A DNA stretch of 55,868 bases from an uncultured Saprospiraceae bacterium. Its GTDB lineage: Bacteria; Bacteroidota; Bacteroidia; Chitinophagales; Saprospiraceae. Of the stretch, positions 1 to 55,868 are shown piece after piece; the first letter of the stretch is position 1; every line of letters starts with the position of its first letter. The position numbers and the translations under genes are program-made. The notes beneath the pieces were generated by a model, which did not search any database, had not been told where the DNA came from, and worked only from the letters and a program-made list of their open reading frames with translations. Where the stretch lies: the NCBI GenBank assembly GCA_937921555.1, contig CAKZUV010000071.1, positions 1-55,868 on the forward strand. Reading direction: 5' to 3'.

Positions 1-1
1 C

Positions 2-241
2 GGGGATATTGCACCCCAGACGGAACTGGGCCAGTTTTTAGCGGCCATCGTCATGATTATGGGTTATGCGGTCATCGCAGTTCCGACCGGAATTGTCTCC
101 GCAGAAATGGTTTCTCAAAGCGATGAAGCCAACAAAGTACCCCTCAATTCCCAGTGTTGTCAGTATTGCAGCACCGAAGGCCACCTGGATGATGCGTTAT
201 TCTGCCGCAAATGCGGACAAAGTCTTCACAAGCATCATTAG
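2..241 (+). CDS. Ion (potassium) channel, C-terminal end only, with zinc-ribbon tail
   Basis: The reading frame is open from the first bases and begins GDIAPQTELG, which is the end of a K+-channel selectivity filter (TxGYGD). The filter is followed by a hydrophobic S6-type helix (FLAAIVMIMGYAVIAVPTGI) and then a short cytoplasmic tail. The tail contains two CxxC pairs (CQYC and CRKC), a zinc-ribbon-like arrangement, before the stop at 239-241. The family is the Kch/ion_trans voltage-gated-like channels of the inner membrane, and passive K+ flux is the expected role. The start lies outside the window, so the voltage sensor cannot be judged. The in-frame Met at 53 is internal to the S6 helix and is not the start. 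Confidence 0.8.
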   Translation, partial: GDIAPQTELGQFLAAIVMIMGYAVIAVPTGIVSAEMVSQSDEANKVPLNSQCCQYCSTEGHLDDALFCRKCGQSLHKHH

Positions 242-548
242 GAGGAAGGAATATTGAAGACCGAATGCTGAATATTGGATATTGATTTTGGTGTGTCCAT
301 GTCTCTCCTCAAAGAGAAAAGAATTTGTCTGAAACCTGAACGGGTCGGTGATATGGAGCGGAAGAACGAAGGAGGCCTAATCTTGTTATCGGCTGGCTTT
401 TCTTAATTTAATAGATAGTAAAAACTCATTAATTCCTCCTGACTACATGAACAACAAAGTAAAATGACTAAAAGCAAGAAGACTAAAGCGTTTCTTTTCA
501 TTGCTTTGATTTTAATTTTCGCTTGCAGATAAATTACCCCCAAAAAAC
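242..548. other. Intergenic stretch without a recognisable gene
   Basis: The stretch lies between the channel gene and the convergent DoxX gene. Only a 22-codon frame with a hydrophobic N-terminus (464-532) is visible, and I could not support it as a gene. No clear terminator hairpin was seen. Confidence 0.4.
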
Positions 549-962
549 TCACGGCACCTTCGTCGTCGCAAACAATCGTTTCACACTATATTTTCCACTG
601 CCATTGACCACCACCATCAGCAGGCCGCCCATGATGGCCAGATTTTTCATAAAAAGAATAGATTGTATCCGCTTGATGTCTCCGGGATCATTCCACCAGG
701 AATGTAAAATAAAGGTTACCGGAATAAAGTAAATCAGCAGCATAATCGCACCGAGCTTGGACCGGTAACCAATCAACACTAAAATTCCTCCCAGAATCAG
801 TAAAAAAAGACAACAGGAAAGTAATATATCCTGATTCCAGGTTATTCCGTAGCTGGTCATAGCTTCCTTGGTCGCTTTGAAATGCCGGATGGAATCATAC
901 GCTTCAAAGAAAAAGATAAAAGCCAGAAAAACTCTGGCAATCAAATCAATACTATCTTTCAT
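549..962 (-). CDS. DoxX family membrane protein
   Basis: This 137-residue protein has four predicted membrane helices (about residues 5-22, 46-64, 70-86 and 104-118). The N-terminal pattern (DLIARVFLAFIFFFEAYDSI) and the overall size are those of DoxX/DoxD-like inner-membrane proteins. The molecular role of these proteins is poorly defined; some are linked to thiol or redox metabolism. The start ATG at 962 overlaps the 3' end of the upstream FAD dehydrogenase gene by 11 bp, so the two are probably co-transcribed and translationally coupled. The family call rests on topology and motif look; the function is inference. Confidence 0.7.
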   Translation of the reverse strand: MKDSIDLIARVFLAFIFFFEAYDSIRHFKATKEAMTSYGITWNQDILLSCCLFLLILGGILVLIGYRSKLGAIMLLIYFIPVTFILHSWWNDPGDIKRIQSILFMKNLAIMGGLLMVVVNGSGKYSVKRLFATTKVP

Positions 963-2535
963 TAACTGTTTGTTCGTCGTTTAAAAATCGGCTCACCGCC
1001 CTTGCTACGTTCTGTCCGTCCATCGCCGCTGAAATAATTCCACCCGCGTAGCCTGCTCCTTCTCCGCAGGGAAAAAGTCCATTAACTTCGGGATGTAAAT
1101 AACTTATTTTATTCCGTGGTATTCTCACCGGAGAACTCGTACGGCTTTCCGTTCCTATTACATTGGCATCGGCGATGAGGTAACCAGGCATTTTTTTACC
1201 AAATTCAATCATCCCCTTTCTCAATCTCCGGTAAATACCTTTTGGTAATAATTCGTGCAACGGAGCTGAATACAATCCCGGAATATAGGAAGTAGGAGGT
1301 AAGGTAGTGGATTTTTTGCCATTTACAAAATCCGTCATCCGCTGGGCCGGTGCCCGCTGACTGCCATCTCCATATTCAAATAATTTTTGCTCGACCGACC
1401 GCTGGAAGGCCAGTCCCGCCATAATGCCGTGTTCCTCCACGAAAGGTGCGAGGTCCTCCTCCTCCACGGCTACGACTGTCCCGGAATTGGCAAAGGGAGA
1501 ATCCCGACGGGACATGGACATTCCGTTGACAACCAGTTCGCCCGGAGCCGTAGCTGCCGGCACCACCAGCCCGCCCGGACACATACAAAAGGAAAAAACG
1601 CCCCGGCCTTCCACCTGACAGGCAAGCCGGTAACTGGCTGCAGGTAAGGTATCTGCCCGGTTTGGGGTTTTGTACTGGATTTTATCAATGAGTGGTTGCG
1701 GATGTTCTACCCGTACACCCAGCGCAAAAGATTTTAATTCCATCAAAATACCTTTGCGGTGAAATAGGTGATAGATATCCCGCGCCGAATGTCCCGTCGC
1801 GAGAATAACCGCTGCCGCTTTGTGCTGTATTTCGCCGTTTACCACAATTCCACGGATGGCACCGTCTTCGATCATCAGATCGGTCACAAAGGAATCAAAG
1901 TGAATACTGCCTCCGTATTTCAAAATGGTATCCCGGATATTACCTACTACTTTCGGTAATTTATTAGAACCAATATGAGGATGGGCATCGACCAGAATGT
2001 CTTCGGTGGCACCGTGTTCTACCAACAGTTTCAGGGCTTTTAAAATATTGCCACGTTTATGGGAACGGGTATACAGTTTACCATCGGAATAGGTGCCGGC
2101 CCCTCCTTCTCCGTAACAATAATTGGAATGCGGATTGACAATGCCCGACTGTTGAATGGCTTTGAGGTCTCTGCGACGAGCGCGTACATCTTTGCCCCGG
2201 TCAAAAATAATGGGACGCAAACCCAGCTCAATCATTTCCAGAGCAGCAAAATACCCGGCGGGTCCCGCTCCGATGATAATTGCGGATGGTGCGTCGTGAA
2301 CGGGTTGTAGTTTGGATAATAAAGGAATGGCGGGAATGGGTAGCTGATCGAGATATAATTCTATCTGCAAGCGGAAATAGACTTGTTTTTGACGGGCATC
2401 AATGGAACGACGAATAATCCGGAGGTCTTTGACGCGATCAGCTTTGATGCCTGCTTTTTTTATAGCCTTGCTGCGAATAAGTTTCTGGTCTTCCAGCTCT
2501 TCGGGTCGTAACGGTATTTCCACTTTCTTAATCAT
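952..2535 (-). CDS. FAD-dependent dehydrogenase (COG2509-type)
   Basis: This 527-residue cytosolic flavoprotein has a Rossmann dinucleotide site at residues 85-110 (IIIGAGPAGYFAALE, ending in FDRG). A family-typical region follows (GEGGAGTYSDGKLYTR), as do ATGHSARD (the second FAD loop) and a C-terminal GEGAGYAGGI motif that contacts the flavin. Length and motif order fit the uncharacterised FAD-utilising dehydrogenase family COG2509. The substrate is unknown. It is followed with an 11-bp overlap by the DoxX gene. A -7-like box (TATATTTG on the minus strand, 2557-2550) sits just upstream, directly beside the preceding gene's terminator. Confidence 0.85.
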   Translation of the reverse strand: MIKKVEIPLRPEELEDQKLIRSKAIKKAGIKADRVKDLRIIRRSIDARQKQVYFRLQIELYLDQLPIPAIPLLSKLQPVHDAPSAIIIGAGPAGYFAALEMIELGLRPIIFDRGKDVRARRRDLKAIQQSGIVNPHSNYCYGEGGAGTYSDGKLYTRSHKRGNILKALKLLVEHGATEDILVDAHPHIGSNKLPKVVGNIRDTILKYGGSIHFDSFVTDLMIEDGAIRGIVVNGEIQHKAAAVILATGHSARDIYHLFHRKGILMELKSFALGVRVEHPQPLIDKIQYKTPNRADTLPAASYRLACQVEGRGVFSFCMCPGGLVVPAATAPGELVVNGMSMSRRDSPFANSGTVVAVEEEDLAPFVEEHGIMAGLAFQRSVEQKLFEYGDGSQRAPAQRMTDFVNGKKSTTLPPTSYIPGLYSAPLHELLPKGIYRRLRKGMIEFGKKMPGYLIADANVIGTESRTSSPVRIPRNKISYLHPEVNGLFPCGEGAGYAGGIISAAMDGQNVARAVSRFLNDEQTVNER

Positions 2536-2555
2536 GCCGCAATTTTTTGCAAATA

Positions 2556-2594
2556 TACGAAGAAGGGGCGAATGTAATTCGCCCCTTCTTCGTA
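2556..2594 (-). terminator. Perfect 18-bp stem hairpin, terminator of the upstream small secreted protein gene
   Basis: Positions 2556-2573 and 2577-2594 are exact reverse complements around a 3-base loop. The hairpin lies just past the stop of the 2622-3065 gene and before the 2535 start. The T-rich tail on the minus strand is weak (TATTTGC). Confidence 0.65.
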
Positions 2595-2621
2595 TTTATG
2601 CCAGATTAGTTGCTATTTGCA

Positions 2622-3065
2622 CTAATCAATGGAAGCATCCGCCTGGTCTTCCGTCTGTCGAACCAGCGAGGTCGCGCTGGCTTCCACAAAGTCATCCGGA
2701 ACGTAGATTACTACTTTTGTGTATTCGTAGCAAGTTAGTTCTTTATATCGAATCGCCCTCCGGGTTTTATCTTTTGCTACCAGAGAAAAACGCTCTCCCT
2801 CTGCACTGCCAATCAATTCGTAACGACCTTCCTTTAGATAGTAATTCAGAATACTTGGCTTGGCATCCGACAGTTCAATATACGTTTTAGACATCAGGGT
2901 ATTTCCTGCCCATTTAACGATTTCAAACTCACCCGTCAGATCAAGATTGATGGACGCTGCATCATCAATCTCAAAGGTTTGATGAATCGTTTCTTTCAGT
3001 TGACCAAAAAGACTGGTTCCAAAAGTGCAGGTTAATAAGATCAAAAAAAGTTTTATAAATTTCAT
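2622..3065 (-). CDS. Small secreted protein of unknown function (paralogue of the 3446-3886 gene)
   Basis: This 147-residue protein starts with a classical signal peptide (MKFIKLFLILLTCTFGTSLFG, then Q). The mature part is beta-rich: an amphipathic stretch reading SINLDLTGEFEIVKWAGNTL, then a GRYELIGSAEGERFSLVAKD segment, and finally YTKVVIYVPDDFVEAS. The same layout (xINLxLxGxxxVxxxAG, GRYxL and VxYVPxDV) appears in the neighbouring gene at 3446-3886, so the two are paralogues. A location in the periplasm or on the cell surface is expected. The layout resembles adhesin-like or DUF2807-type beta-solenoid fragments, but I do not recognise the family with certainty. Confidence 0.7.
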   Translation of the reverse strand: MKFIKLFLILLTCTFGTSLFGQLKETIHQTFEIDDAASINLDLTGEFEIVKWAGNTLMSKTYIELSDAKPSILNYYLKEGRYELIGSAEGERFSLVAKDKTRRAIRYKELTCYEYTKVVIYVPDDFVEASATSLVRQTEDQADASID

Positions 3066-3086
3066 ATCATTCTAAATATCAGATAA

Positions 3087-3248
3087 TGAAGTTGTTTAAG
3101 AATTCCAAAAGCAGCCGAGAGCTAGAGAAAATTATTCAACTCTAGCCTCTTTTTTGAGTGAATAGCCGCGCTATTGACGAGAAAAAAGGCGACGAGTTGG
3201 AGGATTTTATCAGCTCGTAGGCAATTTGGGAGTTTTTAAACAACTTCA
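3087..3248. repeat. 162-bp imperfect palindromic element (MITE-like or structured intergenic repeat)
   Basis: The two ends are inverted copies: 3087-3106 begins TGAAGTTGTTTAAGAATTCC, and the complement of 3228-3248 begins TGAAGTTGTTTAAAAACTCC. Inside, 3137-3158 pairs imperfectly with 3178-3199, and the centre contains AATAGC-CGC-GCTATT. It lies between two paralogous genes. A similar left-end sequence recurs at 23985-24009. Confidence 0.55.
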
Positions 3249-3390
3249 ATATTCAACCATTTGCCTCACCATTACAAATCCTCCAAATCTTCCGGCCGCT
3301 GATTATTTTTGTAGTTAATCAATAAGTACAAAAACCGTACAAGTTTAAACTGTCACAAAGTGCAAGTTATTGTTAATCTCCATTAATATC

Positions 3391-3424
3391 AAAAGGGATA
3401 CCACTAAAAGTAGTATCCCTTTTT
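3391..3424 (-). terminator. Hairpin terminator downstream of the 3446-3886 gene
   Basis: An 11-bp stem (3391-3401 with 3414-3424) ends in a T-tract on the minus strand (AAAAGGG on the plus strand). It lies 22 bases past the stop codon. Confidence 0.7.
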
Positions 3425-3445
3425 CAGTATCTCGTTAAATTTTTC

Positions 3446-3886
3446 TTAAAACGCCGCCGCTTCGCCCGGTTTTGCCAAATCAGAGGCTGCTTCCCCGCCG
3501 TAACTGACCGTCACATCTTCGGGAACATAGATTACGTAAGAGACGGTTTCTTTCAGCGATTCGCCACGAACAGTAATTTTCCGTTCGAGTCCCGGAGAAG
3601 AAACACTCAATCCGTTTTCCGTTTCATCCAGCACCAAATTATAGCGTCCTGCGGTAATCAGCGATTTTAGCATGGCTTCTGAACCGGCAACGCCAATGAG
3701 CATCTGAACACGCATGATTTCTCCGGCACGTTCTTTTACCTGGATATTTCCTTCTAAATTAAGGGTTATTTGAGTATTTCCTTTTAGATTAAAGGACTTT
3801 ACGAGTGTTTTTTCTACGTTCGTCTGAGCGATAACCAACACGGTGGTTAAGAAAAAACAGATTAGAGTAAGTTGTAACTTTTTCAT
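3446..3886 (-). CDS. Small secreted protein of unknown function (paralogue of the 2622-3065 gene)
   Basis: I place the start at 3886 because the protein then begins with a proper signal peptide (MKKLQLTLICFFLTTVLVIAQ). An upstream in-frame ATG at 3955 would add 23 non-signal residues. The mature 125 residues are beta-rich and follow the same pattern as the neighbour at 2622-3065: ITLNLEGNIQVKERAG, then GRYNLVLDETENGLSV, then VSYVIYVPEDVTVSYGG. The tail is Ala/Glu/Gly-rich (EAASDLAKPGEAAAF). It is exported by Sec. The function is unknown. It is separated from its paralogue by a terminator and by the palindromic repeat at 3087-3248. Confidence 0.7.
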   Translation of the reverse strand: MKKLQLTLICFFLTTVLVIAQTNVEKTLVKSFNLKGNTQITLNLEGNIQVKERAGEIMRVQMLIGVAGSEAMLKSLITAGRYNLVLDETENGLSVSSPGLERKITVRGESLKETVSYVIYVPEDVTVSYGGEAASDLAKPGEAAAF

Positions 3887-4003
3887 AAGACCTAATTTTG
3901 GGTGAATGTATTCTTTTTGGCTTACTTCCTCTCTTATATGACTAAATATACACAATTAAGGGGGAAAAACCAAATAAAATTTCACATTATATCTGAAAAA
4001 TAA

Positions 4004-4819
4004 TTATCTGATTGCTGCTCTTACTTTCATTAACTTCAACAATAATGTTTCCATTTCTTCCAGTGGGAGCATATTTGCCCCATCGGACTTAGCCGAAGCC
4101 GGATCGGGATGTGTTTCTAAAAAGAGTCCGTCTGCCCCTACGGCAATCCCTGCTTTGGCAATCGTTTCGATCAGAGCGGGTTTACCGCCCGTCACGCCAC
4201 TGCTTTGGTTTGGTTGCTGCAGGGAGTGTGTACAATCAAGAGTCACTTTTGCACCGAAACGCTGCATCGCCGGAATACCCCGGTAATCCACCACCAGATC
4301 CTGATATCCCATCATGGTGCCTCTTTCGGTCAGCATTACCTGATTATTTCCCGAGTCCACTACCTTTTGCCGGGCGAAAACCATCGCTTCGGGGCTCAGG
4401 AACTGGCCTTTTTTGATATTGACTACTTTTCCTGTTTTTGCAGCGGCCACCAAAAGGTTGGTTTGCCGGCACAGGAAAGCGGGAATCTGCAGTATATCGA
4501 CGTGTCTGGCGGCCAGTTCAGCCTCTTCGTCGCTGTGGATATCCGTGGTTACCGGTATCTCCAGTTCTCTGCGGATGTCTCCCAAAATATCAAGCGCCTT
4601 CTGATCTCCAATTCCCGTAAAGGAATCCAGCCGGGACCGGTTTGCTTTACGATAAGAACCCTTGAAAATAAAGGGAAGTTCCAGCCGGGTCGTTATTTCT
4701 TTTAGTGCTCCGGCAATCTCAAAGGCCATCTCCCGGCTTTCGATCGCACAAGGACCGGCAATCAGATAGAACTGATCTTTATCGGCAAATCGTATTTGTG
4801 GTATTAAACTGAGATTCAT
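4004..4819 (-). CDS. kdsA: 3-deoxy-8-phosphooctulonate synthase (Kdo-8-P synthase), metal-dependent type
   Basis: KdsA condenses phosphoenolpyruvate with D-arabinose 5-phosphate to Kdo-8-phosphate, the first committed step towards the Kdo sugar of lipid A. The 271 residues match the family over the full length: AGPCAIES (residues 21-28), KGSYRKANRS, QIPAFLCRQT, NIKKGQFLSPEAM, LTERGTMMGYQDLVVD, DCTHSLQQ, LETHPDP and KSDGANMLPL. Cys24 in AGPC replaces the Asn of the E. coli enzyme. With the His of DCTHS, the Glu of LETHP and the Asp of KSDG it completes the four-ligand site of the metal-dependent (Aquifex-type) class. A good promoter lies just upstream. The gene indicates an LPS-bearing cell. 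Confidence 0.95.
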   Translation of the reverse strand: MNLSLIPQIRFADKDQFYLIAGPCAIESREMAFEIAGALKEITTRLELPFIFKGSYRKANRSRLDSFTGIGDQKALDILGDIRRELEIPVTTDIHSDEEAELAARHVDILQIPAFLCRQTNLLVAAAKTGKVVNIKKGQFLSPEAMVFARQKVVDSGNNQVMLTERGTMMGYQDLVVDYRGIPAMQRFGAKVTLDCTHSLQQPNQSSGVTGGKPALIETIAKAGIAVGADGLFLETHPDPASAKSDGANMLPLEEMETLLLKLMKVRAAIR

Positions 4820-4838
4820 ACTATTTTTTTTTCGGGTG

Positions 4839-4870
4839 CAAAGTTAGCAGCAATAAAAGGATCAAACAAG
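4839..4870 (-). promoter_or_regulatory. Bacteroidota-type promoter for kdsA
   Basis: On the minus strand CTTG (4870-4867) is followed after 20 bases by TAACTTTG (4846-4839). This matches the TTTG...TAnnTTTG consensus, about 20 bp before the kdsA ATG. Confidence 0.55.
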
Positions 4871-5056
4871 GGAATTTATAAAATAATATTCTAAATCAAA
4901 GCTAAAAAACAGATCAAATTAAAATTAAGTTCTTCTTTTCTATGAAAAACCAAACAATACACCAAAACTCACGCTAACCGCTTTGGCTTTAATTGGCCGT
5001 AAAAAGTATTTAAAAGCAAAAATTTTTTATCGTTTTAAAACAGTTTTATACCAATT

Positions 5057-5503
5057 TTACTCCCCGATGTCTTCGTTCCATAGATCGGGGCGGTCATTTA
5101 TAAAGTTTTCCATCATTTCCATACATTCCGGGTTGTCCATTTTGATGAGTTCTACCCCGTTTTGGGTCAGATAATCTTCCGCCCCCAGGAAAGTTTTGTT
5201 TTCCCCGATGACTACTTTGGGAATTCCATACAAAAGAATCGCTCCGCTGCACATTGGACAAGGAGACAGGGTCGTATAGATGGTACACGCCCGGTATACA
5301 CTGGCCGGCTGGCGTCCGGCATTTTCCAGGGCATCCATTTCTCCGTGCAACACTACACTACCCGACTGAACCCGGCGATTGTGTCCGCGACCGATAATTT
5401 TATTTTTATAAACGAGAATACTTCCAATGGGAATGCCTCCTTCTGATGCTCCTTTACGCGCTTCGGCAATTGCTTCGGAGAGAAAATATTGATGATCTTT
5501 CAT
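5057..5503 (-). CDS. Cytosine deaminase-like zinc nucleoside deaminase (yeast Fcy1-like)
   Basis: I choose the start at 5503 (MKDHQYFLSEAIAEARKG), giving 148 residues; the upstream in-frame ATG at 5611 adds a non-family N-terminus. The zinc site is intact: His53 and the proton-shuttle Glu55 in HGEMDALEN, and Cys82/Cys85 in TLSPCPMCSGAI. The C-terminal half (MYG/LYGIPxxVxGENxxF and FINDRPDLWNEDIGE) closely follows my recollection of yeast cytosine deaminase Fcy1, more than it follows TadA or guanine deaminase. Cytosine to uracil salvage is therefore the best guess. A guanine or other base deaminase remains possible. It appears monocistronic. Confidence 0.8.
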   Translation of the reverse strand: MKDHQYFLSEAIAEARKGASEGGIPIGSILVYKNKIIGRGHNRRVQSGSVVLHGEMDALENAGRQPASVYRACTIYTTLSPCPMCSGAILLYGIPKVVIGENKTFLGAEDYLTQNGVELIKMDNPECMEMMENFINDRPDLWNEDIGE

Positions 5504-5618
5504 GGTCAGGGTGTTTTTTTTGTAGTTGTTTAAAATTTTCGTTTTATTTTCTGATACTGCTCGATTTTGAAAATATCTATGTATAAAATATGCGAATCGC
5601 TCTTCTATCAAAAAAAGA

Positions 5619-5643
5619 ACCCTGTCGTCCGGGACGACAGGGT
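5619..5643 (-). terminator. Rho-independent terminator of the T9SS-secreted protein gene at 5698-9030
   Basis: A 12-bp G+C-rich perfect stem (5619-5630 with 5632-5643) is followed on the minus strand by a T-run (AAAAAAG at 5611-5617 on the plus strand). Confidence 0.85.
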
Positions 5644-5697
5644 GTAATATATTCTATATTGAACAATATTTAGATATTAGACTTTAATTTGTAAAAA

Positions 5698-8600
5698 TTA
5701 CTGTTTTACCACTTGCAGAAGACGCGTAACGCCTTCGTCCATCAGTCGTACGTAGTAAACGCCGTCCGGATACGCGGACAGAGACACCAGTCCGGTGTAG
5801 GTCTCGTTGTAGCGTGTAATAGAGGATTCGTATACTAATTTTCCATCCGACGTCAGTATCTGGTAAGGTAAGAAAACGCTGGTACGCTCCAGTCCGGTCA
5901 AATTGATTCTGAAGATTCCGGTAGTCGGATTAGGCATTAGTTCGATAATTTGTCCGGCTACCGTTGAAGTAGTATTTACGGCCATATCAATTACAAAATT
6001 GGTATTGGTCTGACATTCGTTGGCATCCCGGACGGTGATAGAATAATTTCCTACCGGAAGATTATCAAAGAAAGGGCTTTCCTGGAAAGTATTGCCACCA
6101 TCAATAGAATACGTGTAAGGAGGCAATCCGCCGTTGATGGTCACCGTAACACTTCCATCGTTCGCTCCACCATTAGTTACATTCTCGATCTCCGCCAGAA
6201 TCTCTATTACACAATCTTTTACAATAACGGTTTCTTCGAACGTACAATCGTTGGCATCTCTGACCACAATATTATAAGTTCCACTTTCCAGTCCCTGATA
6301 TAATGTATTATCAGTAAAGGTGACTCCACCATCAATACTTATTTCGTAAGGAGCAGTACCATTTTCGGGTGAAATCAACATGGCGCCATTATTTCCTGCT
6401 CCCGTCTCATTGGAAACCAAAAATTCGGCAGATAAATTACACATAAAAGTAGCACAAAAAGCCAGCTCTTCTTCTGTTCCAAAAGTACCATCACTGCTGG
6501 CAAGAATGATTCCCGTGTCAGTCAAAATCTCATAACTTCCATTTCCTGTCTGACCACAGCATATTCCGTCTCCGTAGGAATCCCGAATATTAAAAATATA
6601 ACAGGCTTCAGGATCTAAACAAAAAGTCTCGGAAATCAAAGCACCGTCAGTTTGATAGGGTCCACCCGAAGCAACGACAAGGTCATTCTCGTCCAGCAGC
6701 GTCCAGGTCGTTTCTTCGGGGAAGTTATCCAGCGTCAGATTTAAGATAACCATCGCTCCGTCTTCAATGAACCGTAGTGTAGTTGACCGGCCATTGTTAC
6801 CCATTACCTGATCGGTTTCTCCATTGGGATTTTCAACGGTAACCTGAACATCATTGTCTCCGTTCGTAAAACCGGTAAGTGTCAGATCGATATTTTCATT
6901 ATCACCAAATTCCAGATTGCCCGTCCAGTTAATGGTATTGACCACCGCTCCGTTCAACCTTACTATAATGTCAGCACTTGTCAGCGGTACGGTTCCAAAA
7001 TTGGTAAGGGTAGCCTGAAAATCTACGGCAGTCTGACAGGTAAGGTTAGGAAAACCGGGCAATTGCGTAATACCCGCATCGTGACGAGGTAAGTGATTGA
7101 CCACCGCTCTGATGGTATCATTTAAAACTGCTTCGTCACCCGCTAAGGCCGTAAATATTCTGAAATTATAAGGACCAATCTCCGACATATCTACCGTCGG
7201 TGTAAAGGTATGCCGGTAAGAGCTGTCCGGAAATAGTTCAAAAATTACATCTTCAGAAACAGCACTACCATTTTCAAAAATATATCCTACGGTAAACATG
7301 GATTGTGTATCAATTCCAAGATTTTTTATCTCAATTTCTACTGCTTCACTGGCGGTAAGTCCGTCGGCACTTTCCGGACTGATCAGAGTAACCGGTCCGA
7401 TATCAATGGTATCTTTCCGTAGTTCGAAAGCCGCAATCCGGGTATTTACTCTGCCAGCGCCTCCACCGGCATATTCAGCAGTATACCAAAATGTCCGGTC
7501 GTTTGTCGGATCAATACTCATGTGCGCATAATCGCCAAAGCGACCACCGGAATTAATTGAATTCTGTCCTTCTACGAGGGTAAACTCTTCCACCGTCATT
7601 TCTCCCAGCGGATCATTAGCGGATCGTCCCGTAAAGCGAACGCCAACAAACATATCCGGACTCGTTACGTTATAGGCCAGGCCGATATTTCCGGCACCAT
7701 CCATTGCTATTCCTCCCATAAACCGGTCCAGGCCATCATCGGGTGCGAAGGTACCTTCCTGATAAACGGACCATTCGGTCTCGCCTGCGTTTCTGCGCAA
7801 TTCTACCCATCGGATACCTGAGAGGTTATCGCCTCCCGTCACATCGGTTATAAAATTGAAAACCATTGATTCATGGCTATCGAAGTTACGATAATGAGCC
7901 TGGTGCATGATCGTTTCCGGGATTCCATCAAGTCCTGACCCTCCAGACTGCGGCATACAAGCAAATCCAGGTCCGGCGGCGGAACAGGGATTGGTATCAA
8001 AAGGAGTCGTCACCAGGTTTTGAACGGTAGTCACCGTATTAGCAGGTGTTTCAAAATCAATTTCAAAAGAATAAATATCAACCTGATCTACCTCAGAACT
8101 ACCCCACGCATCATCGGAAAGGCTCAGGATCATTGGGTTAGAACCTGGCTGTGGAGGGGTCAGTCCCGACCAGTCTACCGGTGTATCTACCTGAAATCCG
8201 GGTCCGTTACTGGCACCCGGAAGATTAATTCGCTGAATATTAGCGGTAGCAGCCCCAGAAAGAATTGCAGCCCGGTCAATAAAATAAGCGGGCGAATTAG
8301 CGGGTCCACCTTCGTTGGTAGTTACGACGTAGGCATTGTCCCAGACGCTGTATTTCGGATAATCCGGAAAATTGGGCGTAGCAAAATTATAAGCTGTGTA
8401 TCCTCCCAGCGGATCACTGTCATCAGAAATGGCGACCAGCAGTTGATTGCCACTGGGAAATTCGGTGATTAACCAGCGACCAACTTCCTGATCATATAAA
8501 ATAATTGGATCTCCCCGGGAGGTGAATCCGATACTGCTCCAGATTGTATTAGCAGAAAAAGAGGTTTGAAAATTTCCATCTTTATCGAAAACACCAAGCG

Positions 8601-9030
8601 TGGTAACGTTGATAGCCTGTAAATAATGATCGGCTCCGATGTCACCAGACGGGTCATTGGGCGAAAAGCCAGAAGTAATTCCATCGATGTTTACCAGCGG
8701 TTCAACGACACGATTGCCATTGGTTCGGTTGAAGTCATATTGCCGGATAGCATCGGGGCCCTGCGGTTGCGCGTTGGTAACGGTACTTGTATACTTACCC
8801 CGGCCCGCGAAATTATTGGGTGCTTTATGATTCCCTTTTACGATTTTCTTTTTTTCAGGGGAAGTTCCATCGATGGGAATTAACGTACGAATGGGTGGGA
8901 TTACGCCGATTTTTTCGGCTTGGGTGACGGAAATTTCCGTTGGAATGACCCGGCTGTTTTGCGCCGTGGACCACGTAAAGGAAAACATTACAGTGAGGAT
9001 TAGCCCACAGATTATTCTGATGCTTTTCAT
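5698..9030 (-). CDS. Large secreted multidomain protein with CARDB-like and SprB-like repeats and T9SS sorting domain
   Basis: I place the start at 9030, giving a signal peptide (MKSIRIICGLILTVMFSFTW, then STAQ) and 1110 residues. Residues about 110-560 form a beta-propeller-like region (for example GDPIILYDQEVGRWLITEFP, YPKYSVWDNAYVVTTNEGG and GRFGDYAHMSIDPTN). CARDB-type beta domains follow (IGPVTLISPES..., HDAGITQLPGFPN...). Two SprB-like repeats come next (APYEISIDGGVTF...GTYNIVVRDANDC and PPYTYSIDGGNTF...GNYSITVRDANEC). The C-terminal type A sorting domain begins PNPTTGIFRINL and ends YVRLMDEGVTRLLQVVKQ. It is exported by Sec and T9SS to the cell surface or medium. Substrate and activity are unknown. 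It is a paralogue of the upstream 9203-12304 gene. Confidence 0.85.
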   Translation of the reverse strand: MKSIRIICGLILTVMFSFTWSTAQNSRVIPTEISVTQAEKIGVIPPIRTLIPIDGTSPEKKKIVKGNHKAPNNFAGRGKYTSTVTNAQPQGPDAIRQYDFNRTNGNRVVEPLVNIDGITSGFSPNDPSGDIGADHYLQAINVTTLGVFDKDGNFQTSFSANTIWSSIGFTSRGDPIILYDQEVGRWLITEFPSGNQLLVAISDDSDPLGGYTAYNFATPNFPDYPKYSVWDNAYVVTTNEGGPANSPAYFIDRAAILSGAATANIQRINLPGASNGPGFQVDTPVDWSGLTPPQPGSNPMILSLSDDAWGSSEVDQVDIYSFEIDFETPANTVTTVQNLVTTPFDTNPCSAAGPGFACMPQSGGSGLDGIPETIMHQAHYRNFDSHESMVFNFITDVTGGDNLSGIRWVELRRNAGETEWSVYQEGTFAPDDGLDRFMGGIAMDGAGNIGLAYNVTSPDMFVGVRFTGRSANDPLGEMTVEEFTLVEGQNSINSGGRFGDYAHMSIDPTNDRTFWYTAEYAGGGAGRVNTRIAAFELRKDTIDIGPVTLISPESADGLTASEAVEIEIKNLGIDTQSMFTVGYIFENGSAVSEDVIFELFPDSSYRHTFTPTVDMSEIGPYNFRIFTALAGDEAVLNDTIRAVVNHLPRHDAGITQLPGFPNLTCQTAVDFQATLTNFGTVPLTSADIIVRLNGAVVNTINWTGNLEFGDNENIDLTLTGFTNGDNDVQVTVENPNGETDQVMGNNGRSTTLRFIEDGAMVILNLTLDNFPEETTWTLLDENDLVVASGGPYQTDGALISETFCLDPEACYIFNIRDSYGDGICCGQTGNGSYEILTDTGIILASSDGTFGTEEELAFCATFMCNLSAEFLVSNETGAGNNGAMLISPENGTAPYEISIDGGVTFTDNTLYQGLESGTYNIVVRDANDCTFEETVIVKDCVIEILAEIENVTNGGANDGSVTVTINGGLPPYTYSIDGGNTFQESPFFDNLPVGNYSITVRDANECQTNTNFVIDMAVNTTSTVAGQIIELMPNPTTGIFRINLTGLERTSVFLPYQILTSDGKLVYESSITRYNETYTGLVSLSAYPDGVYYVRLMDEGVTRLLQVVKQ

Positions 9031-9202
9031 AATTCTGGTGTAAGTAATTAACAATGTTTATTTATACGGCAATGCCTTCTTTTTCAAAGCCGCTGTAAAA
9101 TTATGATTACTTTAATGAAAACGGATATTTATCTCTTAAAATAACCTTCTTTGTCGTTAGTACTCCAAACCAGATTTTTAGAAATTATCTACAAATGGGT
9201 AT

Positions 9203-12200
9203 CTATTCTAATAATTTGATGATGGGAAATAATTTTTTAAGCTTTTCTGTTTTGAATTTTAAAAAATAAAGTCCAACGGGCTGCACCGTGAGTGAAACAA
9301 GTCCCTGATATCGGTCGTCATACCGGGGGATTTTAACGGTTTGAATCCGCTTTCCGCTGGCATCAAAAATTTGTAATTCCAGATGATGCTCGTTTGAAAC
9401 CTGACCCGGGATATCTACTTTAAAAACCCCCTGGGTTGGATTGGGAAAAATCCGGACTTGTGCGTCTTCAGGAGCCGCATCCGTACTGGTATTGGTACCT
9501 AAAAGCAGCGATTCGGTGTATTCACAATTATTCTGATCTCTTACGATTATGTTATAATTACCCGCCTGGAGATTCGTGAATATATTACTTCCCTGAAATG
9601 TAACGCCATTATCAATACTGTACGAATACGGCGCTAAACCGCCAGCTGGCTGAAGGAGGATAATCCCGTTTTGATTAGAAGGACTCGGATTCGAAGTATT
9701 AATTTCTGCGGTAAGCATACAAGTAAAATCTACACAAAAATTCACTTCTTCCCGGATCGCAAAATTACCCAGTCCCTGTACGAGTACAATGTTATCCGGA
9801 TCGACCAGACTATAACTTCCCTGTCCGGCACTGCAACAAAAACCGTCTCCATAACTATCGTTCAGCGTTAAAATGTAACACTGTCTGGGATCAAGACACC
9901 AGGTTTCACTGACCGTGGAGTTGGGCGTCGTGTAGGGGCCTCCGCTAAATAATACGTTTTCCTGTACATCGGTTATTTTCCAGGTTGTTTCGTTGGGATA
10001 TTCGTCCAGTGTGATGGTCAGTGTAACATCTCTTTCTTCTCCGGACACTCCAAAACCACGGCTTCTCGCATTATTTTCCGGGCGCTGATCTGTTTCACCG
10101 TTGGGAAGATATGCTTCGATAGATAGTTCATTTGCCCCTTCTATTAAATTTTGTACCAGCACCGAAGCGGCAATACTGTTTCCGGGAGTAAGCGTTCCCT
10201 GCCAAAGGAAACTGTTAACGACCGTACCATTTAGTGTCACATCAATCGTGGTCTCCGTCAGCGTGGTCGTTCCAAAATTATAAATTTCGTATTCGGCGGT
10301 GATACTATCATTACAACTATAAACTTCCAGCCCTCTGAGATCGGTGACTCCTACATCAAATTCCGGCAACTTTGTTACAACAACGTTTACCGTATCATTT
10401 CCAGTAGCCTGATCCAGACTATTATTGGTAAAAATTTTAAAATTATAAGATCCAATCTCCGTCATCGCTACCGTGGGCGTAAACGTATGTAAATAGGTTG
10501 CTCCGGGAGTAATAATGGTATTTACGGAAGCGACTACGGGTTCCTCATTTTCAAAAACATAGCCAATATTAAATCCGGAAATGGCTTGCAATCCAAAATT
10601 TTTGACCCGTACTTTTACCGTTTCGTTGTCGGTCAGAGCGGGACTGCTTTGCGGGGATTCCAGCGTTAAAGGTCCAATATCAAAAGTATCTTTTTCGATC
10701 TGAAATCGTGCAATACGGGTCGCCCAACCTTCCTGAGTGGTATAGTGTCCTGTAAACCAAAAACTGCGATTGTCCAGCGGATCAACGCCCAGATGCGCGT
10801 AGTCTCCAAAACGGTCATTACTGGTGGCGCCGCTACCGGTAACCAAGGTAAATTCGTCAATGGTCATCTCTCCCAGTGGATCGGTATCCAGTCGTCCGGT
10901 AAAGCGCAATCCAGGATAAGTACTCAGGCTGGAGACAGAATATCCCAATCCAATATTTCCTCCCCCATCAATGGCAATAGCTCCCATAAACCGGTGCAGT
11001 CCGTCGTCCGGGGCGAAGGTTCCTTCCTGATATAAAGTCCAGTCTGCACCCTGTTCCCGGCGGAGTTCCATCCAGCGAATCCCGGAACGATTATTACCAG
11101 TGGCATCGGTAACGAAGTTCAGAACAATGCTTTGGTGCGTTTCAAATGCGCGGTAATTTGGCTGATTCATAATTATTTCCGGGAGTCCGTCAATTCCCTG
11201 TCCGCCGAGCTGCGGAATACATTCAAATCCTGGTCCCGAAACGGCACAGGGATTGGTATCGAAAGGTGCCGCAGGTATTCCCTGAACGGTAAAGGTTGTG
11301 TTATCCGGTTCTGCAAAATCCAGAGTTACGGTGATTAGTTCCACTTCATCCACATCCACACCACCCCAGGCATCATCTTTCAGTGCCAGCAATAAGGCCT
11401 GGTCTTCGTACCCGGCGGGTAAGACACCGTTTGTTTCAACCGGCGTTGCCGTCAGAAAGCCCGGGCCGTTAGCAGGTCCGGGAATGACCAGTCTTTGTAT
11501 CGAGACCTCCTCCTCACCATTGAGTAGTGCCTCGCGATCAATAAAGTACGCAGGCAGTGTGTTGGAATTACCCTCATTGGTGGTCAGAACGAGCGCTTTC
11601 GGCCAGATACTATATTTGGGATAATCCGGAAAATTCGGAGTACCGAAGTTGTAAACCGCCCAGCTACCGAGCGGATCAGCATCCTGAGAGACTGCAATCA
11701 ACAATTGATTACCTCCCTGAAAATTGGGAAATTCCGTCAGCATCCAGCGCTGTGCTTCCTGGTCGTACAGAATAATCGGATCGCCTCCTGAATTAAATCC
11801 CAAACTTGCCCAGATGGTATTAGCGGCAATTGGTTCGTTGAGGGCTGTGCCCTGTTTGTCGAATACCTGAATAAAAGTAGAATTTACCACCTGAACGTAG
11901 TGGTCCTTTCCAATATCACCCACGGGATCAGGAATATTGGCATTTGAAATTACCGTTGTCATACCATCCATATTGATGGTTGGGATGACGGAAACACTAT
12001 TGTTCAGACTGATATTTTGACTTTGTAAAACCGGGTCTGGTCCTTGTGGCAGCGCATTTGGATTCGGAGCGGGACGACGACCTCTGCTGAGAAAATTGGG
12101 AATAAATTTTTTAGATAATTTCGCTTGCTTGCGGCGCTCCTCACTGGTAGATGCGATGGGCGCTAAATCTCTTAAAGGAGCGGTGATACCTATTTTTTTT

Positions 12201-12304
12201 GCGTAGGTAACTGCTACCGGTTGAACGGCGGGCTCCTGGGCATGCAATGAACATAAAAAAGGACCTGCGATGATCCCGATACAAAGCATCTTTAAAATAG
12301 ACAT
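9203..12304 (-). CDS. Large secreted protein, paralogue of 5698-9030, with T9SS sorting domain
   Basis: The 1033 residues begin with a signal peptide (MSILKMLCIGIIAGPFLCSL, then HAQ). The domain order mirrors the neighbour: a conserved YAKKIGITAPLRDLAPI segment, a propeller-like region (GDPIILYDQEAQRWMLTEFP, FPDYPKYSIWPKALVLTTNE), CARDB-like beta domains and one SprB-like repeat (APYSYSIDNGVTF...GNYNIIVRDQNNC). The type A sorting domain begins PNPTQGVFKVDI and ends KLKKLFPIIKLLE. Two in-frame Met codons (residues 1 and 6) are possible starts; both keep the signal peptide. It has one SprB repeat where the downstream copy has two. A tandem duplication is the simplest origin. Its role could be adhesion or polymer binding, but that is a guess. 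Confidence 0.85.
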   Translation of the reverse strand: MSILKMLCIGIIAGPFLCSLHAQEPAVQPVAVTYAKKIGITAPLRDLAPIASTSEERRKQAKLSKKFIPNFLSRGRRPAPNPNALPQGPDPVLQSQNISLNNSVSVIPTINMDGMTTVISNANIPDPVGDIGKDHYVQVVNSTFIQVFDKQGTALNEPIAANTIWASLGFNSGGDPIILYDQEAQRWMLTEFPNFQGGNQLLIAVSQDADPLGSWAVYNFGTPNFPDYPKYSIWPKALVLTTNEGNSNTLPAYFIDREALLNGEEEVSIQRLVIPGPANGPGFLTATPVETNGVLPAGYEDQALLLALKDDAWGGVDVDEVELITVTLDFAEPDNTTFTVQGIPAAPFDTNPCAVSGPGFECIPQLGGQGIDGLPEIIMNQPNYRAFETHQSIVLNFVTDATGNNRSGIRWMELRREQGADWTLYQEGTFAPDDGLHRFMGAIAIDGGGNIGLGYSVSSLSTYPGLRFTGRLDTDPLGEMTIDEFTLVTGSGATSNDRFGDYAHLGVDPLDNRSFWFTGHYTTQEGWATRIARFQIEKDTFDIGPLTLESPQSSPALTDNETVKVRVKNFGLQAISGFNIGYVFENEEPVVASVNTIITPGATYLHTFTPTVAMTEIGSYNFKIFTNNSLDQATGNDTVNVVVTKLPEFDVGVTDLRGLEVYSCNDSITAEYEIYNFGTTTLTETTIDVTLNGTVVNSFLWQGTLTPGNSIAASVLVQNLIEGANELSIEAYLPNGETDQRPENNARSRGFGVSGEERDVTLTITLDEYPNETTWKITDVQENVLFSGGPYTTPNSTVSETWCLDPRQCYILTLNDSYGDGFCCSAGQGSYSLVDPDNIVLVQGLGNFAIREEVNFCVDFTCMLTAEINTSNPSPSNQNGIILLQPAGGLAPYSYSIDNGVTFQGSNIFTNLQAGNYNIIVRDQNNCEYTESLLLGTNTSTDAAPEDAQVRIFPNPTQGVFKVDIPGQVSNEHHLELQIFDASGKRIQTVKIPRYDDRYQGLVSLTVQPVGLYFLKFKTEKLKKLFPIIKLLE

Positions 12305-12502
12305 ATTTTAAATTAATTTATTTCTGAACAAATGAGTGGATGCTGACTAACCTATACGTACGGATATTTTTTGTATATGTTGTGAATTTATTAAGGTTGG
12401 TTAACGGAGTGGTTAAAAGAATGTCTTTTGAAAGGTACTTTTGGAGTGGCAGCGCCTTCGAATTTAGTGATGGGGTGTCATAAATGTAGTGAGGTGTTTT
12501 TA

Positions 12503-14419
12503 TTAGCTTTTCATATATTCCCAGGCAGATTGGTATTGACCTTTGGTTTCGGCGTATTCAATAAATTTTTGATAAAAATCATCTGCTCCGATCGTTGCAC
12601 TATCTCCAATTACTACCAGATGTTTTTTGGCGCGGGTCAGCGCAACGTTCATACGACGATAATCTGAAAGGAAGCCAATTTCTGTTTTGTCATTAGAGCG
12701 GGTGAGACTGATAAAAACGATTTCCCGTTCTTGTCCCTGGAAGGCATCAATAGAATTGACAGACAGTTGTTCCATGAAGGGCAACAACTCAGGATCTTCC
12801 CGGAATAGCTGCTCGAGATGACGGGCCTGTTCCCGGTAAGGAGCGATAATGGCCATGGAAGGAACCGGGATTTCCAGTTCAGCCAGTTTGCTGGTAAATT
12901 GTAAAAAGTATTCCCGCAGAATAAACGCTTCGCCCTCGTTGTAGCGGCTTTTGGTTTCAGGATTGACAGCTTCGTTAAATCCGCAACCCGCCGTATCAAT
13001 AAACAGTACAGGCGAAAGATCTGGAATGCCTACTTTTTGATCTATGACCTGTGGGGCAGCCTTCAGGTTATTGTGGTAAAAAACGGTATTAGAAAACCCC
13101 ATAATCGCGGGGTGCATCCGGTATTGCGTATCCAGAAAGCTAGTCGGCTTTTCATCCCGCACCCATTTTTCCAGTAAGGTCATCCCAAGTCCTTTCTCTC
13201 TGGCCTCGGGAGATTTAATCACGGGAGGCAACTGAAACGGATCTCCGGCCAGGATAACTTTATGTACCCTCAAGAGCGGAATCCAGGTGGCTGGCTCAAT
13301 GGCCTGAGCGGCCTCATCAATTACGACGGTTTTAAATTTCAAGTGTTGAAGACTGTTACTCTGGGTATTTACCAGCGTGCATGCGATCACATCTGCCTGA
13401 AAAAGAATTTCGTGCAGTAATCTTTCTTCCAGCATTTTAGCGTAAGATTCCAGTTCCCGTGCTTCCTGATAACTTTCATTACGCTGGGATCGTTCCCGGC
13501 TTCCAAAACGACGTTTAAATTTTCGCGCTCCTTTCCGGGCGTTGGCCGCCTGTACGCGCAACCGTTTGATATTTTTATGTTCAGGATGCTGGGCCAACCG
13601 TCCGTCGAGGGTCATAGAAACCAGTTGGTCACTCACCCTGGAAATATTACCGATCCGGACAACATTCAGTCCCTGCGCGTCCAGTCTTTCCACCATCAAA
13701 TCCACGGCGGCATTACTCGATGCGGTGACCAGAATATTTTTTTCGGTGGCCGCCATGAGTTTAATAGCATGAACCAGCGTAGTAGTTTTTCCGGTACCCG
13801 GAGGGCCGTGCACAATGGCAACATCCTCGGCGGCAATAATTGACTGCACCGCTTTTTTCTGAGCAGGATTGAGTAAATCGTGGTGTATTTCCCGAAAGGG
13901 TGAAAACGAAGGTTCCAAATCTCCGTAGAATATCTGTTTTAATTCTGTCAACCGGTCTCCGCTCGCTTTGATAACGGTTTTCATGGCCTTTTCCATTTCG
14001 AGGTAGGTACGTTCGTCGAATAACATTTCTACCGCCAGCTGACCATCATTGATCCAGTCGGGGATGTCTTTGTTATTGAGAATAATTTTCATCTTGTTTT
14101 TTTCTACAAAATGAATAATTCCACGCTGCGCGTGGCTTCTGTTTTTGCCATCGGCGCTGGTATAAAACTCAACGGGAGATCCGGACCGCAGCCGGTGAGA
14201 TTCGTTAAGCTGGGCAGTTCGTTCTACCGTGACAAAAGCGCGTTCACCAATAGTATATCCAGTTTTCTGAACGGTCAGCGGATACCAGCAAAGTCCTTTA
14301 TCACGCCGCTCAGCTTGAGAAAGTTGCAGGATTTCTTCGCGGAAGCGTTCAAAGTCTGCTTCTTTTTCTTTTTGTAATAATTCCTGAACTGTTTTGAGTT
14401 TTTGCTGAATGGCTTTCAT
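12503..14419 (-). CDS. UPF1/IGHMBP2-like superfamily 1 helicase
   Basis: The 638 residues carry the full SF1B helicase set: Walker A HGPPGTGKTTTLVHAI (about residue 205), motif Ia TASSNAAVD, Walker B VIDEAAQAIEP, motif III GDPFQLPPVI, motif IV DTQYRMHPAI, motif V SIDAFQGQEREIVFISLTRS and motif VI RRMNVALTRAKKHLVVIGD. The N-terminal 180 residues resemble the beta-barrel/stalk region of Upf1-like bacterial helicases. It probably unwinds or remodels DNA or RNA using ATP in the cytoplasm; the physiological substrate is not known for the bacterial family. It is a single gene with no coupled neighbours. Confidence 0.88.
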   Translation of the reverse strand: MKAIQQKLKTVQELLQKEKEADFERFREEILQLSQAERRDKGLCWYPLTVQKTGYTIGERAFVTVERTAQLNESHRLRSGSPVEFYTSADGKNRSHAQRGIIHFVEKNKMKIILNNKDIPDWINDGQLAVEMLFDERTYLEMEKAMKTVIKASGDRLTELKQIFYGDLEPSFSPFREIHHDLLNPAQKKAVQSIIAAEDVAIVHGPPGTGKTTTLVHAIKLMAATEKNILVTASSNAAVDLMVERLDAQGLNVVRIGNISRVSDQLVSMTLDGRLAQHPEHKNIKRLRVQAANARKGARKFKRRFGSRERSQRNESYQEARELESYAKMLEERLLHEILFQADVIACTLVNTQSNSLQHLKFKTVVIDEAAQAIEPATWIPLLRVHKVILAGDPFQLPPVIKSPEAREKGLGMTLLEKWVRDEKPTSFLDTQYRMHPAIMGFSNTVFYHNNLKAAPQVIDQKVGIPDLSPVLFIDTAGCGFNEAVNPETKSRYNEGEAFILREYFLQFTSKLAELEIPVPSMAIIAPYREQARHLEQLFREDPELLPFMEQLSVNSIDAFQGQEREIVFISLTRSNDKTEIGFLSDYRRMNVALTRAKKHLVVIGDSATIGADDFYQKFIEYAETKGQYQSAWEYMKS

Positions 14420-14974
14420 ACCCGCAAAATAATGGAAAAAATGAAAGGAGGGGGCGGACTTGGCCGGATGAAATCGGATTGTTTTTATGAATGTATATTA
14501 AACTGTGTCTGCTTCGTTATGCTTCATCCCGTATTTTGATTTAATCAGTGAGCTTGTTTTAAAGAGTGTTTTTCACACTGAGGAGCGGAGGGCGCTGAGC
14601 GATCGTGTATATCTTTTGTCGCGAACATAATATTTATTACACTAAGCTAAACACAGTTAATCGGTAAATTTGTTAATCAGTCCTGCTAACGTGTGCATCC
14701 GAGGCAGAGCCTCGGAGAATTCTTATTGATTAAATAAATATGCTTGAAGTTTTCAATTTTTCTGGTTTTTAGAATATGTTCATCAATTATTGGTCACTCC
14801 ATACGCAATGCAGAAGTAAGTAATAGGTCAGACAGCGTTGATTGAACAAAACCCTGTTTTTCAACAGCATAAAAAAACGTGTGACAAATTCGGTTTGTTT
14901 GATGAGCAGGCAACTCCGGTATTCAATACTGGAGAATAATTATTAGAATTTCGAACGAACTAAATAAAGAAAGA
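14420..14974. other. 555-bp intergenic stretch with two hairpins
   Basis: I see no gene. A 7-bp stem with a 3-base loop (CCGAGGC/GCCTCGG) lies at 14699-14715 without a T-run. A 10-bp stem (14914-14923 with 14925-14934, one G-T pair) lies downstream of the SPOR gene stop and could terminate it on the minus strand. Confidence 0.4.
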
Positions 14975-16027
14975 TTACTGTGCCAGGATCCAGGCGCGGT
15001 CTTCGATATTTTCTTTGATAATTTTTAGTTTACGCTGGAGGTCTGCGTAATCTTCGTAGGCAAACTGTGCGCCTACCCGGACGATGCCGTCATTTCCGAC
15101 TCGTTGCTGGTAGACATCAAATCCCTGAGCGACTACTCTGTCCGCCATTTTCTGGATACTGCGCTGGTATTTATAAGAGCCAATGATGATGATTCCTTTT
15201 CTCCGGGAAGGTCCCAGTTCGATAATTTCCGGATCAATAACGGGTGTTTCTTCGAGGTCCTCTTCGTTTACGTCCTCCAACTTATCCGGTGTGAAGGAGC
15301 TGGTAGATTGCCCACTTTTACGACTGTCGATCAGGCTCATGGTGGTAACTTCTTCGTAAGTAGGTTTTTTATTCACCCTTTTTTCCGAAACGGGCATAAT
15401 CATCGATCGGTTGATAGAAATAGGCGCATCGGACCGCAGGAAAAGAAAAGAAACGGCGACGGCAATGAGGGCGAATCCCGCAGCTAGTGGAATCAGAGAT
15501 TGCCGGGAACGAAGTGAGGTCCACGATTTTCTGCGGGTCTGGCTAACCGGACCAGGCAGGAGAGAATCGGGTAATGGTGCTTCGCGGGCGGCGGTATCTT
15601 TGTTGCGTAGAATCGGATAAAACTGGACACTGGACAGCCCGTAGGAATCCTGATTAAAATTGGTAGAGGCTTGTAAAAATTGCAACTGGCCTTCGTAATC
15701 TTTGTATAATCGACCGACTCCGGGAAAGACAATTATTTCTCTTTTTTCGAGACGTTCTTCCGCAAAATTAACGAATTCGGCAATCGCTTCTTCGGCTTCT
15801 TTTTTACTAATGCCGATGACTTCTCTAAGGTGATTGACAAGTACACCGTCATTTACAGCCAGATTTTTATCGAAACTAACCGTACGGGAAGGTGGGTATA
15901 AAAGTCCCTGTACGTGGTCAATAGTAGCAGCACGGTAACTGGTGAGCAGTCCTCCGAATCCTGGAATAATCAGGGACTCGTGGTCATATAAAAGTCGTTC
16001 AAAATGTTGTGCAATATCAGTTATCAT
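14975..16027 (-). CDS. HU/CCDC81-like and SPOR domain membrane protein
   Basis: The protein has 350 residues. Residues 1-140 match the bacterial CCDC81-like HU domains (HFERLLYDHESLIIPGFGGLLTSY, FDKNLAVNDGVLVNHLRE, IVFPGVGRLYKDYEGQLQF). A single membrane helix follows at about residues 178-198 (LIPLAAGFALIAVAVSFLFL) and then a variable linker. The C-terminal SPOR domain (GIIIIGSYKYQRSIQKMADRVVAQGFDVYQQRVGNDGIVRVGAQF) would lie outside the inner membrane. SPOR domains bind denuded septal peptidoglycan, so a link between cytoplasm and division septum is likely. This combination is typical of Bacteroidota. A TATATTTG-type -7 box is present at 16070-16063, with weak spacing to a -33 element. Confidence 0.85.
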   Translation of the reverse strand: MITDIAQHFERLLYDHESLIIPGFGGLLTSYRAATIDHVQGLLYPPSRTVSFDKNLAVNDGVLVNHLREVIGISKKEAEEAIAEFVNFAEERLEKREIIVFPGVGRLYKDYEGQLQFLQASTNFNQDSYGLSSVQFYPILRNKDTAAREAPLPDSLLPGPVSQTRRKSWTSLRSRQSLIPLAAGFALIAVAVSFLFLRSDAPISINRSMIMPVSEKRVNKKPTYEEVTTMSLIDSRKSGQSTSSFTPDKLEDVNEEDLEETPVIDPEIIELGPSRRKGIIIIGSYKYQRSIQKMADRVVAQGFDVYQQRVGNDGIVRVGAQFAYEDYADLQRKLKIIKENIEDRAWILAQ

Positions 16028-16147
16028 GCGGTTCTTTTAACAAAAAGAAATTTTTCTCTAGTCAAATATACGATTTTTTTTAAAATTGTTAAAGTCAAAC
16101 CACAGATAATTCATTGAAGCTGTGCGAAGAAATCTGGCAGGGTCATA

Positions 16148-16618
16148 TCAAAAGTAAGATTGTTGCAACCAGAGTATTCCCTGCAGGGTCAGTGCGGCGT
16201 AAATACCCGCCAGAACGTCGTCGAACATAACGGAGGCGGGAGAATGCATTCCTTCGTCTATTTTTTTGATCCCGAGTGGTTTTAAAATATCATAAAAACG
16301 AAACAGAACGAATGCGGCCAGCACAATCCACCACTGAAACGGTACAAATAGCAGGGTGATCCATACGCCTACACTTTCGTCCAGGACAATTTTGCCGGAA
16401 TCGTGCCCCCACTCCGGTTCGACCATTTTGCAACACCAGATTCCGACAAGGGTTCCGACGACTATCAGCGCCAGTAGTAAAGGATTAATCTGAGCGGGAA
16501 TGGTAAAATGAATAGCGAGGTACACCAAAATTCCAAAGATAGTTCCGAAGGTGCCAGGAGCAACCGGAGCGTAGCCGAAGCCAAAGGAGGTGGCAATAAT
16601 TTTTGCAAGTTTTAACAT
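16148..16618 (-). CDS. pgpA: Phosphatidylglycerophosphatase A
   Basis: The protein has 156 residues, the usual length. It removes the phosphate from phosphatidylglycerophosphate to make phosphatidylglycerol at the inner membrane. Signature segments are present: GYAPVAPGTFGTIFG near the N-terminus, the acidic motif KIVLDESVGVWITLLF, and FDDVLAGIYAAL near the C-terminus, together with four hydrophobic helices. A TATCTTTG box (16630-16623 on the minus strand) is only about five bases from the ATG at 16618. The transcript may therefore be leaderless or nearly so. Confidence 0.9.
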   Translation of the reverse strand: MLKLAKIIATSFGFGYAPVAPGTFGTIFGILVYLAIHFTIPAQINPLLLALIVVGTLVGIWCCKMVEPEWGHDSGKIVLDESVGVWITLLFVPFQWWIVLAAFVLFRFYDILKPLGIKKIDEGMHSPASVMFDDVLAGIYAALTLQGILWLQQSYF

Positions 16619-16732
16619 TGGGCAAAGATAATAAATGAATGGTAATTTTTTGGGGTTGGATCGCTTTGATTATTGTTGGCTAACTTAACACATTCTACAA
16701 AAGTCAAATCGAATAAACTCGCATTCAACTTT

Positions 16733-16759
16733 TTTGGCCGGGGTAAAATTTTATCTTTG
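16733..16759 (+). promoter_or_regulatory. Bacteroidota-type promoter for the asparagine-synthase-like gene
   Basis: A perfect -7 box TATCTTTG (16752-16759) lies about 40 bp before the ATG at 16799. The candidate -33 TTTG at 16733-16736 has a short 15-base spacer, so only the -7 part is firm. Confidence 0.45.
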
Positions 16760-16798
16760 CTCCGGGATGTTCCGGACCACTAAAAAATTAAAAAAAAG

Positions 16799-18472
16799 AT
16801 GCTGAGTTTATACGGTAGAAATAAAGAAATGGCGGACTGGCGCATTTCTGGTCCTGATTTTTCTTTTGATCTGGCGTCTAATGATAAATTCCCAAAAGAT
16901 AAATTACTATTTGAAAATGAATCGGTGGTCGTGGGTTTTGACGGTGTAGTCTTGAATAAAAAAAAGGTAATTGGCAATGATACGTGGCAGAATTATTTTC
17001 TGGAAAATCTGGAAAACCTGGCTCCCAAACTAAACAATCTACGCGGTACTTTTAATGGTTTTATTTATGAAAAAGAGGTGCAACGATTGCGTCTTTTTAA
17101 TGATCCCTGTGGTGCCAAAAACTTTGCGTACGAGTTTGATGGAACAGCATTCATTTTCGCTTCTTCTACACTGGACTTGTCAAATTTATCCGACCTTTCC
17201 CGTACGCTGAATCCCAAAGCGGTCTATTGTTTTCTGGCTTACGGTTATTTATTTTCCGGTATGAGCTGGACTAAAAACAGCGGACGGTTACCGGAGGGCA
17301 GCATCTTGTGCTACCATAACAATCAAATAACCTGCAAAAAATACAAAGAATTTGTTTATAAACAAAACCACCAGCGTTCCAAAGCACAAACCATGGAAAC
17401 GCTGGAAGCACTTTTCTCCGCTACCATCAAAGAACAATTTCAAAAAGATGAAGAAGAAAACTATCAGCCTTTTACAACCCTGAGTGGTGGTTTGGACTCA
17501 CGCGTAACGGCACTTTACGGGCATGATTTGGGGTATAAAAATCAGGTGACTTTTACTTGCAGCCAAAAGGGATACGACGATGAAATCATTGCCCGCGAAA
17601 TTGCGCAAGACTACGGTTTTGAACATCATTTTTATCCGATGGACGGACTCGAATATTTGTACGACCCCGAAAAAATGATGCATAGAATCGGCGGCACCTG
17701 TGATTACAACAATCCCGCGCACGTTGTTTATGGCATTGAAAAAATCTGGAAAAAAGATTACGGATTAATTCATACGGGACACCTTGGGGGAATGATTCTG
17801 GGCAGTTATATTTCTGGTAAAAAGGAGTTACCTCCGCCCCTCCACGCAAGCCGGGTGAGTACGGATTTATTACCAACTGACCAGGAATGGGAGGCCGCAC
17901 AGCGAAAACAATATCAGCACGAAGGACACTACAAAATTTCCGAAAGAGGATTTAACAGTATTGCCGCCGGCGTCTGGGGTCTGGAACATTTATCCTACAA
18001 TATTGCGCCGTTTACGCATACAGATTTCATTGATTTTGCGTTGACGATTCCGTACGATCTGATCTATAAAAGAAGGATTTATCTGGAGTGGTTAAACCGC
18101 TATCATCCCGAATGGACCCGATACCGCTGGGAACATTTGCATGCCCGCCCTACCCGTTTGTGGATGGCACAACACGATCTTTTGTATCTCCGTTTACGCT
18201 TTGGATGGCGAAAACTATTTTCCAGAAAATTCCGGCAAACATTCGATATGGCACCGGAACAATATTGGTTTGAGCAACAGCCCGATTTGAGAAAGTTTCT
18301 GGAAGGACAGACGTTGCCGTTATTAAAAATCATCCGTCCGCTGGGTATTCCCTACTTTGACGTAGTGGAAAAAATGGCGCGGTCAAAAGAGGTTCAACTG
18401 CGGGTCCGGGCGTTGAGTTTATTACTGGTGGTCAAAATAATATGCAAGCAGCAATTGTTTAAAAAGCAGTAG
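16799..18472 (+). CDS. Asparagine synthase-like amidotransferase domain protein
   Basis: The 557-residue protein carries an asparagine-synthase domain with the ATP-pyrophosphatase P-loop TLSGGLDSRV (SGGLDS, residues 229-234) and a later conserved region (AGVWGLEHLSYNIAPFTHTDFIDFALTIPYDL). The N-terminal 180 residues resemble the Ntn glutaminase fold of AsnB (LRGTFNGFIYEKEVQRLRLFNDPCGAKNFAYEF). However, no catalytic Cys follows the initiator Met, so glutamine hydrolysis is unlikely by this protein alone. Such paralogues often serve surface-polysaccharide or natural-product pathways rather than asparagine synthesis. It has its own promoter and is convergent with the TPR gene. An alternative start is the Met at residue 11. 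Confidence 0.75.
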   Translation: MLSLYGRNKEMADWRISGPDFSFDLASNDKFPKDKLLFENESVVVGFDGVVLNKKKVIGNDTWQNYFLENLENLAPKLNNLRGTFNGFIYEKEVQRLRLFNDPCGAKNFAYEFDGTAFIFASSTLDLSNLSDLSRTLNPKAVYCFLAYGYLFSGMSWTKNSGRLPEGSILCYHNNQITCKKYKEFVYKQNHQRSKAQTMETLEALFSATIKEQFQKDEEENYQPFTTLSGGLDSRVTALYGHDLGYKNQVTFTCSQKGYDDEIIAREIAQDYGFEHHFYPMDGLEYLYDPEKMMHRIGGTCDYNNPAHVVYGIEKIWKKDYGLIHTGHLGGMILGSYISGKKELPPPLHASRVSTDLLPTDQEWEAAQRKQYQHEGHYKISERGFNSIAAGVWGLEHLSYNIAPFTHTDFIDFALTIPYDLIYKRRIYLEWLNRYHPEWTRYRWEHLHARPTRLWMAQHDLLYLRLRFGWRKLFSRKFRQTFDMAPEQYWFEQQPDLRKFLEGQTLPLLKIIRPLGIPYFDVVEKMARSKEVQLRVRALSLLLVVKIICKQQLFKKQ

Positions 18473-18500
18473 CAGTAAACACACGGAGCTTTTTCAGCTT

Positions 18501-19739
18501 CTACCAGGTACAAAAATATTTCTTTATTTCGGCAGCAGGAGCGTATCCCAGTTCGAGACTTTTTTCCAGGTCCGCGCAAGCAGATATTTTATCATAGAGC
18601 ATAAAGAAAGCAATGGCCCGGTTGTAATATGCCTCGGCATATTCGCTGTTGAGCTGAATAGCCTTGGTATAATCATCTATCGCCTTACGGGTAATTCCAA
18701 GAAGTAAATTAATATTTCCACGATTTTTTCGCAGACCTGCGTGCTCTGGAAACGCTTCTACCGCCGCGTCCAAATCACCCCTGGCGCCGGCAAAATCACC
18801 CATCATCTTTTTGGTTAATCCCCGGTTGATGAGTGCTTCCATATAGTTTTCTCCTTCGAGTTTTATGATCATGTTATAGTCTTCGAGTGCTTTTTCTTTT
18901 TCACCCATCTGCTTCATTAACACTGCTCTCTCAAAATAAGCCTTTGTCAAGTTATTTTGTAAAGCAATGGCTCTGTTCAAGTGTTTTTCTGACGCTTTAT
19001 AATTACCTAAATTCCGTTCTACCTGACCAAGATTATACCAACCGATTGAGAAGTCCGGATCTAGCTTAACAGCACGGGTAAAAGCAAGTTTGGCGGCTGG
19101 ATAGTCCCCTTCTTTACGGTGTACCAATCCCTTCAAATCGTAGACAGTAGCAGACATAGTATCCCGTGCCAGAAAGTTGTCAATCCAGGTTCGGGCGCCG
19201 ATCAAATTATCCGTTTCAATATCCATCAAAACATCTTCGATATTGCCAATTGCCGCCTCTTCCCCTTCGGCAACGAGAAGTTCCTGATCCAGTGATTTGT
19301 AGTAATAATTGAGCTTTTTAAATTCGCTGAGTTGCTGTACAGACACTTCCGGTTCAACCGATAGTACTTTCAATAATCCCAGGTTTCCGTAGTAACCATA
19401 TATATTAGCTGCGTAAGGATTGATCTGATTGGCTGTCCGCAAGTCTATTTCCGCCTCGGTGTCCATTCCGATAATTTTCTTAAATCTGGCTCGTTCGGCA
19501 AGTGCCTCAGCAGAGTTAGGTTCCTGGGCTACCGCATTATCCAGGGTCATCAAAACCCCTTCAAAATCCGCTACCCGAAACTGGCGGCGAGCCTCCAAAA
19601 GCAGAGGTTGTACGGTTTCATTTTGATTTTGGCTACCGAAAGTTTTAGCGACGATCGCGTTATCCATTCTTCGGGTCTGCGTCTTGGCACTAACCAGAAA
19701 GAAGAACAATATAAGTGTCGAAATGATAATTTTTCTCAT
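18501..19739 (-). CDS. Secreted or periplasmic tetratricopeptide-repeat protein
   Basis: I place the start at 19739 (MRKIIISTLILFFFLVSAKTQ), a clean signal peptide; a second ATG lies 9 bases upstream. The 412-residue protein contains multiple TPR units, for example KLAFTRAVKLDPDFSIGWYNLGQVERNLGNYKASEKHLNRAI, then EKALEDYNMIIKLEGENYMEALINRG, and then RKAIDDYTKAIQLNSEYAEAYYNRAIAFFML. TPRs form superhelical protein-binding scaffolds. No enzymatic motif is visible. It is the last clearly chromosomal gene before the integrated element. Confidence 0.8.
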   Translation of the reverse strand: MRKIIISTLILFFFLVSAKTQTRRMDNAIVAKTFGSQNQNETVQPLLLEARRQFRVADFEGVLMTLDNAVAQEPNSAEALAERARFKKIIGMDTEAEIDLRTANQINPYAANIYGYYGNLGLLKVLSVEPEVSVQQLSEFKKLNYYYKSLDQELLVAEGEEAAIGNIEDVLMDIETDNLIGARTWIDNFLARDTMSATVYDLKGLVHRKEGDYPAAKLAFTRAVKLDPDFSIGWYNLGQVERNLGNYKASEKHLNRAIALQNNLTKAYFERAVLMKQMGEKEKALEDYNMIIKLEGENYMEALINRGLTKKMMGDFAGARGDLDAAVEAFPEHAGLRKNRGNINLLLGITRKAIDDYTKAIQLNSEYAEAYYNRAIAFFMLYDKISACADLEKSLELGYAPAAEIKKYFCTW

Positions 19740-19839
19740 AATCTGCATTTTGAAATGAAACAGGCAGACATGAGGAAAGTTCAGAAGAGATTTTTATTTA
19801 ACAAATGCTGAATTATTGATATGGATCTTCAAAGAAGCA

Positions 19840-19873
19840 AAAAAGGTTCTTACATTGCTGTAAGAACCTTTTT
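19840..19873 (-). terminator. Perfect 14-bp stem-loop terminator, probably of the disrupted tRNA locus
   Basis: Positions 19840-19853 and 19860-19873 are exact reverse complements around a 6-base loop, with A/T ends on both sides. It lies 5 bp downstream (minus strand) of the tRNA-3'-like sequence, where a tRNA terminator would be expected. Confidence 0.75.
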
Positions 19874-19878
19874 ATTTG

Positions 19879-19910
19879 TAGCGGAGGCAGGAACTGAACC
19901 TAGCAACATT
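19879..19910 (-). other. Candidate attL: tRNA 3'-end-like sequence next to an integrase
   Basis: Read on the minus strand, GGTTCAGTTCCTGCC followed by TCCGCTA resembles a tRNA T-loop, T-stem and acceptor 3' strand. The 5' remainder of a tRNA is absent: the sequence on the element side does not fold into one. A tyrosine integrase begins 190 bp away. Integration into a tRNA 3' end is the common behaviour of such elements. The intact tRNA would be expected at the far, unseen end. I found no second full copy in the window. Confidence 0.5.
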
Positions 19911-20001
19911 TGGTACCTATTGCATTTTTATAATTTTATAATATTCTAATTATCAACATAATAGTGAAAACGCCCTAAAATGGATTCACCTATTGACAAT
20001 G

Positions 20002-20029
20002 CCAAACGTTCACCAAACGTTCACCAAAC
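20002..20029 (+). repeat. Tandem 11-bp direct repeats near the att site
   Basis: CCAAACGTTCA occurs at 20002-20012 and 20013-20023 and is followed by a partial third unit, CCAAAC (20024-20029). The repeats lie between the candidate attL core and the integrase start, where integrase arm-type or excisionase sites usually sit. Confidence 0.6.
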
Positions 20030-20098
20030 TTTTTTTCCTCCTTTCATTTTCGTATATTTATATCAGTATTATTACTAATAGAAAACTAAAAACAACAC

Positions 20099-21499
20099 AT
20101 GCCTAAAGTAGCTCACCCAACGCCACGCGTCATCCTAAAAAAGAAATCTAAAGACGCAAAAACTGGATTCCTTTATCTCAAATTCTGGTACGATTCAAAG
20201 AAAGTACACTATCCAATTGGTGATTCAGTTGAGATTAAATATTGGAATAAAAAAGCTGGTGTAACCACTTTTAATAAAAAGTATGGCCAAGAATATATTG
20301 ACTTGAATAGTAAGATACAATCTTTCAAGCGGTGGGCTTTGGATACGTATAAGGCTGATCATGATTTATCAGTAGAAGATTTTAAAAAAGAGCTTGACTA
20401 TTTATCTGGAAGGCTAAAACGTCCTTCCACTATTACTACTCCTACTCTATTCAAATTCATTGAAGATTACATTGAAACTAAACAGAATTCCGTTTCTAGC
20501 AAACGAGGTACCTGGAAAAAATTTAAAACGGTATTCAATAATCTTAAATTATTCGCAGAAGAAAAGAAAATAACGCTGGACTATAATGATATCGATTGGA
20601 AGTTCAGAGAAGAATTTGTAGAATGGATGTATAGTCCACCCCGCAAATACTCTGCTAATAATGCGGCCAAGGTTTTTGAGGTTATTAAACAGTTTATGAA
20701 CGAGGCACTTAGATTAGAATATCATAATAACAAACGACATCAGGAAAATGGCTTTGGGGTGAAACGTGAAAAAGTTCAGAGTAAGGTACGCGTAACCTTT
20801 GAGGAACTTCGAGAATTGATAAATGTTGATCTTTCCGAAAGACCTCGCTGGGAACGAACAAGAGATTTATTTGTAGTCGGTTGTTATACCGGATTACGTT
20901 TTTCTGATTGGCACAAGATTTCTAAGGATAGTATTGAAGAAGAAGATGGTGAAAAGTTGTTAGAAATATTAACCGAAAAAACAAAGCAACTTGTTATGAT
21001 TCCAATATTACCTGAACTCCAGATCATCTTGGAAAAATATGATTATATTCTACCAAGTGTCTCTGCTCAAGAATTTAATCGTACTATAAAAAAAGTTGCT
21101 AAATTGGTTCTGAAAGAAAAAACTTTCACTCGTACTTTTAATACAGCTGGTCAAACGAAAAAAGAAAAATCATTACGATGTAAGTGGATTTCTAGTCACT
21201 GTGCTCGCCGCTCTTTTGCTTCAAATTTTTACGAGCTAGGAGTTGAGCCGTCCGGATTGATGCAGATTACCGGACACTCTACTGAAAAACAATTTTTTGA
21301 ATACATAGATATTAATAAAAGAGCTGAGGCAAAAAGGTTTAGAATTATCGTCACCAAAAAATTAGAGCAGGAAAAAGAAAAGGAGCAGGAGCAGGAAAAA
21401 GAGAAAGAACAGGAACAAATACAGGAGCAGGATTATATGCAGGATCAAGATCACAATAAGGGGCAAGTACAAGAACAATTACAGGTGTATGAATATTGA
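20099..21499 (+). CDS. int: Tyrosine recombinase / integrase of the element
   Basis: The 466-residue protein has an N-terminal arm-binding domain (residues about 1-100), a SAM-like core-binding domain (about 115-215) and a catalytic domain. The catalytic residues are Arg267 in TGLRFSDWH, His367 and Arg370 in SSHCARRSF, His393 in GHSTEKQF and the nucleophile Tyr402 in FFEYIDI. It performs site-specific integration and excision. An unusual C-terminal tail of about 45 residues is almost all Lys/Glu/Gln (EKEKEQEQEKEKEQEQ...). It is orphaned from conjugation genes, since none are visible in the window. It sits beside the tRNA-like att site as expected. Confidence 0.92.
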   Translation: MPKVAHPTPRVILKKKSKDAKTGFLYLKFWYDSKKVHYPIGDSVEIKYWNKKAGVTTFNKKYGQEYIDLNSKIQSFKRWALDTYKADHDLSVEDFKKELDYLSGRLKRPSTITTPTLFKFIEDYIETKQNSVSSKRGTWKKFKTVFNNLKLFAEEKKITLDYNDIDWKFREEFVEWMYSPPRKYSANNAAKVFEVIKQFMNEALRLEYHNNKRHQENGFGVKREKVQSKVRVTFEELRELINVDLSERPRWERTRDLFVVGCYTGLRFSDWHKISKDSIEEEDGEKLLEILTEKTKQLVMIPILPELQIILEKYDYILPSVSAQEFNRTIKKVAKLVLKEKTFTRTFNTAGQTKKEKSLRCKWISSHCARRSFASNFYELGVEPSGLMQITGHSTEKQFFEYIDINKRAEAKRFRIIVTKKLEQEKEKEQEQEKEKEQEQIQEQDYMQDQDHNKGQVQEQLQVYEY

Positions 21500-21837
21500 G
21501 AATTACCACTACTCAAATATTAGATCGGGAAAATCAGATCTAAGTTCCCTCCGCTTAAAATTATTTTTCTTTTTTTGAAAAAATTTTCTAAATTTTCTTT
21601 CTTCCATTTGCAGGAAAAACAAACCGTTTTTCTTCAACTATAAATTTGGTTACGAAACTAATATTCTTCTTAAAGCAAATGAGCGCAAAAACTTTATTGC
21701 GGTAAAATTTTATGCACCTCTAGAAAAATTAAAAACTTGAAAGTCTGGTTACTTTTATTCTATATTTGTTCTCAAATGGCATTATACTTTTGTTTTTTAG
21801 ATCTTGTATTAGCCCTTTTGTCACCTATAAATAACAT
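21500..21837. other. Intergenic stretch between integrase and first HTH gene
   Basis: A+T-rich and without a gene. It contains a short dyad (about 21524-21544, GATCGGGAAAATCAGATC-like) shortly after the integrase stop, and the promoter described separately. Confidence 0.4.
21736..21768 (+). promoter_or_regulatory. Bacteroidota-type promoter for the 21838 HTH gene
   Basis: CTTG (21736-21739) is followed after 21 bases by TATATTTG (21761-21768), about 70 bp upstream of the ATG. Confidence 0.5.
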
Positions 21838-22149
21838 ATGATGAAAACGAATCAAAACAATCCTTTCACAATATTACGAGATGAAATAACAACTTTACTT
21901 CGATCAGATTTATTAAATATTAAAACAGATCTAGAAAAGGCGATTGAACAGCTCAAAAAAACTGGTAATACTAATGACGCTATCTATGGAAATGCAGGAG
22001 ATGCAGCGAAGCGATTTGGAGTATCGGCAAATACCATTAGAAATTGGGGCCGTGCCGGAGATATTAAGAAATGCATGGTAGGTGGCGTTTCACTGTACAG
22101 CTTTGAGGAGATTGAAAAATTCATTAGATCAAGAGGAAGCAAAAGTTAA
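21838..22149 (+). CDS. Helix-turn-helix (MerR/excisionase-type) DNA-binding protein
   Basis: The protein has 103 residues. The N-terminal half is a charged helix (LRSDLLNIKTDLEKAIEQLKK), probably for dimerisation. The C-terminal half is a winged-HTH of the HTH_17/excisionase type (DAAKRFGVSANTIRNWGRAGDIKKCMVGGVSLYSFEEIEKFI). Such proteins act as recombination directionality factors or repressors in Bacteroidota elements. Its position right after the integrase favours an excisionase/regulator role. Two adjacent ATG codons (21838 and 21841) could serve as start. It shares its architecture with the 23691-23981 gene. Confidence 0.75.
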   Translation: MMKTNQNNPFTILRDEITTLLRSDLLNIKTDLEKAIEQLKKTGNTNDAIYGNAGDAAKRFGVSANTIRNWGRAGDIKKCMVGGVSLYSFEEIEKFIRSRGSKS

Positions 22150-22549
22150 TAATACAAACTGCTCCTCAATATTTCTCTTTTTAATAAATTAAACCGAACA
22201 TATATACCACTCAATTTAATATAATAGTATAATCACTTAAAATACCATTACTCTACAATATGATAGACAAGAAAGCGTTATAAAATTTGTTGAACACTTT
22301 CTGTTTTTCAGCTAAATAACAAACAAACTCGTTTTTTTTACTTTTAGTTTTAAAACCCACCGATCAGTAGATTCAATTATTGATCATTAAAGAAAGAGAT
22401 ACACTTGTTCGAAGTTGTAAACTTTTATCAAAGATCGTTTCCCAAAGGCTGTAAGATAAGTCAGAAGAATACTTAACATACTATCCAACCATACGGTTTT
22501 GGGGTAATAACCTCTTCCCTATGATTGATCACCTAGAAAACGAATATCA
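22150..22549. other. 400-bp A+T-rich stretch without a gene
   Basis: No coding frame, clear promoter or terminator could be supported. It separates the first HTH gene from the 302-residue unknown. Confidence 0.4.
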
Positions 22550-23458
22550 ATGTTTAGCAAACGAAACGAGGTAAACGGATTCCCGTACGTGGAATTCAGA
22601 GAACATCCAGTAGTGAATTTTAAAAATAAGAAAGGGACATTATTTGATATCTCCACTGAAGAATTTCCAACCTTTACTCCAGATTTCACAAAAGATGGTT
22701 ATTTTAATCAACAACAATATTGTATATGCTTAATCAATAAAACCCTTGCTTTTTCTTCTATTCAACTTTTAAGATTCCTAGGATACCAATCCAGCCAATT
22801 AATAGCACCCACCCAATGGCTAGAAGATTTTAGTGCTCTTTTAAGACTAAATCAGAACAATCCTTTTATCAAAGCTCACCAGAATAAATTGAACTTAGTT
22901 AGATCAATCGTACTTGACAAATTCAACCAATTAACTGGAAGAAATAGTCAAGAACCTAAAGCTATTTTTTTCGCAGAATTAAATAAAGACAAGAGGTTTT
23001 CTATTGTTACATTAAAAGAGGAAGTAAAAGCGAAAAAGGATTTGGACGCTAAACGGTTTTTACTATTACGCCGTAGGACCGATTATTTACAGGAGATCAC
23101 AGCTGATGAATCGGCAAGCTTTATAAAAGCGATTGATATGGAACTAACTTTTTGGGAAGATACAAAAAACTTTAATCACGAGAAAAAGAAATCGAAGGGC
23201 ATTACCTTTAAGGAGTCCGCTAAAGAGTTAGCAAATATCTTTAGGCAGTTAAAGGAAATAAAAAATAAGGATGGTGATCTAGTTTTTGAAGGATCTACAA
23301 GTGATTACTCAAGGTTAATTGTATCTAATTTTTCTAAGGTCGGAGGCGAGCTATTTACAGAGAATTCTATACGAAGATATTTAAGTGATTATAAGAGCAA
23401 GAAAGGATCCAATGACACAAAAGGACTTGATGCTAACTTCAATTTGGAAAAAGAGTAA
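22550..23458 (+). CDS. Unknown protein of the element's maintenance region (302 residues)
   Basis: I do not recognise the family. The N-terminal 75 residues are aromatic-rich (GFPYVEFREHPVVNFKNKKGTLFDISTEEFP). The middle and C-terminal parts are helical and highly charged, with an RRRTDYLQEITADESASFIKAIDMELTFWE stretch. The C-terminal region (ELANIFRQLKEIK...VEGSTSDYSRLI-like...NSIRRYLSDYK) resembles the C-terminus of small proteins that often sit between integrase and excisionase genes in Bacteroidota mobile elements. It lacks obvious membrane or signal segments. It is followed by an 11-bp phased repeat array and a second HTH gene. Confidence 0.6.
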   Translation: MFSKRNEVNGFPYVEFREHPVVNFKNKKGTLFDISTEEFPTFTPDFTKDGYFNQQQYCICLINKTLAFSSIQLLRFLGYQSSQLIAPTQWLEDFSALLRLNQNNPFIKAHQNKLNLVRSIVLDKFNQLTGRNSQEPKAIFFAELNKDKRFSIVTLKEEVKAKKDLDAKRFLLLRRRTDYLQEITADESASFIKAIDMELTFWEDTKNFNHEKKKSKGITFKESAKELANIFRQLKEIKNKDGDLVFEGSTSDYSRLIVSNFSKVGGELFTENSIRRYLSDYKSKKGSNDTKGLDANFNLEKE

Positions 23459-23481
23459 TCAAATACTACCCATTTTAAATA

Positions 23482-23530
23482 TGAGATGTGAATGAGATAT
23501 ACCTGAGATGTCAATGAGATAGGTTGAGAT
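23482..23530 (+). repeat. Iteron-like array: five TGAGAT boxes at about 11-bp spacing
   Basis: TGAGAT starts at 23482, 23493, 23504, 23515 and 23525. A further inverted pair (TATCTCA 23597-23603, TGAGATA 23614-23620) forms a hairpin closer to the next gene. The spacing keeps the boxes on nearly one helical face, as in operators or iterons. It lies upstream of an HTH gene. Confidence 0.65.
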
Positions 23531-23690
23531 ACTTTTCTTGTTAAAATATTTTTTTGAATTTTCCTTGTGTCAATGATCCGACTTATTGATTTAAAGTATC
23601 TCATTTTTCATTTTGAGATAGTTTGAATGGATTATTTGATTTTACTTTGTTGCTGTTATTTTAATTGTTTTACACTAAAATACTTTAATC

Positions 23691-23981
23691 ATGGATACAG
23701 TTCTTTTATCTAAAATGAATTTCGAAGAAATAAGGGTAGACTTGAAGGAAATAAAGACGAAAATTAAAAATATAATTTCTCCATCTGAACACTTCATTGA
23801 CAATGATGCTTTCATTAAACTCATGGGAATCTCTTCAAGAACGGCGCAGACCTGGAGAGATCAAGGTATTATCGGATTCTCTAAAAGAGGGAAAAAGATT
23901 TATTATCGAATGTCAGATATTGATCAATTCCTAAAGGATCATCACAGAGAACCTTTTGCCCCGCCAAGCAACCAGATTTAA
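23691..23981 (+). CDS. Excisionase-type helix-turn-helix protein
   Basis: The protein has 96 residues. A helical N-terminus (MNFEEIRVDLKEIKTKIKNII) precedes a MerR-like winged-HTH (DNDAFIKLMGISSRTAQTWRDQGIIGFSKRGKKIYYRMSDIDQFLKDH). This is the common small HTH_17 protein of Bacteroidota transposons and ICEs, acting as excisionase or as activator of the downstream replication/mobilisation genes. The phased TGAGAT array immediately upstream is a plausible autoregulatory site, though this is inference. It resembles the gene at 21838-22149 in layout, but the sequences have diverged. Confidence 0.8.
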   Translation: MDTVLLSKMNFEEIRVDLKEIKTKIKNIISPSEHFIDNDAFIKLMGISSRTAQTWRDQGIIGFSKRGKKIYYRMSDIDQFLKDHHREPFAPPSNQI

Positions 23982-24083
23982 TCTTGAAGTTGTTTTAAAA
24001 TTCCAAGAATAAGCTTCCACGCTTAGTTTCCTAATTCTATTTTTTTACTCCTGTCATCTTAAAGTTGGCAGTCAGATTCTTTT

Positions 24084-24103
24084 GCTTTGATACACATCAA
24101 AGC
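24084..24103 (+). promoter_or_regulatory. Leader hairpin before the VirE_N-like gene
   Basis: GCTTTGAT and ATCAAAGC form a perfect 8-bp stem with an ACAC tetraloop, 54 bp before the ATG at 24158. It could be an operator or an RNA leader structure. No T-run follows. Confidence 0.4.
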
Positions 24104-24157
24104 ATGGACAAACTATGCCTTGTAGTCTGCCTCTTGAATCTCATTAAATCATAAATC

Positions 24158-24715
24158 ATGACTATCATAACTCTTTTTAACTACAATAATGAGCCTCAAA
24201 ATATGCTGCCATTATATAATATTCTAAATCAGATTAAAACAGAAAAATACAAACGAATCATCGAGAAGCTTCGCAACGCTCATCAGAAAGATACTGGTGG
24301 AGAATTTGATTCATTGGCACGGGTAATTTCAAGATTTTCGGTATCTGGTAATTTCATTTTAAAAAATAATAAAATGAAAATGGTCAGTTATTCCGGAAAC
24401 TTAATTTTGGAAATTCCTTATCTAAATGATCAAGATATGCAGTCTGTAAAATTTATACTTAGGAAAGATCCTTATGTCATTACTTTTTTTGAGAATGCTT
24501 TAAAAAATGGATTAGTGATTTTAGTTTGTTCAGATGGAAAGCTCAAAGAACATCAAAAAAACTTTCAACTGGCAGTTAAATATTATCAGGCAATCACTGG
24601 AATCAAGCGTTTTTCTAGTCGTGGTATTTTAGCTGATTATACTTGTATGATTTCTTCTGATAAAGATGCATATATTGGATTAGAGGCACTCCCTTTTTCA
24701 AATATTTATAAGTAA
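24158..24715 (+). CDS. VirE_N (BT4734)-like domain protein, stand-alone and probably degenerate
   Basis: The 185 residues align by eye with the N-terminal 190 residues of the next gene. For instance, ILNQIKTEKYKRIIEKLRNA matches IVNGIKGDHFKKTILEIQNF, and RFSVSGNF matches AFTVSGLF. The DID acidic motif of the neighbour (FVILDIDRLD) is replaced here by LILEIPYLND, so any nucleotidyl-transfer site is probably lost. It most likely acts as an accessory or regulatory partner of the primase-helicase encoded 57 bp downstream. The function is inference; the homology is visible directly. Confidence 0.6.
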   Translation: MTIITLFNYNNEPQNMLPLYNILNQIKTEKYKRIIEKLRNAHQKDTGGEFDSLARVISRFSVSGNFILKNNKMKMVSYSGNLILEIPYLNDQDMQSVKFILRKDPYVITFFENALKNGLVILVCSDGKLKEHQKNFQLAVKYYQAITGIKRFSSRGILADYTCMISSDKDAYIGLEALPFSNIYK

Positions 24716-24772
24716 TGAATCTAACAAAAGATTTTAGTGAGCATTACTTTTTAATTTATCAAAATTCATATC

Positions 24773-27031
24773 ATGAAAGATATCTCTCTTTTTAAAAATT
24801 TCACAACTGTAATTGGAAGTCGAACTTTAGCTGAAATTGTCAACGGTATCAAAGGAGATCATTTTAAAAAAACAATTTTAGAAATTCAAAATTTTATAAA
24901 AAATGGCAAGAAAGAAAAGGCGAGTCATTTAAAAAAAGGATTAGTGGCTTTTACCGTTTCGGGGTTATTTGAAGGAGGTCGAAAGTTGTCTTTTTTAAAG
25001 TCATATAATCCATTTGTAATTTTAGATATTGACAGATTGGATTCAGAGATTTTATCAGATTTAGTTCTTAAGATAAATAACATTGATTTTACAAGAGTTG
25101 CTTTTAAGAGTCCGAGTGACCAAGGATTGAAGATTATTATAGAGGTAGATTCTGGAATGAAGATGCATGGTCATGCTTATCAACAGGTCAGTAGTTTTTA
25201 TGAAAAAGAATTGGAAGTAGCAATTGATAAAAGTGGAAAAGATATTACACGACTTTGTTTTATGTCTCATGATCCGGCTATTTATTTCAATCAAGAAAGC
25301 ACTGTTTTTAAGGTATTGAAATATGACATGGAGGTAAATAATTCAAGTAGTAAAAAAGAGGAAATTTCTCCGAAAAGAACAACAGATAATTCGATCAACT
25401 CCAAGATGAATTATGTGAAGGCCTTTGAAATTTGCGTCACTCAAGCCAATGCTAAATTGGTATTTGAAAAAGGCAATCGAAATAATTATATTTATAGGTT
25501 GGGCATCATTTGTAGTCATGCGGGAATTCCTTTGGAGGTGGCAGTCAAGGAGAGTAAGAAGAGGTTTGATTTTAATGATAATGAAATAGAACGGACAATC
25601 AAAAGTGCCTATGATTGGCAGCCCTACCCTTCTGAAATTTCAAATGGCAAATCATCCATCGAACTGCCTAGTGAGGTTCCTCCAGTGATTCCAGCGAAAG
25701 TGTTTGATCAGTTACCTATTTTATTAAAAGGGGGTTCTGAAGTTCTAAAAGATCAACGAGAACGAGATGTTTTTCTCACGGGAGCTTTAGGAGTTCTGAG
25801 TGGTTTGTTGCCAAAAGTGAGCGGAGTTTATGATGGTCATATTTGTTTTCCAAATTTATTCGTTTTTGTGATTGCTCCAGCGGCAAGTGGAAAAGGTGCT
25901 TTGAAGTTTTCTAAGTGTTTAGGATCGGCTTATCATGATGAATTATTGGAGGTGAGTAAAAAAGAAAAACAGGATTATAAAAAAGCTTTAGTAAGGTTTG
26001 AGATAGAAAGTACGAAGTATAGAAAAGGGAAAATTGAAACACAACCAGAATCACCAGAAGAACGAGGTTTTAAAACTTTATTTATTCCGGCCAACTCGAG
26101 TTCTGCTATGTTGATCCGACATTTAAATCAGAATGAAGATTCAGGGATTCTATTTGAGTCAGAAGCAGATACTTTGGGAAATGTTTTAAAACAAGATTGG
26201 GGTGGATATTCAGACTTATTGAGAAAGGCTTATCACCATGAGCCTATTTCTTACAGTAGAAAATCAAATAGTGATTTTATAGAGATTGCAGAACCAAAAT
26301 TATCAGTTGCTTTGTCTGGAACACCTGGTCAGGTAACGAATTTGATTCCTTCAGCAGAAGATGGTTTATTTTCTAGATTTGTGTTTTATGCTTTTGAAGT
26401 TGAGTCCATTTGGCGAGATGTTTCACCGCAAGGAAGAAGTCATAATTTTCAAAATTTCTATCAAGGATTATCAAGAGAGGTTTTGGAGATGGTACATTTT
26501 CTTAAGTTGCATCCAACGGAATTTAATCTATCAAAAGCACAGTGGAAAATGTTGAATGAGACCTTTAAAAAGTTGATGGAGGAAACGAATGAGATGTTTG
26601 GGACAGAAGCCTTAAGTATTGTAAAACGAATGGGATTGGTTTGCTTTAGAATAGCTATGATTTTATCAACGATCAGAAGATTTGAGGAAAAGAGTTTAGA
26701 CCCGAAGCTTATCTGTAAAGACGATGATTTTCAAGCAGCTATTTGGTTATCAGAGACTTATTTTAAACATGGAGTTTTTGTTTATGATCGATTGCCAAGA
26801 TATCAGACGAATAAGTTCCAGTTTAAGAATGTTAAAAAGCAATTATTTTTTGATGCTTTGCCAGAACGATTTATAAGAAAAGAAGTTTTAGAACTTTGTT
26901 CAAATTTTAATATTTCAAAACGATCAGGAATTAGGTATTTACGAGAATTAACCATTTCAGGATTTTTAGTCCAGTCTCCTATTGGCAAATTTGGGGAATA
27001 TTTTAAGCAATCAGATGGTACGGTGGCATAG
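24773..27031 (+). CDS. Primase-helicase: VirE_N/BT4734-like domain plus DUF3987
   Basis: The protein has 752 residues. Residues 1-185 form a VirE_N/BT4734-type domain with an FVILDIDRLD acidic motif (Asp85, Asp87), an SPSDQGLKIIIEV segment and DITRLCFMSHDP, an arrangement reminiscent of archaeo-eukaryotic primases. A linker helix region (about 215-290) follows. Residues about 300-560 are DUF3987 with a P-loop-like APAASGKGALKF, FESEADTLGNVLKQDWGGYSDLLRKAYHHE and LSGTPGQVTNLI. A C-terminal winged-helix-like tail ends in the stop at 27031. It probably primes and unwinds the element's DNA during replication. The TGGCAC repeats begin inside its last codons. Confidence 0.8.
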   Translation: MKDISLFKNFTTVIGSRTLAEIVNGIKGDHFKKTILEIQNFIKNGKKEKASHLKKGLVAFTVSGLFEGGRKLSFLKSYNPFVILDIDRLDSEILSDLVLKINNIDFTRVAFKSPSDQGLKIIIEVDSGMKMHGHAYQQVSSFYEKELEVAIDKSGKDITRLCFMSHDPAIYFNQESTVFKVLKYDMEVNNSSSKKEEISPKRTTDNSINSKMNYVKAFEICVTQANAKLVFEKGNRNNYIYRLGIICSHAGIPLEVAVKESKKRFDFNDNEIERTIKSAYDWQPYPSEISNGKSSIELPSEVPPVIPAKVFDQLPILLKGGSEVLKDQRERDVFLTGALGVLSGLLPKVSGVYDGHICFPNLFVFVIAPAASGKGALKFSKCLGSAYHDELLEVSKKEKQDYKKALVRFEIESTKYRKGKIETQPESPEERGFKTLFIPANSSSAMLIRHLNQNEDSGILFESEADTLGNVLKQDWGGYSDLLRKAYHHEPISYSRKSNSDFIEIAEPKLSVALSGTPGQVTNLIPSAEDGLFSRFVFYAFEVESIWRDVSPQGRSHNFQNFYQGLSREVLEMVHFLKLHPTEFNLSKAQWKMLNETFKKLMEETNEMFGTEALSIVKRMGLVCFRIAMILSTIRRFEEKSLDPKLICKDDDFQAAIWLSETYFKHGVFVYDRLPRYQTNKFQFKNVKKQLFFDALPERFIRKEVLELCSNFNISKRSGIRYLRELTISGFLVQSPIGKFGEYFKQSDGTVA

Positions 27032-27075
27032 TTGGCACGGTTGGAACACTTTAGAAAATAGATCCAACTGTGCCA
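27016..27075 (+). repeat. First cluster of 9-bp TGGCAC-type repeats
   Basis: Head-to-tail units TGGTACGG (27016-27023), TGGCATAGT (27024-27032), TGGCACGGT (27033-27041) and TGGAACACT (27042-27050) are followed by TTAGAAAA. An inverted unit ACTGTGCCA (27067-27075) closes the cluster. It overlaps the stop of the primase-helicase gene. Confidence 0.7.
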
Positions 27076-27182
27076 ATAATTTTATCACTACCATGGTCTT
27101 TGATTGGAAAATAATGCCAGTCTTTAGTATTTAAAGTAATTACAAAGCAACTGAAAGAACAAGTGCTTTTAAATATAGAAGG

Positions 27183-27251
27183 TGGCACGATTGGCACAGT
27201 TGGCACACATTAGAAAAAAATACAACCGTGCCAACCGTGCCAACTGTGCCA
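27183..27251 (+). repeat. Second cluster: three forward and three inverted 9-bp TGGCAC repeats
   Basis: Forward units lie at 27183-27191, 27192-27200 and 27201-27209 (TGGCACGAT, TGGCACAGT, TGGCACACA). TTAGAAAAAAA and a short spacer follow, then inverted units at 27225-27233, 27234-27242 and 27243-27251 (ACCGTGCCA twice, ACTGTGCCA). The whole forms a 27-bp dyad. It repeats the plan of the cluster at 27016-27075, including the TTAGAAAA centre. Confidence 0.75.
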
Positions 27252-27330
27252 GGCCCTATATTTCAGAAACTATTGGAGTAAGGTAATTGTTAGCAACAGA
27301 ATGAAAAGTTAATTCTAAAAACTGATTACT

Positions 27331-27687
27331 ATGAAAACTAAGAGAAAACTAAAAAAATATTTAAAAATCTTGAGAAAGGAAAAAGAACATATCTGCTACG
27401 AAATGGAGCTAGAATATAAGATTATCAAATGCAAATTACATCATTCTTACGAGTGGGAAATGAGGTTTAGAAAAGCGGTGAAAAAAGTAAAGACCAAAAA
27501 ACGATTTAGGAAAGCGTTGGCTAAAAGGTTGGGTGTTAAGTATTCAGAGGTAAAAAATTTATTTCCGGTTAGTTTGAATTCTACTTTGATCGCTAATTAT
27601 TTGAATCCTCACCTTAGTTTTTATAGTCATGAAGAAATTAGAAATATTTGTCAGGAGTTGAAGTTGGAGTTTGATGATTTTCCGTAA
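27331..27687 (+). CDS. Small basic protein of unknown function
   Basis: This 118-residue protein has an extremely Lys/Arg-rich N-terminal half (MKTKRKLKKYLKILRKEKEH; FRKAVKKVKTKKRFRKALAK), with a possible HTH-like segment AKRLGVKYSEVKNLF. The C-terminal half ends YLNPHLSFYSHEEIRNICQELKLEFDDFP. Nucleic-acid binding is plausible from the charge alone; the family is not recognised. Its last 45 codons are duplicated, with a frameshift, at 28895-29035. It starts 80 bp after the inverted TGGCAC cluster, which could act as its operator. Confidence 0.55.
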   Translation: MKTKRKLKKYLKILRKEKEHICYEMELEYKIIKCKLHHSYEWEMRFRKAVKKVKTKKRFRKALAKRLGVKYSEVKNLFPVSLNSTLIANYLNPHLSFYSHEEIRNICQELKLEFDDFP

Positions 27688-27732
27688 AGCTGGTCCCGTC
27701 ACAAGAGCTTGCTTTCGCGCATTAGCTGGGCT

Positions 27733-27810
27733 GAGCACTTGTTCCTGGCGCTCGCGCAGCTGCTCTTCGCGCTTGGCCTTTAGCAGAGCAGCAGCACTCC
27801 TAACCAATTC
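27733..27810 (+). repeat. G+C-rich hairpin repeat, copy A
   Basis: The stem GCTGCTC/GAGCAGC (27769-27775 with 27785-27793 region), with flanking GC/GC pairs, sits in an otherwise A+T-rich region. Copy B at 28758-28838 has the same arrangement with a compensated base pair (GCTACTC/GAGTAGC). Both copies precede or follow small unknown genes. Confidence 0.55.
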
Positions 27811-27823
27811 AACCATCGTAATC

Positions 27824-28693
27824 ATGACTAAATATAAATATAGTAGGGAAGATCGGATAAAACTTTCCATAAAAGCCAAGGAGATTAAATCACAGTTTCC
27901 AAAAGAAAGTAAACCTGATAAGAAATTATTAAATCTTGATCTAATGATTGTTATGGCTCGGAACTATTTAAAATCTTCGTATGCATATAAGCATTTACGT
28001 TATGGTAACGCGTGGCCAAAGGAAGGTATTCTTTATATTGAAGTTTCAAGATCACTGATTGACCGAGCGCTTAGGTTTACCAATAGCTTTATTCTTCTAT
28101 GCAAATTGAGAGGTCATGATATAATTATCAGAAAAAGAAAAACTATACTAATTGTTGAAGGAGAGGAATATAAAATTAGAATTGTAGAAAAACGTGAAAA
28201 GGTAGTTGATAGATCTGGTAAGTATGAAGAATTTCATTGGATTCCAAATGGCAAATTATCTTTAAAAATTGATTCCTGGGATCCTCAGGAATGGTGTGAC
28301 ACTAAAACCAAACGTCTGGAAGATCAATTACCCAAGTTGGTGGCAGCATTTGAATTGAGAGCCCAAAAGGATATTGCAGATAGGGAGAAATGGAAACTTG
28401 AGAGGATGGAAGAAACAAGACTAAGGGAGATGGAAGAAAATGAGCAAGTCGAGATTCGTTGGAAAAATATAAAAGTTGAAATGCTACGGAAAGATTTAAT
28501 GAAGTGGAATGAAGCACAAAATTTTTCTAATTTTATCCATGAGCTGGAAAAACAAAAGAACCTGTCTAAGAAACAAGAGGATTGGATAATTTGGGCAAAA
28601 GGGGTAGTAGCAGATTTAGATCCATTGTCTAAGGGTGCGGGTGAATTAATGGATCGGTATGAGTTTAAAAATATTGTGAATTCAGAATCATGA
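27824..28693 (+). CDS. Unknown helical protein of the element (289 residues)
   Basis: I place the start at 27824 (MTKYKYSREDRIKLSIKAKE). The frame is open from 27671, but that part runs through the G+C-rich repeat copy A and reads as low-complexity Ala/Arg/Ser. The protein has a mixed alpha/beta N-terminal half (YIEVSRSLIDRALRFTNSFILLCKLRGHDIIIRKRKTILIVEGEEYKIRIVEKREK) and a long coiled-coil-like charged C-terminus (ADREKWKLERMEETRLREMEENEQVEIRW). Similar proteins are known as uncharacterised products in Bacteroidota genomes. I assign no function. It is flanked by both copies of the G+C-rich repeat. Confidence 0.6.
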   Translation: MTKYKYSREDRIKLSIKAKEIKSQFPKESKPDKKLLNLDLMIVMARNYLKSSYAYKHLRYGNAWPKEGILYIEVSRSLIDRALRFTNSFILLCKLRGHDIIIRKRKTILIVEGEEYKIRIVEKREKVVDRSGKYEEFHWIPNGKLSLKIDSWDPQEWCDTKTKRLEDQLPKLVAAFELRAQKDIADREKWKLERMEETRLREMEENEQVEIRWKNIKVEMLRKDLMKWNEAQNFSNFIHELEKQKNLSKKQEDWIIWAKGVVADLDPLSKGAGELMDRYEFKNIVNSES

Positions 28694-28757
28694 TATTAGT
28701 GGGAAATTTATGTTATTAATGTGATGCCTTAGAAAGATCGTTCCCAAGAGTTTGAAA

Positions 28758-28838
28758 ATAAACACTTGTACACTGACGCTCGTGCAGCTACTCTTCACAC
28801 AAAGCTTTAAACTGAGTAGCAGCACTTAGGCCCCCAAT
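28758..28838 (+). repeat. G+C-rich hairpin repeat, copy B
   Basis: It aligns with copy A from CACTTGT through CAGCACT. The stem is GCTACTC/GAGTAGC, with an added GTGC/GCAC outer helix around an A-A mismatch. The stem differs from copy A by a paired change. It lies after the 27824-28693 gene. Confidence 0.55.
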
Positions 28839-28888
28839 CTCTAATTACTGATTCTGCCCAACCAATCTCCCACGCTTCGGTGGAAGAT
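28832..28888 (+). repeat. TTCG-loop hairpin repeat, copy 1
   Basis: Positions 28832-28888 align with 29913-29969 (CCCCAA...CTAA(C/T)TACTGATT...AAC...ATCTCCCA(C/T)GCTTCGGTGG). Each ends in an 8-bp stem with a GCTTCG-type loop. Both lie downstream of a rightward gene. Confidence 0.6.
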
Positions 28889-28894
28889 CGAGCT

Positions 28895-29035
28895 GTTTTT
28901 TCTAGTTTTGTTTCAATGCTACCTTGATTGTTAATTATCTAAATCCACATTTTAGCTTTATGTAAGCATAAGGGGATTAGGGCTGTTTATAAGGAGTTGA
29001 AGTTGGAGTTTGATAATTTTCTGTGAGGGATTGAG
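28895..29035 (+). pseudogene. Decayed duplicate of the 3' end of the 27331-27687 gene
   Basis: The sequence follows the last 45 codons of that gene. NYLNPHFSF is in one frame, then a one-base deletion shifts the frame, and the end reads IRAVYKELKLEFDNFL (compare IRNICQELKLEFDDFP). No start codon or upstream part remains. Confidence 0.7.
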
Positions 29036-29191
29036 GAATTATTTTTGACAAACAATTTTTGTGGTAAGTCATTCATCAACCGTTAATTGGTTTGGAAAAT
29101 AATGATAGTCAAAGGTGTGTTTGTAACATCTGCAAAAAAGAGAAAAAGTTGTACCTTGTGAGTTTTTAGTTATTACAGACAAACAGAAAAA

Positions 29192-29887
29192 ATGACAAAA
29201 CAAATAATAATTCTTTTGATATTCTTAATTCCTGTTTTTGGTTTTTGCCAAAATAGTTGGTTCGTCAAATTAAATTCGAATCCAAGACTGAGTTGGTTAA
29301 ATGATAAGGGTTCTAAAATAAATCTGACAAGTTCTATTTCTGCGACTGTTGGATATGAATTTTCAAAAAAGATAAGTATAGAAACAGGCTTATATTTAAA
29401 TAGAGTTGGATATCGTCTTGAGAGAACGCTGGAGAGAGTGGGTGTAACTGAAGGTATTAACTCTTACATTTTGGAAGGTGAAATACCAGTTAAACAAAAG
29501 TTTAAAGAAAAATTCGTTGGAGTTCCGCTACAATTAAATTACAAGTTCTTAGAAAGGGATAAGTTCAATCTATTTGCTTATTCAAATTTATCAATTAACC
29601 GTTACAACAAATCCGATCACAAATGGTGGTACTATTACGAAGCAGCAAATGAATTTTCTACAGATAATACCTTTACCTGGAATGGAAGGCAAAAGATGAA
29701 TCTTAGTTTTGAGCTAGGTGTATATCTCGAACAAAAATTGTTTAAAGAAATATCTATTCTTGGAGGGATAAATTATTTGCATTTATTTCATAAAAAAAAC
29801 CTTCTTATCTCTGAAAAAAGTAGCCAATTCTCTAATGTTGGGATAATTCTTGGATTCAGGCACAGTCTCAAAAAGATAAAAGAGTGA
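29192..29887 (+). CDS. Outer-membrane beta-barrel protein (PorT/OmpA-barrel type)
   Basis: The 231-residue protein has a signal peptide (MTKQIIILLIFLIPVFGFCQ). Alternating beta strands follow (SATVGYEFSKKISIETGLYLNRVGYRL, VGVPLQLNYKFLERDKFNLFAYSNLS, MNLSFELGVYLEQKLFKEISILGGINYLHL) and the end strand is NVGIILGFRHSLKKI. This is the typical small eight-stranded barrel of Bacteroidota outer membranes (outer membrane protein beta-barrel domain). Its cargo function within the element is unknown. It is flanked by the TTCG-hairpin repeats. Confidence 0.75.
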   Translation: MTKQIIILLIFLIPVFGFCQNSWFVKLNSNPRLSWLNDKGSKINLTSSISATVGYEFSKKISIETGLYLNRVGYRLERTLERVGVTEGINSYILEGEIPVKQKFKEKFVGVPLQLNYKFLERDKFNLFAYSNLSINRYNKSDHKWWYYYEAANEFSTDNTFTWNGRQKMNLSFELGVYLEQKLFKEISILGGINYLHLFHKKNLLISEKSSQFSNVGIILGFRHSLKKIKE

Positions 29888-29912
29888 AAGAAGCCTATCG
29901 GGACACAAATCA

Positions 29913-29969
29913 CCCCAAAACTCTAACTACTGATTTTCCCAAACTATCTCCCATGCTTCGGTGGGAGAT
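29913..29969 (+). repeat. TTCG-loop hairpin repeat, copy 2
   Basis: See copy 1 at 28832-28888. The stem here is perfect (ATCTCCCA 29946-29953 with TGGGAGAT 29962-29969). It starts 25 bp after the stop of the beta-barrel gene and may act as a terminator or mRNA end without a strong T-run. Confidence 0.6.
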
Positions 29970-29989
29970 TTACAAACCCGCTCTTTGAT

Positions 29990-30270
29990 AATCGATTCCT
30001 TTTAAATTATATACTGGTTTAGCCGATGGCTTCAAAAAACCAGCGCGCAGGAGTGGCTTGCATCGGCTCATGGCCGCATGCACCTTTTTGCTGGCGCCTG
30101 CCAACGCATCAGATCCGGGCTGCGGGCGCTTGTTCCTGCCTCCGTCCAAACCCGCGAATCCTCAGCAGTCACTGACACTTGCCAGCAGCCCCTCTCTGAG
30201 CTTTCCCTCGTCAATTGGAACAAGGCCTTTAGGTTTTCATTTTTGGCCTGTGAGGGTTGGCTCAGGTGGC
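29990..30270. other. G+C-rich non-coding patch inside A+T-rich element
   Basis: The composition changes abruptly. Dyads are visible, for example TGCATCGGC/GCCGcATGCA around 30058-30080. It carries GTTCCTGCCTCCG (30132-30144), identical to 13 bases of the candidate att core. Frames are open by composition but look like no protein. The block could be a remnant of another insertion. Confidence 0.4.
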
Positions 30271-30660
30271 TTAGAAGAGTCGCAGCGGTTTGGTTAGTTG
30301 GTTTGTTTCTGGTGTTAGTTCGGCGGCTAGTTTTCCAGCTTTGGTTGCTTTGCGGTAGGTGTCGCCCGTGCCGCCTTTTCGTTCCCTTCCTTTTTTGTAT
30401 ACGCAGATTACTTTATCGGCTAGTTTTACCAGTTCGGTGTTTCTGATTAGTGGTGCGTATTTTCCGTGGTTTTGGTAGTCGGGTTTTATTACTGTTTTTG
30501 GTAGTTGGTTTTCTGTGGCGTAGCGGTCGGCCAGTGTATCCACGCCTTTTGCACCTCCGTGTAGGATGTGTGTTGGGTGCATGGTTTTTAGTAGGTTTTC
30601 CAGTTGCGTGTAAGTGTTGTTATCGTTTAGTTTTCTGGAGCCGCTTATCAGTATTTTCAT
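30271..30660 (-). CDS. SLOG-family DUF2493 protein (YspA-like)
   Basis: The protein has 129 residues. The Rossmann-like SLOG signature is clear: MKILISGSRKL at the N-terminus, HGGAKGVDTLADRYA in the middle, then KPDYQNHGKYAPLIRNTELVKLADKVICVY. SLOG domains bind nucleotides or nucleotide-derived ligands. Several members are associated with phage-derived conflict systems, and the DUF2493 type is frequent on mobile elements. The specific ligand is unknown. It is transcribed opposite to its neighbours, with the promoter region shared with the 30770 gene. The G+C-rich patch begins just beyond its stop. Confidence 0.75.
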   Translation of the reverse strand: MKILISGSRKLNDNNTYTQLENLLKTMHPTHILHGGAKGVDTLADRYATENQLPKTVIKPDYQNHGKYAPLIRNTELVKLADKVICVYKKGRERKGGTGDTYRKATKAGKLAAELTPETNQLTKPLRLF

Positions 30661-30703
30661 ACTATAAATATACGTTTTTTATTTCATTTTTTGATACATT
30701 TTG

Positions 30704-30735
30704 TTTGTTTTTTGTGTCATTTATGCGTATCTTTA
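30704..30735 (+). promoter_or_regulatory. Promoter for the 30770-33228 gene cluster
   Basis: TTTG (30704-30707), 20 bases, then TATCTTTA (30728-30735), about 35 bp before the ATG at 30770. It matches the Bacteroidota consensus except for the last -7 base. Confidence 0.55.
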
Positions 30736-30769
30736 TAGTACAAGATTACACACATAAACTTATAAAACT

Positions 30770-31018
30770 ATGATAAATTTTAATTTACAATCAGATTACT
30801 TTGAACAAGAAATGTTAGCTGCAAATTATGAGCCACCGCCAGTTCGAGAAGAGGCAGAATGGGAGGTGATGTTGGCAGAAATGAAAGTGGCTATTTTGAA
30901 AAATGAAACTGCGAAGGCTCGAAAATTAATGTATAGTTTAGAGTTTAAAATCCATGAGGCTAGAATGAAATCTTTTAATGAAGGATTTGAATGTGGTTCC
31001 GCTCCGCTTCCTTTCTAA
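30770..31018 (+). CDS. Small unknown protein (82 residues)
   Basis: Mostly helical and acidic: SDYFEQEMLAANYEPPPVREEAEWEVMLAEMKVAILKNETAKARKLMYSLEFKIHEARM. There is no signal peptide or membrane segment. It is the first gene after a good promoter and probably heads a cluster of small genes running to the RecE-like nuclease. The family is not recognised. Confidence 0.55.
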   Translation: MINFNLQSDYFEQEMLAANYEPPPVREEAEWEVMLAEMKVAILKNETAKARKLMYSLEFKIHEARMKSFNEGFECGSAPLPF

Positions 31019-31040
31019 AAAATAAAACTTAAAATTTACG

Positions 31041-31373
31041 ATGACTTATTTGATTCATTTCTACGAGGAATGTCCAGCCACTTGTATGGATATCGAGATC
31101 GAAATTACTTTTACATGTGACGAGAAAGAAGGCCAAGAAAACTTTTGGGGTTATCCGGTTGCTGTTCCTGCCAGTAATCATATTGAGATATTGGAGGTTG
31201 TAAAAAACGGGGAGACTTGGAATAATTATCCTGATTCTATAACCGATGAAATACATAAACACGATTGGGAACCAGTATCGGATTTCTCAAACGTAATGGC
31301 CTGTGAGCCGAAACCAGAATATTCTATAAAAACCATAAAACTAAAATCATGGAAAAAACAATTAGCTGCTTAG
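31041..31373 (+). CDS. Small unknown protein (110 residues)
   Basis: An acidic, beta-rich protein (MTYLIHFYEECPATCMDIEIEITFTCDEKEGQENFWGYPVAVPASNHIEILEV) with a C-terminal IHKHDWEP...KTIKLKSW segment. Two near-N-terminal Cys residues (Cys11, Cys15) could bind a metal, but there is no second pair. It follows the previous gene after 22 bp and overlaps the next by 25 bp, so it is part of the same transcript. The family is not recognised. Confidence 0.55.
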   Translation: MTYLIHFYEECPATCMDIEIEITFTCDEKEGQENFWGYPVAVPASNHIEILEVVKNGETWNNYPDSITDEIHKHDWEPVSDFSNVMACEPKPEYSIKTIKLKSWKKQLAA

Positions 31374-31534
31374 TAAAGGAACAATTAGCGATGGTCGGAA
31401 AAACGGCCACGGATTTACAAATCAAAAGAGCGTATCACCGAAATTATGATCGACGACGGGGAAGCGGTGGGAATCGATTTTATATCGCCACTCATATTGT
31501 AAGCTATTTAACACTAAATAAAATTATAGATTAA
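31349..31534 (+). CDS. Small basic unknown protein (61 residues)
   Basis: Read from an ATG that overlaps the previous gene by 25 bp. The sequence MEKTISCLVKEQLAMVGKTATDLQIKRAYHRNYDRRRGSGGNRFYIATHIVSYL is compact and basic. The coding potential is supported only by context and by the lack of another frame, so it is less certain than its neighbours. Confidence 0.4.
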   Translation: MEKTISCLVKEQLAMVGKTATDLQIKRAYHRNYDRRRGSGGNRFYIATHIVSYLTLNKIID

Positions 31535-31605
31535 AATACTTTTTATTCAATCACCTGCACCACTCCGCAAAAATATAGGAGTGGTGCACAAACCAACTTT
31601 GTATT

Positions 31606-32274
31606 ATGAAAATTTCAATTCCAACACTTTCTTTAAAAGAGTTAGAAAATCTAATGGATGAAAAATCCAAAACTTTGGCTCTAAAATATTTGAAAGGCCA
31701 TCCACGACAATATCGTTTCGACGCTTCCAGGGGCGTGTTCAATATTCAAGGCGAAATTCCAGTGACAAAAGCAGGGAAACCATTTTCTTTGATTCCGATT
31801 TCGTATCGAGTTTTTAAAGATTCGCTTTTTGGTACTTCCAAGCGAAATTGGTTAGAGCTGTTTTTTATTGACAATATCGGAGCGGTGGCCAGCGTGATGG
31901 TTCACGGGTATAGTGTCGAACACTTTTTCAATATGTCGCAAAAATTGTTTTACGAAGATTTGAAAATCACCGAAATCAAAATCACGATTACTCCACAGGA
32001 ACGGCAGACCGCCAAAGGAGAAAAGTATTTTATTGCGGAATTTGAGCATGAAGCGGCTGATCCTGCTTACTTGAAATTAGTGAAAGCGAATGTCAAAGAT
32101 TTTGAGTTGTACCGCGAGGATACCATTCAGCCAACGAATACGATGATCGTTTGGGAAAACTATCCGCTTTGCATCGTGGAATCTGAGAAGTTGGAAGCGG
32201 CGACAGATATCGAGACTGGAGAGGTTGACGAAGCCAAATTGGAACCTGTAACTCAACTTGACAAAGTAGCTTGA
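31606..32274 (+). CDS. Unknown protein, possible ssDNA-binding/OB-like partner of the RecE-like nuclease
   Basis: This 222-residue cytosolic protein is beta-rich in its centre (FSLIPISYRVFKDSLFG, WLELFFIDNIGAVASVMVHGYSVEHFF, ITEIKITITPQERQTAKGEKYFIAEFEHE). It ends with an acidic tail (ATDIETGEVDEAKLEPVTQLDKVA), reminiscent of single-stranded-DNA-binding proteins. It precedes a RecE-like nuclease gene by about 170 bp, the place often taken by an annealase or SSB in phage and element recombination modules. The family is not recognised, and the role is inference from context and composition. Confidence 0.45.
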   Translation: MKISIPTLSLKELENLMDEKSKTLALKYLKGHPRQYRFDASRGVFNIQGEIPVTKAGKPFSLIPISYRVFKDSLFGTSKRNWLELFFIDNIGAVASVMVHGYSVEHFFNMSQKLFYEDLKITEIKITITPQERQTAKGEKYFIAEFEHEAADPAYLKLVKANVKDFELYREDTIQPTNTMIVWENYPLCIVESEKLEAATDIETGEVDEAKLEPVTQLDKVA

Positions 32275-32442
32275 TTTCTTTCTTTACAAGATGGCTCCGT
32301 TTACTGATTGACGGGGCCATTATTTTTTCATAATCCTTTGCCACATGCAGCAGTATTTTTGCTTCCTTCTATGGCGTCTATGGCCGCACTATCAGGAAAC
32401 AAAAAATCCAGCTACAAGAGGCAAATCGCCAAAACTAAAACG

Positions 32443-33228
32443 ATGACTCCTCAACAACCATTAACAGCACCAAATCTGGCACAGCTCCAAAACCAGATCC
32501 ATGAAAAATTTGCTGCAGCGAATCGAAAACCCAACGCCACTGTGATCGGAAACTGGTTAAGCCTAAACGGCATAACCACCCACACCGGAGCGGATAAACA
32601 TTATCGAGCGATCAACGCCTACTCCAACAGCCGGTTGTCTCAAATCAAAAACCAGCTGATTGGAATCCAGCGGCCAAGACCATTAAAAGCCTTTTCGATT
32701 GGGAGTATTTTGCATCAATTGATTTTGGAGCCAGAATTGGCGGAGGCTCAGGATTATGTGTTTTTGACTCCTGCGCCTATTCGCCATTTATTAGCTGCTA
32801 AAAAATCGGCGATTCGTAATAGACTTTTGAAACGGGTTTTGAGCAACGAAGAAACGCAAGTCGAGCAAGTCTTTACCTGGACCGATGCGAAAACCAAATT
32901 GCCTTGCAAGGCGAAGGTGGATATTGCTTATAGAAATCAACGTGGATTGCATATAATCGATTTAAAGTCTACTGCAGCGAAAGATCTCGATACGTTCTTA
33001 GCAGATTGTAAAAAGTATGAGTACGTGCGACAGGCGGCTTTTTATCTGGATGGTACGGGAGCGGAAACGGTTACGATTTACGGGATTCAGAAACGAGCGC
33101 CTTATCGGGTTTTTCGGAAGCGGTATACCAAACAGGAATTGGAGGAAGGGAGATGGATGTATGGGTTTATTTTGGGGAAGGTGATCGAGAATAAAGAAAA
33201 GTTAATACCGAGATTAGGGATTGATTGA
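32443..33228 (+). CDS. PD-(D/E)XK nuclease, RecE/DUF3799-like exonuclease
   Basis: I place the start at 32443 (MTPQQPLTAPNLAQLQ), giving 261 residues; the frame opens upstream at 32308 but that stretch reads as low-complexity filler. The pattern ADKHYRAINAYSNSRLSQIK followed by AFSIGSILHQLILEP is that of exonuclease VIII/RecB-type nucleases. Catalytic positions are visible: His91 and Glu97 (HQLILEP), Asp160 (CKAKVDIAY), Asp173-x-Lys175 (IDLKST), and a later YEYVRQAAFYLD (the Q/Y motif). It probably resects linear dsDNA for homologous recombination. Confidence 0.75.
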   Translation: MTPQQPLTAPNLAQLQNQIHEKFAAANRKPNATVIGNWLSLNGITTHTGADKHYRAINAYSNSRLSQIKNQLIGIQRPRPLKAFSIGSILHQLILEPELAEAQDYVFLTPAPIRHLLAAKKSAIRNRLLKRVLSNEETQVEQVFTWTDAKTKLPCKAKVDIAYRNQRGLHIIDLKSTAAKDLDTFLADCKKYEYVRQAAFYLDGTGAETVTIYGIQKRAPYRVFRKRYTKQELEEGRWMYGFILGKVIENKEKLIPRLGID

Positions 33229-33278
33229 AAAATAGATCAGACGGAGCGAAGATTAAATCCTTACAAACTAAGGTAGTA

Positions 33279-34097
33279 TCATTTCTCCCAAACAATACTG
33301 AGAATATTTTTAAAAGATTCCGTTACGATACAATATTCATAGAATTCCGTATCCTCTTCATAATCATTTAGTTTAAAATAGGTTGATTTAGAGATCGACT
33401 GTTGCAATTCTTCTTTTTTATATATCGGTTTATAGTCTGATTGAATATATTCTAGTGCTACTGAATCTACAGGAGGCGGTAGCTTAACAATATCATTTAC
33501 AAATACTCTTAGGTCATCAGATTTTTTCCAATACCTTACTTTTCCATTAAAAATATGAAAGATCGCTATCGGATGCAATCCAGTATCAAAATATTTAAAC
33601 ACAACAGAGGTTAAACTTGTAATAAACCGTTCAGCTAATTTTTTTATCAATTTCGGGCCAAAGAACTTTCCTTTTGCCTCTGAGAAGAATAAAGTAGTTG
33701 GCATTAAATATTCTGTTGCAAACTGATTTGCTTCATACTCTTGAAAGCCTCTTTTAAGTTTTTTTTCAACATTATTAAACCATTCAAGGCTAACGTTATC
33801 ATCATGAAGTGGACTTCCTTTGTGCATTTCTAAATGTCCTAATTCATGCGCAATTGCAAACCGTCTTCGCCCTTCATATCGGATATCTGAATTTATGAAT
33901 ATAGTACAAATCCTTTTGCCATAAACAATTCTACCATCTGTCTTGCCCATTGACTTATATTGCAGAACTCCTCCTCTACCTAGGACAACATCCTCCAAAG
34001 TAAAATCATTAGGATCCTCCATTCCAATTTCTTCTCTTAACCTTATAGCTGCTAGTTTTCCTTTATTCATCTTCAGAACTGGCATCAATTTCATCAA
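33279..34097 (-). CDS. ImmA/IrrE-family metallopeptidase, CapP-like position next to CBASS
   Basis: The 272-residue protein carries the zinc motif HELGH (residues 84-88) in RRRFAIAHELGHLEMHKGS. A second conserved segment, EYEANQFATEYLMP, supplies the third ligand Glu. This is the ImmA/IrrE family, whose members cleave repressors or anti-sigma-like partners. It is the third gene of a leftward operon with the sigma-like and the 139-residue proteins, overlapping the latter by 35 bp. The operon is divergent from a CBASS operon. CapP proteases of this family are known to release CBASS repression by cleaving CapH; a comparable role is inference here. Confidence 0.8.
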   Translation of the reverse strand: MMKLMPVLKMNKGKLAAIRLREEIGMEDPNDFTLEDVVLGRGGVLQYKSMGKTDGRIVYGKRICTIFINSDIRYEGRRRFAIAHELGHLEMHKGSPLHDDNVSLEWFNNVEKKLKRGFQEYEANQFATEYLMPTTLFFSEAKGKFFGPKLIKKLAERFITSLTSVVFKYFDTGLHPIAIFHIFNGKVRYWKKSDDLRVFVNDIVKLPPPVDSVALEYIQSDYKPIYKKEELQQSISKSTYFKLNDYEEDTEFYEYCIVTESFKNILSIVWEK

Positions 34098-34482
34098 ACA
34101 AAGCAGTTAAGTCTAACTGCTCTAAGATATTACTCATTTCTTCCTTAGTCATTTTATCAAAGTTTCGATAATTAGCCGCTAACCCATATTCATCTACATG
34201 TTTTTTGAAAATAGAAAAGACGTTTTCTTTGTCCTTATCTTTTAAGGATTGTAACCGGCCCGATGCTTCTGCGATAGAAATGACTCTTGCAACTCTAACC
34301 TTTTGAATATGAGTTTTTGATTTAAAAAGTATTTGCTTGATAAGCTTTCTGTATTTCTCAGATTGTCCCTCGTAGATTTCTTCAATATCAGCAAGTGTAT
34401 CTCGATCATTTGAATAATCTTTATCCAAATAAGAACTAAGTAATCCGTCTTCAATTTTTTTTAATAACTCCTTTTTACTCAT
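34063..34482 (-). CDS. Unknown helical 139-residue protein between sigma-like and ImmA genes
   Basis: It is predicted to be all-helical and highly charged, with no clear HTH, membrane or signal segment. It contains TLADIEEIYEGQSEKYRKLIKQI, HIQKVRVARVISIAEASGRLQSLKDK, and an acidic C-terminus LEQLDLTALFDEIDASSEDE. It overlaps the sigma-like gene by 8 bp and the protease gene by 35 bp, so the three are coupled. Position and size suit an anti-sigma or protease-substrate role (compare CapH in CapH/CapP pairs), but I see no sequence evidence for this and do not recognise the family. Confidence 0.6.
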   Translation of the reverse strand: MSKKELLKKIEDGLLSSYLDKDYSNDRDTLADIEEIYEGQSEKYRKLIKQILFKSKTHIQKVRVARVISIAEASGRLQSLKDKDKENVFSIFKKHVDEYGLAANYRNFDKMTKEEMSNILEQLDLTALFDEIDASSEDE

Positions 34483-35044
34483 TACTTTTAGAATTTAGTA
34501 ATTCTCTAATTGGGTTGAGTTTTCTTTCCAGTCTTTTTATTCCCTTATAAACTTCTTTTATATCGAGTTTCCAAAAATCAGCAATATATTGTGGTTTTTT
34601 CATTTCGTCCATCCAAGATTCAAATATCATACCTTCAATCTCATCGGGCGGTGGAATATTTTCACTTAACCTTTTACTTAATTTAACTTTTAACGCTTCA
34701 GTCTCAACACTGTTTCCAGAATCAAGACCTGAAAAATTTTCCAACTTGACTTCGTAGTCGATGCTCATGACTTTCCCACCATACTGATCATTGTATTGAC
34801 TAATTAAGCTTTTAACAGCTAAAAATAAAAAACTTTTAAAGGAATAGGATTTATTCCACTTTCTTACACCTGTAACAGTTTTTTCGAAAATATCGCCTAC
34901 TAGCTTTTCTGCAGATACAACATCATTTCCTTTCATTTGATTTAGAGCATAAGTTACTAAATCATGGAAAAGTAACACAAGATTGTGAGACTCCAATTCG
35001 TCTAAAATTTCTTTAGGCGTTGCTATGTTTTTATCTGATTTCAA
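34475..35044 (-). CDS. Sigma-70-like (ECF-type) protein
   Basis: The protein has 189 residues. A region-2-like segment (SAEKLVGDIFEKTVTGVRKWNKSYSFKSFLFLAVKSLISQYNDQYG) follows the pattern of ECF sigma factors. The C-terminus, KPQYIADFWKLDIKEVYKGIKRLERKLNPI, looks like a region-4 HTH (iAexlxixxxxVykxxkRLxRxL). The middle segment (residues 95-140) is a linker. It is the first gene of the leftward operon and directly faces the CBASS operon across 119 bp. Promoter recognition for its own operon, the CBASS operon, or both is inferred. It could instead be a catalytically silent sigma-like adaptor. Confidence 0.6.
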   Translation of the reverse strand: MKSDKNIATPKEILDELESHNLVLLFHDLVTYALNQMKGNDVVSAEKLVGDIFEKTVTGVRKWNKSYSFKSFLFLAVKSLISQYNDQYGGKVMSIDYEVKLENFSGLDSGNSVETEALKVKLSKRLSENIPPPDEIEGMIFESWMDEMKKPQYIADFWKLDIKEVYKGIKRLERKLNPIRELLNSKSNE

Positions 35045-35070
35045 TAATAATAGCTCAGTTTTTGAAAAAA

Positions 35071-35088
35071 TTTGCCGTTGATGGCAAA
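35071..35088. promoter_or_regulatory. Dyad TTTGCC-N6-GGCAAA in the shared sigma-like/CBASS control region
   Basis: TTTGCC (35071-35076) and GGCAAA (35083-35088) form a perfect 6-bp inverted repeat. It lies 27 bp from the sigma-like gene start and 76 bp before the CBASS effector start, a position suitable for an operator of both. Confidence 0.5.
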
Positions 35089-35163
35089 AAATGAAAAAAT
35101 ATCAGCTTATATAGGTGTAGGGAAGAACAATAATACACAAAAGGTACCTAATACATAGACACT

Positions 35164-35988
35164 ATGAATAGATTTTTCTTAAAGATTATGGCTGTAGTCG
35201 GATTTTTTATTTCAGCTAAATGGTTTGCAAGCAATGAGTTACGACCAAATTTATACGGGATGGCGATAGGTTCAGCTGTCACTCTTCTAATAGATACGGT
35301 AATATTTTTTCGGAGGGAGCGAAACTTTTTACAACTCTACTTTAACTCCTTAATTCTAAACCGGGATAAAGAAATTAGACTTTCAATTGCCTACTTATAT
35401 AAAATTGAATGCCACGGTAAATATCTTTTGGTTCGAAATGACCGATTTGATAATGTTGCTTACCAACCAGTAGGTGGAGTATATAAATATTTTCATCCAG
35501 AGGCTACTGACAATTTACTGAAGATGTCAGTCATTCCAGATAATGCTATTGAAAATGATAGAAAAAGCGAATTTGACTTACGCTCAAAAATGAAAAATCG
35601 GAAATATTTAAGAAAGTTTCTTAAATGGTTTTATGATTCAAAAGAAAGAGAAATAGATCCATGGAGGGAATTCCATGAGGAATTGATTGAGCCTAATATT
35701 CTACCAGCAGAGCACTTTAGCTTTATTTACTATAAGTTGGTCGCGCAACATTTTGAACCAATAAAAAAAGATGAACATTACGGAATTGACACTTTTAAAT
35801 ATGTTGATGTCTATACACCTAGGTTTATAAATCAAAAACAAAAAGATGAAGTTGAAAAACTTCTAGAAATCAAAAGTGATAAATTTATTTGGGTCACAGA
35901 AGCTGAAATCAGGAAAAAACGTAGTAAAGAAGGTAAACGAATTGCACCTCATACAAATAAAATATTTTTCAACAAAAAATTAAACTAA
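35164..35988 (+). CDS. cap16: CBASS effector: two-transmembrane plus NUDIX-like domain (Cap16-like)
   Basis: The 274 residues begin with two hydrophobic helices (about 5-23 and 31-49), forming a small membrane anchor. The rest is a SMODS-associated NUDIX domain: IECHGKYLLVRNDRFDNVAYQPVGGVYKYF, then a NUDIX-box core REFHEEL (168-174) in DPWREFHEELIEPNIL. The box is incomplete relative to Gx5Ex7REUxEExGU, so ligand sensing is more likely than hydrolysis. The known family (Cap16) perturbs the inner membrane when the NUDIX domain binds a cyclic nucleotide. It is the first gene of the CBASS operon and overlaps the cyclase gene by one base. Confidence 0.75.
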   Translation: MNRFFLKIMAVVGFFISAKWFASNELRPNLYGMAIGSAVTLLIDTVIFFRRERNFLQLYFNSLILNRDKEIRLSIAYLYKIECHGKYLLVRNDRFDNVAYQPVGGVYKYFHPEATDNLLKMSVIPDNAIENDRKSEFDLRSKMKNRKYLRKFLKWFYDSKEREIDPWREFHEELIEPNILPAEHFSFIYYKLVAQHFEPIKKDEHYGIDTFKYVDVYTPRFINQKQKDEVEKLLEIKSDKFIWVTEAEIRKKRSKEGKRIAPHTNKIFFNKKLN

Positions 35989-37115
35989 TGTTAGTAATTG
36001 AAACTAGAGCAACTCAGATGGATGATTTGCTCAACGAAATGGCAAAAGAAGTTCAACTTGATGAAGCTAGATATAAAAGAATGATATCAAGCTATGAAGC
36101 GGTTAGTACTTGGATCGAATCTGACGAGAAATTTTTCAAACCATTTAAGTATAAAATTTATCCTCACGGTTCGGTTAGAATATTTACAACGGTAAAGCCC
36201 ATAGGAAAAGATGAATTTGATTTAGACATGGTTCTCCATTTTATGATTAGTACTATACTTCATAGTCCCGAAAGAATTTATTCTGAGCTAAAACGCAGAC
36301 TTAATGAGCATAAGACTTACCGTGGAATGCTTGAGCCAAAAAGTAGAGTTCTAAGATTAAACTATTCAGGTGATTTTCATATGGACTTGATGCCAGGTGT
36401 TCAGGATAATAGATTGGATGAGAATAAAATAAGAGTGCCTGATCGTACCCTTGGGATGTGGGTCAGCAGCAACCCGAGAGGATATGCAGATTGGTTCATG
36501 AAAAAAGCGAATATGGTAAAACTAAGTCTATTGGAAAAAAGCTTTAGCAATGAGAAAATTCAAGCAGATAACTTCAATAATAAAAAGCCATTACAGCGCG
36601 CAGTTCAGCTGATAAAACGTTATCGTGATATTTACTTTGAAAAGGATGACCAATACAAAACAAGAAGCATTATTTTGACAACAATAGCTGGACAATTCTA
36701 CGGCGGAGAGGATAGTATTTTTGAAACAGTAGATAATATTATCTCAAAAATCCAATTACAGTCTAGCTTTCCTGAGAGACTCAAAGTTTTTAATCCCGTT
36801 AATCCTGAGGAGGACTTTACAGACAAATGGGATAAAGAGCCTCAATATTATGAAGAATTTAAAAAATTTGTTGTTCACCTTCATAATGAATGGCAAAAAC
36901 TAAAAAAGGAAAATGGAGTAATTGAAGAATCAAGAATCTTCAAGGGATTATTTGGAGACAAATTATTTACCGATGTACAGTTACGGAGAACCGCGGGGAT
37001 TAGTACACAACGTAAAAGTGGGGATTTGGTAATTTCTAGAGATACCGGAATAATTTCTAAGACCAGAGACTCTAATTATGACAAAATAAGAAAAAATACA
37101 TTTTTCGGAGAATGA
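35988..37115 (+). CDS. CD-NTase: CBASS cyclic-oligonucleotide synthase (SMODS domain)
   Basis: The 375 residues carry the polymerase-beta-type nucleotidyltransferase site: GS at residues 61-62 in YPHGSVRIF, the paired acids Asp78/Asp80 in KDEFDLDMVLHF, and a third Asp133 in FHMDLMPG. The SMODS layout and the C-terminal helical region (PLQRAVQLIKRYRDIYFEK) fit CBASS cyclases, which make cyclic di- or trinucleotides on phage infection. The ATG overlaps the effector stop (TAATG). The next gene, an E2-like protein, overlaps the 3' end by 4 bp and should modify or prime this enzyme. The nucleotide product cannot be predicted from sequence by eye. Confidence 0.85.
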   Translation: MLVIETRATQMDDLLNEMAKEVQLDEARYKRMISSYEAVSTWIESDEKFFKPFKYKIYPHGSVRIFTTVKPIGKDEFDLDMVLHFMISTILHSPERIYSELKRRLNEHKTYRGMLEPKSRVLRLNYSGDFHMDLMPGVQDNRLDENKIRVPDRTLGMWVSSNPRGYADWFMKKANMVKLSLLEKSFSNEKIQADNFNNKKPLQRAVQLIKRYRDIYFEKDDQYKTRSIILTTIAGQFYGGEDSIFETVDNIISKIQLQSSFPERLKVFNPVNPEEDFTDKWDKEPQYYEEFKKFVVHLHNEWQKLKKENGVIEESRIFKGLFGDKLFTDVQLRRTAGISTQRKSGDLVISRDTGIISKTRDSNYDKIRKNTFFGE

Positions 37116-37549
37116 AAAAAACAAACAACAAGAAATCTGTGTCCCAACAACTTGGAAACATGAAGGCTAAATACAAATATTTTAAATCGGTGATAAAAAG
37201 AAATTCTATTATTATCAATGGAAAACTTCGTCCTACTGCAAGAAGCGAAGAATATAGCTTTGTTCTTCAATACACCATTAATAAAAAGCCAAGGATTAAA
37301 ATCATCTCACCAAAACTTGTCAAAAATAGTAAGGGCGATGATATTCCACATATGTATAATCAAAAGCATCTTTGCTTATATCAGCCGAAATACAACGAAT
37401 TTAAAAATTCTGATTTCTTATCTGAAACTATAATTCCCTGGATCTCTCTTTGGTTATATTACTATGAACAGTGGCATATAACTGGTGATTGGCTTGGCGG
37501 AGGAGAACATCCTATACTCAAAAAAAGAAATAATGCGAAGAAAAGATAA
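37112..37549 (+). CDS. E2-like ubiquitin-conjugating protein of type II-short CBASS
   Basis: The 145 residues follow the prokaryotic E2-like pattern of type II CBASS: beta-strand YSFVLQYTINKKPRIKIISP, the HMYNQKHLCLYQPKYNEF segment with candidate catalytic Cys88 (and His86), and the family's closing pattern IIPWISLWLYYYEQWHITGDWLGGGEHP. There is no E1 or JAB gene in the operon, which defines the type II-short class. In known cases the E2 conjugates to or activates the CD-NTase. It overlaps the cyclase gene by 4 bp and the fourth operon gene by 17 bp. Confidence 0.8.
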   Translation: MKKTNNKKSVSQQLGNMKAKYKYFKSVIKRNSIIINGKLRPTARSEEYSFVLQYTINKKPRIKIISPKLVKNSKGDDIPHMYNQKHLCLYQPKYNEFKNSDFLSETIIPWISLWLYYYEQWHITGDWLGGGEHPILKKRNNAKKR

Positions 37550-38609
37550 ATACATCATGAATGGGGCAGGTATTGGAATCATATCAGTATCTGTAATAGA
37601 CATACTTTTACAATATCTAGAACATCGTGACGCCAACCTTCCATTTACTTGGGAATCCTTCAATGGGCGTAGAACCGCTGAGCGTGGGGCGCTAGGAGGA
37701 ATCGCTGGTGGATTTTTAGGATATGGATTCTATAATCATAAAATAGCTCAAGAAGCCAAGTTACCTTTTGATCCTGATGCTTATTTGAGTGAGTTACTTA
37801 AAACTGAACAACTTAGTTCAGATCCTAAGCTATCAAAAAAAATGAATTCACTTTCTAGACAAATGAAAATGTGGCTATGGAATGAATTCAAAACAGAACT
37901 CGTGAAATTTCCAGAAGGAACAGGGTCATTGGTTAAAAAACTTGCTCTTGCTTCGTGGTCTGATATTGATCTATTATTACCTTTTAGTAAAAAAAAATCA
38001 AGAACTTCCATAGAAGAAACATACAAAAATGTATATAAAGTTGTTACGGATAAATTTGCAGGTAAGGCAAAAGTATCTAGAAATACTCGAAGCATTCGAT
38101 TGTTGTTATCTTATGATGGAGATGATTTCGATATTGATATTGTTCCAGGAAAAGAAATAAATGACTATAGAAAAGATGGCAAATTGAATTTATACGTCAA
38201 CCCAAGATGGCCTTGGCAAAACGGAGGGCGATTTAAAACGGATGCTAATACTCAGAAATCAATTTCTTCTAATGACCCAAATGTGAGAGCTACCATTATG
38301 CTACTAAAATTATATAATAATATAAACGGACTTGATATTTCTCCATTGGTTATAGAGACTCATACTGTAAACGCATTTTCAAGGAGAAAGTATGCTATTC
38401 AAAATTCAATAACAGAAAATTTGTTAATTGCAATGGAGCATCTTTCTGACAAAATAACGAACCTTAAATTAGAAGATCCTGCTAATTCAAATAACAATCT
38501 CCATCGTAAAATCACCTCGCAATCGGCAGAAAAAATTGTCGTGCAGCTGAGAAAGGATATATACCGCATCGAATCTAATCCACAATATATAAAGGAAATA
38601 TTCTTATAG
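37533..38609 (+). CDS. Second nucleotidyltransferase in the CBASS operon, with hydrophobic Gly-rich N-terminus
   Basis: I choose the start at 37533 (MRRKDKYIMN), giving 358 residues; a later Met at 37557 is possible. A Gly-rich hydrophobic N-terminus (GAGIGIISVSVIDILLQYL; GALGGIAGGFLGYGFY) precedes a polymerase-beta-type nucleotidyltransferase. It has GS at residues 131-132 (PEGTGSLVKKLA), Asp144/Asp146 in SDIDLLLPF and a third acid Asp202 in DFDIDIVPG. All key residues are intact. An OAS/CCA-like helical region follows. It overlaps the E2-like gene by 17 bp, so it is the fourth operon gene. It could be a second cyclase, a nucleotidyltransferase modifying an operon partner, or an inactivating enzyme; I cannot decide. 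Confidence 0.7.
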   Translation: MRRKDKYIMNGAGIGIISVSVIDILLQYLEHRDANLPFTWESFNGRRTAERGALGGIAGGFLGYGFYNHKIAQEAKLPFDPDAYLSELLKTEQLSSDPKLSKKMNSLSRQMKMWLWNEFKTELVKFPEGTGSLVKKLALASWSDIDLLLPFSKKKSRTSIEETYKNVYKVVTDKFAGKAKVSRNTRSIRLLLSYDGDDFDIDIVPGKEINDYRKDGKLNLYVNPRWPWQNGGRFKTDANTQKSISSNDPNVRATIMLLKLYNNINGLDISPLVIETHTVNAFSRRKYAIQNSITENLLIAMEHLSDKITNLKLEDPANSNNNLHRKITSQSAEKIVVQLRKDIYRIESNPQYIKEIFL

Positions 38610-38760
38610 AAGCAAAGAGCTTAATTATGTTCTCCACTAGGAGGTAACTATAAGTGTGCGATTTCTTTAGGAATTATATATTGATAATTTACTCAGTAAT
38701 TGGTCCATTGCTTCGTATTAAGTATCTCCTTATGATAAATTTTTTAATTAAATTATTTCC

Positions 38761-40320
38761 ATGTCAAGAAAAAGAAAAGTAGAAACCAGTAGTTATAATT
38801 TTTTAGTTACTGAAGTACGTAATCCCAATTCTGGACTTATAGAGCAAGCTAGTTACTGGCTTGGGTTATCAAAAGAAAAAATATCTAAACTAAGGTATAA
38901 TATTCAGACAGGAAGAGTAAAAAAAGAATGCCCATTTTGTAAGTCTCGTTTAATAGTAAAATATAGCAGAAATAATAAAAATCCATTTTTCTCACACACT
39001 AAAATAGCTGATGACAGAAAATGCCATTTGATAGATGAAAATATGCCTCTTGAAAAAAAGAGAATTCAACAATATAACTATGGAAAAGAAAGTCAAGAGC
39101 ATATTGAACTGAAAGAGTTTATTGAAAAATACTTATCTATTGATCCATTGACAAAAAACTTACTGGTTGAGAAGATAATGAAAGGCGAAGCGACTCCTTA
39201 TGAATGGAAGAAACCAGATGTGAGCTGTACTTACGATTCTACTTCAATAGTATTTGAAGTTCAAATTTCTAACACATGGTTATCTGATATAGTCGAGCGA
39301 GATAAATTTTACATGGCTAATAAAATTCAAATTCTATGGATTTTCAATGAATTTGATCCAAAAAGTCCGGATTTTAAAACTACTCATAGTGACATTTTTT
39401 ACAACAATCCAGAGATCAATTTATTTGTATTAGATGAAGAAGCTAAGGAGTATTCGAATGAAAAGGGAAAACTTTATTTTAATTGTTGGTTTAAAGAACC
39501 ATCCATAAATTATCAATCCTTAACCCTTGAGCATACGTGGAAAAATTCAATGGTTAGCCTTTCAGAATTAAGTTTTGATTCTAACGAATGTAAGCCATAT
39601 TTCAAAAAGATAATGGACTTGAGGGATAGCATGAAAAAGGAGATTGAAAAAATTAAAAAAGAAAGAAAAGAAAGAATAGAAGCAGAACGTTTAGCTTGGA
39701 AAAAAAATCAAAAAGATAAAAAGGAATCTCTAATTCGTAAACTGATCTCAATAGACAAAATCTACAAAGCCAAAGATCTTTCAATTTATGAGATAAATGA
39801 ATTAGAGGAAGTTCTTAAGGATGAATCTCAGAAACAATTCCTCGAAGAGAAAAGAGCGATCGAAATTGAAAGGGAACTTAAGATTAAAAAAGAAATTCCA
39901 AAAATATACGATCGTTTTCAAAAATACATTACAAGCGATATAGTTAAGGGGAATATTATTGCTGATAACGGTAAGAAAATATCTGTTAAAGAGCTTACAG
40001 AATACTCAATCCAATTTCTCGAAAATTCATATAAAAAGCCTAAAATAAGTTATAAGAATTTTGAAAAATTCGGATTCGCTATATCCCATTTTTTTGGAGA
40101 ATCAGGAAGTAAACTATTTTCAAGAATTAGTAATTTTTGTCAAGGGCAGGATTACTGGACTTCTATTAAAATTTACAAGAAGTGTATGGGAAATTCAAAT
40201 CATAATTCCGACATACGCGATTTTTGGAAGTTTTGCCTTAACGTAGAAACTCACAATAATGACACCCTCGATGTTCTTATACTAGGCCTTAAAAAAATGG
40301 AAGATTTAGAAGAAGAATAA
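38761..40320 (+). CDS. CoiA/DUF6035-like protein: zinc ribbon and PD-(D/E)XK nuclease with coiled coil
   Basis: The 519-residue protein begins with a CoiA-like zinc knuckle (ECPFCKSRLIVKYSRNNKNPFFSH...CHL, Cys57/Cys60 and Cys88 region). Residues 110-175 form a PD-(D/E)XK core: HIELKEFIEK, KPDVSCTYD (Asp153) and VFEVQIS (Glu166, Gln168, the ExQ variant). Residues about 280-390 are coiled-coil (MKKEIEKIKKERKERIEAERLAWKKNQKDKKESL). The C-terminal region is helical and unknown. CoiA proteins promote DNA uptake and recombination. Related DUF6035 proteins lie in defence islands. It starts 151 bp after the CBASS operon and has its own ATG; coupling is uncertain. Confidence 0.65.
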   Translation: MSRKRKVETSSYNFLVTEVRNPNSGLIEQASYWLGLSKEKISKLRYNIQTGRVKKECPFCKSRLIVKYSRNNKNPFFSHTKIADDRKCHLIDENMPLEKKRIQQYNYGKESQEHIELKEFIEKYLSIDPLTKNLLVEKIMKGEATPYEWKKPDVSCTYDSTSIVFEVQISNTWLSDIVERDKFYMANKIQILWIFNEFDPKSPDFKTTHSDIFYNNPEINLFVLDEEAKEYSNEKGKLYFNCWFKEPSINYQSLTLEHTWKNSMVSLSELSFDSNECKPYFKKIMDLRDSMKKEIEKIKKERKERIEAERLAWKKNQKDKKESLIRKLISIDKIYKAKDLSIYEINELEEVLKDESQKQFLEEKRAIEIERELKIKKEIPKIYDRFQKYITSDIVKGNIIADNGKKISVKELTEYSIQFLENSYKKPKISYKNFEKFGFAISHFFGESGSKLFSRISNFCQGQDYWTSIKIYKKCMGNSNHNSDIRDFWKFCLNVETHNNDTLDVLILGLKKMEDLEEE

Positions 40321-40329
40321 GGCCCCCAC

Positions 40330-41043
40330 TCAATACTTCCAATCCACATGCCGAAACGGCAACCGGTTCAGCTCCTCCCGGTAGAATCGCCACTTAGGCA
40401 TAAACTCATTCATATAGCTAACAAATAAATGATTGTGGCTTCTTTCGAGCAGATGAACCAGTTCGTGGACAATGATAAATTCAATACAACCACGTGGCTT
40501 TTTTGCCAATTCTAGATTTAACCAAATCCGTTTTGCGTTCGTATTACAAGACCCCCATTTGGTTCGCATCTTTTTGATTCTATAATCATTAGACTGCACA
40601 CCGATTTTCTTCTCCCATTTTTGAATCATTTTGGGAACCATTTTTTTTAGCTGCTCCCGGTACCAGTTTTCCAGGATGATCGCTTTCTTTTCTACTGAGG
40701 TATTTGGACGAACATACAATTCAATGGTGCTGTGTTTTAAAACAACCTTTGGTGGTTCCGGAACTTCGATTACCTGGAGAAGGTACCTTTTTCCTAAATA
40801 GTAATGACTTTCTTTCGTTAGATATTCTCGCTCAAATTCTCGATCCTGATTTTGAAAGGTTAATTGTTGTTGCTTAATCCACTTTAATTTGTCCAAGGCA
40901 AATACTCGAATGGTGTCTAAATCGAATCGTTCAGGCGCAGCGATGCGAACCGCTCCATTAGGCGGATATACGCTAAGGTGGATATTTTTGATATCCTTTT
41001 GTTCTACTTCTATTTTTATTTCTCCTAGTACAATTTCTGCCAT
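40330..41043 (-). CDS. YgjP-like (DUF45/WLM) metallopeptidase of the restriction operon
   Basis: The 237 residues include the zinc motif HELVH in EFIIVHELVHLLERSHNHLFVSYMNEFMP, with the third His in HNH. The N-terminal region (MAEIVLGEIKIEVEQKDIKNIHLSVYPPNGAVRIAAPERF and the RTKWGSC signature) is the YgjP/DUF45 type. This family commonly travels with type I restriction operons, where its role is not established. The start overlaps the hsdR stop by one base, so it is translationally coupled as the last gene. Confidence 0.8.
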   Translation of the reverse strand: MAEIVLGEIKIEVEQKDIKNIHLSVYPPNGAVRIAAPERFDLDTIRVFALDKLKWIKQQQLTFQNQDREFEREYLTKESHYYLGKRYLLQVIEVPEPPKVVLKHSTIELYVRPNTSVEKKAIILENWYREQLKKMVPKMIQKWEKKIGVQSNDYRIKKMRTKWGSCNTNAKRIWLNLELAKKPRGCIEFIIVHELVHLLERSHNHLFVSYMNEFMPKWRFYREELNRLPFRHVDWKY

Positions 41044-44000
41044 TAGTATTCTTTTTGTTCCACTATGATTTTGAAAATGGCTTCAACTTTTTTATTAAAA
41101 TCATAGGAATCTGGTGGTTCTGAACTATCACTACTTGTTAATTCTTGTTCCTTATAAGCAACTAGCTGGGTAAATATCGTTCTTTTTATTTCTCTTTCTT
41201 TTGCCAAATTACCACGCCATCCATCTTTTCTTTCGATTTTAATGGCCTTATCTAACATTAATGCCAATTGCTCATTTTGTCCTAGATTATTATACAAGGC
41301 TCGTTGTGCTGGTGTTTCTAAAGTTATTGGCGTCTCCTCACTTTTTCCTTCGTTGACCTTTTTTACTAGATCAAAAATTTGTTTTAGATAGGCTTCATAA
41401 TCGACTGCACCAGACTTTCTTTCTCTAATAATCTCTTCTAGCAATTTAGACATTTCTTCAAAAAAAGCGGGATCAATCAAATGTTCTTTAATGATCTTTT
41501 TTCTTACATTATTTTCGATGGTTTCAGCAATGGCGCCTTTATCAGATCGAATCCCTTCGGGCATAGAATTAATTCCATCGGCAATTCCTGATTTTACAAT
41601 GATATCTAATAGTGACATGTCTCCAAATGGCGAAATGGTTTCTGGTTCATCGGCTTGGATATAGGTATCAATTAGATGGCGCATATCTGCTTCGTAGGTT
41701 TTCAGATCCAAAGTCTCGCCACTGGCTTGTCTGATCTCCTCTCGCAATTTTAAATAGTGATCTAATTCTTTTTTAATACCGATGGTCTCTTTTTCAGAAT
41801 ATCCGGCATCTTCCATATCATCCGCAATATTTGCGTAGGCTCGAATCAAAGACACGGTCTTTTTATACAAAGCCGTCCGCTGAGCTTCCCGTGCTTTTAG
41901 TTCTTCTTCAATTTCGGTATTGCCACAAAAGTATTGAATATAGGTCAAGGTGTCTTTTGGTGGCGCGACGGGTTCACATAAAATATGTATTTCTTCCAAT
42001 GCGCTATCCAAGCGTTCTTTACCAATCAGCAACCGATCTTTCAGCATCACATCGATATCCTGCGCTTCAAAATTATCGTAGTCTAAATCAGTAGTATAGA
42101 CCGCTATTGCATTCTCTACTTTCTTGAACAAATCTTTGTAATCGACAATATACCCAAATAGTTTGTCGGGAGAATCTAGCCGATTGACACGACAAATAGC
42201 TTGAAACAAACCATGGTCTTGCATACTTTTATCAATATACAAATAGCTACAAGGAGGTGCATCAAAGCCCGTCAATAATTTAGAGACCACGATTAGGAGT
42301 TGCATATTGGCTGGTTCATCACTAAACTTCGCCTTCGCCCAATCTTCGTATTGTTCCGTGGTTTTTGAACCTAAGAGCTTCGTATATAAATTGTACATAA
42401 ACTCTTTTTCCGTCGTTGTGCTTGCGCCTGTGTCCTCCGTGGTCACATCGCTCGTTTGTGGACTGTAGGAGGTAACGATGGCGCATTTATCCCGCAGCGG
42501 AGTAGTCAAAAACAATTCGTAGTATCGACAGGCTTCGTAAATAGAACTGGCCACCAGAATTGCGTTTCCACTGTTGTCAGATAATCGGGGTTTGGTACTA
42601 AAATCAAAAACAATATCGGTAACTACCCTACCCATCCGCGAACGGCTACTCAATACTTTTTGCATCGTGCCCCATTTCTTCTTAATCTCTGATTTCTGAA
42701 AATCATTTAGACCTCTGGTCTTAGCTGCAAACCATTCGTCTATTCTTTTTTGGGAACTTAATCGCTGATCAATATCTCTGGCTTCGTAAACTAAATCCAG
42801 GATCACACCATCCTCTACCCCTTCGTTAAACTTATAGGTATGAATGTATCTCCCAAATATTTCTAGACTGGTTTGTTTGTCTTTTTTTAGCAATGGTGTT
42901 CCGGTAAAACCAATAAAAACAGCATTGGGTATCATCGCTTTCATGGTCTTATGCAGACGACCTCCTTGGGTACGATGGCATTCATCTACAAAGACGAATA
43001 GTTCGCCGACCGCTTGAGAAGGCTGACTTTCTAGCTCCTTGATATAATGCTTAAAATTACCACCGTCTCTTTTTCCAAATTTATGGACCAGAGAACACAT
43101 CAGTCTTGGGGTTGGACTACTTAATTGCAACATCAAATCCGTACCACTTTTGGTTCGGTAGATCTGCTTCTCTCCGCTGTCTTTAAATACGTTTTCTATT
43201 TGTTTATCCAATTCGGTTCGATCGGTTAGAATGACCACTCTAGCATTGAAATTATTTTCTAAAATCCATTTTGCGAGATAAACCATCGTGATACTTTTAC
43301 CACTTCCTTGTGTATGCCAAATGATTCCACCTTCTCGACGCTGAATATACTTTTGTGCTTCTTTAACACCAAAGTACTGATGAACACGAGGTAGTTTTTT
43401 AACACCTCCATCAAAGACTATAAAATTATAGATGATTTCTAATAAGCGTTCTTTCTGACAGATTTTTAGAAGATATTTATCCAGTAGATTTCTGGAATTA
43501 TCGGTGATATCTTCTTTCCATTTTAGGTAGTATTTCTCTGGTGTTTTTATCGTTCCATATCGCAACCCTTCGGTATCATTTCCGGCAAATAAATATTGGA
43601 CGGTAGAGAAAAAAGGTTGAATAAAACGGTCTTGTTGATTGGTTATATTTTGTCGAATCCCATCATTAACCGTAATGGTGCTACGTTTTAACTCAAGAAC
43701 GCCTAAGGCGATTCCATTAACATAGATAACGATATCTGGGCGTTTCGTTTTATTCCCCTTGACAGTTACTTCTTCGGCAATGGCAAAGTCATTATTTTTA
43801 AAATTCTTCCAATCTAAAAAATGGACTTTCTCAGTATTCTTGCTGATCTCGGTTTTGATATCCACACCATACCGCAACATGGCGTAAACATTTTTATTGG
43901 TGGTATAAAGGCTGTCACTAAAGTTATTCGCCGTTCTTTGTAGCGTCTCAATGGCTTTGGTAATCTGGGCGGCGTTATATTCTCTTTTCTGCAATGACTG

Positions 44001-44138
44001 AGTAAGTAGCGCTACTTCAATATTGCTATTATCTTCGCGTTCTTGCCAGTCACCGAGATAGGTATAGTCTAACTCTTTTTTAAAAAGCTGGACGACTCGG
44101 TTTTGGGTGATGCGTTCTATGGATCCTACTTTAGTCAT
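41043..44138 (-). CDS. hsdR: Type I restriction enzyme R subunit
   Basis: The 1031 residues carry an N-terminal PD-(D/E)XK endonuclease (Asp135 in KRPDIVIYV, Glu149 and Lys151 in LELKRS) and a SF2 translocase. The motor motifs are Walker A HTQGSGKSITMVY at about residue 283, the Walker B DECH in VFVDECHRTQGG, GFTGTPLL as motif III, and QAICRVNRLDSPDK in the C-terminal motor part. It translocates DNA with ATP and cleaves unmodified DNA in the HsdRMS complex. It overlaps the upstream DUF262 gene by 4 bp and is followed by the metallopeptidase. The operon order places DUF262 genes between hsdS and hsdR. Confidence 0.93.
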   Translation of the reverse strand: MTKVGSIERITQNRVVQLFKKELDYTYLGDWQEREDNSNIEVALLTQSLQKREYNAAQITKAIETLQRTANNFSDSLYTTNKNVYAMLRYGVDIKTEISKNTEKVHFLDWKNFKNNDFAIAEEVTVKGNKTKRPDIVIYVNGIALGVLELKRSTITVNDGIRQNITNQQDRFIQPFFSTVQYLFAGNDTEGLRYGTIKTPEKYYLKWKEDITDNSRNLLDKYLLKICQKERLLEIIYNFIVFDGGVKKLPRVHQYFGVKEAQKYIQRREGGIIWHTQGSGKSITMVYLAKWILENNFNARVVILTDRTELDKQIENVFKDSGEKQIYRTKSGTDLMLQLSSPTPRLMCSLVHKFGKRDGGNFKHYIKELESQPSQAVGELFVFVDECHRTQGGRLHKTMKAMIPNAVFIGFTGTPLLKKDKQTSLEIFGRYIHTYKFNEGVEDGVILDLVYEARDIDQRLSSQKRIDEWFAAKTRGLNDFQKSEIKKKWGTMQKVLSSRSRMGRVVTDIVFDFSTKPRLSDNSGNAILVASSIYEACRYYELFLTTPLRDKCAIVTSYSPQTSDVTTEDTGASTTTEKEFMYNLYTKLLGSKTTEQYEDWAKAKFSDEPANMQLLIVVSKLLTGFDAPPCSYLYIDKSMQDHGLFQAICRVNRLDSPDKLFGYIVDYKDLFKKVENAIAVYTTDLDYDNFEAQDIDVMLKDRLLIGKERLDSALEEIHILCEPVAPPKDTLTYIQYFCGNTEIEEELKAREAQRTALYKKTVSLIRAYANIADDMEDAGYSEKETIGIKKELDHYLKLREEIRQASGETLDLKTYEADMRHLIDTYIQADEPETISPFGDMSLLDIIVKSGIADGINSMPEGIRSDKGAIAETIENNVRKKIIKEHLIDPAFFEEMSKLLEEIIRERKSGAVDYEAYLKQIFDLVKKVNEGKSEETPITLETPAQRALYNNLGQNEQLALMLDKAIKIERKDGWRGNLAKEREIKRTIFTQLVAYKEQELTSSDSSEPPDSYDFNKKVEAIFKIIVEQKEY

Positions 44139-46612
44139 TCTGAAAGGTTTTTTAAGGCTTCACACATTTTTTTAAAAAAACGAATGGTTCCTTTTTCGTC
44201 CTTTATTGATTTTTTAAAAATTTTAATGTCTGACTTCCAATTCATTTTTAAAGATTCCATAATTTCCACTATCTCTTTATTTATTTCAGATTTATCACGT
44301 TTGCCTTTTTTCTTTTCAAATCGTATTTTAAACTCTCCATCAAATCTGTATATAGACAATTTATAGTATTTTCTTTTGTACAAAAAATCCGATACGACAG
44401 ATGAAAAATCATAGCTATTTTTAACATCAAGATATCCCAATCCGTCAAATGGGAAATAATCATTTTCGTTTTCAGAAATATATTTTATATAAAAATAATA
44501 CAACCGCATGTCAATATGGTAATGATTAATTTGAGTAGCTCCGTATAATATTATTTCTTGACCTTCTCTACTGCTAATAAAACCTTTCTGGCAATAATCA
44601 ATTAATTCTTTACAATCCACAAAATAAAAACGCCAATCTTCTGGTTTATTTTTTATTATTTCCTTTAATGATTTTTCTATTTTAGAAATACCAAATGAAC
44701 TGTTATCTAATAAATCTTTGACAATCATTCTTCTCTTTTCCCAATCTTCAATATTTTCAGTAGAAAACCTTAGTAATCTTTTCCAACTATAATCCCTCTG
44801 GTAATTTGCCACATTTTTAGAACTACAAAAATTTAATCTTCCATGGCTTGCTGGAATCATATAATTGCCGTTTGTCAGTAAGGCTCTTTCGATTAAATGA
44901 TCAGGATCCTTACTTCTAAAACTAAACAAGGCTATAGATTTATTTGCATACTCTGTAAACCGTTGAATAAATTCCTCATCTTCTACTTTTGACCAATCTA
45001 GGTTTTTATTAGCTAAAAAATATTTCCAAACACCAGAGAATTCAAGCAAATAAGCTAATTGACCTTTGTGAAAAATCTGCTTCTCAAATTTGTATATTTC
45101 TTCTTTCCATTGATCTGATTTCAAAATCAAGTTAGCCTTAATAACCTCCTCCTTAACTTGCCAACTTGCAAAAAAGTCAATTTGACAATCTTTACCAACT
45201 AGATATTGTAAGATATTATCACTATGAGTCAATAGGCTTTCAATTGACTTAATGGCACTAATTAGATGATCCGCCTCCTCAATCCTGGAGTTTTCCACTA
45301 GATTATGAATAACACGCATCCATGATTGAAAATGCTCATAAGGTTCTTTATGTTGGATTAAATATCTCAAATAGGCATGAAAAATTGCTCTTTCTGGCAA
45401 AGACAAATTGTATCTTAATGCTTCGTGGAAAAACTCGTTCTCATTGAAATAATAAAAATCAGTAAATTGATTTTTAATTTTCTGATTTCCATTTGAAAGT
45501 ACATCTAAAGTTTCAATTAAGTAGGTAATAAAATCCTTTGTTAATGCGCCATAAGAATTAAATCTATAGTAAGATATATTTTGAGTAATTTCCGCAGTAG
45601 CACTTTCATTTTTAATTAGATCCTTAAAAAATGAAATATTCTGTGGATGCTCTATCGCATACTGATTAGCTAATATTATTCGAATAAAATTGAGCAATTC
45701 TTCATCATAGGTAGTTTGTTTACCTACCAGATGTTTATAATTCCAAAATAGCTTAGCCCAAGTTGTATCAATTTGAAATGAAAAATATTCTCTGCAAGAT
45801 GCTGGCATTTTACTATTTGCAATGGAAAACGACTTATCATTTTTATCAAATAAGGTATCAATATGCTGTTCAAGTCTTGCCTTAAAATTCTCAAATGAGG
45901 TTAATGGTTTACCTCTTGAATTCATTTTTATATAAAGATCCTCTGTTAGACTAAATTCCTCTAAATCTAGATATTGAAAGGTAATGATGGGATTTTCAGA
46001 CCTAATTAATAGATCATAAAATTCTGGACTATTTTTGAACTGTCTATGAATTGCATCCAACATATTTAAAACAGACTGAATAGTCGGATCATATTTCCAG
46101 GAAAGAAAAAACCATCCTTTATCCTGAATTGTTTTTGATAGACTATTATTCTTTTTTTGTGTTGAAGGTAAGAGGTTATCAAAATCAAGCTGGTTAGTTA
46201 GTAGCTCACGAAAAAAATCACTCGAACTTTGTCTAGTCAAATAATTAAACCTTGGTATATCACCTTGAAACATCAATTCTTTAAATGAATCTATATTTCC
46301 AGAAATATTAGCAAGATACCAATGAAGTAAAAATAAAGTTGTTAATCGCTGTTGTCCGTCCAAAGGAATAAACTTCTTAACTTCCCCGACAAGCTCAGTA
46401 CTTCCGTAGATAAAATCTAGATCACGATTAGATATTCCTTCTCTCAAATAATTGTAAAGAGCCAATAAGAACTGATCTCTTACTTCACTTTTATTTTCAC
46501 GACCTTGTGCAAAATCCCGTTGTATTGTTGGTATTTCGATATGAATAGAATCATTTTCTAACAGCTGATAAAATGAAAATCTTTTTCCAACTGCATCTTC
46601 TTTATTTTGCAT
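44135..46612 (-). CDS. DUF262 domain protein (825 residues) inside the type I restriction operon
   Basis: The N-terminal part is a DUF262 ParB-like domain: IPTIQRDFAQGR (residues 28-38) and IPLDGQQRLTTLFLLHWYL (DGQQR at 85-89). DUF262 proteins include GmrS-like NTP-dependent enzymes. The long C-terminal part is helical and unknown. A segment LIERALLTNGNYMIP...YQRDYSWKRLLRF resembles the C-terminus of other long DUF262 proteins. It overlaps the upstream DUF262 gene by 11 bp and hsdR by 4 bp, so it is co-expressed. It probably contributes a second, perhaps modification-dependent, defence activity. No HNH signature could be supported in it. Confidence 0.7.
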   Translation of the reverse strand: MQNKEDAVGKRFSFYQLLENDSIHIEIPTIQRDFAQGRENKSEVRDQFLLALYNYLREGISNRDLDFIYGSTELVGEVKKFIPLDGQQRLTTLFLLHWYLANISGNIDSFKELMFQGDIPRFNYLTRQSSSDFFRELLTNQLDFDNLLPSTQKKNNSLSKTIQDKGWFFLSWKYDPTIQSVLNMLDAIHRQFKNSPEFYDLLIRSENPIITFQYLDLEEFSLTEDLYIKMNSRGKPLTSFENFKARLEQHIDTLFDKNDKSFSIANSKMPASCREYFSFQIDTTWAKLFWNYKHLVGKQTTYDEELLNFIRIILANQYAIEHPQNISFFKDLIKNESATAEITQNISYYRFNSYGALTKDFITYLIETLDVLSNGNQKIKNQFTDFYYFNENEFFHEALRYNLSLPERAIFHAYLRYLIQHKEPYEHFQSWMRVIHNLVENSRIEEADHLISAIKSIESLLTHSDNILQYLVGKDCQIDFFASWQVKEEVIKANLILKSDQWKEEIYKFEKQIFHKGQLAYLLEFSGVWKYFLANKNLDWSKVEDEEFIQRFTEYANKSIALFSFRSKDPDHLIERALLTNGNYMIPASHGRLNFCSSKNVANYQRDYSWKRLLRFSTENIEDWEKRRMIVKDLLDNSSFGISKIEKSLKEIIKNKPEDWRFYFVDCKELIDYCQKGFISSREGQEIILYGATQINHYHIDMRLYYFYIKYISENENDYFPFDGLGYLDVKNSYDFSSVVSDFLYKRKYYKLSIYRFDGEFKIRFEKKKGKRDKSEINKEIVEIMESLKMNWKSDIKIFKKSIKDEKGTIRFFKKMCEALKNLSE

Positions 46613-48428
46613 TTTCTTCTCTTTTAATCGTCAAATAATCGTTTAAAACCTGATAAATATTCTCGAGATAACTTTCTGCGTCAGAATCAGACCATTTCAT
46701 CTGATCTTTTACATGAGTATTGTAATATTTCAAAAATAAATTCTTTGTACATATCGGAGTAAACACACCACTTTTATCATTTGAAATAATTCGATTCCTT
46801 TTAACTGGAAATATTGCATTCCCATAACTTCTATTTGTATTTTTATCCAATAAAGTTAAATTACTAATTGAATCATTATCTTCTAACTTGTCTTCACCAA
46901 ACATTTTTCTAACTTCATCATAAATCTCAGAAAACAATTCATCTGGTGCATCTTCCTTTATAAAATTTAATAATTTCTTACAGATGCTCTTATTCTCTTC
47001 GCTAACTTTTTCAATCTCAACTTCTACATTTTGAATAATCTGTTCTTTTGTACTTGCATTAAAATCAAGTTCCTCCTGATAACCAGTAAGATATTCTAGT
47101 AAATCCATAGCCCATACCATTCTATCTTTAGAATCAATTCCACCTTCTGATCTAGAACTTACATGTTCAATGTCCCATTTCTCTGATTTGAATTGACTGA
47201 AAGGAAAACGCATGGAAGCTTTTTGTGTCGATAGAATAGTTTCGATATTAAACAATAATAAAACCATCCTGATTTTTTCTCGATCAGAGCTTCTACTGTA
47301 ATCTAATTTCTCTAAATCAATTTTCAATAATTTATATTTGATTTTTGATTTCAAGTGAGTTATAAAAGATCGCTTAGTATTATTTCTAAAATCATTTCTT
47401 AGCTCATTAATATCCGCTTTGTATTCTATTAAAAATCCTACTAAATGAAATAATTCTCTGTTCGAATACCATTCTTCCAATGTTAAAAAATACTGCTTAA
47501 TTTTTCTCCAATGACTATCAATGTCTACAGCACCATCAGACTTTAATTCTGATTGAAAAAGCTTATTAAATTCATTGAATGTAAAATAATCATCATGCTT
47601 TTTTTCTTTCTCCATTAATAGATCAAAGATGTATTCTATTCTATTATCATAGTGCACAGAATTTCTAGGGCTATAAATAAAATACCAAAAGTCATCTTCT
47701 TGTAGCCGCTTTTCCATCATATCCCATTCATTAGCAATTTGCAATTGCTTTAAGGGTGCATTCACCTTGAAATTAGCTTTCATCAAAAACAATGCTTTTA
47801 CTAATTCAGCATTCGTAAGGGGAATTTTTCCAATATTTAGTCGAGTAAAAATATCCACCACATCCGTATTGTCCAAAATACAATACCAAATAACTTTAAC
47901 CTTATTAGTTAACTTTGAATAAAAATCACCTTGAAAAGAAGGGAAATCATTACTTCTTTTTTCAAACCAATTAGTGATAGCTTCGTAAGCAAGATTTAAA
48001 TGATAAAGATCAATATCATCCTTACAAGCTTCTTTATTTTTAACTTTTGACAAAAAAGAATCTTGAATTATTCGAGTGGAAAATTTAATATCATAAACAG
48101 GCTTAGGAGTTTTGAACTCCACCTCATTCATAAAATGCAAAATCAATAAAATGGTAGTAAGTCTTTGTTGTCCATCTATTAGTTCATAAACATCATCTCT
48201 TTCTTTGACTACAATAGGCTGCAAACAATAGAAAGCTTTGGGGTTGTTATTATCAATTTTATAATTCCAAATATCTTCCAATAATGCCTCAACTTGCGGG
48301 CTTTCCCACCGATATCCTCTTTGATATGAAGGGATCAAAAAATTAAGTTTTAATAGAGATGCGATAGATCGGATGTTCAGTATATTGTCCATTAATTTTT
48401 TGTTTATAAATGTAGTATCAAATTTCAA
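46602..48428 (-). CDS. DUF262 protein with C-terminal HNH-like (DUF1524-type) region
   Basis: The 608 residues begin with a DUF262 domain: FLIPSYQRGYRWESPQVEALLEDI (residues 30-53) and LIDGQQRLTTILLILHFM (DGQQR at 85-89). The C-terminal third contains KWDIEHVSSRSEGGID, DDSISNLTLLDKNTNRSYGNAIFPVKRNRI and YY...WSDSDAESYLENIY. The IEH and NLTLLDKxxNxxYGN pattern suits an HNH nuclease of the DUF1524 type. This architecture corresponds to GmrSD-like or other type IV restriction enzymes. It begins 25 bp after the hsdS stop. A second Met at residue 13 is an alternative start. Confidence 0.75.
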   Translation of the reverse strand: MKFDTTFINKKLMDNILNIRSIASLLKLNFLIPSYQRGYRWESPQVEALLEDIWNYKIDNNNPKAFYCLQPIVVKERDDVYELIDGQQRLTTILLILHFMNEVEFKTPKPVYDIKFSTRIIQDSFLSKVKNKEACKDDIDLYHLNLAYEAITNWFEKRSNDFPSFQGDFYSKLTNKVKVIWYCILDNTDVVDIFTRLNIGKIPLTNAELVKALFLMKANFKVNAPLKQLQIANEWDMMEKRLQEDDFWYFIYSPRNSVHYDNRIEYIFDLLMEKEKKHDDYFTFNEFNKLFQSELKSDGAVDIDSHWRKIKQYFLTLEEWYSNRELFHLVGFLIEYKADINELRNDFRNNTKRSFITHLKSKIKYKLLKIDLEKLDYSRSSDREKIRMVLLLFNIETILSTQKASMRFPFSQFKSEKWDIEHVSSRSEGGIDSKDRMVWAMDLLEYLTGYQEELDFNASTKEQIIQNVEVEIEKVSEENKSICKKLLNFIKEDAPDELFSEIYDEVRKMFGEDKLEDNDSISNLTLLDKNTNRSYGNAIFPVKRNRIISNDKSGVFTPICTKNLFLKYYNTHVKDQMKWSDSDAESYLENIYQVLNDYLTIKREENAK

Positions 48429-48452
48429 ATTAGGCTAAGGTTTCAACCTCAC

Positions 48453-49634
48453 TCACACCAACCGTATCCGCCCCGTCAACAACTCCTGCATCATCCCCGT
48501 CTTCACCCGCCGATATTTCGCCAACTGCTCCTCCAACTGAGCAATCTCCGCATCCATGTCAGAGAGGATGGTGGCGATGCGGGTTTGTTCTTCTCTTAAT
48601 TTTGGATAAGCAAGTCTTAGTTGATTCAATGCAACTTGATTAATATTTGTATTTGCACTCACGGTACTGCTATCCATCAAACGATTTCTGAAATCAGTAG
48701 TATAAAAGCAGTATTTTTTAAAGCCATTATCTAAAAATCCGTCGTCTCGAAATCTAATAATAAATCCACTAAAAACTGTATCTGATAAGTCCTCTTCAAC
48801 TAAAGATGTCAAACCAACTCCTGAAGGTTTAACAGATGAACGAATAAATAAAACATCCCCTTTTTTTAGGTCATATAATTGTCTTTCAATTTTATTGGAA
48901 TTTATTAACCCTAAACCTTTTTTTCCATCGATTGAGTTTTCACCAAAAATATCCATAAGATTTACAAAAGGATAGCCAAAACCAAAATCATTTTTTGATT
49001 TATTAATTCCATTTTTAAATGATCCAATCTCCCCCAATTTTCGCTCCTCCCATCCCTCCCCAGGCGTCAACAACCGCTGCATCGCCCCCTGCTTAATCGC
49101 GCGCTTCTTAGCCAGCTTCTCTTCCAGCGCCTGGATTAACGCATCGGTATCACTGAGGACTTGGGCAATGGCCTGTTGTTCAGGGAGAGGGGGAAAATTT
49201 ACTTTGATATTGGAACAAACTTTCTTATTTAACTTAGGTTGTGCAGTTCCAGAGTTCAATAGGGAATAATCAAGACTTTCTAAATATTCAGTTAAAAAAA
49301 ATGTATTTATCTCTTTTTTTGGTCTCAAAACATGTGCATGATTATTAACCCATACTTTTCCATTTACTCTAAAGGCTAGAGGCAAGTTTCGACTCAATAT
49401 ATTTTCCCCATCTTCACCAAGTAAAATTAACTCTTCATCAAATATGTAATCATTTACAAAATCTATTATGCCTGAAGCTCCGTAGTAAGGATAAATTCCA
49501 GATTTCCTTTCGTTAGATTTTATAGGTCTTCTCTGCTCATCTAAAAAATCTACCACATCTGATAGATCTTTTAGCTCCCAATCCTCGGGAATCATCCCAA
49601 CTTCCGTTTGTTTATATCCTTTCTTTAATTCCAT
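48453..49634 (-). CDS. hsdS: Type I restriction specificity subunit S
   Basis: The 393 residues contain two target-recognition domains separated by conserved helical spacers. The central repeat LPEQQAIAQVLSDTDALIQALEEKLAKKRAIKQGAMQRLL is echoed near the end as REEQTRIATILSDMDAEIAQLEEQLAKYRRVKTGMMQELL. The first TRD is residues about 15-150, the second about 195-345. It directs HsdM and HsdR to a bipartite DNA sequence. The start overlaps the hsdM 3' end by 10 bp. No recombination site or second hsdS copy is seen nearby, so phase variation by shuffling is not evident. Confidence 0.93.
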   Translation of the reverse strand: MELKKGYKQTEVGMIPEDWELKDLSDVVDFLDEQRRPIKSNERKSGIYPYYGASGIIDFVNDYIFDEELILLGEDGENILSRNLPLAFRVNGKVWVNNHAHVLRPKKEINTFFLTEYLESLDYSLLNSGTAQPKLNKKVCSNIKVNFPPLPEQQAIAQVLSDTDALIQALEEKLAKKRAIKQGAMQRLLTPGEGWEERKLGEIGSFKNGINKSKNDFGFGYPFVNLMDIFGENSIDGKKGLGLINSNKIERQLYDLKKGDVLFIRSSVKPSGVGLTSLVEEDLSDTVFSGFIIRFRDDGFLDNGFKKYCFYTTDFRNRLMDSSTVSANTNINQVALNQLRLAYPKLREEQTRIATILSDMDAEIAQLEEQLAKYRRVKTGMMQELLTGRIRLV

Positions 49635-52039
49635 AAAAACCCCATTTTTTGCAAGTGACCAATCACCTTATTTTCTAAATCCTCTAACTTTTGATCAATC
49701 TCCGGCAATGAATGTTCGTAGCGTACAGCCAGTTTTTTGATACGGTTGGTGAGGCGCTGACTAATGTGGTCGATCTCGTTTTGGATGGCCTTCTCAATGG
49801 ACTGCATCCATTTATCTTCTACGACTAGTTCCTTAATCTCGTCCTTAGTCAAATTAGGATATTTCGCATATATAAAATCATCAAGTTCCGTTTCTGCAAT
49901 CCTGATCAATGTATTTGTCTTTGATTGTTCCAAAAGCAATTCCAGATATTTTTTTAAAACCGCTATTTCTTCGGAAGCCTCTTTATTCCCTTTTAGTTCT
50001 TTCAGACGAGCAGAGACATTCGCTTTACTAACCTTCTCCATCTCTCCAAAGTAGCCCTCTTCACCACTATGTTCTTCTACCAGTTCGTTGATGGAGCTGG
50101 CGATGGATTCCTTTTTTGTTTGTTCCGCTTCCAGGGCGGCAGCCTCCGATTTAAAGTATCGTTGAATGACTAGCCCCTTAGGTAAAAGATCACAAGTCCA
50201 GCCTTTATCCACCTTCTTTTTGTTCTTGCCACTCTCCACGATGATCCGCTGAGTTTCTGCTTTCCAACCATCTTGGCTAATCAAATAACAATCATCCTGC
50301 ATAACCTCATTCCAATAATTCATCAGGTGTTGGTACATATCGTAAGGATCGATCAGCGGCTTTTTATGGTAGTTATCTAAAAGACCTTCGGACAGGTCGT
50401 GGATGAGTTCTTTAGGATTAAAACCAATAGTTAAACCCTGCAGTTCTTTCGTATTTTTCTTTTTCCATTTTTTAAAAAGGGTATCCATCAAAGAAGTAAA
50501 AGCTACAAACTCCGGGTGCTCTAAAATAGTCGATTTGATTTCCTCTTTTTGTACTTTTAGGCTGGCATACTTCGCCCTTTTAGTCTTGGCAAACAAAGCA
50601 TTTTTCACAGTAGGAAACACCTCCCAAAATTGAGACAAGGCCGCAATATCCGTCTGCGGAATACCACCCATGAGATGCGCTTCAATATCTTGGATATCTT
50701 CCGTTTCCTGACTTTCGATATAACGGGGAATATTAAGATTAAATTCATTGGCCTCGATCTCACTGTTTGCTACCATTCTACTAAAACCTGGAATCTCTTC
50801 TTGCTCGTTAAAAACATCTGCAATCTTATGAATATCCTGTTCCCGTAGTCGGTTTTTATTTCCATCTTTGATAAATCCTTTTCCGGCATCAATCATAAAA
50901 ATTCCTTTCCGGCTTTGTGCATTTTCTTTATCAATCAAAATAATTGCCGCTGGAATTCCAGTACCATAAAACAAGTTAGCAGGCAAACCAATGATTCCTT
51001 TGATATAACCTTTACGAATCAGGTTTTGTCGAATTTCAGCCTCTGCGTTGCCACGAAAGAGCACACCATGTGGAAGAATTACCGCACCTTTACCATTCCG
51101 ACTCAATGAACGAACAATGTGTAATAAAAAAGCATAATCTCCATTCTTTGCAGGAGGTATACCAAAATTTTGAAAACGATTATAAGGAGGATCCTCTGGC
51201 AAGGAAAGTCCATTGGTCCAGCGTTTATCACTAAAAGGCGGATTGGCCACAACAAAATCGAATGTCTTTAATTGGTCGTTCTGATCATTCTTAAAAAGCG
51301 GATTAGCTAGCGTATTTCCTTGTTTGATGACCGCCGACGGATAATTGTGCAAGATCATATTCATCCGCGCCAGACCCGAAGTCGCCCCATCTTTTTCCTG
51401 ACCATAGAGACTGACCGCTCCTTTTGCCTCTCCACTTACTTTCAACAATAGCGACCCAGAACCACAAGCCGGATCATAGACGGTAGTCTTAGCAGTAGTT
51501 TTAATTTTATTAATCCCAATAATCTTGGCCATGATTCGACTCACCTCAGCCGGCGTATAAAACTGGCCTTTACTTTTTCCACTCTCCGTCGCAAAATGTC
51601 GCATGAGATATTCGTAAGCATCGCCTAGGATATCGTCTCCTTCTGCCTTATTATTACTAAAATCAAGACCTGGATTTTCAAAAATCGCAATTAGATTACT
51701 AAGACGATCCACCATTTCCTTTCCACTCCCCAATTTAGACACATCATTAAAATCGGGCATGTCCGTCAGTTCATTAACCTCTACCAGAGGCGCAATAATC
51801 TTTTTGTTGATCTGATCCCCGATATCAGTCGTCCCTTTAAGCGCAACCATATCTTTAAAACTTGCCCCCTTTGGGATCGCAATCGGACTAAATTTATCTC
51901 CACCCCATTTATCACTGATATATTTGATAAAGAGCATTACGAGGACATAGTCTTTGTATTGAGAGGCGTCCATACCTCCGCGGAGCTCGTCGCAGCTAGC
52001 CCAGAGTGAACTGTATAATTCTGATTTTTTTATGGCCAT
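49625..52039 (-). CDS. hsdM: Type I DNA methyltransferase subunit M with long C-terminal extension
   Basis: The 804 residues carry the N6-adenine methyltransferase core: KGQFYTPAEVSRIMAKII, the SAM-binding VYDPACGSGSLLLKV (near residue 187) and the catalytic NPPF in FDFVVANPPFSDKRW. Residues about 480-804 form a helical extension (KDFEL-type, VSARLKELKGNKEASEEIAVLKKYLELLLEQSK and so on), typical of the long HsdM class. It protects host DNA and forms the M2S1 complex with HsdS. It is the first gene of the leftward restriction operon. Confidence 0.93.
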   Translation of the reverse strand: MAIKKSELYSSLWASCDELRGGMDASQYKDYVLVMLFIKYISDKWGGDKFSPIAIPKGASFKDMVALKGTTDIGDQINKKIIAPLVEVNELTDMPDFNDVSKLGSGKEMVDRLSNLIAIFENPGLDFSNNKAEGDDILGDAYEYLMRHFATESGKSKGQFYTPAEVSRIMAKIIGINKIKTTAKTTVYDPACGSGSLLLKVSGEAKGAVSLYGQEKDGATSGLARMNMILHNYPSAVIKQGNTLANPLFKNDQNDQLKTFDFVVANPPFSDKRWTNGLSLPEDPPYNRFQNFGIPPAKNGDYAFLLHIVRSLSRNGKGAVILPHGVLFRGNAEAEIRQNLIRKGYIKGIIGLPANLFYGTGIPAAIILIDKENAQSRKGIFMIDAGKGFIKDGNKNRLREQDIHKIADVFNEQEEIPGFSRMVANSEIEANEFNLNIPRYIESQETEDIQDIEAHLMGGIPQTDIAALSQFWEVFPTVKNALFAKTKRAKYASLKVQKEEIKSTILEHPEFVAFTSLMDTLFKKWKKKNTKELQGLTIGFNPKELIHDLSEGLLDNYHKKPLIDPYDMYQHLMNYWNEVMQDDCYLISQDGWKAETQRIIVESGKNKKKVDKGWTCDLLPKGLVIQRYFKSEAAALEAEQTKKESIASSINELVEEHSGEEGYFGEMEKVSKANVSARLKELKGNKEASEEIAVLKKYLELLLEQSKTNTLIRIAETELDDFIYAKYPNLTKDEIKELVVEDKWMQSIEKAIQNEIDHISQRLTNRIKKLAVRYEHSLPEIDQKLEDLENKVIGHLQKMGFLWN

Positions 52040-52366
52040 TACTTAGTATTACTTTTGTTTGTTATTTCATAGTTGTTTAGAGAGGATAAATATAGGAAAT
52101 ATATTAGAATAGGATGCTATTTGAGATAAGTTACCGACTGGAAATATGGAAAGGGTTGATGATGAAAGAGTTAGCTAGCCTTTGTCTATATAAGCTTTGC
52201 GTTTTTAGAACTAGAAAGTGGGTAAAAATATATTTCTAAACTATCGATTTTTGATAATTTTTCAAATGAATACAAAAAATTGGAACTTTGCTTTCTTTCC
52301 AGTTGTCGTAGAGATACTAAATTATCTTTATTAACAACACTAATATTATACTAAAAAGGAAAAATA
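52040..52366. other. Divergent control region between hsdM and the 524-residue gene
   Basis: No gene is seen. For the rightward gene a possible -7 box TATCTTTA (52323-52330) lies about 37 bp before the ATG, with GTTG at 52302-52305 as a weak -33 (17-base spacer). For hsdM, TATATTT-like boxes lie around 52090-52110 on the minus strand. The two promoters would be within 300 bp of each other. Confidence 0.35.
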
Positions 52367-53941
52367 ATGAACGAGATAAATGATCTGAAAAAATTTGAAG
52401 AAGAAATAGATACGGCGTGTGAGTATTTCGAGGGCGTTTTTGAATACGATACTAATTCTATTGTTCAAATGTTATTTGCTCAATATGATTTATTGTATAA
52501 TTCGGCGTTAAAACAAAATAATAAAGGAGCACTGTCTGGTGCATTTTCACATTGTATTCGCTGGGCTTACAAGTCGAAGGGTACGACTCAAGCATTTCCA
52601 AAAGACGATAGGGCAATGAAATTAATTGGAGAATTTTTTATTAAGGGAATTACTTACAACCATATTTGTAGTTTAATAGCTCCATCATACGGTAATGAAT
52701 ATAATTATGAAATTGACTTTCTGAACAAGCGAGCCAAATTTGAATTTGATAGTTTAAGTTCAATAGCAAATCAGTGGCATCAAATAGAATCTAGGGGAAT
52801 TATTAGAAATCATTACGAAGAGGAGCTAAGACGCTTCACTATTCAATTCTGCCACTACACTTACGAGAAGACGAAAAAGAAAGACCTTTATCGCGCGATG
52901 GACTGGAAAGCTTTTTTAGCTGGAAAAAATTTTGCAAGAGCACTTGGATATTTTAAAAATATTATCCTACCTGTTGTATCGGAAAAAACTAGTTTGGGTG
53001 GATATACAGTAGAAGAATTTAGAATATTCTATACGGTCATATATTTAATCTCCAGTTACAACGAAATTATTGGTAGTTATCATAGAACAAAAGGAAAGTT
53101 TTTAGAAATAGCCCCTTGTGCTTTTACTTCAAGTGTGGAAGATCATGTTTCTTCATTTGCTTTAGTTACCGGTCTTTCAGCAAATGTGGTTGAATCAATC
53201 ACAAAAGATTTGACTTTTAATGAAAATAAATTTGGATCAAGAATTACTGTTAGACCATTTTTTCGACACAACGAATCTATATCATGGTTACCAAGTATCG
53301 TATTAAGAGGTTATGCTGGAGTTTCGGTTTCAAATCTTTTGTATAAAGAGAAAAGAAAAGTCTATGATCATTTAATTAATGAAATTGAAACAGGATGGGT
53401 CATAAAACATAAAGATTCTTTTTCTGAAAATTTAAAAGAAAAAAAAGTTAGGGTTTCAGATCAAAAAGATTGGAACATATCGGGTAAAACCATTTCGCCA
53501 GATATAGTTTTATTCGATGATACCCACAAAACAATTTTGGTAGTAGAGTACAAATATTTTGTATCTGCCTATTCGTATTACGACGTAAGTTCTCAAACAA
53601 AGAGTGTTGCTAAAGGATTCAAACAACTAATAGAATATATTGATTTATTAAAAGAAGATTACTCCGAATATGAAGTATACGGAAGTTTGATGACGCAATA
53701 TCCTTTATCTTCATTAGTAAAATTACACGAAAATAAAAGGGTTTGTATAATTGATTCCTACCTCATGCATTTACAAATTAATCAGTTTGATACTTTCAGG
53801 GATTTAGTAAAAAATTTTAGAAGGATGTTTGATCTTAGCAAATTCACAACCGAAACTAACGAATTAGAATTTGGAGGTTGGAAAATCCAATTTGAAGGCC
53901 TAAAACCAAAGGACCAAAATTTGTCCTTTTTTTCGCAGTAA
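52367..53941 (+). CDS. Unknown protein with C-terminal PD-(D/E)XK nuclease signature, divergent from hsdM
   Basis: The 524 residues split into a mostly helical N-terminal part (residues 1-300; FSHCIRWAYKSKGTT, RRFTIQFCHYTYEKTKKKDLYRAMDWKAF) and a C-terminal region. The latter reads ISPDIVLFDDTHKTILVVEYKYF, with Asp379 and Glu394-x-Lys396, followed by QTKSVAKGFKQLIEYIDLL. This is the D...ExK order of a PD-(D/E)XK fold. I do not recognise the N-terminal domain. It is transcribed alone, back to back with hsdM. A stand-alone defence nuclease is the best guess, but it is a guess. Confidence 0.55.
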   Translation: MNEINDLKKFEEEIDTACEYFEGVFEYDTNSIVQMLFAQYDLLYNSALKQNNKGALSGAFSHCIRWAYKSKGTTQAFPKDDRAMKLIGEFFIKGITYNHICSLIAPSYGNEYNYEIDFLNKRAKFEFDSLSSIANQWHQIESRGIIRNHYEEELRRFTIQFCHYTYEKTKKKDLYRAMDWKAFLAGKNFARALGYFKNIILPVVSEKTSLGGYTVEEFRIFYTVIYLISSYNEIIGSYHRTKGKFLEIAPCAFTSSVEDHVSSFALVTGLSANVVESITKDLTFNENKFGSRITVRPFFRHNESISWLPSIVLRGYAGVSVSNLLYKEKRKVYDHLINEIETGWVIKHKDSFSENLKEKKVRVSDQKDWNISGKTISPDIVLFDDTHKTILVVEYKYFVSAYSYYDVSSQTKSVAKGFKQLIEYIDLLKEDYSEYEVYGSLMTQYPLSSLVKLHENKRVCIIDSYLMHLQINQFDTFRDLVKNFRRMFDLSKFTTETNELEFGGWKIQFEGLKPKDQNLSFFSQ

Positions 53942-54090
53942 ACGACCTAAACATCTCCTAACAAGATGGAATTTAATTTTATGTTGCTTGAAATGTAAGA
54001 AGGTAATGGGTATGTTTATTGATCCCTTAAGGTAGCATTTCGTTTTTTTGAGTAAATCTTAGAATATAAAATATGGAAATTTAATACTTC
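53942..54090. other. Short A+T-rich stretch after the 524-residue gene
   Basis: No gene or hairpin could be supported here. The remainder up to 54300 is covered by the decayed copy and terminator listed next. Confidence 0.35.
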
Positions 54091-54205
54091 TCAATTCCAC
54101 CTTCCCTCATCCAGCTCCGCGGCATCATTTAAATCCAGAAAATGTTCTCCATCTTCATTCTGCTTGAAAGAAATCATTATTATCAATCGACTAACCACTA
54201 TTAAA
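54091..54205 (-). pseudogene. Decayed duplicate of the 3' end of the 54478-54744 gene
   Basis: On the minus strand it reads SRLIIMISFKQNEDGEHFLD followed by LNDAAELDEGRWN and a stop at 54093-54091. This parallels GRLTMTIPSKQDEDGNHYPD followed by WDNAVDLDEGRWN of the intact gene. The upstream half is missing. Confidence 0.7.
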
Positions 54206-54242
54206 TTTTCTTTCTATTTCAAGAGAAGGTTGATCTCAAAAA

Positions 54243-54277
54243 AAACTCGCCCACCTAACAAAAAGATGAACGAGTTT
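54243..54277 (-). terminator. Terminator of the 54301-54441 small peptide gene
   Basis: AAACTCG (54243-54249) and CGAGTTT (54271-54277) form a stem with a 21-base loop. On the minus strand it is followed by a T-run (AAAAAA-rich end before 54243 on the plus strand). Confidence 0.65.
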
Positions 54278-54300
54278 ATAATGAAGAAGCTATTTAAAAA

Positions 54301-54441
54301 TCAATAAACAATCCCGTCTTTAATAATAATACTTTGTCCCTGATAGGAACTCGTCTGCTCATTGTATTCTTCATGGTTGAATTCAGAAACAGAAGCAATA
54401 GTTCCCAATTGTAAAAGTAAGGCAATGATTAATGTAAACAT
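54301..54441 (-). CDS. Small secreted peptide (46 residues)
   Basis: A short frame begins with a hydrophobic signal-like N-terminus (MFTLIIALLLQLGTIASVS) and continues EFNHEEYNEQTSSYQGQSIIIKDGIVY. It is followed by a terminator and sits between the decayed duplicate and its intact parent. A signal peptide plus a terminator makes it more credible than random frames of this length. The function is unknown. Confidence 0.5.
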   Translation of the reverse strand: MFTLIIALLLQLGTIASVSEFNHEEYNEQTSSYQGQSIIIKDGIVY

Positions 54442-54477
54442 AAGCTCATTTGGTTTTAAGGTGATTAAATTTAGTTT

Positions 54478-54744
54478 TCAATTCCAACGTCCCTCATCCA
54501 GATCCACCGCGTTATCCCAATCCGGATAATGGTTCCCGTCTTCATCTTGTTTGGAAGGAATGGTCATCGTGAGTCGGCCGATCACTTTCAGATATCCCAT
54601 ATTCTCGTCGCACCATTGTTGTGCATCGGCTTTGGTGAGTGCCTCAATCTGTGGACCGCCCCAAGTAAGCAGCTCCCCACTATGTGGACAGAGTGCTTCT
54701 ATCTCAGTGGCCCAGATAAAAAGAGGAAGTTTTTTGGAGTCCAT
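54478..54744 (-). CDS. Small acidic protein of unknown function
   Basis: I place the start at 54744 (MDSKKLPLFIWATEIEALCP), giving 88 residues; an earlier ATG at 54780 lies on top of the downstream gene's terminator stem. The sequence includes GELLTWGGPQIEALTKADAQQWCDENMGYLKVIGRLTMTIPSK and an acidic end DEDGNHYPDWDNAVDLDEGRWN. I do not recognise the family. The G+C content resembles the chromosome on the left side of the window more than the element. A decayed copy of its 3' end lies at 54091-54205, implying local duplication. Confidence 0.55.
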   Translation of the reverse strand: MDSKKLPLFIWATEIEALCPHSGELLTWGGPQIEALTKADAQQWCDENMGYLKVIGRLTMTIPSKQDEDGNHYPDWDNAVDLDEGRWN

Positions 54745-54771
54745 GGTTTTGGGATGGCCTGGTAAAAAAAG

Positions 54772-54795
54772 CGCTCCCAATTTTCATCGGGAGCG
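54772..54795 (-). terminator. Terminator of the lysine-rich H1-like protein gene
   Basis: CGCTCCC (54772-54778) and GGGAGCG (54789-54795) form a 7-bp stem with a T-run on the minus strand (plus-strand A7 at 54764-54770). Confidence 0.8.
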
Positions 54796-54898
54796 GAATG
54801 TTAAAACAACAAACAAAAAGCATACTATGTGCCGTGATCAACACATCATGTAAAAAACAATTCAAAAAAGAACAGCTTAGATTCTGACAAGGGATAAC

Positions 54899-55357
54899 CT
54901 AGTCCGCTCTTTTCTTAACCTTTATTTTTCTCATCTCTTGAATCGCTTGTTTTACGCCGGTTCTTTGGAGTGAGATACGGTCTTCAATTTCTGTTAGCTT
55001 TTCGAGGTGATCGGTTAATCTTGAAACCTCTTGTTCATAGAAGCGCTCCGTAGCCTTGAAGATCTTTAATTCGGTTTCTGGCTTAACAGGTAAAGTTCTA
55101 TCGTACCATTTGACCAGTGTAGAAATACTGAGCTTGGCGATCTTTGCAATGGATACCAAGTCTTGTCGCTTTAGGCTAGATTTAGTTGTTGGTTTCCTGG
55201 TGATCTTTCTGGTTGTAGCTTTCTTGGCCGTCGTTTTCTTAGCGGTGGCTTTTCTGGCTGCAGTCTTTTTTGTTACCGGTTTCTTCGCGGTAATTTTCTT
55301 GGTAGATTTTTTCTTCGCGGTAGCTTTCTTGGCGGCAGTTTTGCGAGTTTCTAGCAT
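54899..55357 (-). CDS. Histone H1-like lysine/alanine-rich protein with C-terminal helical domain
   Basis: The 152 residues have an N-terminal half made of Lys-Lys-Ala/Thr-rich repeats (residues 1-60; AAKKATAKKKSTKKITAKKP, TAARKATAKKTTAKKATTRK), like the tails of bacterial H1-like DNA-compaction proteins. The C-terminal half (QDLVSIAKIAKLSISTLVKWYDRTLPVKPETELKIF) looks like a small HTH/three-helix region, followed by the coiled helix RFYEQEVSRLTDHLEKLTEIEDRISLQR. DNA binding through charge is expected. The fused sequence-specific-looking helix region is unusual. Its terminator is at 54772-54795. Confidence 0.7.
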   Translation of the reverse strand: MLETRKTAAKKATAKKKSTKKITAKKPVTKKTAARKATAKKTTAKKATTRKITRKPTTKSSLKRQDLVSIAKIAKLSISTLVKWYDRTLPVKPETELKIFKATERFYEQEVSRLTDHLEKLTEIEDRISLQRTGVKQAIQEMRKIKVKKRAD

Positions 55358-55665
55358 GGGAAATTTGGTTTAGAGGTTTAGGTATGGTAGTAGTATTTGG
55401 TTTTTGGGATAGACAATTATACTAGGTTTTACTAATGTTTGCAAATTAAAAATGTATAATGTTTTACTTGCTTTGAATTGCAGTATTTTGCTCGGATTAA
55501 GACAAAAGATTGGTGAAAATTATAAGAAAAAGAATCAGGAATTTATGCGATCAATTGTGATCACCACTAAGCGTTAGGATTTTTTTTAGGAATAGGAGGG
55601 TTGGGATTTAGCATTTATTTTAGTAGTAATGATACTCCATCTATGGAATTTAATTGAGAAATTGG
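55358..55665. other. Intergenic stretch before the last partial gene
   Basis: A+T-rich, with no gene recognised. The first 60 bp (plus-strand side) is the leader of the H1-like gene. No att-like match was seen. Confidence 0.35.
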
Positions 55666-55868
55666 TTAAAACCATCTTCTAACCTTTCTACTATATTCGA
55701 GGTATTTTGTCCCATGTGATTTTTTTAAAAACTCTTCTTCCAATCTTATTTGGGTATTGATGCTAATCGTTGAAAGTGAAACGATCAGTAAGGTAAAGGC
55801 ATTTGGAATGACTAAAAGTAGGCCAATATTAGCGATCATTATACCAAGAAAAATGGGATTTCTTGAAA
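55666..55868 (-). CDS. Isoprenylcysteine carboxylmethyltransferase-family protein, C-terminal end only
   Basis: The frame is open to the window edge and reads (S)RNPIFLGIMIANIGLLLV, a second hydrophobic segment NAFTLLIVSLSTISIN, then RLEEEFLKKSHGTKYLEYSRKVRRWF before the stop at 55668-55666. The HP/RNPxYLG-like start of the last membrane pair and the ExxLxxxxGxxYxxYxxxVxRW(F) ending are characteristic of the ICMT/PEMT membrane methyltransferase family. The substrate cannot be given: in bacteria it is usually unknown, often a lipid. The N-terminal part lies outside the window. Confidence 0.8.
   Translation of the reverse strand, partial: SRNPIFLGIMIANIGLLLVIPNAFTLLIVSLSTISINTQIRLEEEFLKKSHGTKYLEYSRKVRRWF

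Follow-up and report, generated by a model that had tools for sequence, protein, structure and literature searches.

The window, which is the whole stretch of 55,868 nucleotides from an uncultured Saprospiraceae bacterium analysed here, holds a mobile element of a primase-bearing family, and repeats of about 100 nt lie in the variable cargo bay of this element. We read the bay as an integron-like gene-cassette array that would use a folded, two-hairpin site other than attC, a reading to which we assign a probability of about 0.48, just short of even. Integrons are the best-known bacterial system collecting single genes as cassettes via folded DNA sites and, to our knowledge, they are rare in this phylum. 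The array reading is supported by ten copies of the repeat, the covariation of their stems, their place beside a gene for a 118-aa protein, the differing cargo, and one cassette with its edges at the 3' arm of the downstream hairpin. The coordinates of all features in the window are collected in Table 1.

Table 1. Features of the mobile element and of its repeat array, in window coordinates.
Feature	Position	Strand	Basis or remark
Tyrosine recombinase, left part of element	20099..21499	+	PF00589 E 1.8e-10
BT4734-like / DUF3987 primase-type protein, backbone	24773..27031	+	PF13148 E 3e-56, PF08800 E 2.6e-28
118-aa gene, left border of array	27331..27687	+	ORF; repeat 3' of the gene in 3/4 intact elements
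Repeat copy A (H1 + H2)	27698..27800	+	First array position, 'attI-like'; R1 match 95.9 bits; begins 11 bp past the 118-aa gene stop
H1 of copy A	27702..27741	+	CAAG-A-GCTT ... GAGC-A-CTTG; 8/8 pairs, one T-G
H2 of copy A	27754..27797	+	GCGC-A-GCTGCTC ... GAGCAGC-A-GCAC; one C-A mismatch in outer stem
3' arm of H2, copy A; most likely left crossover	27786..27792	+	Identity to the G207 element jumps from ~86% to ~97%
ORF289, cargo gene, 289 aa, unknown family	27824..28693	+	ORF, start taken at ATG 27824; pseudogene in G207
Repeat copy B (H1 + H2)	28740..28828	+	R1 match 91.9 bits; appears to travel with ORF289; shared with G207 C400 5291-5378
H1 of copy B	28745..28768	+	CAAG-A-GTTT ... AAAC-A-CTTG; stem compensated relative to copy A
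H2 of copy B	28782..28825	+	GTGC-A-GCTACTC ... GAGTAGC-A-GCAC; stem compensated, with a T-A pair in its outer part
Extension after H2 (GGCC..ATCTCTAATTACTGATT) and terminator-like hairpin 3	28829..28888	+	Repeated at 29913-29969, 84% over 58 nt
Decayed duplicate of the 118-aa gene 3' end	28907..29046	+	76% to 27569-27685; same relic in G207 C400 3095-3234
Cargo gene, outer-membrane beta-barrel protein	29192..29887	+	PF13568 E 1.1e-6
Right border of array	29913..30270	+	Extension without H1-H2, hairpin 3, G+C-rich non-coding DNA; 80% to C386 over 29926-31374
YspA/YAcAr SLOG-family gene, right backbone	30271..30660	-	PF10686 E 5.8e-14

The initial annotation had described a G+C-rich hairpin in two copies, with the stems GCTGCTC/GAGCAGC (27759-27765 and 27786-27792, copy A) and GCTACTC/GAGTAGC (28787-28793 and 28814-28820, copy B), and both sequences are exactly as it gave them. 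This hairpin, H2, is only the 3' half of a larger unit; a second hairpin upstream, H1, had been missed. The repeat measures 88-108 nt across copies, its two hairpins stand 12-13 nt apart, and both follow a common plan of four pairs, a mismatch and then further stem. The copies have a G+C fraction of 0.39-0.60, against ~0.34 in the surrounding DNA, and in the flanks inspected H1 is preceded by GT(T)CA and H2 mostly by CTC. As had been proposed, the loops of copies A and B differ while the pairing is kept, the compensated pair being a change from G-C to A-T. The further outer pair claimed for copy B is also real, since past the A-A mismatch GTGC/GCAC is fully paired in B while GCGC/GCAC of copy A holds one C-A. 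The extension that follows H2 recurs together with hairpin 3 elsewhere in the genome, on contig C386, and alone at copies 3 and 4 of contig C400 in G207, a congeneric Saprospiraceae genome. The terminator-like hairpin ATCTCCCA-TGCTTCGG-TGGGAGAT recurs at array borders (window 28857-28888 and 29938-29969; ~1885-1861 of L034, the C386 locus).

A genome search for further copies, as suggested by the initial annotation, yielded two on C386 with copy A as DNA query (E 3.5e-14 and 2.7e-9) and more in G207, and the pairing is held in all but one truncated copy that lacks H2 (C400 3266-3356). That copy aside, neither of the outcomes that the initial annotation had named as refuting, a lack of more copies or broken pairing in them, was seen. 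With the covariance model R1, which was trained on seven copies, there are ten copies in two of the 398 family genomes, four in the window's own genome (G000) and six in G207. R1 also recovers the three copies on which it was not trained (E 3.2e-14, 3.3e-12 and 3.1e-8); these lie at 317-407 of L056 and 2269-2374 of L057, the G207 loci C724 and C417, and, for the truncated copy, in L040, which is contig C400. No copy was found by R1 in the other 396 family genomes among the few candidates scored per genome, so diverged copies may have been missed. A covariance-model search of the genus returned 17 matches at E<=10 in seven genomes, 10 of them the true copies. The seven weak ones (E 0.02-8.4) were not accepted; the best, on C12 of G000, is a simple tandem repeat. 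Separate matches on C259 of G101 and C58 of G372 span 22 nt only, the G101 match lying inside a coding gene. At the right border of C386 there is a faint H1-H2-like match (9.1 bits, E 3.7), possibly a diverged H1-like hairpin. Beyond the family, a pattern scan of a genome contig collection found a single contig, G207 C400 itself (JALZUU010000400.1); a viral contig collection gave no match to the repeat pattern, the 118-aa protein or YspA, and the phage and plasmid collections held no phage or plasmid with the repeats and no plasmid with ORF289.

It is evident from the alignment that the stems covary. Across the ten copies, 7 of the 19 pairs have changes on both sides and 96.8% of the cells are paired, a share that falls to 23-52% when the 3' arms are slid by 1-3 columns; the seven model copies alone give 6 of 19 pairs and 97.7%. 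None of 500 shuffles reached the observed covariation score, in a control that ignores kinship and uses a ten-row alignment fitted to the structure. These figures support the selection for the hairpin that the initial annotation had proposed. The H2 cells of the truncated copy are spurious, because H2 is lost there. Of the three copies not used in training, the two complete ones have H1 fully paired; H2 is full in L057 and lacks only the innermost pair in L056. The mismatch four pairs into the stem is A-A in H2, and in H1 it is A-A in eight rows and C-A in two; in neither hairpin is it ever a pair in the ten rows, the truncated one included. Two copies have a weaker H2: G3 (L040 2557-2664) makes two of its pairs only as G-T wobbles, and G4 (L040 1438-1541) carries two mismatches. 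Six of the ten copies were folded by minimum energy. The fold of copy A lacks the drawn structure and does not surpass those of shuffled sequences (z 0.65 as DNA, 1.00 as RNA), nor does that of G3, while B and C386b fold better than shuffles.

The element resembles the Bacteroidetes elements that carry a BT4734/DUF3987 protein and a tyrosine recombinase, in that its backbone holds an integrase, an HTH protein (between the tyrosine recombinase and the BT4734/DUF3987 protein), the primase-type protein itself and YspA; it differs from them in the hairpin-jointed cargo bay, none of which was seen in a literature search on such elements. Relatives of YspA occur in 12 of 388 family genomes. No homologue of the tyrosine recombinase was found by tblastn in nine other loci, all of them incomplete. 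C386 carries a paralogous element with the same gene order and blocks at 66-80% identity, and the G+C-rich non-coding DNA at window 30040-30270, beside the YspA-type gene, has 82% identity to C386. The AlphaFold model of the 118-aa protein, made with a possible recombinase role in mind, is all-helical (pLDDT 72), and nothing in the PDB matches it at E<=0.001. The C-terminal half of this protein has diverged relatives (L066 7744-8031 and L067 8067-8378), which are solo chromosomal genes without repeats. Between the primase gene and the 118-aa gene lie clusters of short direct and inverted words (window 27022-27251; L034 ~3947-4290; L056 ~980-1075; L057 ~1440-1830), which differ by element, being TTGGCA-, GTCCAA-, TTGGCC- or TTGCCA-like, and which look like iterons or a replication or transfer origin with element-specific words. 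Elsewhere in the window, genes at 33279-38609 are CBASS-like defence genes (PADLOC: a capP match at E 9e-48, two oligonucleotide-cyclase matches at E 4.7e-141 and 3.2e-43), and the genes at 40330-52039, a putative type I restriction-modification (hsd) locus, enclose two further genes, one of them matching the HEC-06/Orf5/SspE models.

The cargo between the repeats varies from element to element. In the window, C724 and C417, three of the four intact elements, a repeat starts 11-12 bp past the stop of the 118-aa gene, and both G207 loci share the left border of the window element. C417 has a DDE-type transposase gene downstream of its repeat. C724 and C400 share an exact end overlap of 89 bp, and the joined contig reads 118-aa gene, repeat, a broken ORF289, repeat, a gene for a T9SS-secreted protein on the other strand, truncated repeat, 118-aa gene relic and ORF105, repeat, ORF220, repeat, ORF305. 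In the C386 element no repeat adjoins the 118-aa gene; the next genes form a toxin-antitoxin pair (HTH_17 and PIN_3), and two tandem repeats come after them. C724+C400, the window and C386 all show short ORFs in tandem with structurally conserved sites between them, and the cargo comprises ORF289, which has no match in Pfam, PADLOC or NCBIfam, the outer-membrane protein, the T9SS-secreted protein, ORF105, ORF220, ORF305, the HTH and PIN toxin-antitoxin pair and the DDE transposase. That the copies separate genes, as originally remarked, holds for the window and for G207, where the genes between them differ. The leaders of ORF220 and ORF305 (L040) and of the toxin-antitoxin pair (L034) have TTCGATTATATTT in common, next to TTTG-N-TANNTTT, a word like the Bacteroidetes promoter consensus, and this suggests that the three cassettes carry their own promoters.

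ORF289 and the repeat downstream of it are common to the window and G207, and their similarity has sharp edges. Identity between the two elements is 306/354 (86.4%) in the 118-aa gene and 64/75 in the left part of repeat A, and it rises to 36/39 over 27785-27823 and to 624/645 (96.7%) over 27824-28468 of ORF289. The change-point most probably lies at 27787, within the 3' arm of copy A's H2 (2 delta lnL 51.4), with support extending over 27786-27963. On the right, the agreement runs through repeat B up to GAGTAGCAGCA in the 3' arm of H2, beyond which nothing reliable is shared. Among the three copies in first position, that of C417 diverges from the others at roughly the point where the identity of copy A changes. 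Slow evolution of ORF289 explains this poorly, since in G207 the gene is frameshifted and has lost about 230 bases, and since the non-coding spacers match to nearly the same degree as the gene itself. The outer H2 pair that is broken in copy A (C-A) is intact as T-A in L056; if the crossover lay at 27787, the outer 3' strand of this H2 would have come with the cassette, which would explain the broken pair. With the rise of identity and the end of homology both at the 3' arm of H2, it looks as if ORF289 was transferred in one piece with the repeat 3' of it, in the manner of integron cassettes, in one event seen from the sequences of two genomes.

Under the array reading, a cassette would consist of a gene, or no gene, with the repeat downstream of it, and the copy adjoining the 118-aa gene would serve as the fixed entry site. 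We infer that folded single-stranded DNA may be the recognised form of the site, that the mismatch four pairs into each stem may act as the recognition mark and that strand exchange would take place at the 3' arm of H2. Recombination would then be driven by an enzyme, and selection would act on the DNA and not on RNA. The initial annotation had offered RNA or a DNA recombination or cassette site as the reason for such selection; the DNA half is now supported indirectly, in that the copies separate different genes and a gene and its repeat apparently moved as a unit, and the RNA half is weighed below. Several observations count against the array reading: the repeats occur in two genomes only, with one clearly mosaic cassette whose breakpoint support reaches 27963; the 118-aa gene of C386 lacks the adjoining repeat, and the border at 29913 lacks H1-H2; the fold of copy A and the H2 of G3 and G4 are weak; and neither genome has an integron integrase above the cut-off, nor has the window's own tyrosine recombinase a homologue in the other loci searched.

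The repeat could, instead, be a passive REP- or MITE-like palindrome that spread through duplication or the action of a Y1 (IS200/REP-type) transposase, the cargo being swapped by homologous recombination in the repeats and in the tails of the 118-aa gene; recombination of this kind in the repeat could give similar mosaics. In being short, G+C-rich, imperfect hairpins with a conserved stem mismatch, the repeats are like the REP and BIME sequences of TnpA-REP (RAYT), since REP hairpins may have a mismatch in the stem that is needed by the Y1 transposase (PMC8266576). A Y1 subclass with 'atypical' flanking structures is described for Bacteroidetes (PMC6006769), Y1_Tnp genes are present in both genomes, at five loci together, and the decayed tails of the 118-aa gene testify to earlier duplications. 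However, the repeats number only four and six, all in one element family and none scattered, and the GTAG-type tetranucleotide 5' of the palindrome is absent from their flanks. Moreover, near the five Y1_Tnp loci R1 gave no match and BLAST none below E 0.13. Identity with REP/RAYT was rejected for the missing tag, the low copy number and the context, and the mosaic cassette, both edges of which lie at the 3' arm of H2, also speaks against a passive repeat. We consider this explanation unlikely, while placing it first among the rivals of the array reading.

A structured RNA comes close behind in our ranking, likewise unlikely but a live rival. H1-H2 would then regulate or stabilise, as a 3' element, the transcript upstream of it, that of the 118-aa gene, of ORF289 and so on, and would have been carried along when genes were duplicated or exchanged. 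The covarying stems, the copy just past the stop of the 118-aa gene in three of four elements and the single orientation of all copies in the C400 array would suit such a role. Selection on one RNA strand should, however, favour G-U, whereas the non-Watson-Crick cells comprise 8 G-T and 6 A-C on the strand shown, numbers too close to show a clear preference for the putative RNA strand. By eye, no T run, the mark of an intrinsic terminator, follows H2 in nine of the ten copies, those with an intact H2, and one of the genes found between copies is on the opposite strand. The window, the array (at E<=1) and the loci L034, L040 and L057 gave no match to an Rfam 15 family other than two tRNAs, both outside the array. 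A coding role was rejected: a 106-aa minus-strand frame runs over copy A, but the remaining copies have too much divergence and too many indels for a single gene, and no Pfam match was found in the frame.

Least probable by far is a degenerate true integron, that is, a CALIN with unusual attC sites. As in integron and CALIN arrays, tandem ORFs each have a downstream folded repeat that seemingly travels with the gene, the first site is fixed, structure is conserved more than sequence, and the edge of the exchanged unit lies near the 3' end of the site. The length of 88-108 nt is also similar to the 57-141 bp of attC, a site defined as a palindrome flanked by an RYYYAAC inverse core and a GTTRRRY core (PMC3053210). 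A complete integron has been reported from Salinibacter, a member of the Bacteroidetes (PMC9024848). Yet RYYYAAC followed by GTTRRRY occurs in none of nine copies (the truncated one left out), and attC-core pairs across the arrays number 0, 0 and 4, at chance level against means of 0.74, 0.32 and 1.18 in mononucleotide shuffles. Each repeat, moreover, is built of two distinct hairpins, both with a fixed mismatch, in place of one palindrome, and the array sits in a primase-bearing element beside the 118-aa gene. IntI (TIGR02249) was found over cut-off in neither of the two draft genomes; the best match, a 567-aa recombinase on C385, scored 214 bits against a cut-off of 265 and leaves model positions 183-238, which presumably include the IntI-specific insertion, unmatched. 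A missing integrase alone would not exclude an integron, since clusters of attC sites without integrase, the CALINs, are described as common (PMC9668308); the missing core sites do count against one, and attC identity was rejected on motif.

Finally, the array may point beyond integrons altogether. Cassette capture independent of integrons, in which a recombinase of another family would read two-hairpin DNA via its mismatches and exchange strands at the 3' arm of H2, is possible though still doubtful, and no description of such a site was found in a literature search that covered few subscription papers. If this were true, the repeats would represent a second, unrelated site architecture, and hairpin-joined cassette capture would have arisen more than once. 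It would also explain the swapping of small toxin-antitoxin, secreted and unknown genes between mobile elements, and the array provides concrete sites for tests of cassette capture.

Follow-up and report, generated by a model that had tools for sequence, protein, structure and literature searches.

Introduction

How is a CBASS operon switched on if the genes that face it encode a CapP-type protease and, in place of a repressor, a protein resembling a sigma factor? This question is raised by a locus of an uncultured Saprospiraceae bacterium, situated in a stretch of 55,868 nucleotides of contig CAKZUV010000071.1, which is called the window below. Here, a leftward trio of genes for a sigma-like protein, a small protein X and a CapP-type protease lies opposite a rightward, type II-like CBASS operon, separated from it by a gap of 119 bp (Table 1).

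According to PMC13373217, which refers to Lau et al. (2022), CapH and CapP form a pair of repressor and ssDNA-activated protease associated with CBASS and Bub systems. PMC10904395 and PMC13373217 also describe that CapP cleaves CapH, and IrrE/PprI cleaves DdrO, upon binding of ssDNA. Every controller that PMC13373217 names as linking DNA damage to defence operons (CapW/BrxR, CapH with CapP, CapK with CapS) is a repressor. For the present locus, we favour with a probability of roughly 0.6 the reading that the trio controls the divergent defence operon as a switch made up of a sigma, an anti-sigma and a protease.

The locus and the divergent CBASS operon

The gene arrangement described in an earlier note on this DNA was fully reproduced, including the reading frames, the overlaps of 8 bp between the genes for the sigma-like protein and X and of 35 bp between those for X and CapP, and the gap of 119 bp. 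The larger overlap results from the TTG start assumed for the CapP gene; with an alternative ATG at 34070, nine codons further in, it would also shrink to 8 bp. The assignment of the opposite operon to CBASS is equally justified, because it encodes the effector, the CD-NTase and the E2-type accessory protein that define such a system; a CoiA/DUF6035-type protein is also encoded in this operon. The second NTase-like gene behind the CD-NTase recurs in the CBASS operons of three of the related loci compared here (L075, L077, L080). To the left of the trio, genes for a DUF3987/BT4734-like, primase-type protein (24773-27031) and a PDDEXK nuclease-like protein (32308-33228) suggest a mobile element.

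Table 1. Coordinates of the trio, the promoter-like sites in the gap and the CBASS genes within the window.
Feature	Position	Strand	Basis
CapP-type ImmA/IrrE (M78) metallopeptidase, 272 aa, TTG start, HELGH at 33834-33848	33279..34097	-	PADLOC, Pfam
Protein X (139 aa), helical throughout by prediction; putative anti-sigma and substrate of CapP	34063..34482	-	ORF; putative function
Sigma-like protein, 189 aa, TTG start	34475..35044	-	ECF-type by profile and fold
Residues 59-68 of the sigma-like protein, G-x-R-x-W loop between helices 2.2 and 2.3, predicted -10 reading	34841..34870	-	covariation
Leftward trio site: -35-like CGGCAAA (35077-35071), -10-like GAGCTATT (35056-35049)	35049..35077	-	spacing 21 as in relatives
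Rightward CBASS site: -35-like TGGCAAA (35082-35088), -10-like CAGCTTAT (35103-35110)	35082..35110	+	exact match
2TM-SaNUDIX CBASS effector, 274 aa, first gene of the controlled operon	35164..35988	+	family match
CD-NTase, 375 aa	35988..37115	+	PADLOC Cyclase 4.7e-141
E2-like protein, 145 aa	37112..37549	+	PADLOC E2 3.8e-46
Second NTase-like protein, 374 aa	37485..38609	+	PADLOC Cyclase 3.2e-43

The sigma-like protein

Taken as a single sequence, the sigma-like protein of the window gives weak matches to Pfam Sigma70_r2 (E=0.0029) and NCBIfam sigma70-ECF (E=2e-4), both under the curated cut-offs; it has no PADLOC match, and a scan of the contigs with this lone sequence as query gave no matches. 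A family profile with eight relatives, compared to the PDB, finds sigma-H (6e-7), SigW (3e-6) and SigH (2e-4) across regions 2 and 4. A profile of 60 rows agrees with it (matches to sigma-H, SigW, SigH and RpoE), its top match being a repeat protein that covers a short stretch of region 4 only. In the AlphaFold2 model (pLDDT 80.5), a disordered linker (residues 92-111) connects two helical domains, both predicted well, which correspond to region 2 (approximately residues 10-88) and region 4 (approximately 113-187). The best Foldseek matches of this model are SigH of M. tuberculosis in RNA polymerase initiation complexes (2e-4), with low TM-scores of approximately 0.34, which we ascribe to the model placing the two domains arbitrarily with respect to each other. 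Within the family, W63 and S79 are nearly invariant. Hence the homology to sigma factors, on which the earlier note had made its reading depend, survives profile as well as fold searches, even if the window sequence alone stays under the cut-offs. Judged by sequence, the assignment as ECF-type sigma with regions 2 and 4 is clear once the family profile is used.

Promoter-like sites in the gap and their covariation with the sigma-like protein

The gap carries two bipartite sites that point outward, with the signature TGGCAAA...GAGCATA and the first bases of the two elements 21 bp apart; the classic form among the relatives reads TGGCAAA ... GAGCATAT. A regular expression applied with spacings from 12 to 33 found the spacing of 21 in 43 of 73 loci and any other spacing in at most three. 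Since the pattern was first spotted by eye in these loci, there is some circularity in the absolute count, but none in comparing one spacing with another. This count took the place of symmetry-based site finders, whose results depended on the register and of which the stricter missed the window itself. The main class yielded 77 sites in 25 loci, compared to 18.6 expected in block-shuffled DNA, and several distant trio loci showed no recognisable sites.

Across the 5.44 Mb genome, the rightward site of the window alone matches exactly. An excess of sites across this genome was not found either (336 versus 357 for reversed-pattern controls, with at most two mismatches), so that there is no evident genome-wide regulon and the sigma of the window looks dedicated. 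The leftward -10-like element stops 4 bp before the TTG start; a trio transcript would thus be leaderless or nearly so, which counts against the favoured switch, as do the distant loci without recognisable sites.

A back-to-back pair of sites is present in 28 loci, always at spacing 21. In contrast to this fixed spacing of the elements, the distance between the first bases of the paired sites varies (2, 3, 6, 7, 8 and 10 bp; 5 bp in the window). Such a combination points to two separate promoters, because both distances would be constant if a rigid dimer bound a palindrome. Eight loci have an additional site directed toward the divergent gene only (L013, L085-L087, L090, L091, L093, L098).

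The sites also covary with the sigma-like protein. A second group of loci has a GTTA-type outer element and a spacing of 20, i.e. 1 bp shorter. Residue 61 of the sigma-like protein is R in all 47 loci with GC-type outer elements and W in seven of the eight with GTTA-type elements. The W61/GTTA group, which for the tree comparison includes L102 (by eye with W and a TCAGTTAATAG arm) and omits L097 (with R), needs three changes on the tree of CapP, an independent gene, and these are forced by well-supported branches. The covariation ties the sigma-like protein to the outer element, as expected of a sigma. Residue 61 is located between the region 2.2 and region 2.3 helices, in the loop with which ECF sigmas read the -10 element. 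Altogether, the sequence pattern suggests that the sigma reads the sites in the gap as two promoters placed back to back. The -35/-10-like elements and the covariation with residue 61 also favour the suggestion of the earlier note that the DNA-binding partner is a sigma factor and not an XRE repressor.

A sigma-like protein on paired sites could nevertheless act as a repressor. It might have lost the binding to RNA polymerase and be held by X in pairs on the two sites, until CapP cuts X and the operon is derepressed as in CapH/CapP. The symmetry and very regular pairing in the 28 loci would suit such an operator, and all CapP and IrrE systems known so far work by derepression. Moreover, the core-binding residues of region 2.2 are only partly kept (D at position 47 in 34 of 60 proteins, lysine in the window), and X has a faint (Y/F)RN motif near the C-terminus in common with true HTH CapH. 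However, pair distances of 2-10 bp at a fixed element spacing are unlike a rigid dimer operator, and the extra single sites are directed solely at the defence gene. The parts of the sigma that read the -10 and the -35 element are both retained, and changes in the -10 loop go along with changes in the outer element. We therefore regard a sigma-derived repressor as rather unlikely, though it is the most serious competitor, and infer activation rather than repression by the trio.

The CapP-type protease and protein X

The protease of the trio has the intact HELGH motif ascribed to it before. Its PADLOC capP match (9e-48) extends over residues 12-271, thus the full length including the C-terminal part, and the family profile finds the solved CapP structure 7t5t at 2.2e-27, ahead of IrrE. 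The zinc-site residues H84, E85 and H88 as well as the downstream E120 are invariant in the family alignment. By these sequence comparisons, the protease is CapP. Among phage records it has no real relative, with one weak partial match. By analogy to CapP and IrrE/PprI, ssDNA would be its signal.

Much less can be said from homology about X. Its family comprises helical, strongly diverged proteins of 130-160 residues with a C-terminal (Y/F)RN(L/F) motif. Neither a known anti-sigma family nor a convincingly matching solved structure was found, and the AlphaFold2 model is poor (pLDDT 66). X being a CapH with a helix-turn-helix (HTH) domain was ruled out, given that neither Pfam nor NCBIfam detects an HTH in the X protein of the window. 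The PADLOC capH model matches 38 of 60 X proteins at E<=0.1, any other model at most two. However, the same model also matches, over the full length, the non-HTH partners of a second sigma type (2.2e-13 in L053; see below), and is probably a mixture of genes located before capP. Hence, its match to X is not read as proof of homology to CapH. The idea that X is homologous to the CapH C-terminus was downgraded for this reason, and also because direct comparison of X with true HTH CapH is weak, its best members reaching E values of only 0.02-0.25, although it points at the common RN motif. Apparent fusions of X and CapP in L125 and L127 were judged artefacts of GC-rich reading frames.

We propose that X is an anti-sigma and the substrate of CapP. 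M78 proteases are known to cut a small partner encoded directly upstream, namely ImmR, DdrO and CapH. For the PprI substrate DdrO, an arginine in the loop of the cleavage site contacts ssDNA in a model (PMC10904395), which by analogy makes the RN motif of X, at approximately residues 105-107, a candidate region for the cut by CapP. CapP could instead act on the sigma-like protein itself, or X could be a chaperone or adaptor that presents the sigma, the switch then serving to turn off or reset the system. Such a role would be compatible with a strongly diverged X encoded between the two other genes. It appears improbable, since X holds precisely the position of ImmR, DdrO and CapH upstream of the protease and carries at its C-terminus the motif common, if weakly, to CapH.

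Conservation and neighbourhood of the trio

Trio loci were collected from 395 phylum genomes, 395 class genomes and GTDB contigs scanned with the CapP alignment, and they were picked by protein match, not by neighbourhood. This resulted in 73 non-redundant trios, all with the order sigma-X-CapP, a conservation well beyond chance. Most belong to Bacteroidota; the others come from Planctomycetota, Verrucomicrobiota, Acidobacteriota, Myxococcota and Thermodesulfobacteriota.

Rather than lying mostly away from CBASS and other defence operons, a possibility raised by the earlier note, the trio faces a recognised defence operon on its divergent side in 43 of the 73 loci. This count covered the first six ORFs, and several of the loci scored as having none are located on short contigs. 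The systems are CBASS (18), Pycsar (9), Bub (7), Bil (5), E2-E1 with MBL (2), Qat (1) and another JAB-type system (1); with L089 (patatin, NTase, E2), L087 and L099 (ThiF), the count would rise to approximately 46. On the downstream side, an equal test, in which the unknown 415-aa family described below was included, gave 3 of 73. The restriction to the divergent side serves as an internal control against mere residence in defence islands. The mobile-element-like left neighbours in the window and the two trios adjoining Tn7-like genes might suggest that the trio is a usual ECF sigma / ImmA cassette belonging to a mobile element, which came to lie beside defence genes by chance in gene-rich islands. 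This is very improbable, given the one-sided association and the common sites located exactly within the divergent gap.

Trios that are closely related in the CapP tree lie opposite different systems, Pycsar in L085, a gene for the 415-aa protein in L086 and CBASS in L091, which argues for a portable cassette. The protein of approximately 415 residues belongs to an unknown family without Pfam or PADLOC match and is the recognisable divergent gene in six trios outside the 43 (L081:6595-7842, L013:6349-7599, L092:6118-7368; also near the trio in L086, L093 and L098). It is a candidate for a new defence gene found via its controller.

Several further observations concern the neighbours. Two trios adjoin Tn7-like genes (TnsA/TniB/Mu-type transposase; TnsD/TniQ) at L026:2892-7334 and L121:1-6886, the former divergent by 90 bp. 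Often, a very small protein is encoded first behind the divergent promoter, with DUF2188 (L046, L058-L061), DUF1508 (L048, L102) or without a name; in L083 and L088 the very small first gene lies just past the paired sites. An early or accessory function of these genes is possible. On the plasmid NZ_CP021236.1 of Pontibacter actiniarum (L207), the trio diverges from a multiubiquitin-E1 operon (multiubiquitin-ThiF-DUF6527), and umuD and a Y-family polymerase gene (umuDC) come directly after it on its own strand. Its sigma and X are both annotated as hypothetical protein. The umuDC genes behind this trio fit an input from DNA damage; a sigma site before umuD was not seen on the plasmid.

A second sigma type

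Another type of trio consists of a sigma-like protein of 220-330 residues, a partner of approximately 112 residues ending in AR.G...I...M, which PADLOC reports as capH, and CapP. It occurs in L050-L055, L152, L177-L179, L181, L182, L185, L193, L196 and L200. When 296 Bacteroidota genomes were compared, the strongest capP matches mostly had partners of sigma type (first or second); among these matches, an HTH CapH partner is found only in L183 and L201-L203. Thus, the HTH form of CapH looks like a minority within Bacteroidota. A separate unit was observed in L066:12414-14635 (-), where a second sigma-like gene (200 aa) is followed by a gene for a 540-aa protein with an X-like N-terminus, M78 protease and macro-like regions. 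This unit has its own paired promoter-like sites and lies opposite a multiubiquitin-like gene.

Discussion

The favoured switch would work as follows. In the resting cell, X would keep the ECF-type sigma inactive. DNA damage or phage attack would generate ssDNA, which would activate the CapP-type protease to cleave X. The freed sigma would then recruit RNA polymerase to the two back-to-back promoters in the 119-bp gap and switch on transcription in both directions, of the CBASS operon and of its own trio. Such self-activation would be a positive feedback, with freshly made X as its brake. Extended to all loci, we consider it still somewhat probable that the trio is a widespread portable immune controller of at least six phyla, in which the destruction of an anti-sigma by ssDNA-activated CapP releases an ECF sigma dedicated to firing a bidirectional, self-amplifying promoter. 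It would serve interchangeable systems (CBASS, Pycsar, Bub, Bil, Qat and possibly Tn7-like elements) and represent a sigma counterpart of CapH/CapP that has been annotated as capH or missed.

Several known systems resemble the trio in one respect or another. With CapH/CapP, as the pair is described in PMC13373217, it has in common the protease family (PADLOC capP, PDB 7t5t), the small gene just upstream, the position at CBASS or Bub promoters and probably the ssDNA input. In contrast to that description, the trio has no XRE/HTH repressor, its small protein is without HTH, the DNA-binding partner is an ECF-type sigma from a third gene, and activation is expected instead of derepression. The CalpL-CalpT-CalpS system of type III CRISPR consists of a Lon-SAVED protease, an anti-sigma and a sigma (PMC12751052, PMC11417357). 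It offers the analogous three-part immune logic, in which an activated protease cuts an anti-sigma and frees a sigma, the cleavage step being a prediction for the trio. Here, however, the protease is M78/CapP instead of Lon-SAVED, the predicted signal is ssDNA instead of cA4, no CRISPR locus is involved, the defence operon itself would be driven from the shared gap, and X has no convincing match to any solved structure.

The pairs IrrE/PprI with DdrO of Deinococcus and ImmA with ImmR likewise use an M78 protease to control transcription after DNA damage, but their substrate is an HTH repressor and no sigma is involved. Ordinary ECF sigma/anti-sigma pairs are alike in having a sigma of two domains, a bipartite promoter whose -35/-10 spacing is fixed, autoregulation and an adjacent gene for a small partner; X, however, stands outside the known anti-sigma families, and we propose that the sigma is released by a soluble M78 protease. 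CapW/BrxR, a ligand-binding WYL repressor, and CapK with CapS, a kinase-phosphorylated STAS repressor, are also DNA-damage controllers at defence promoters, but neither includes a sigma or a protease. Hence, the nearest logic is that of CalpL-CalpT-CalpS and the nearest parts are those of CapH/CapP. New would be that a CapP protease switch acts through a sigma factor in place of a repressor. An ImmA/CapP-sigma system was not found in the open full-text literature searched.

An annotation blind spot is likely, given that PADLOC finds no match for the sigma of the window and assigns X to capH. The signature of TGGCAAA and GAGCATA with first bases 21 bp apart can be used as a finder for controlled genes, including unknown ones, and the induction of CBASS in these bacteria is now directly testable. 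If true, the sigma-based version would provide a sharp, self-amplifying on-switch, which could account for the induction of many defence islands in Bacteroidota.
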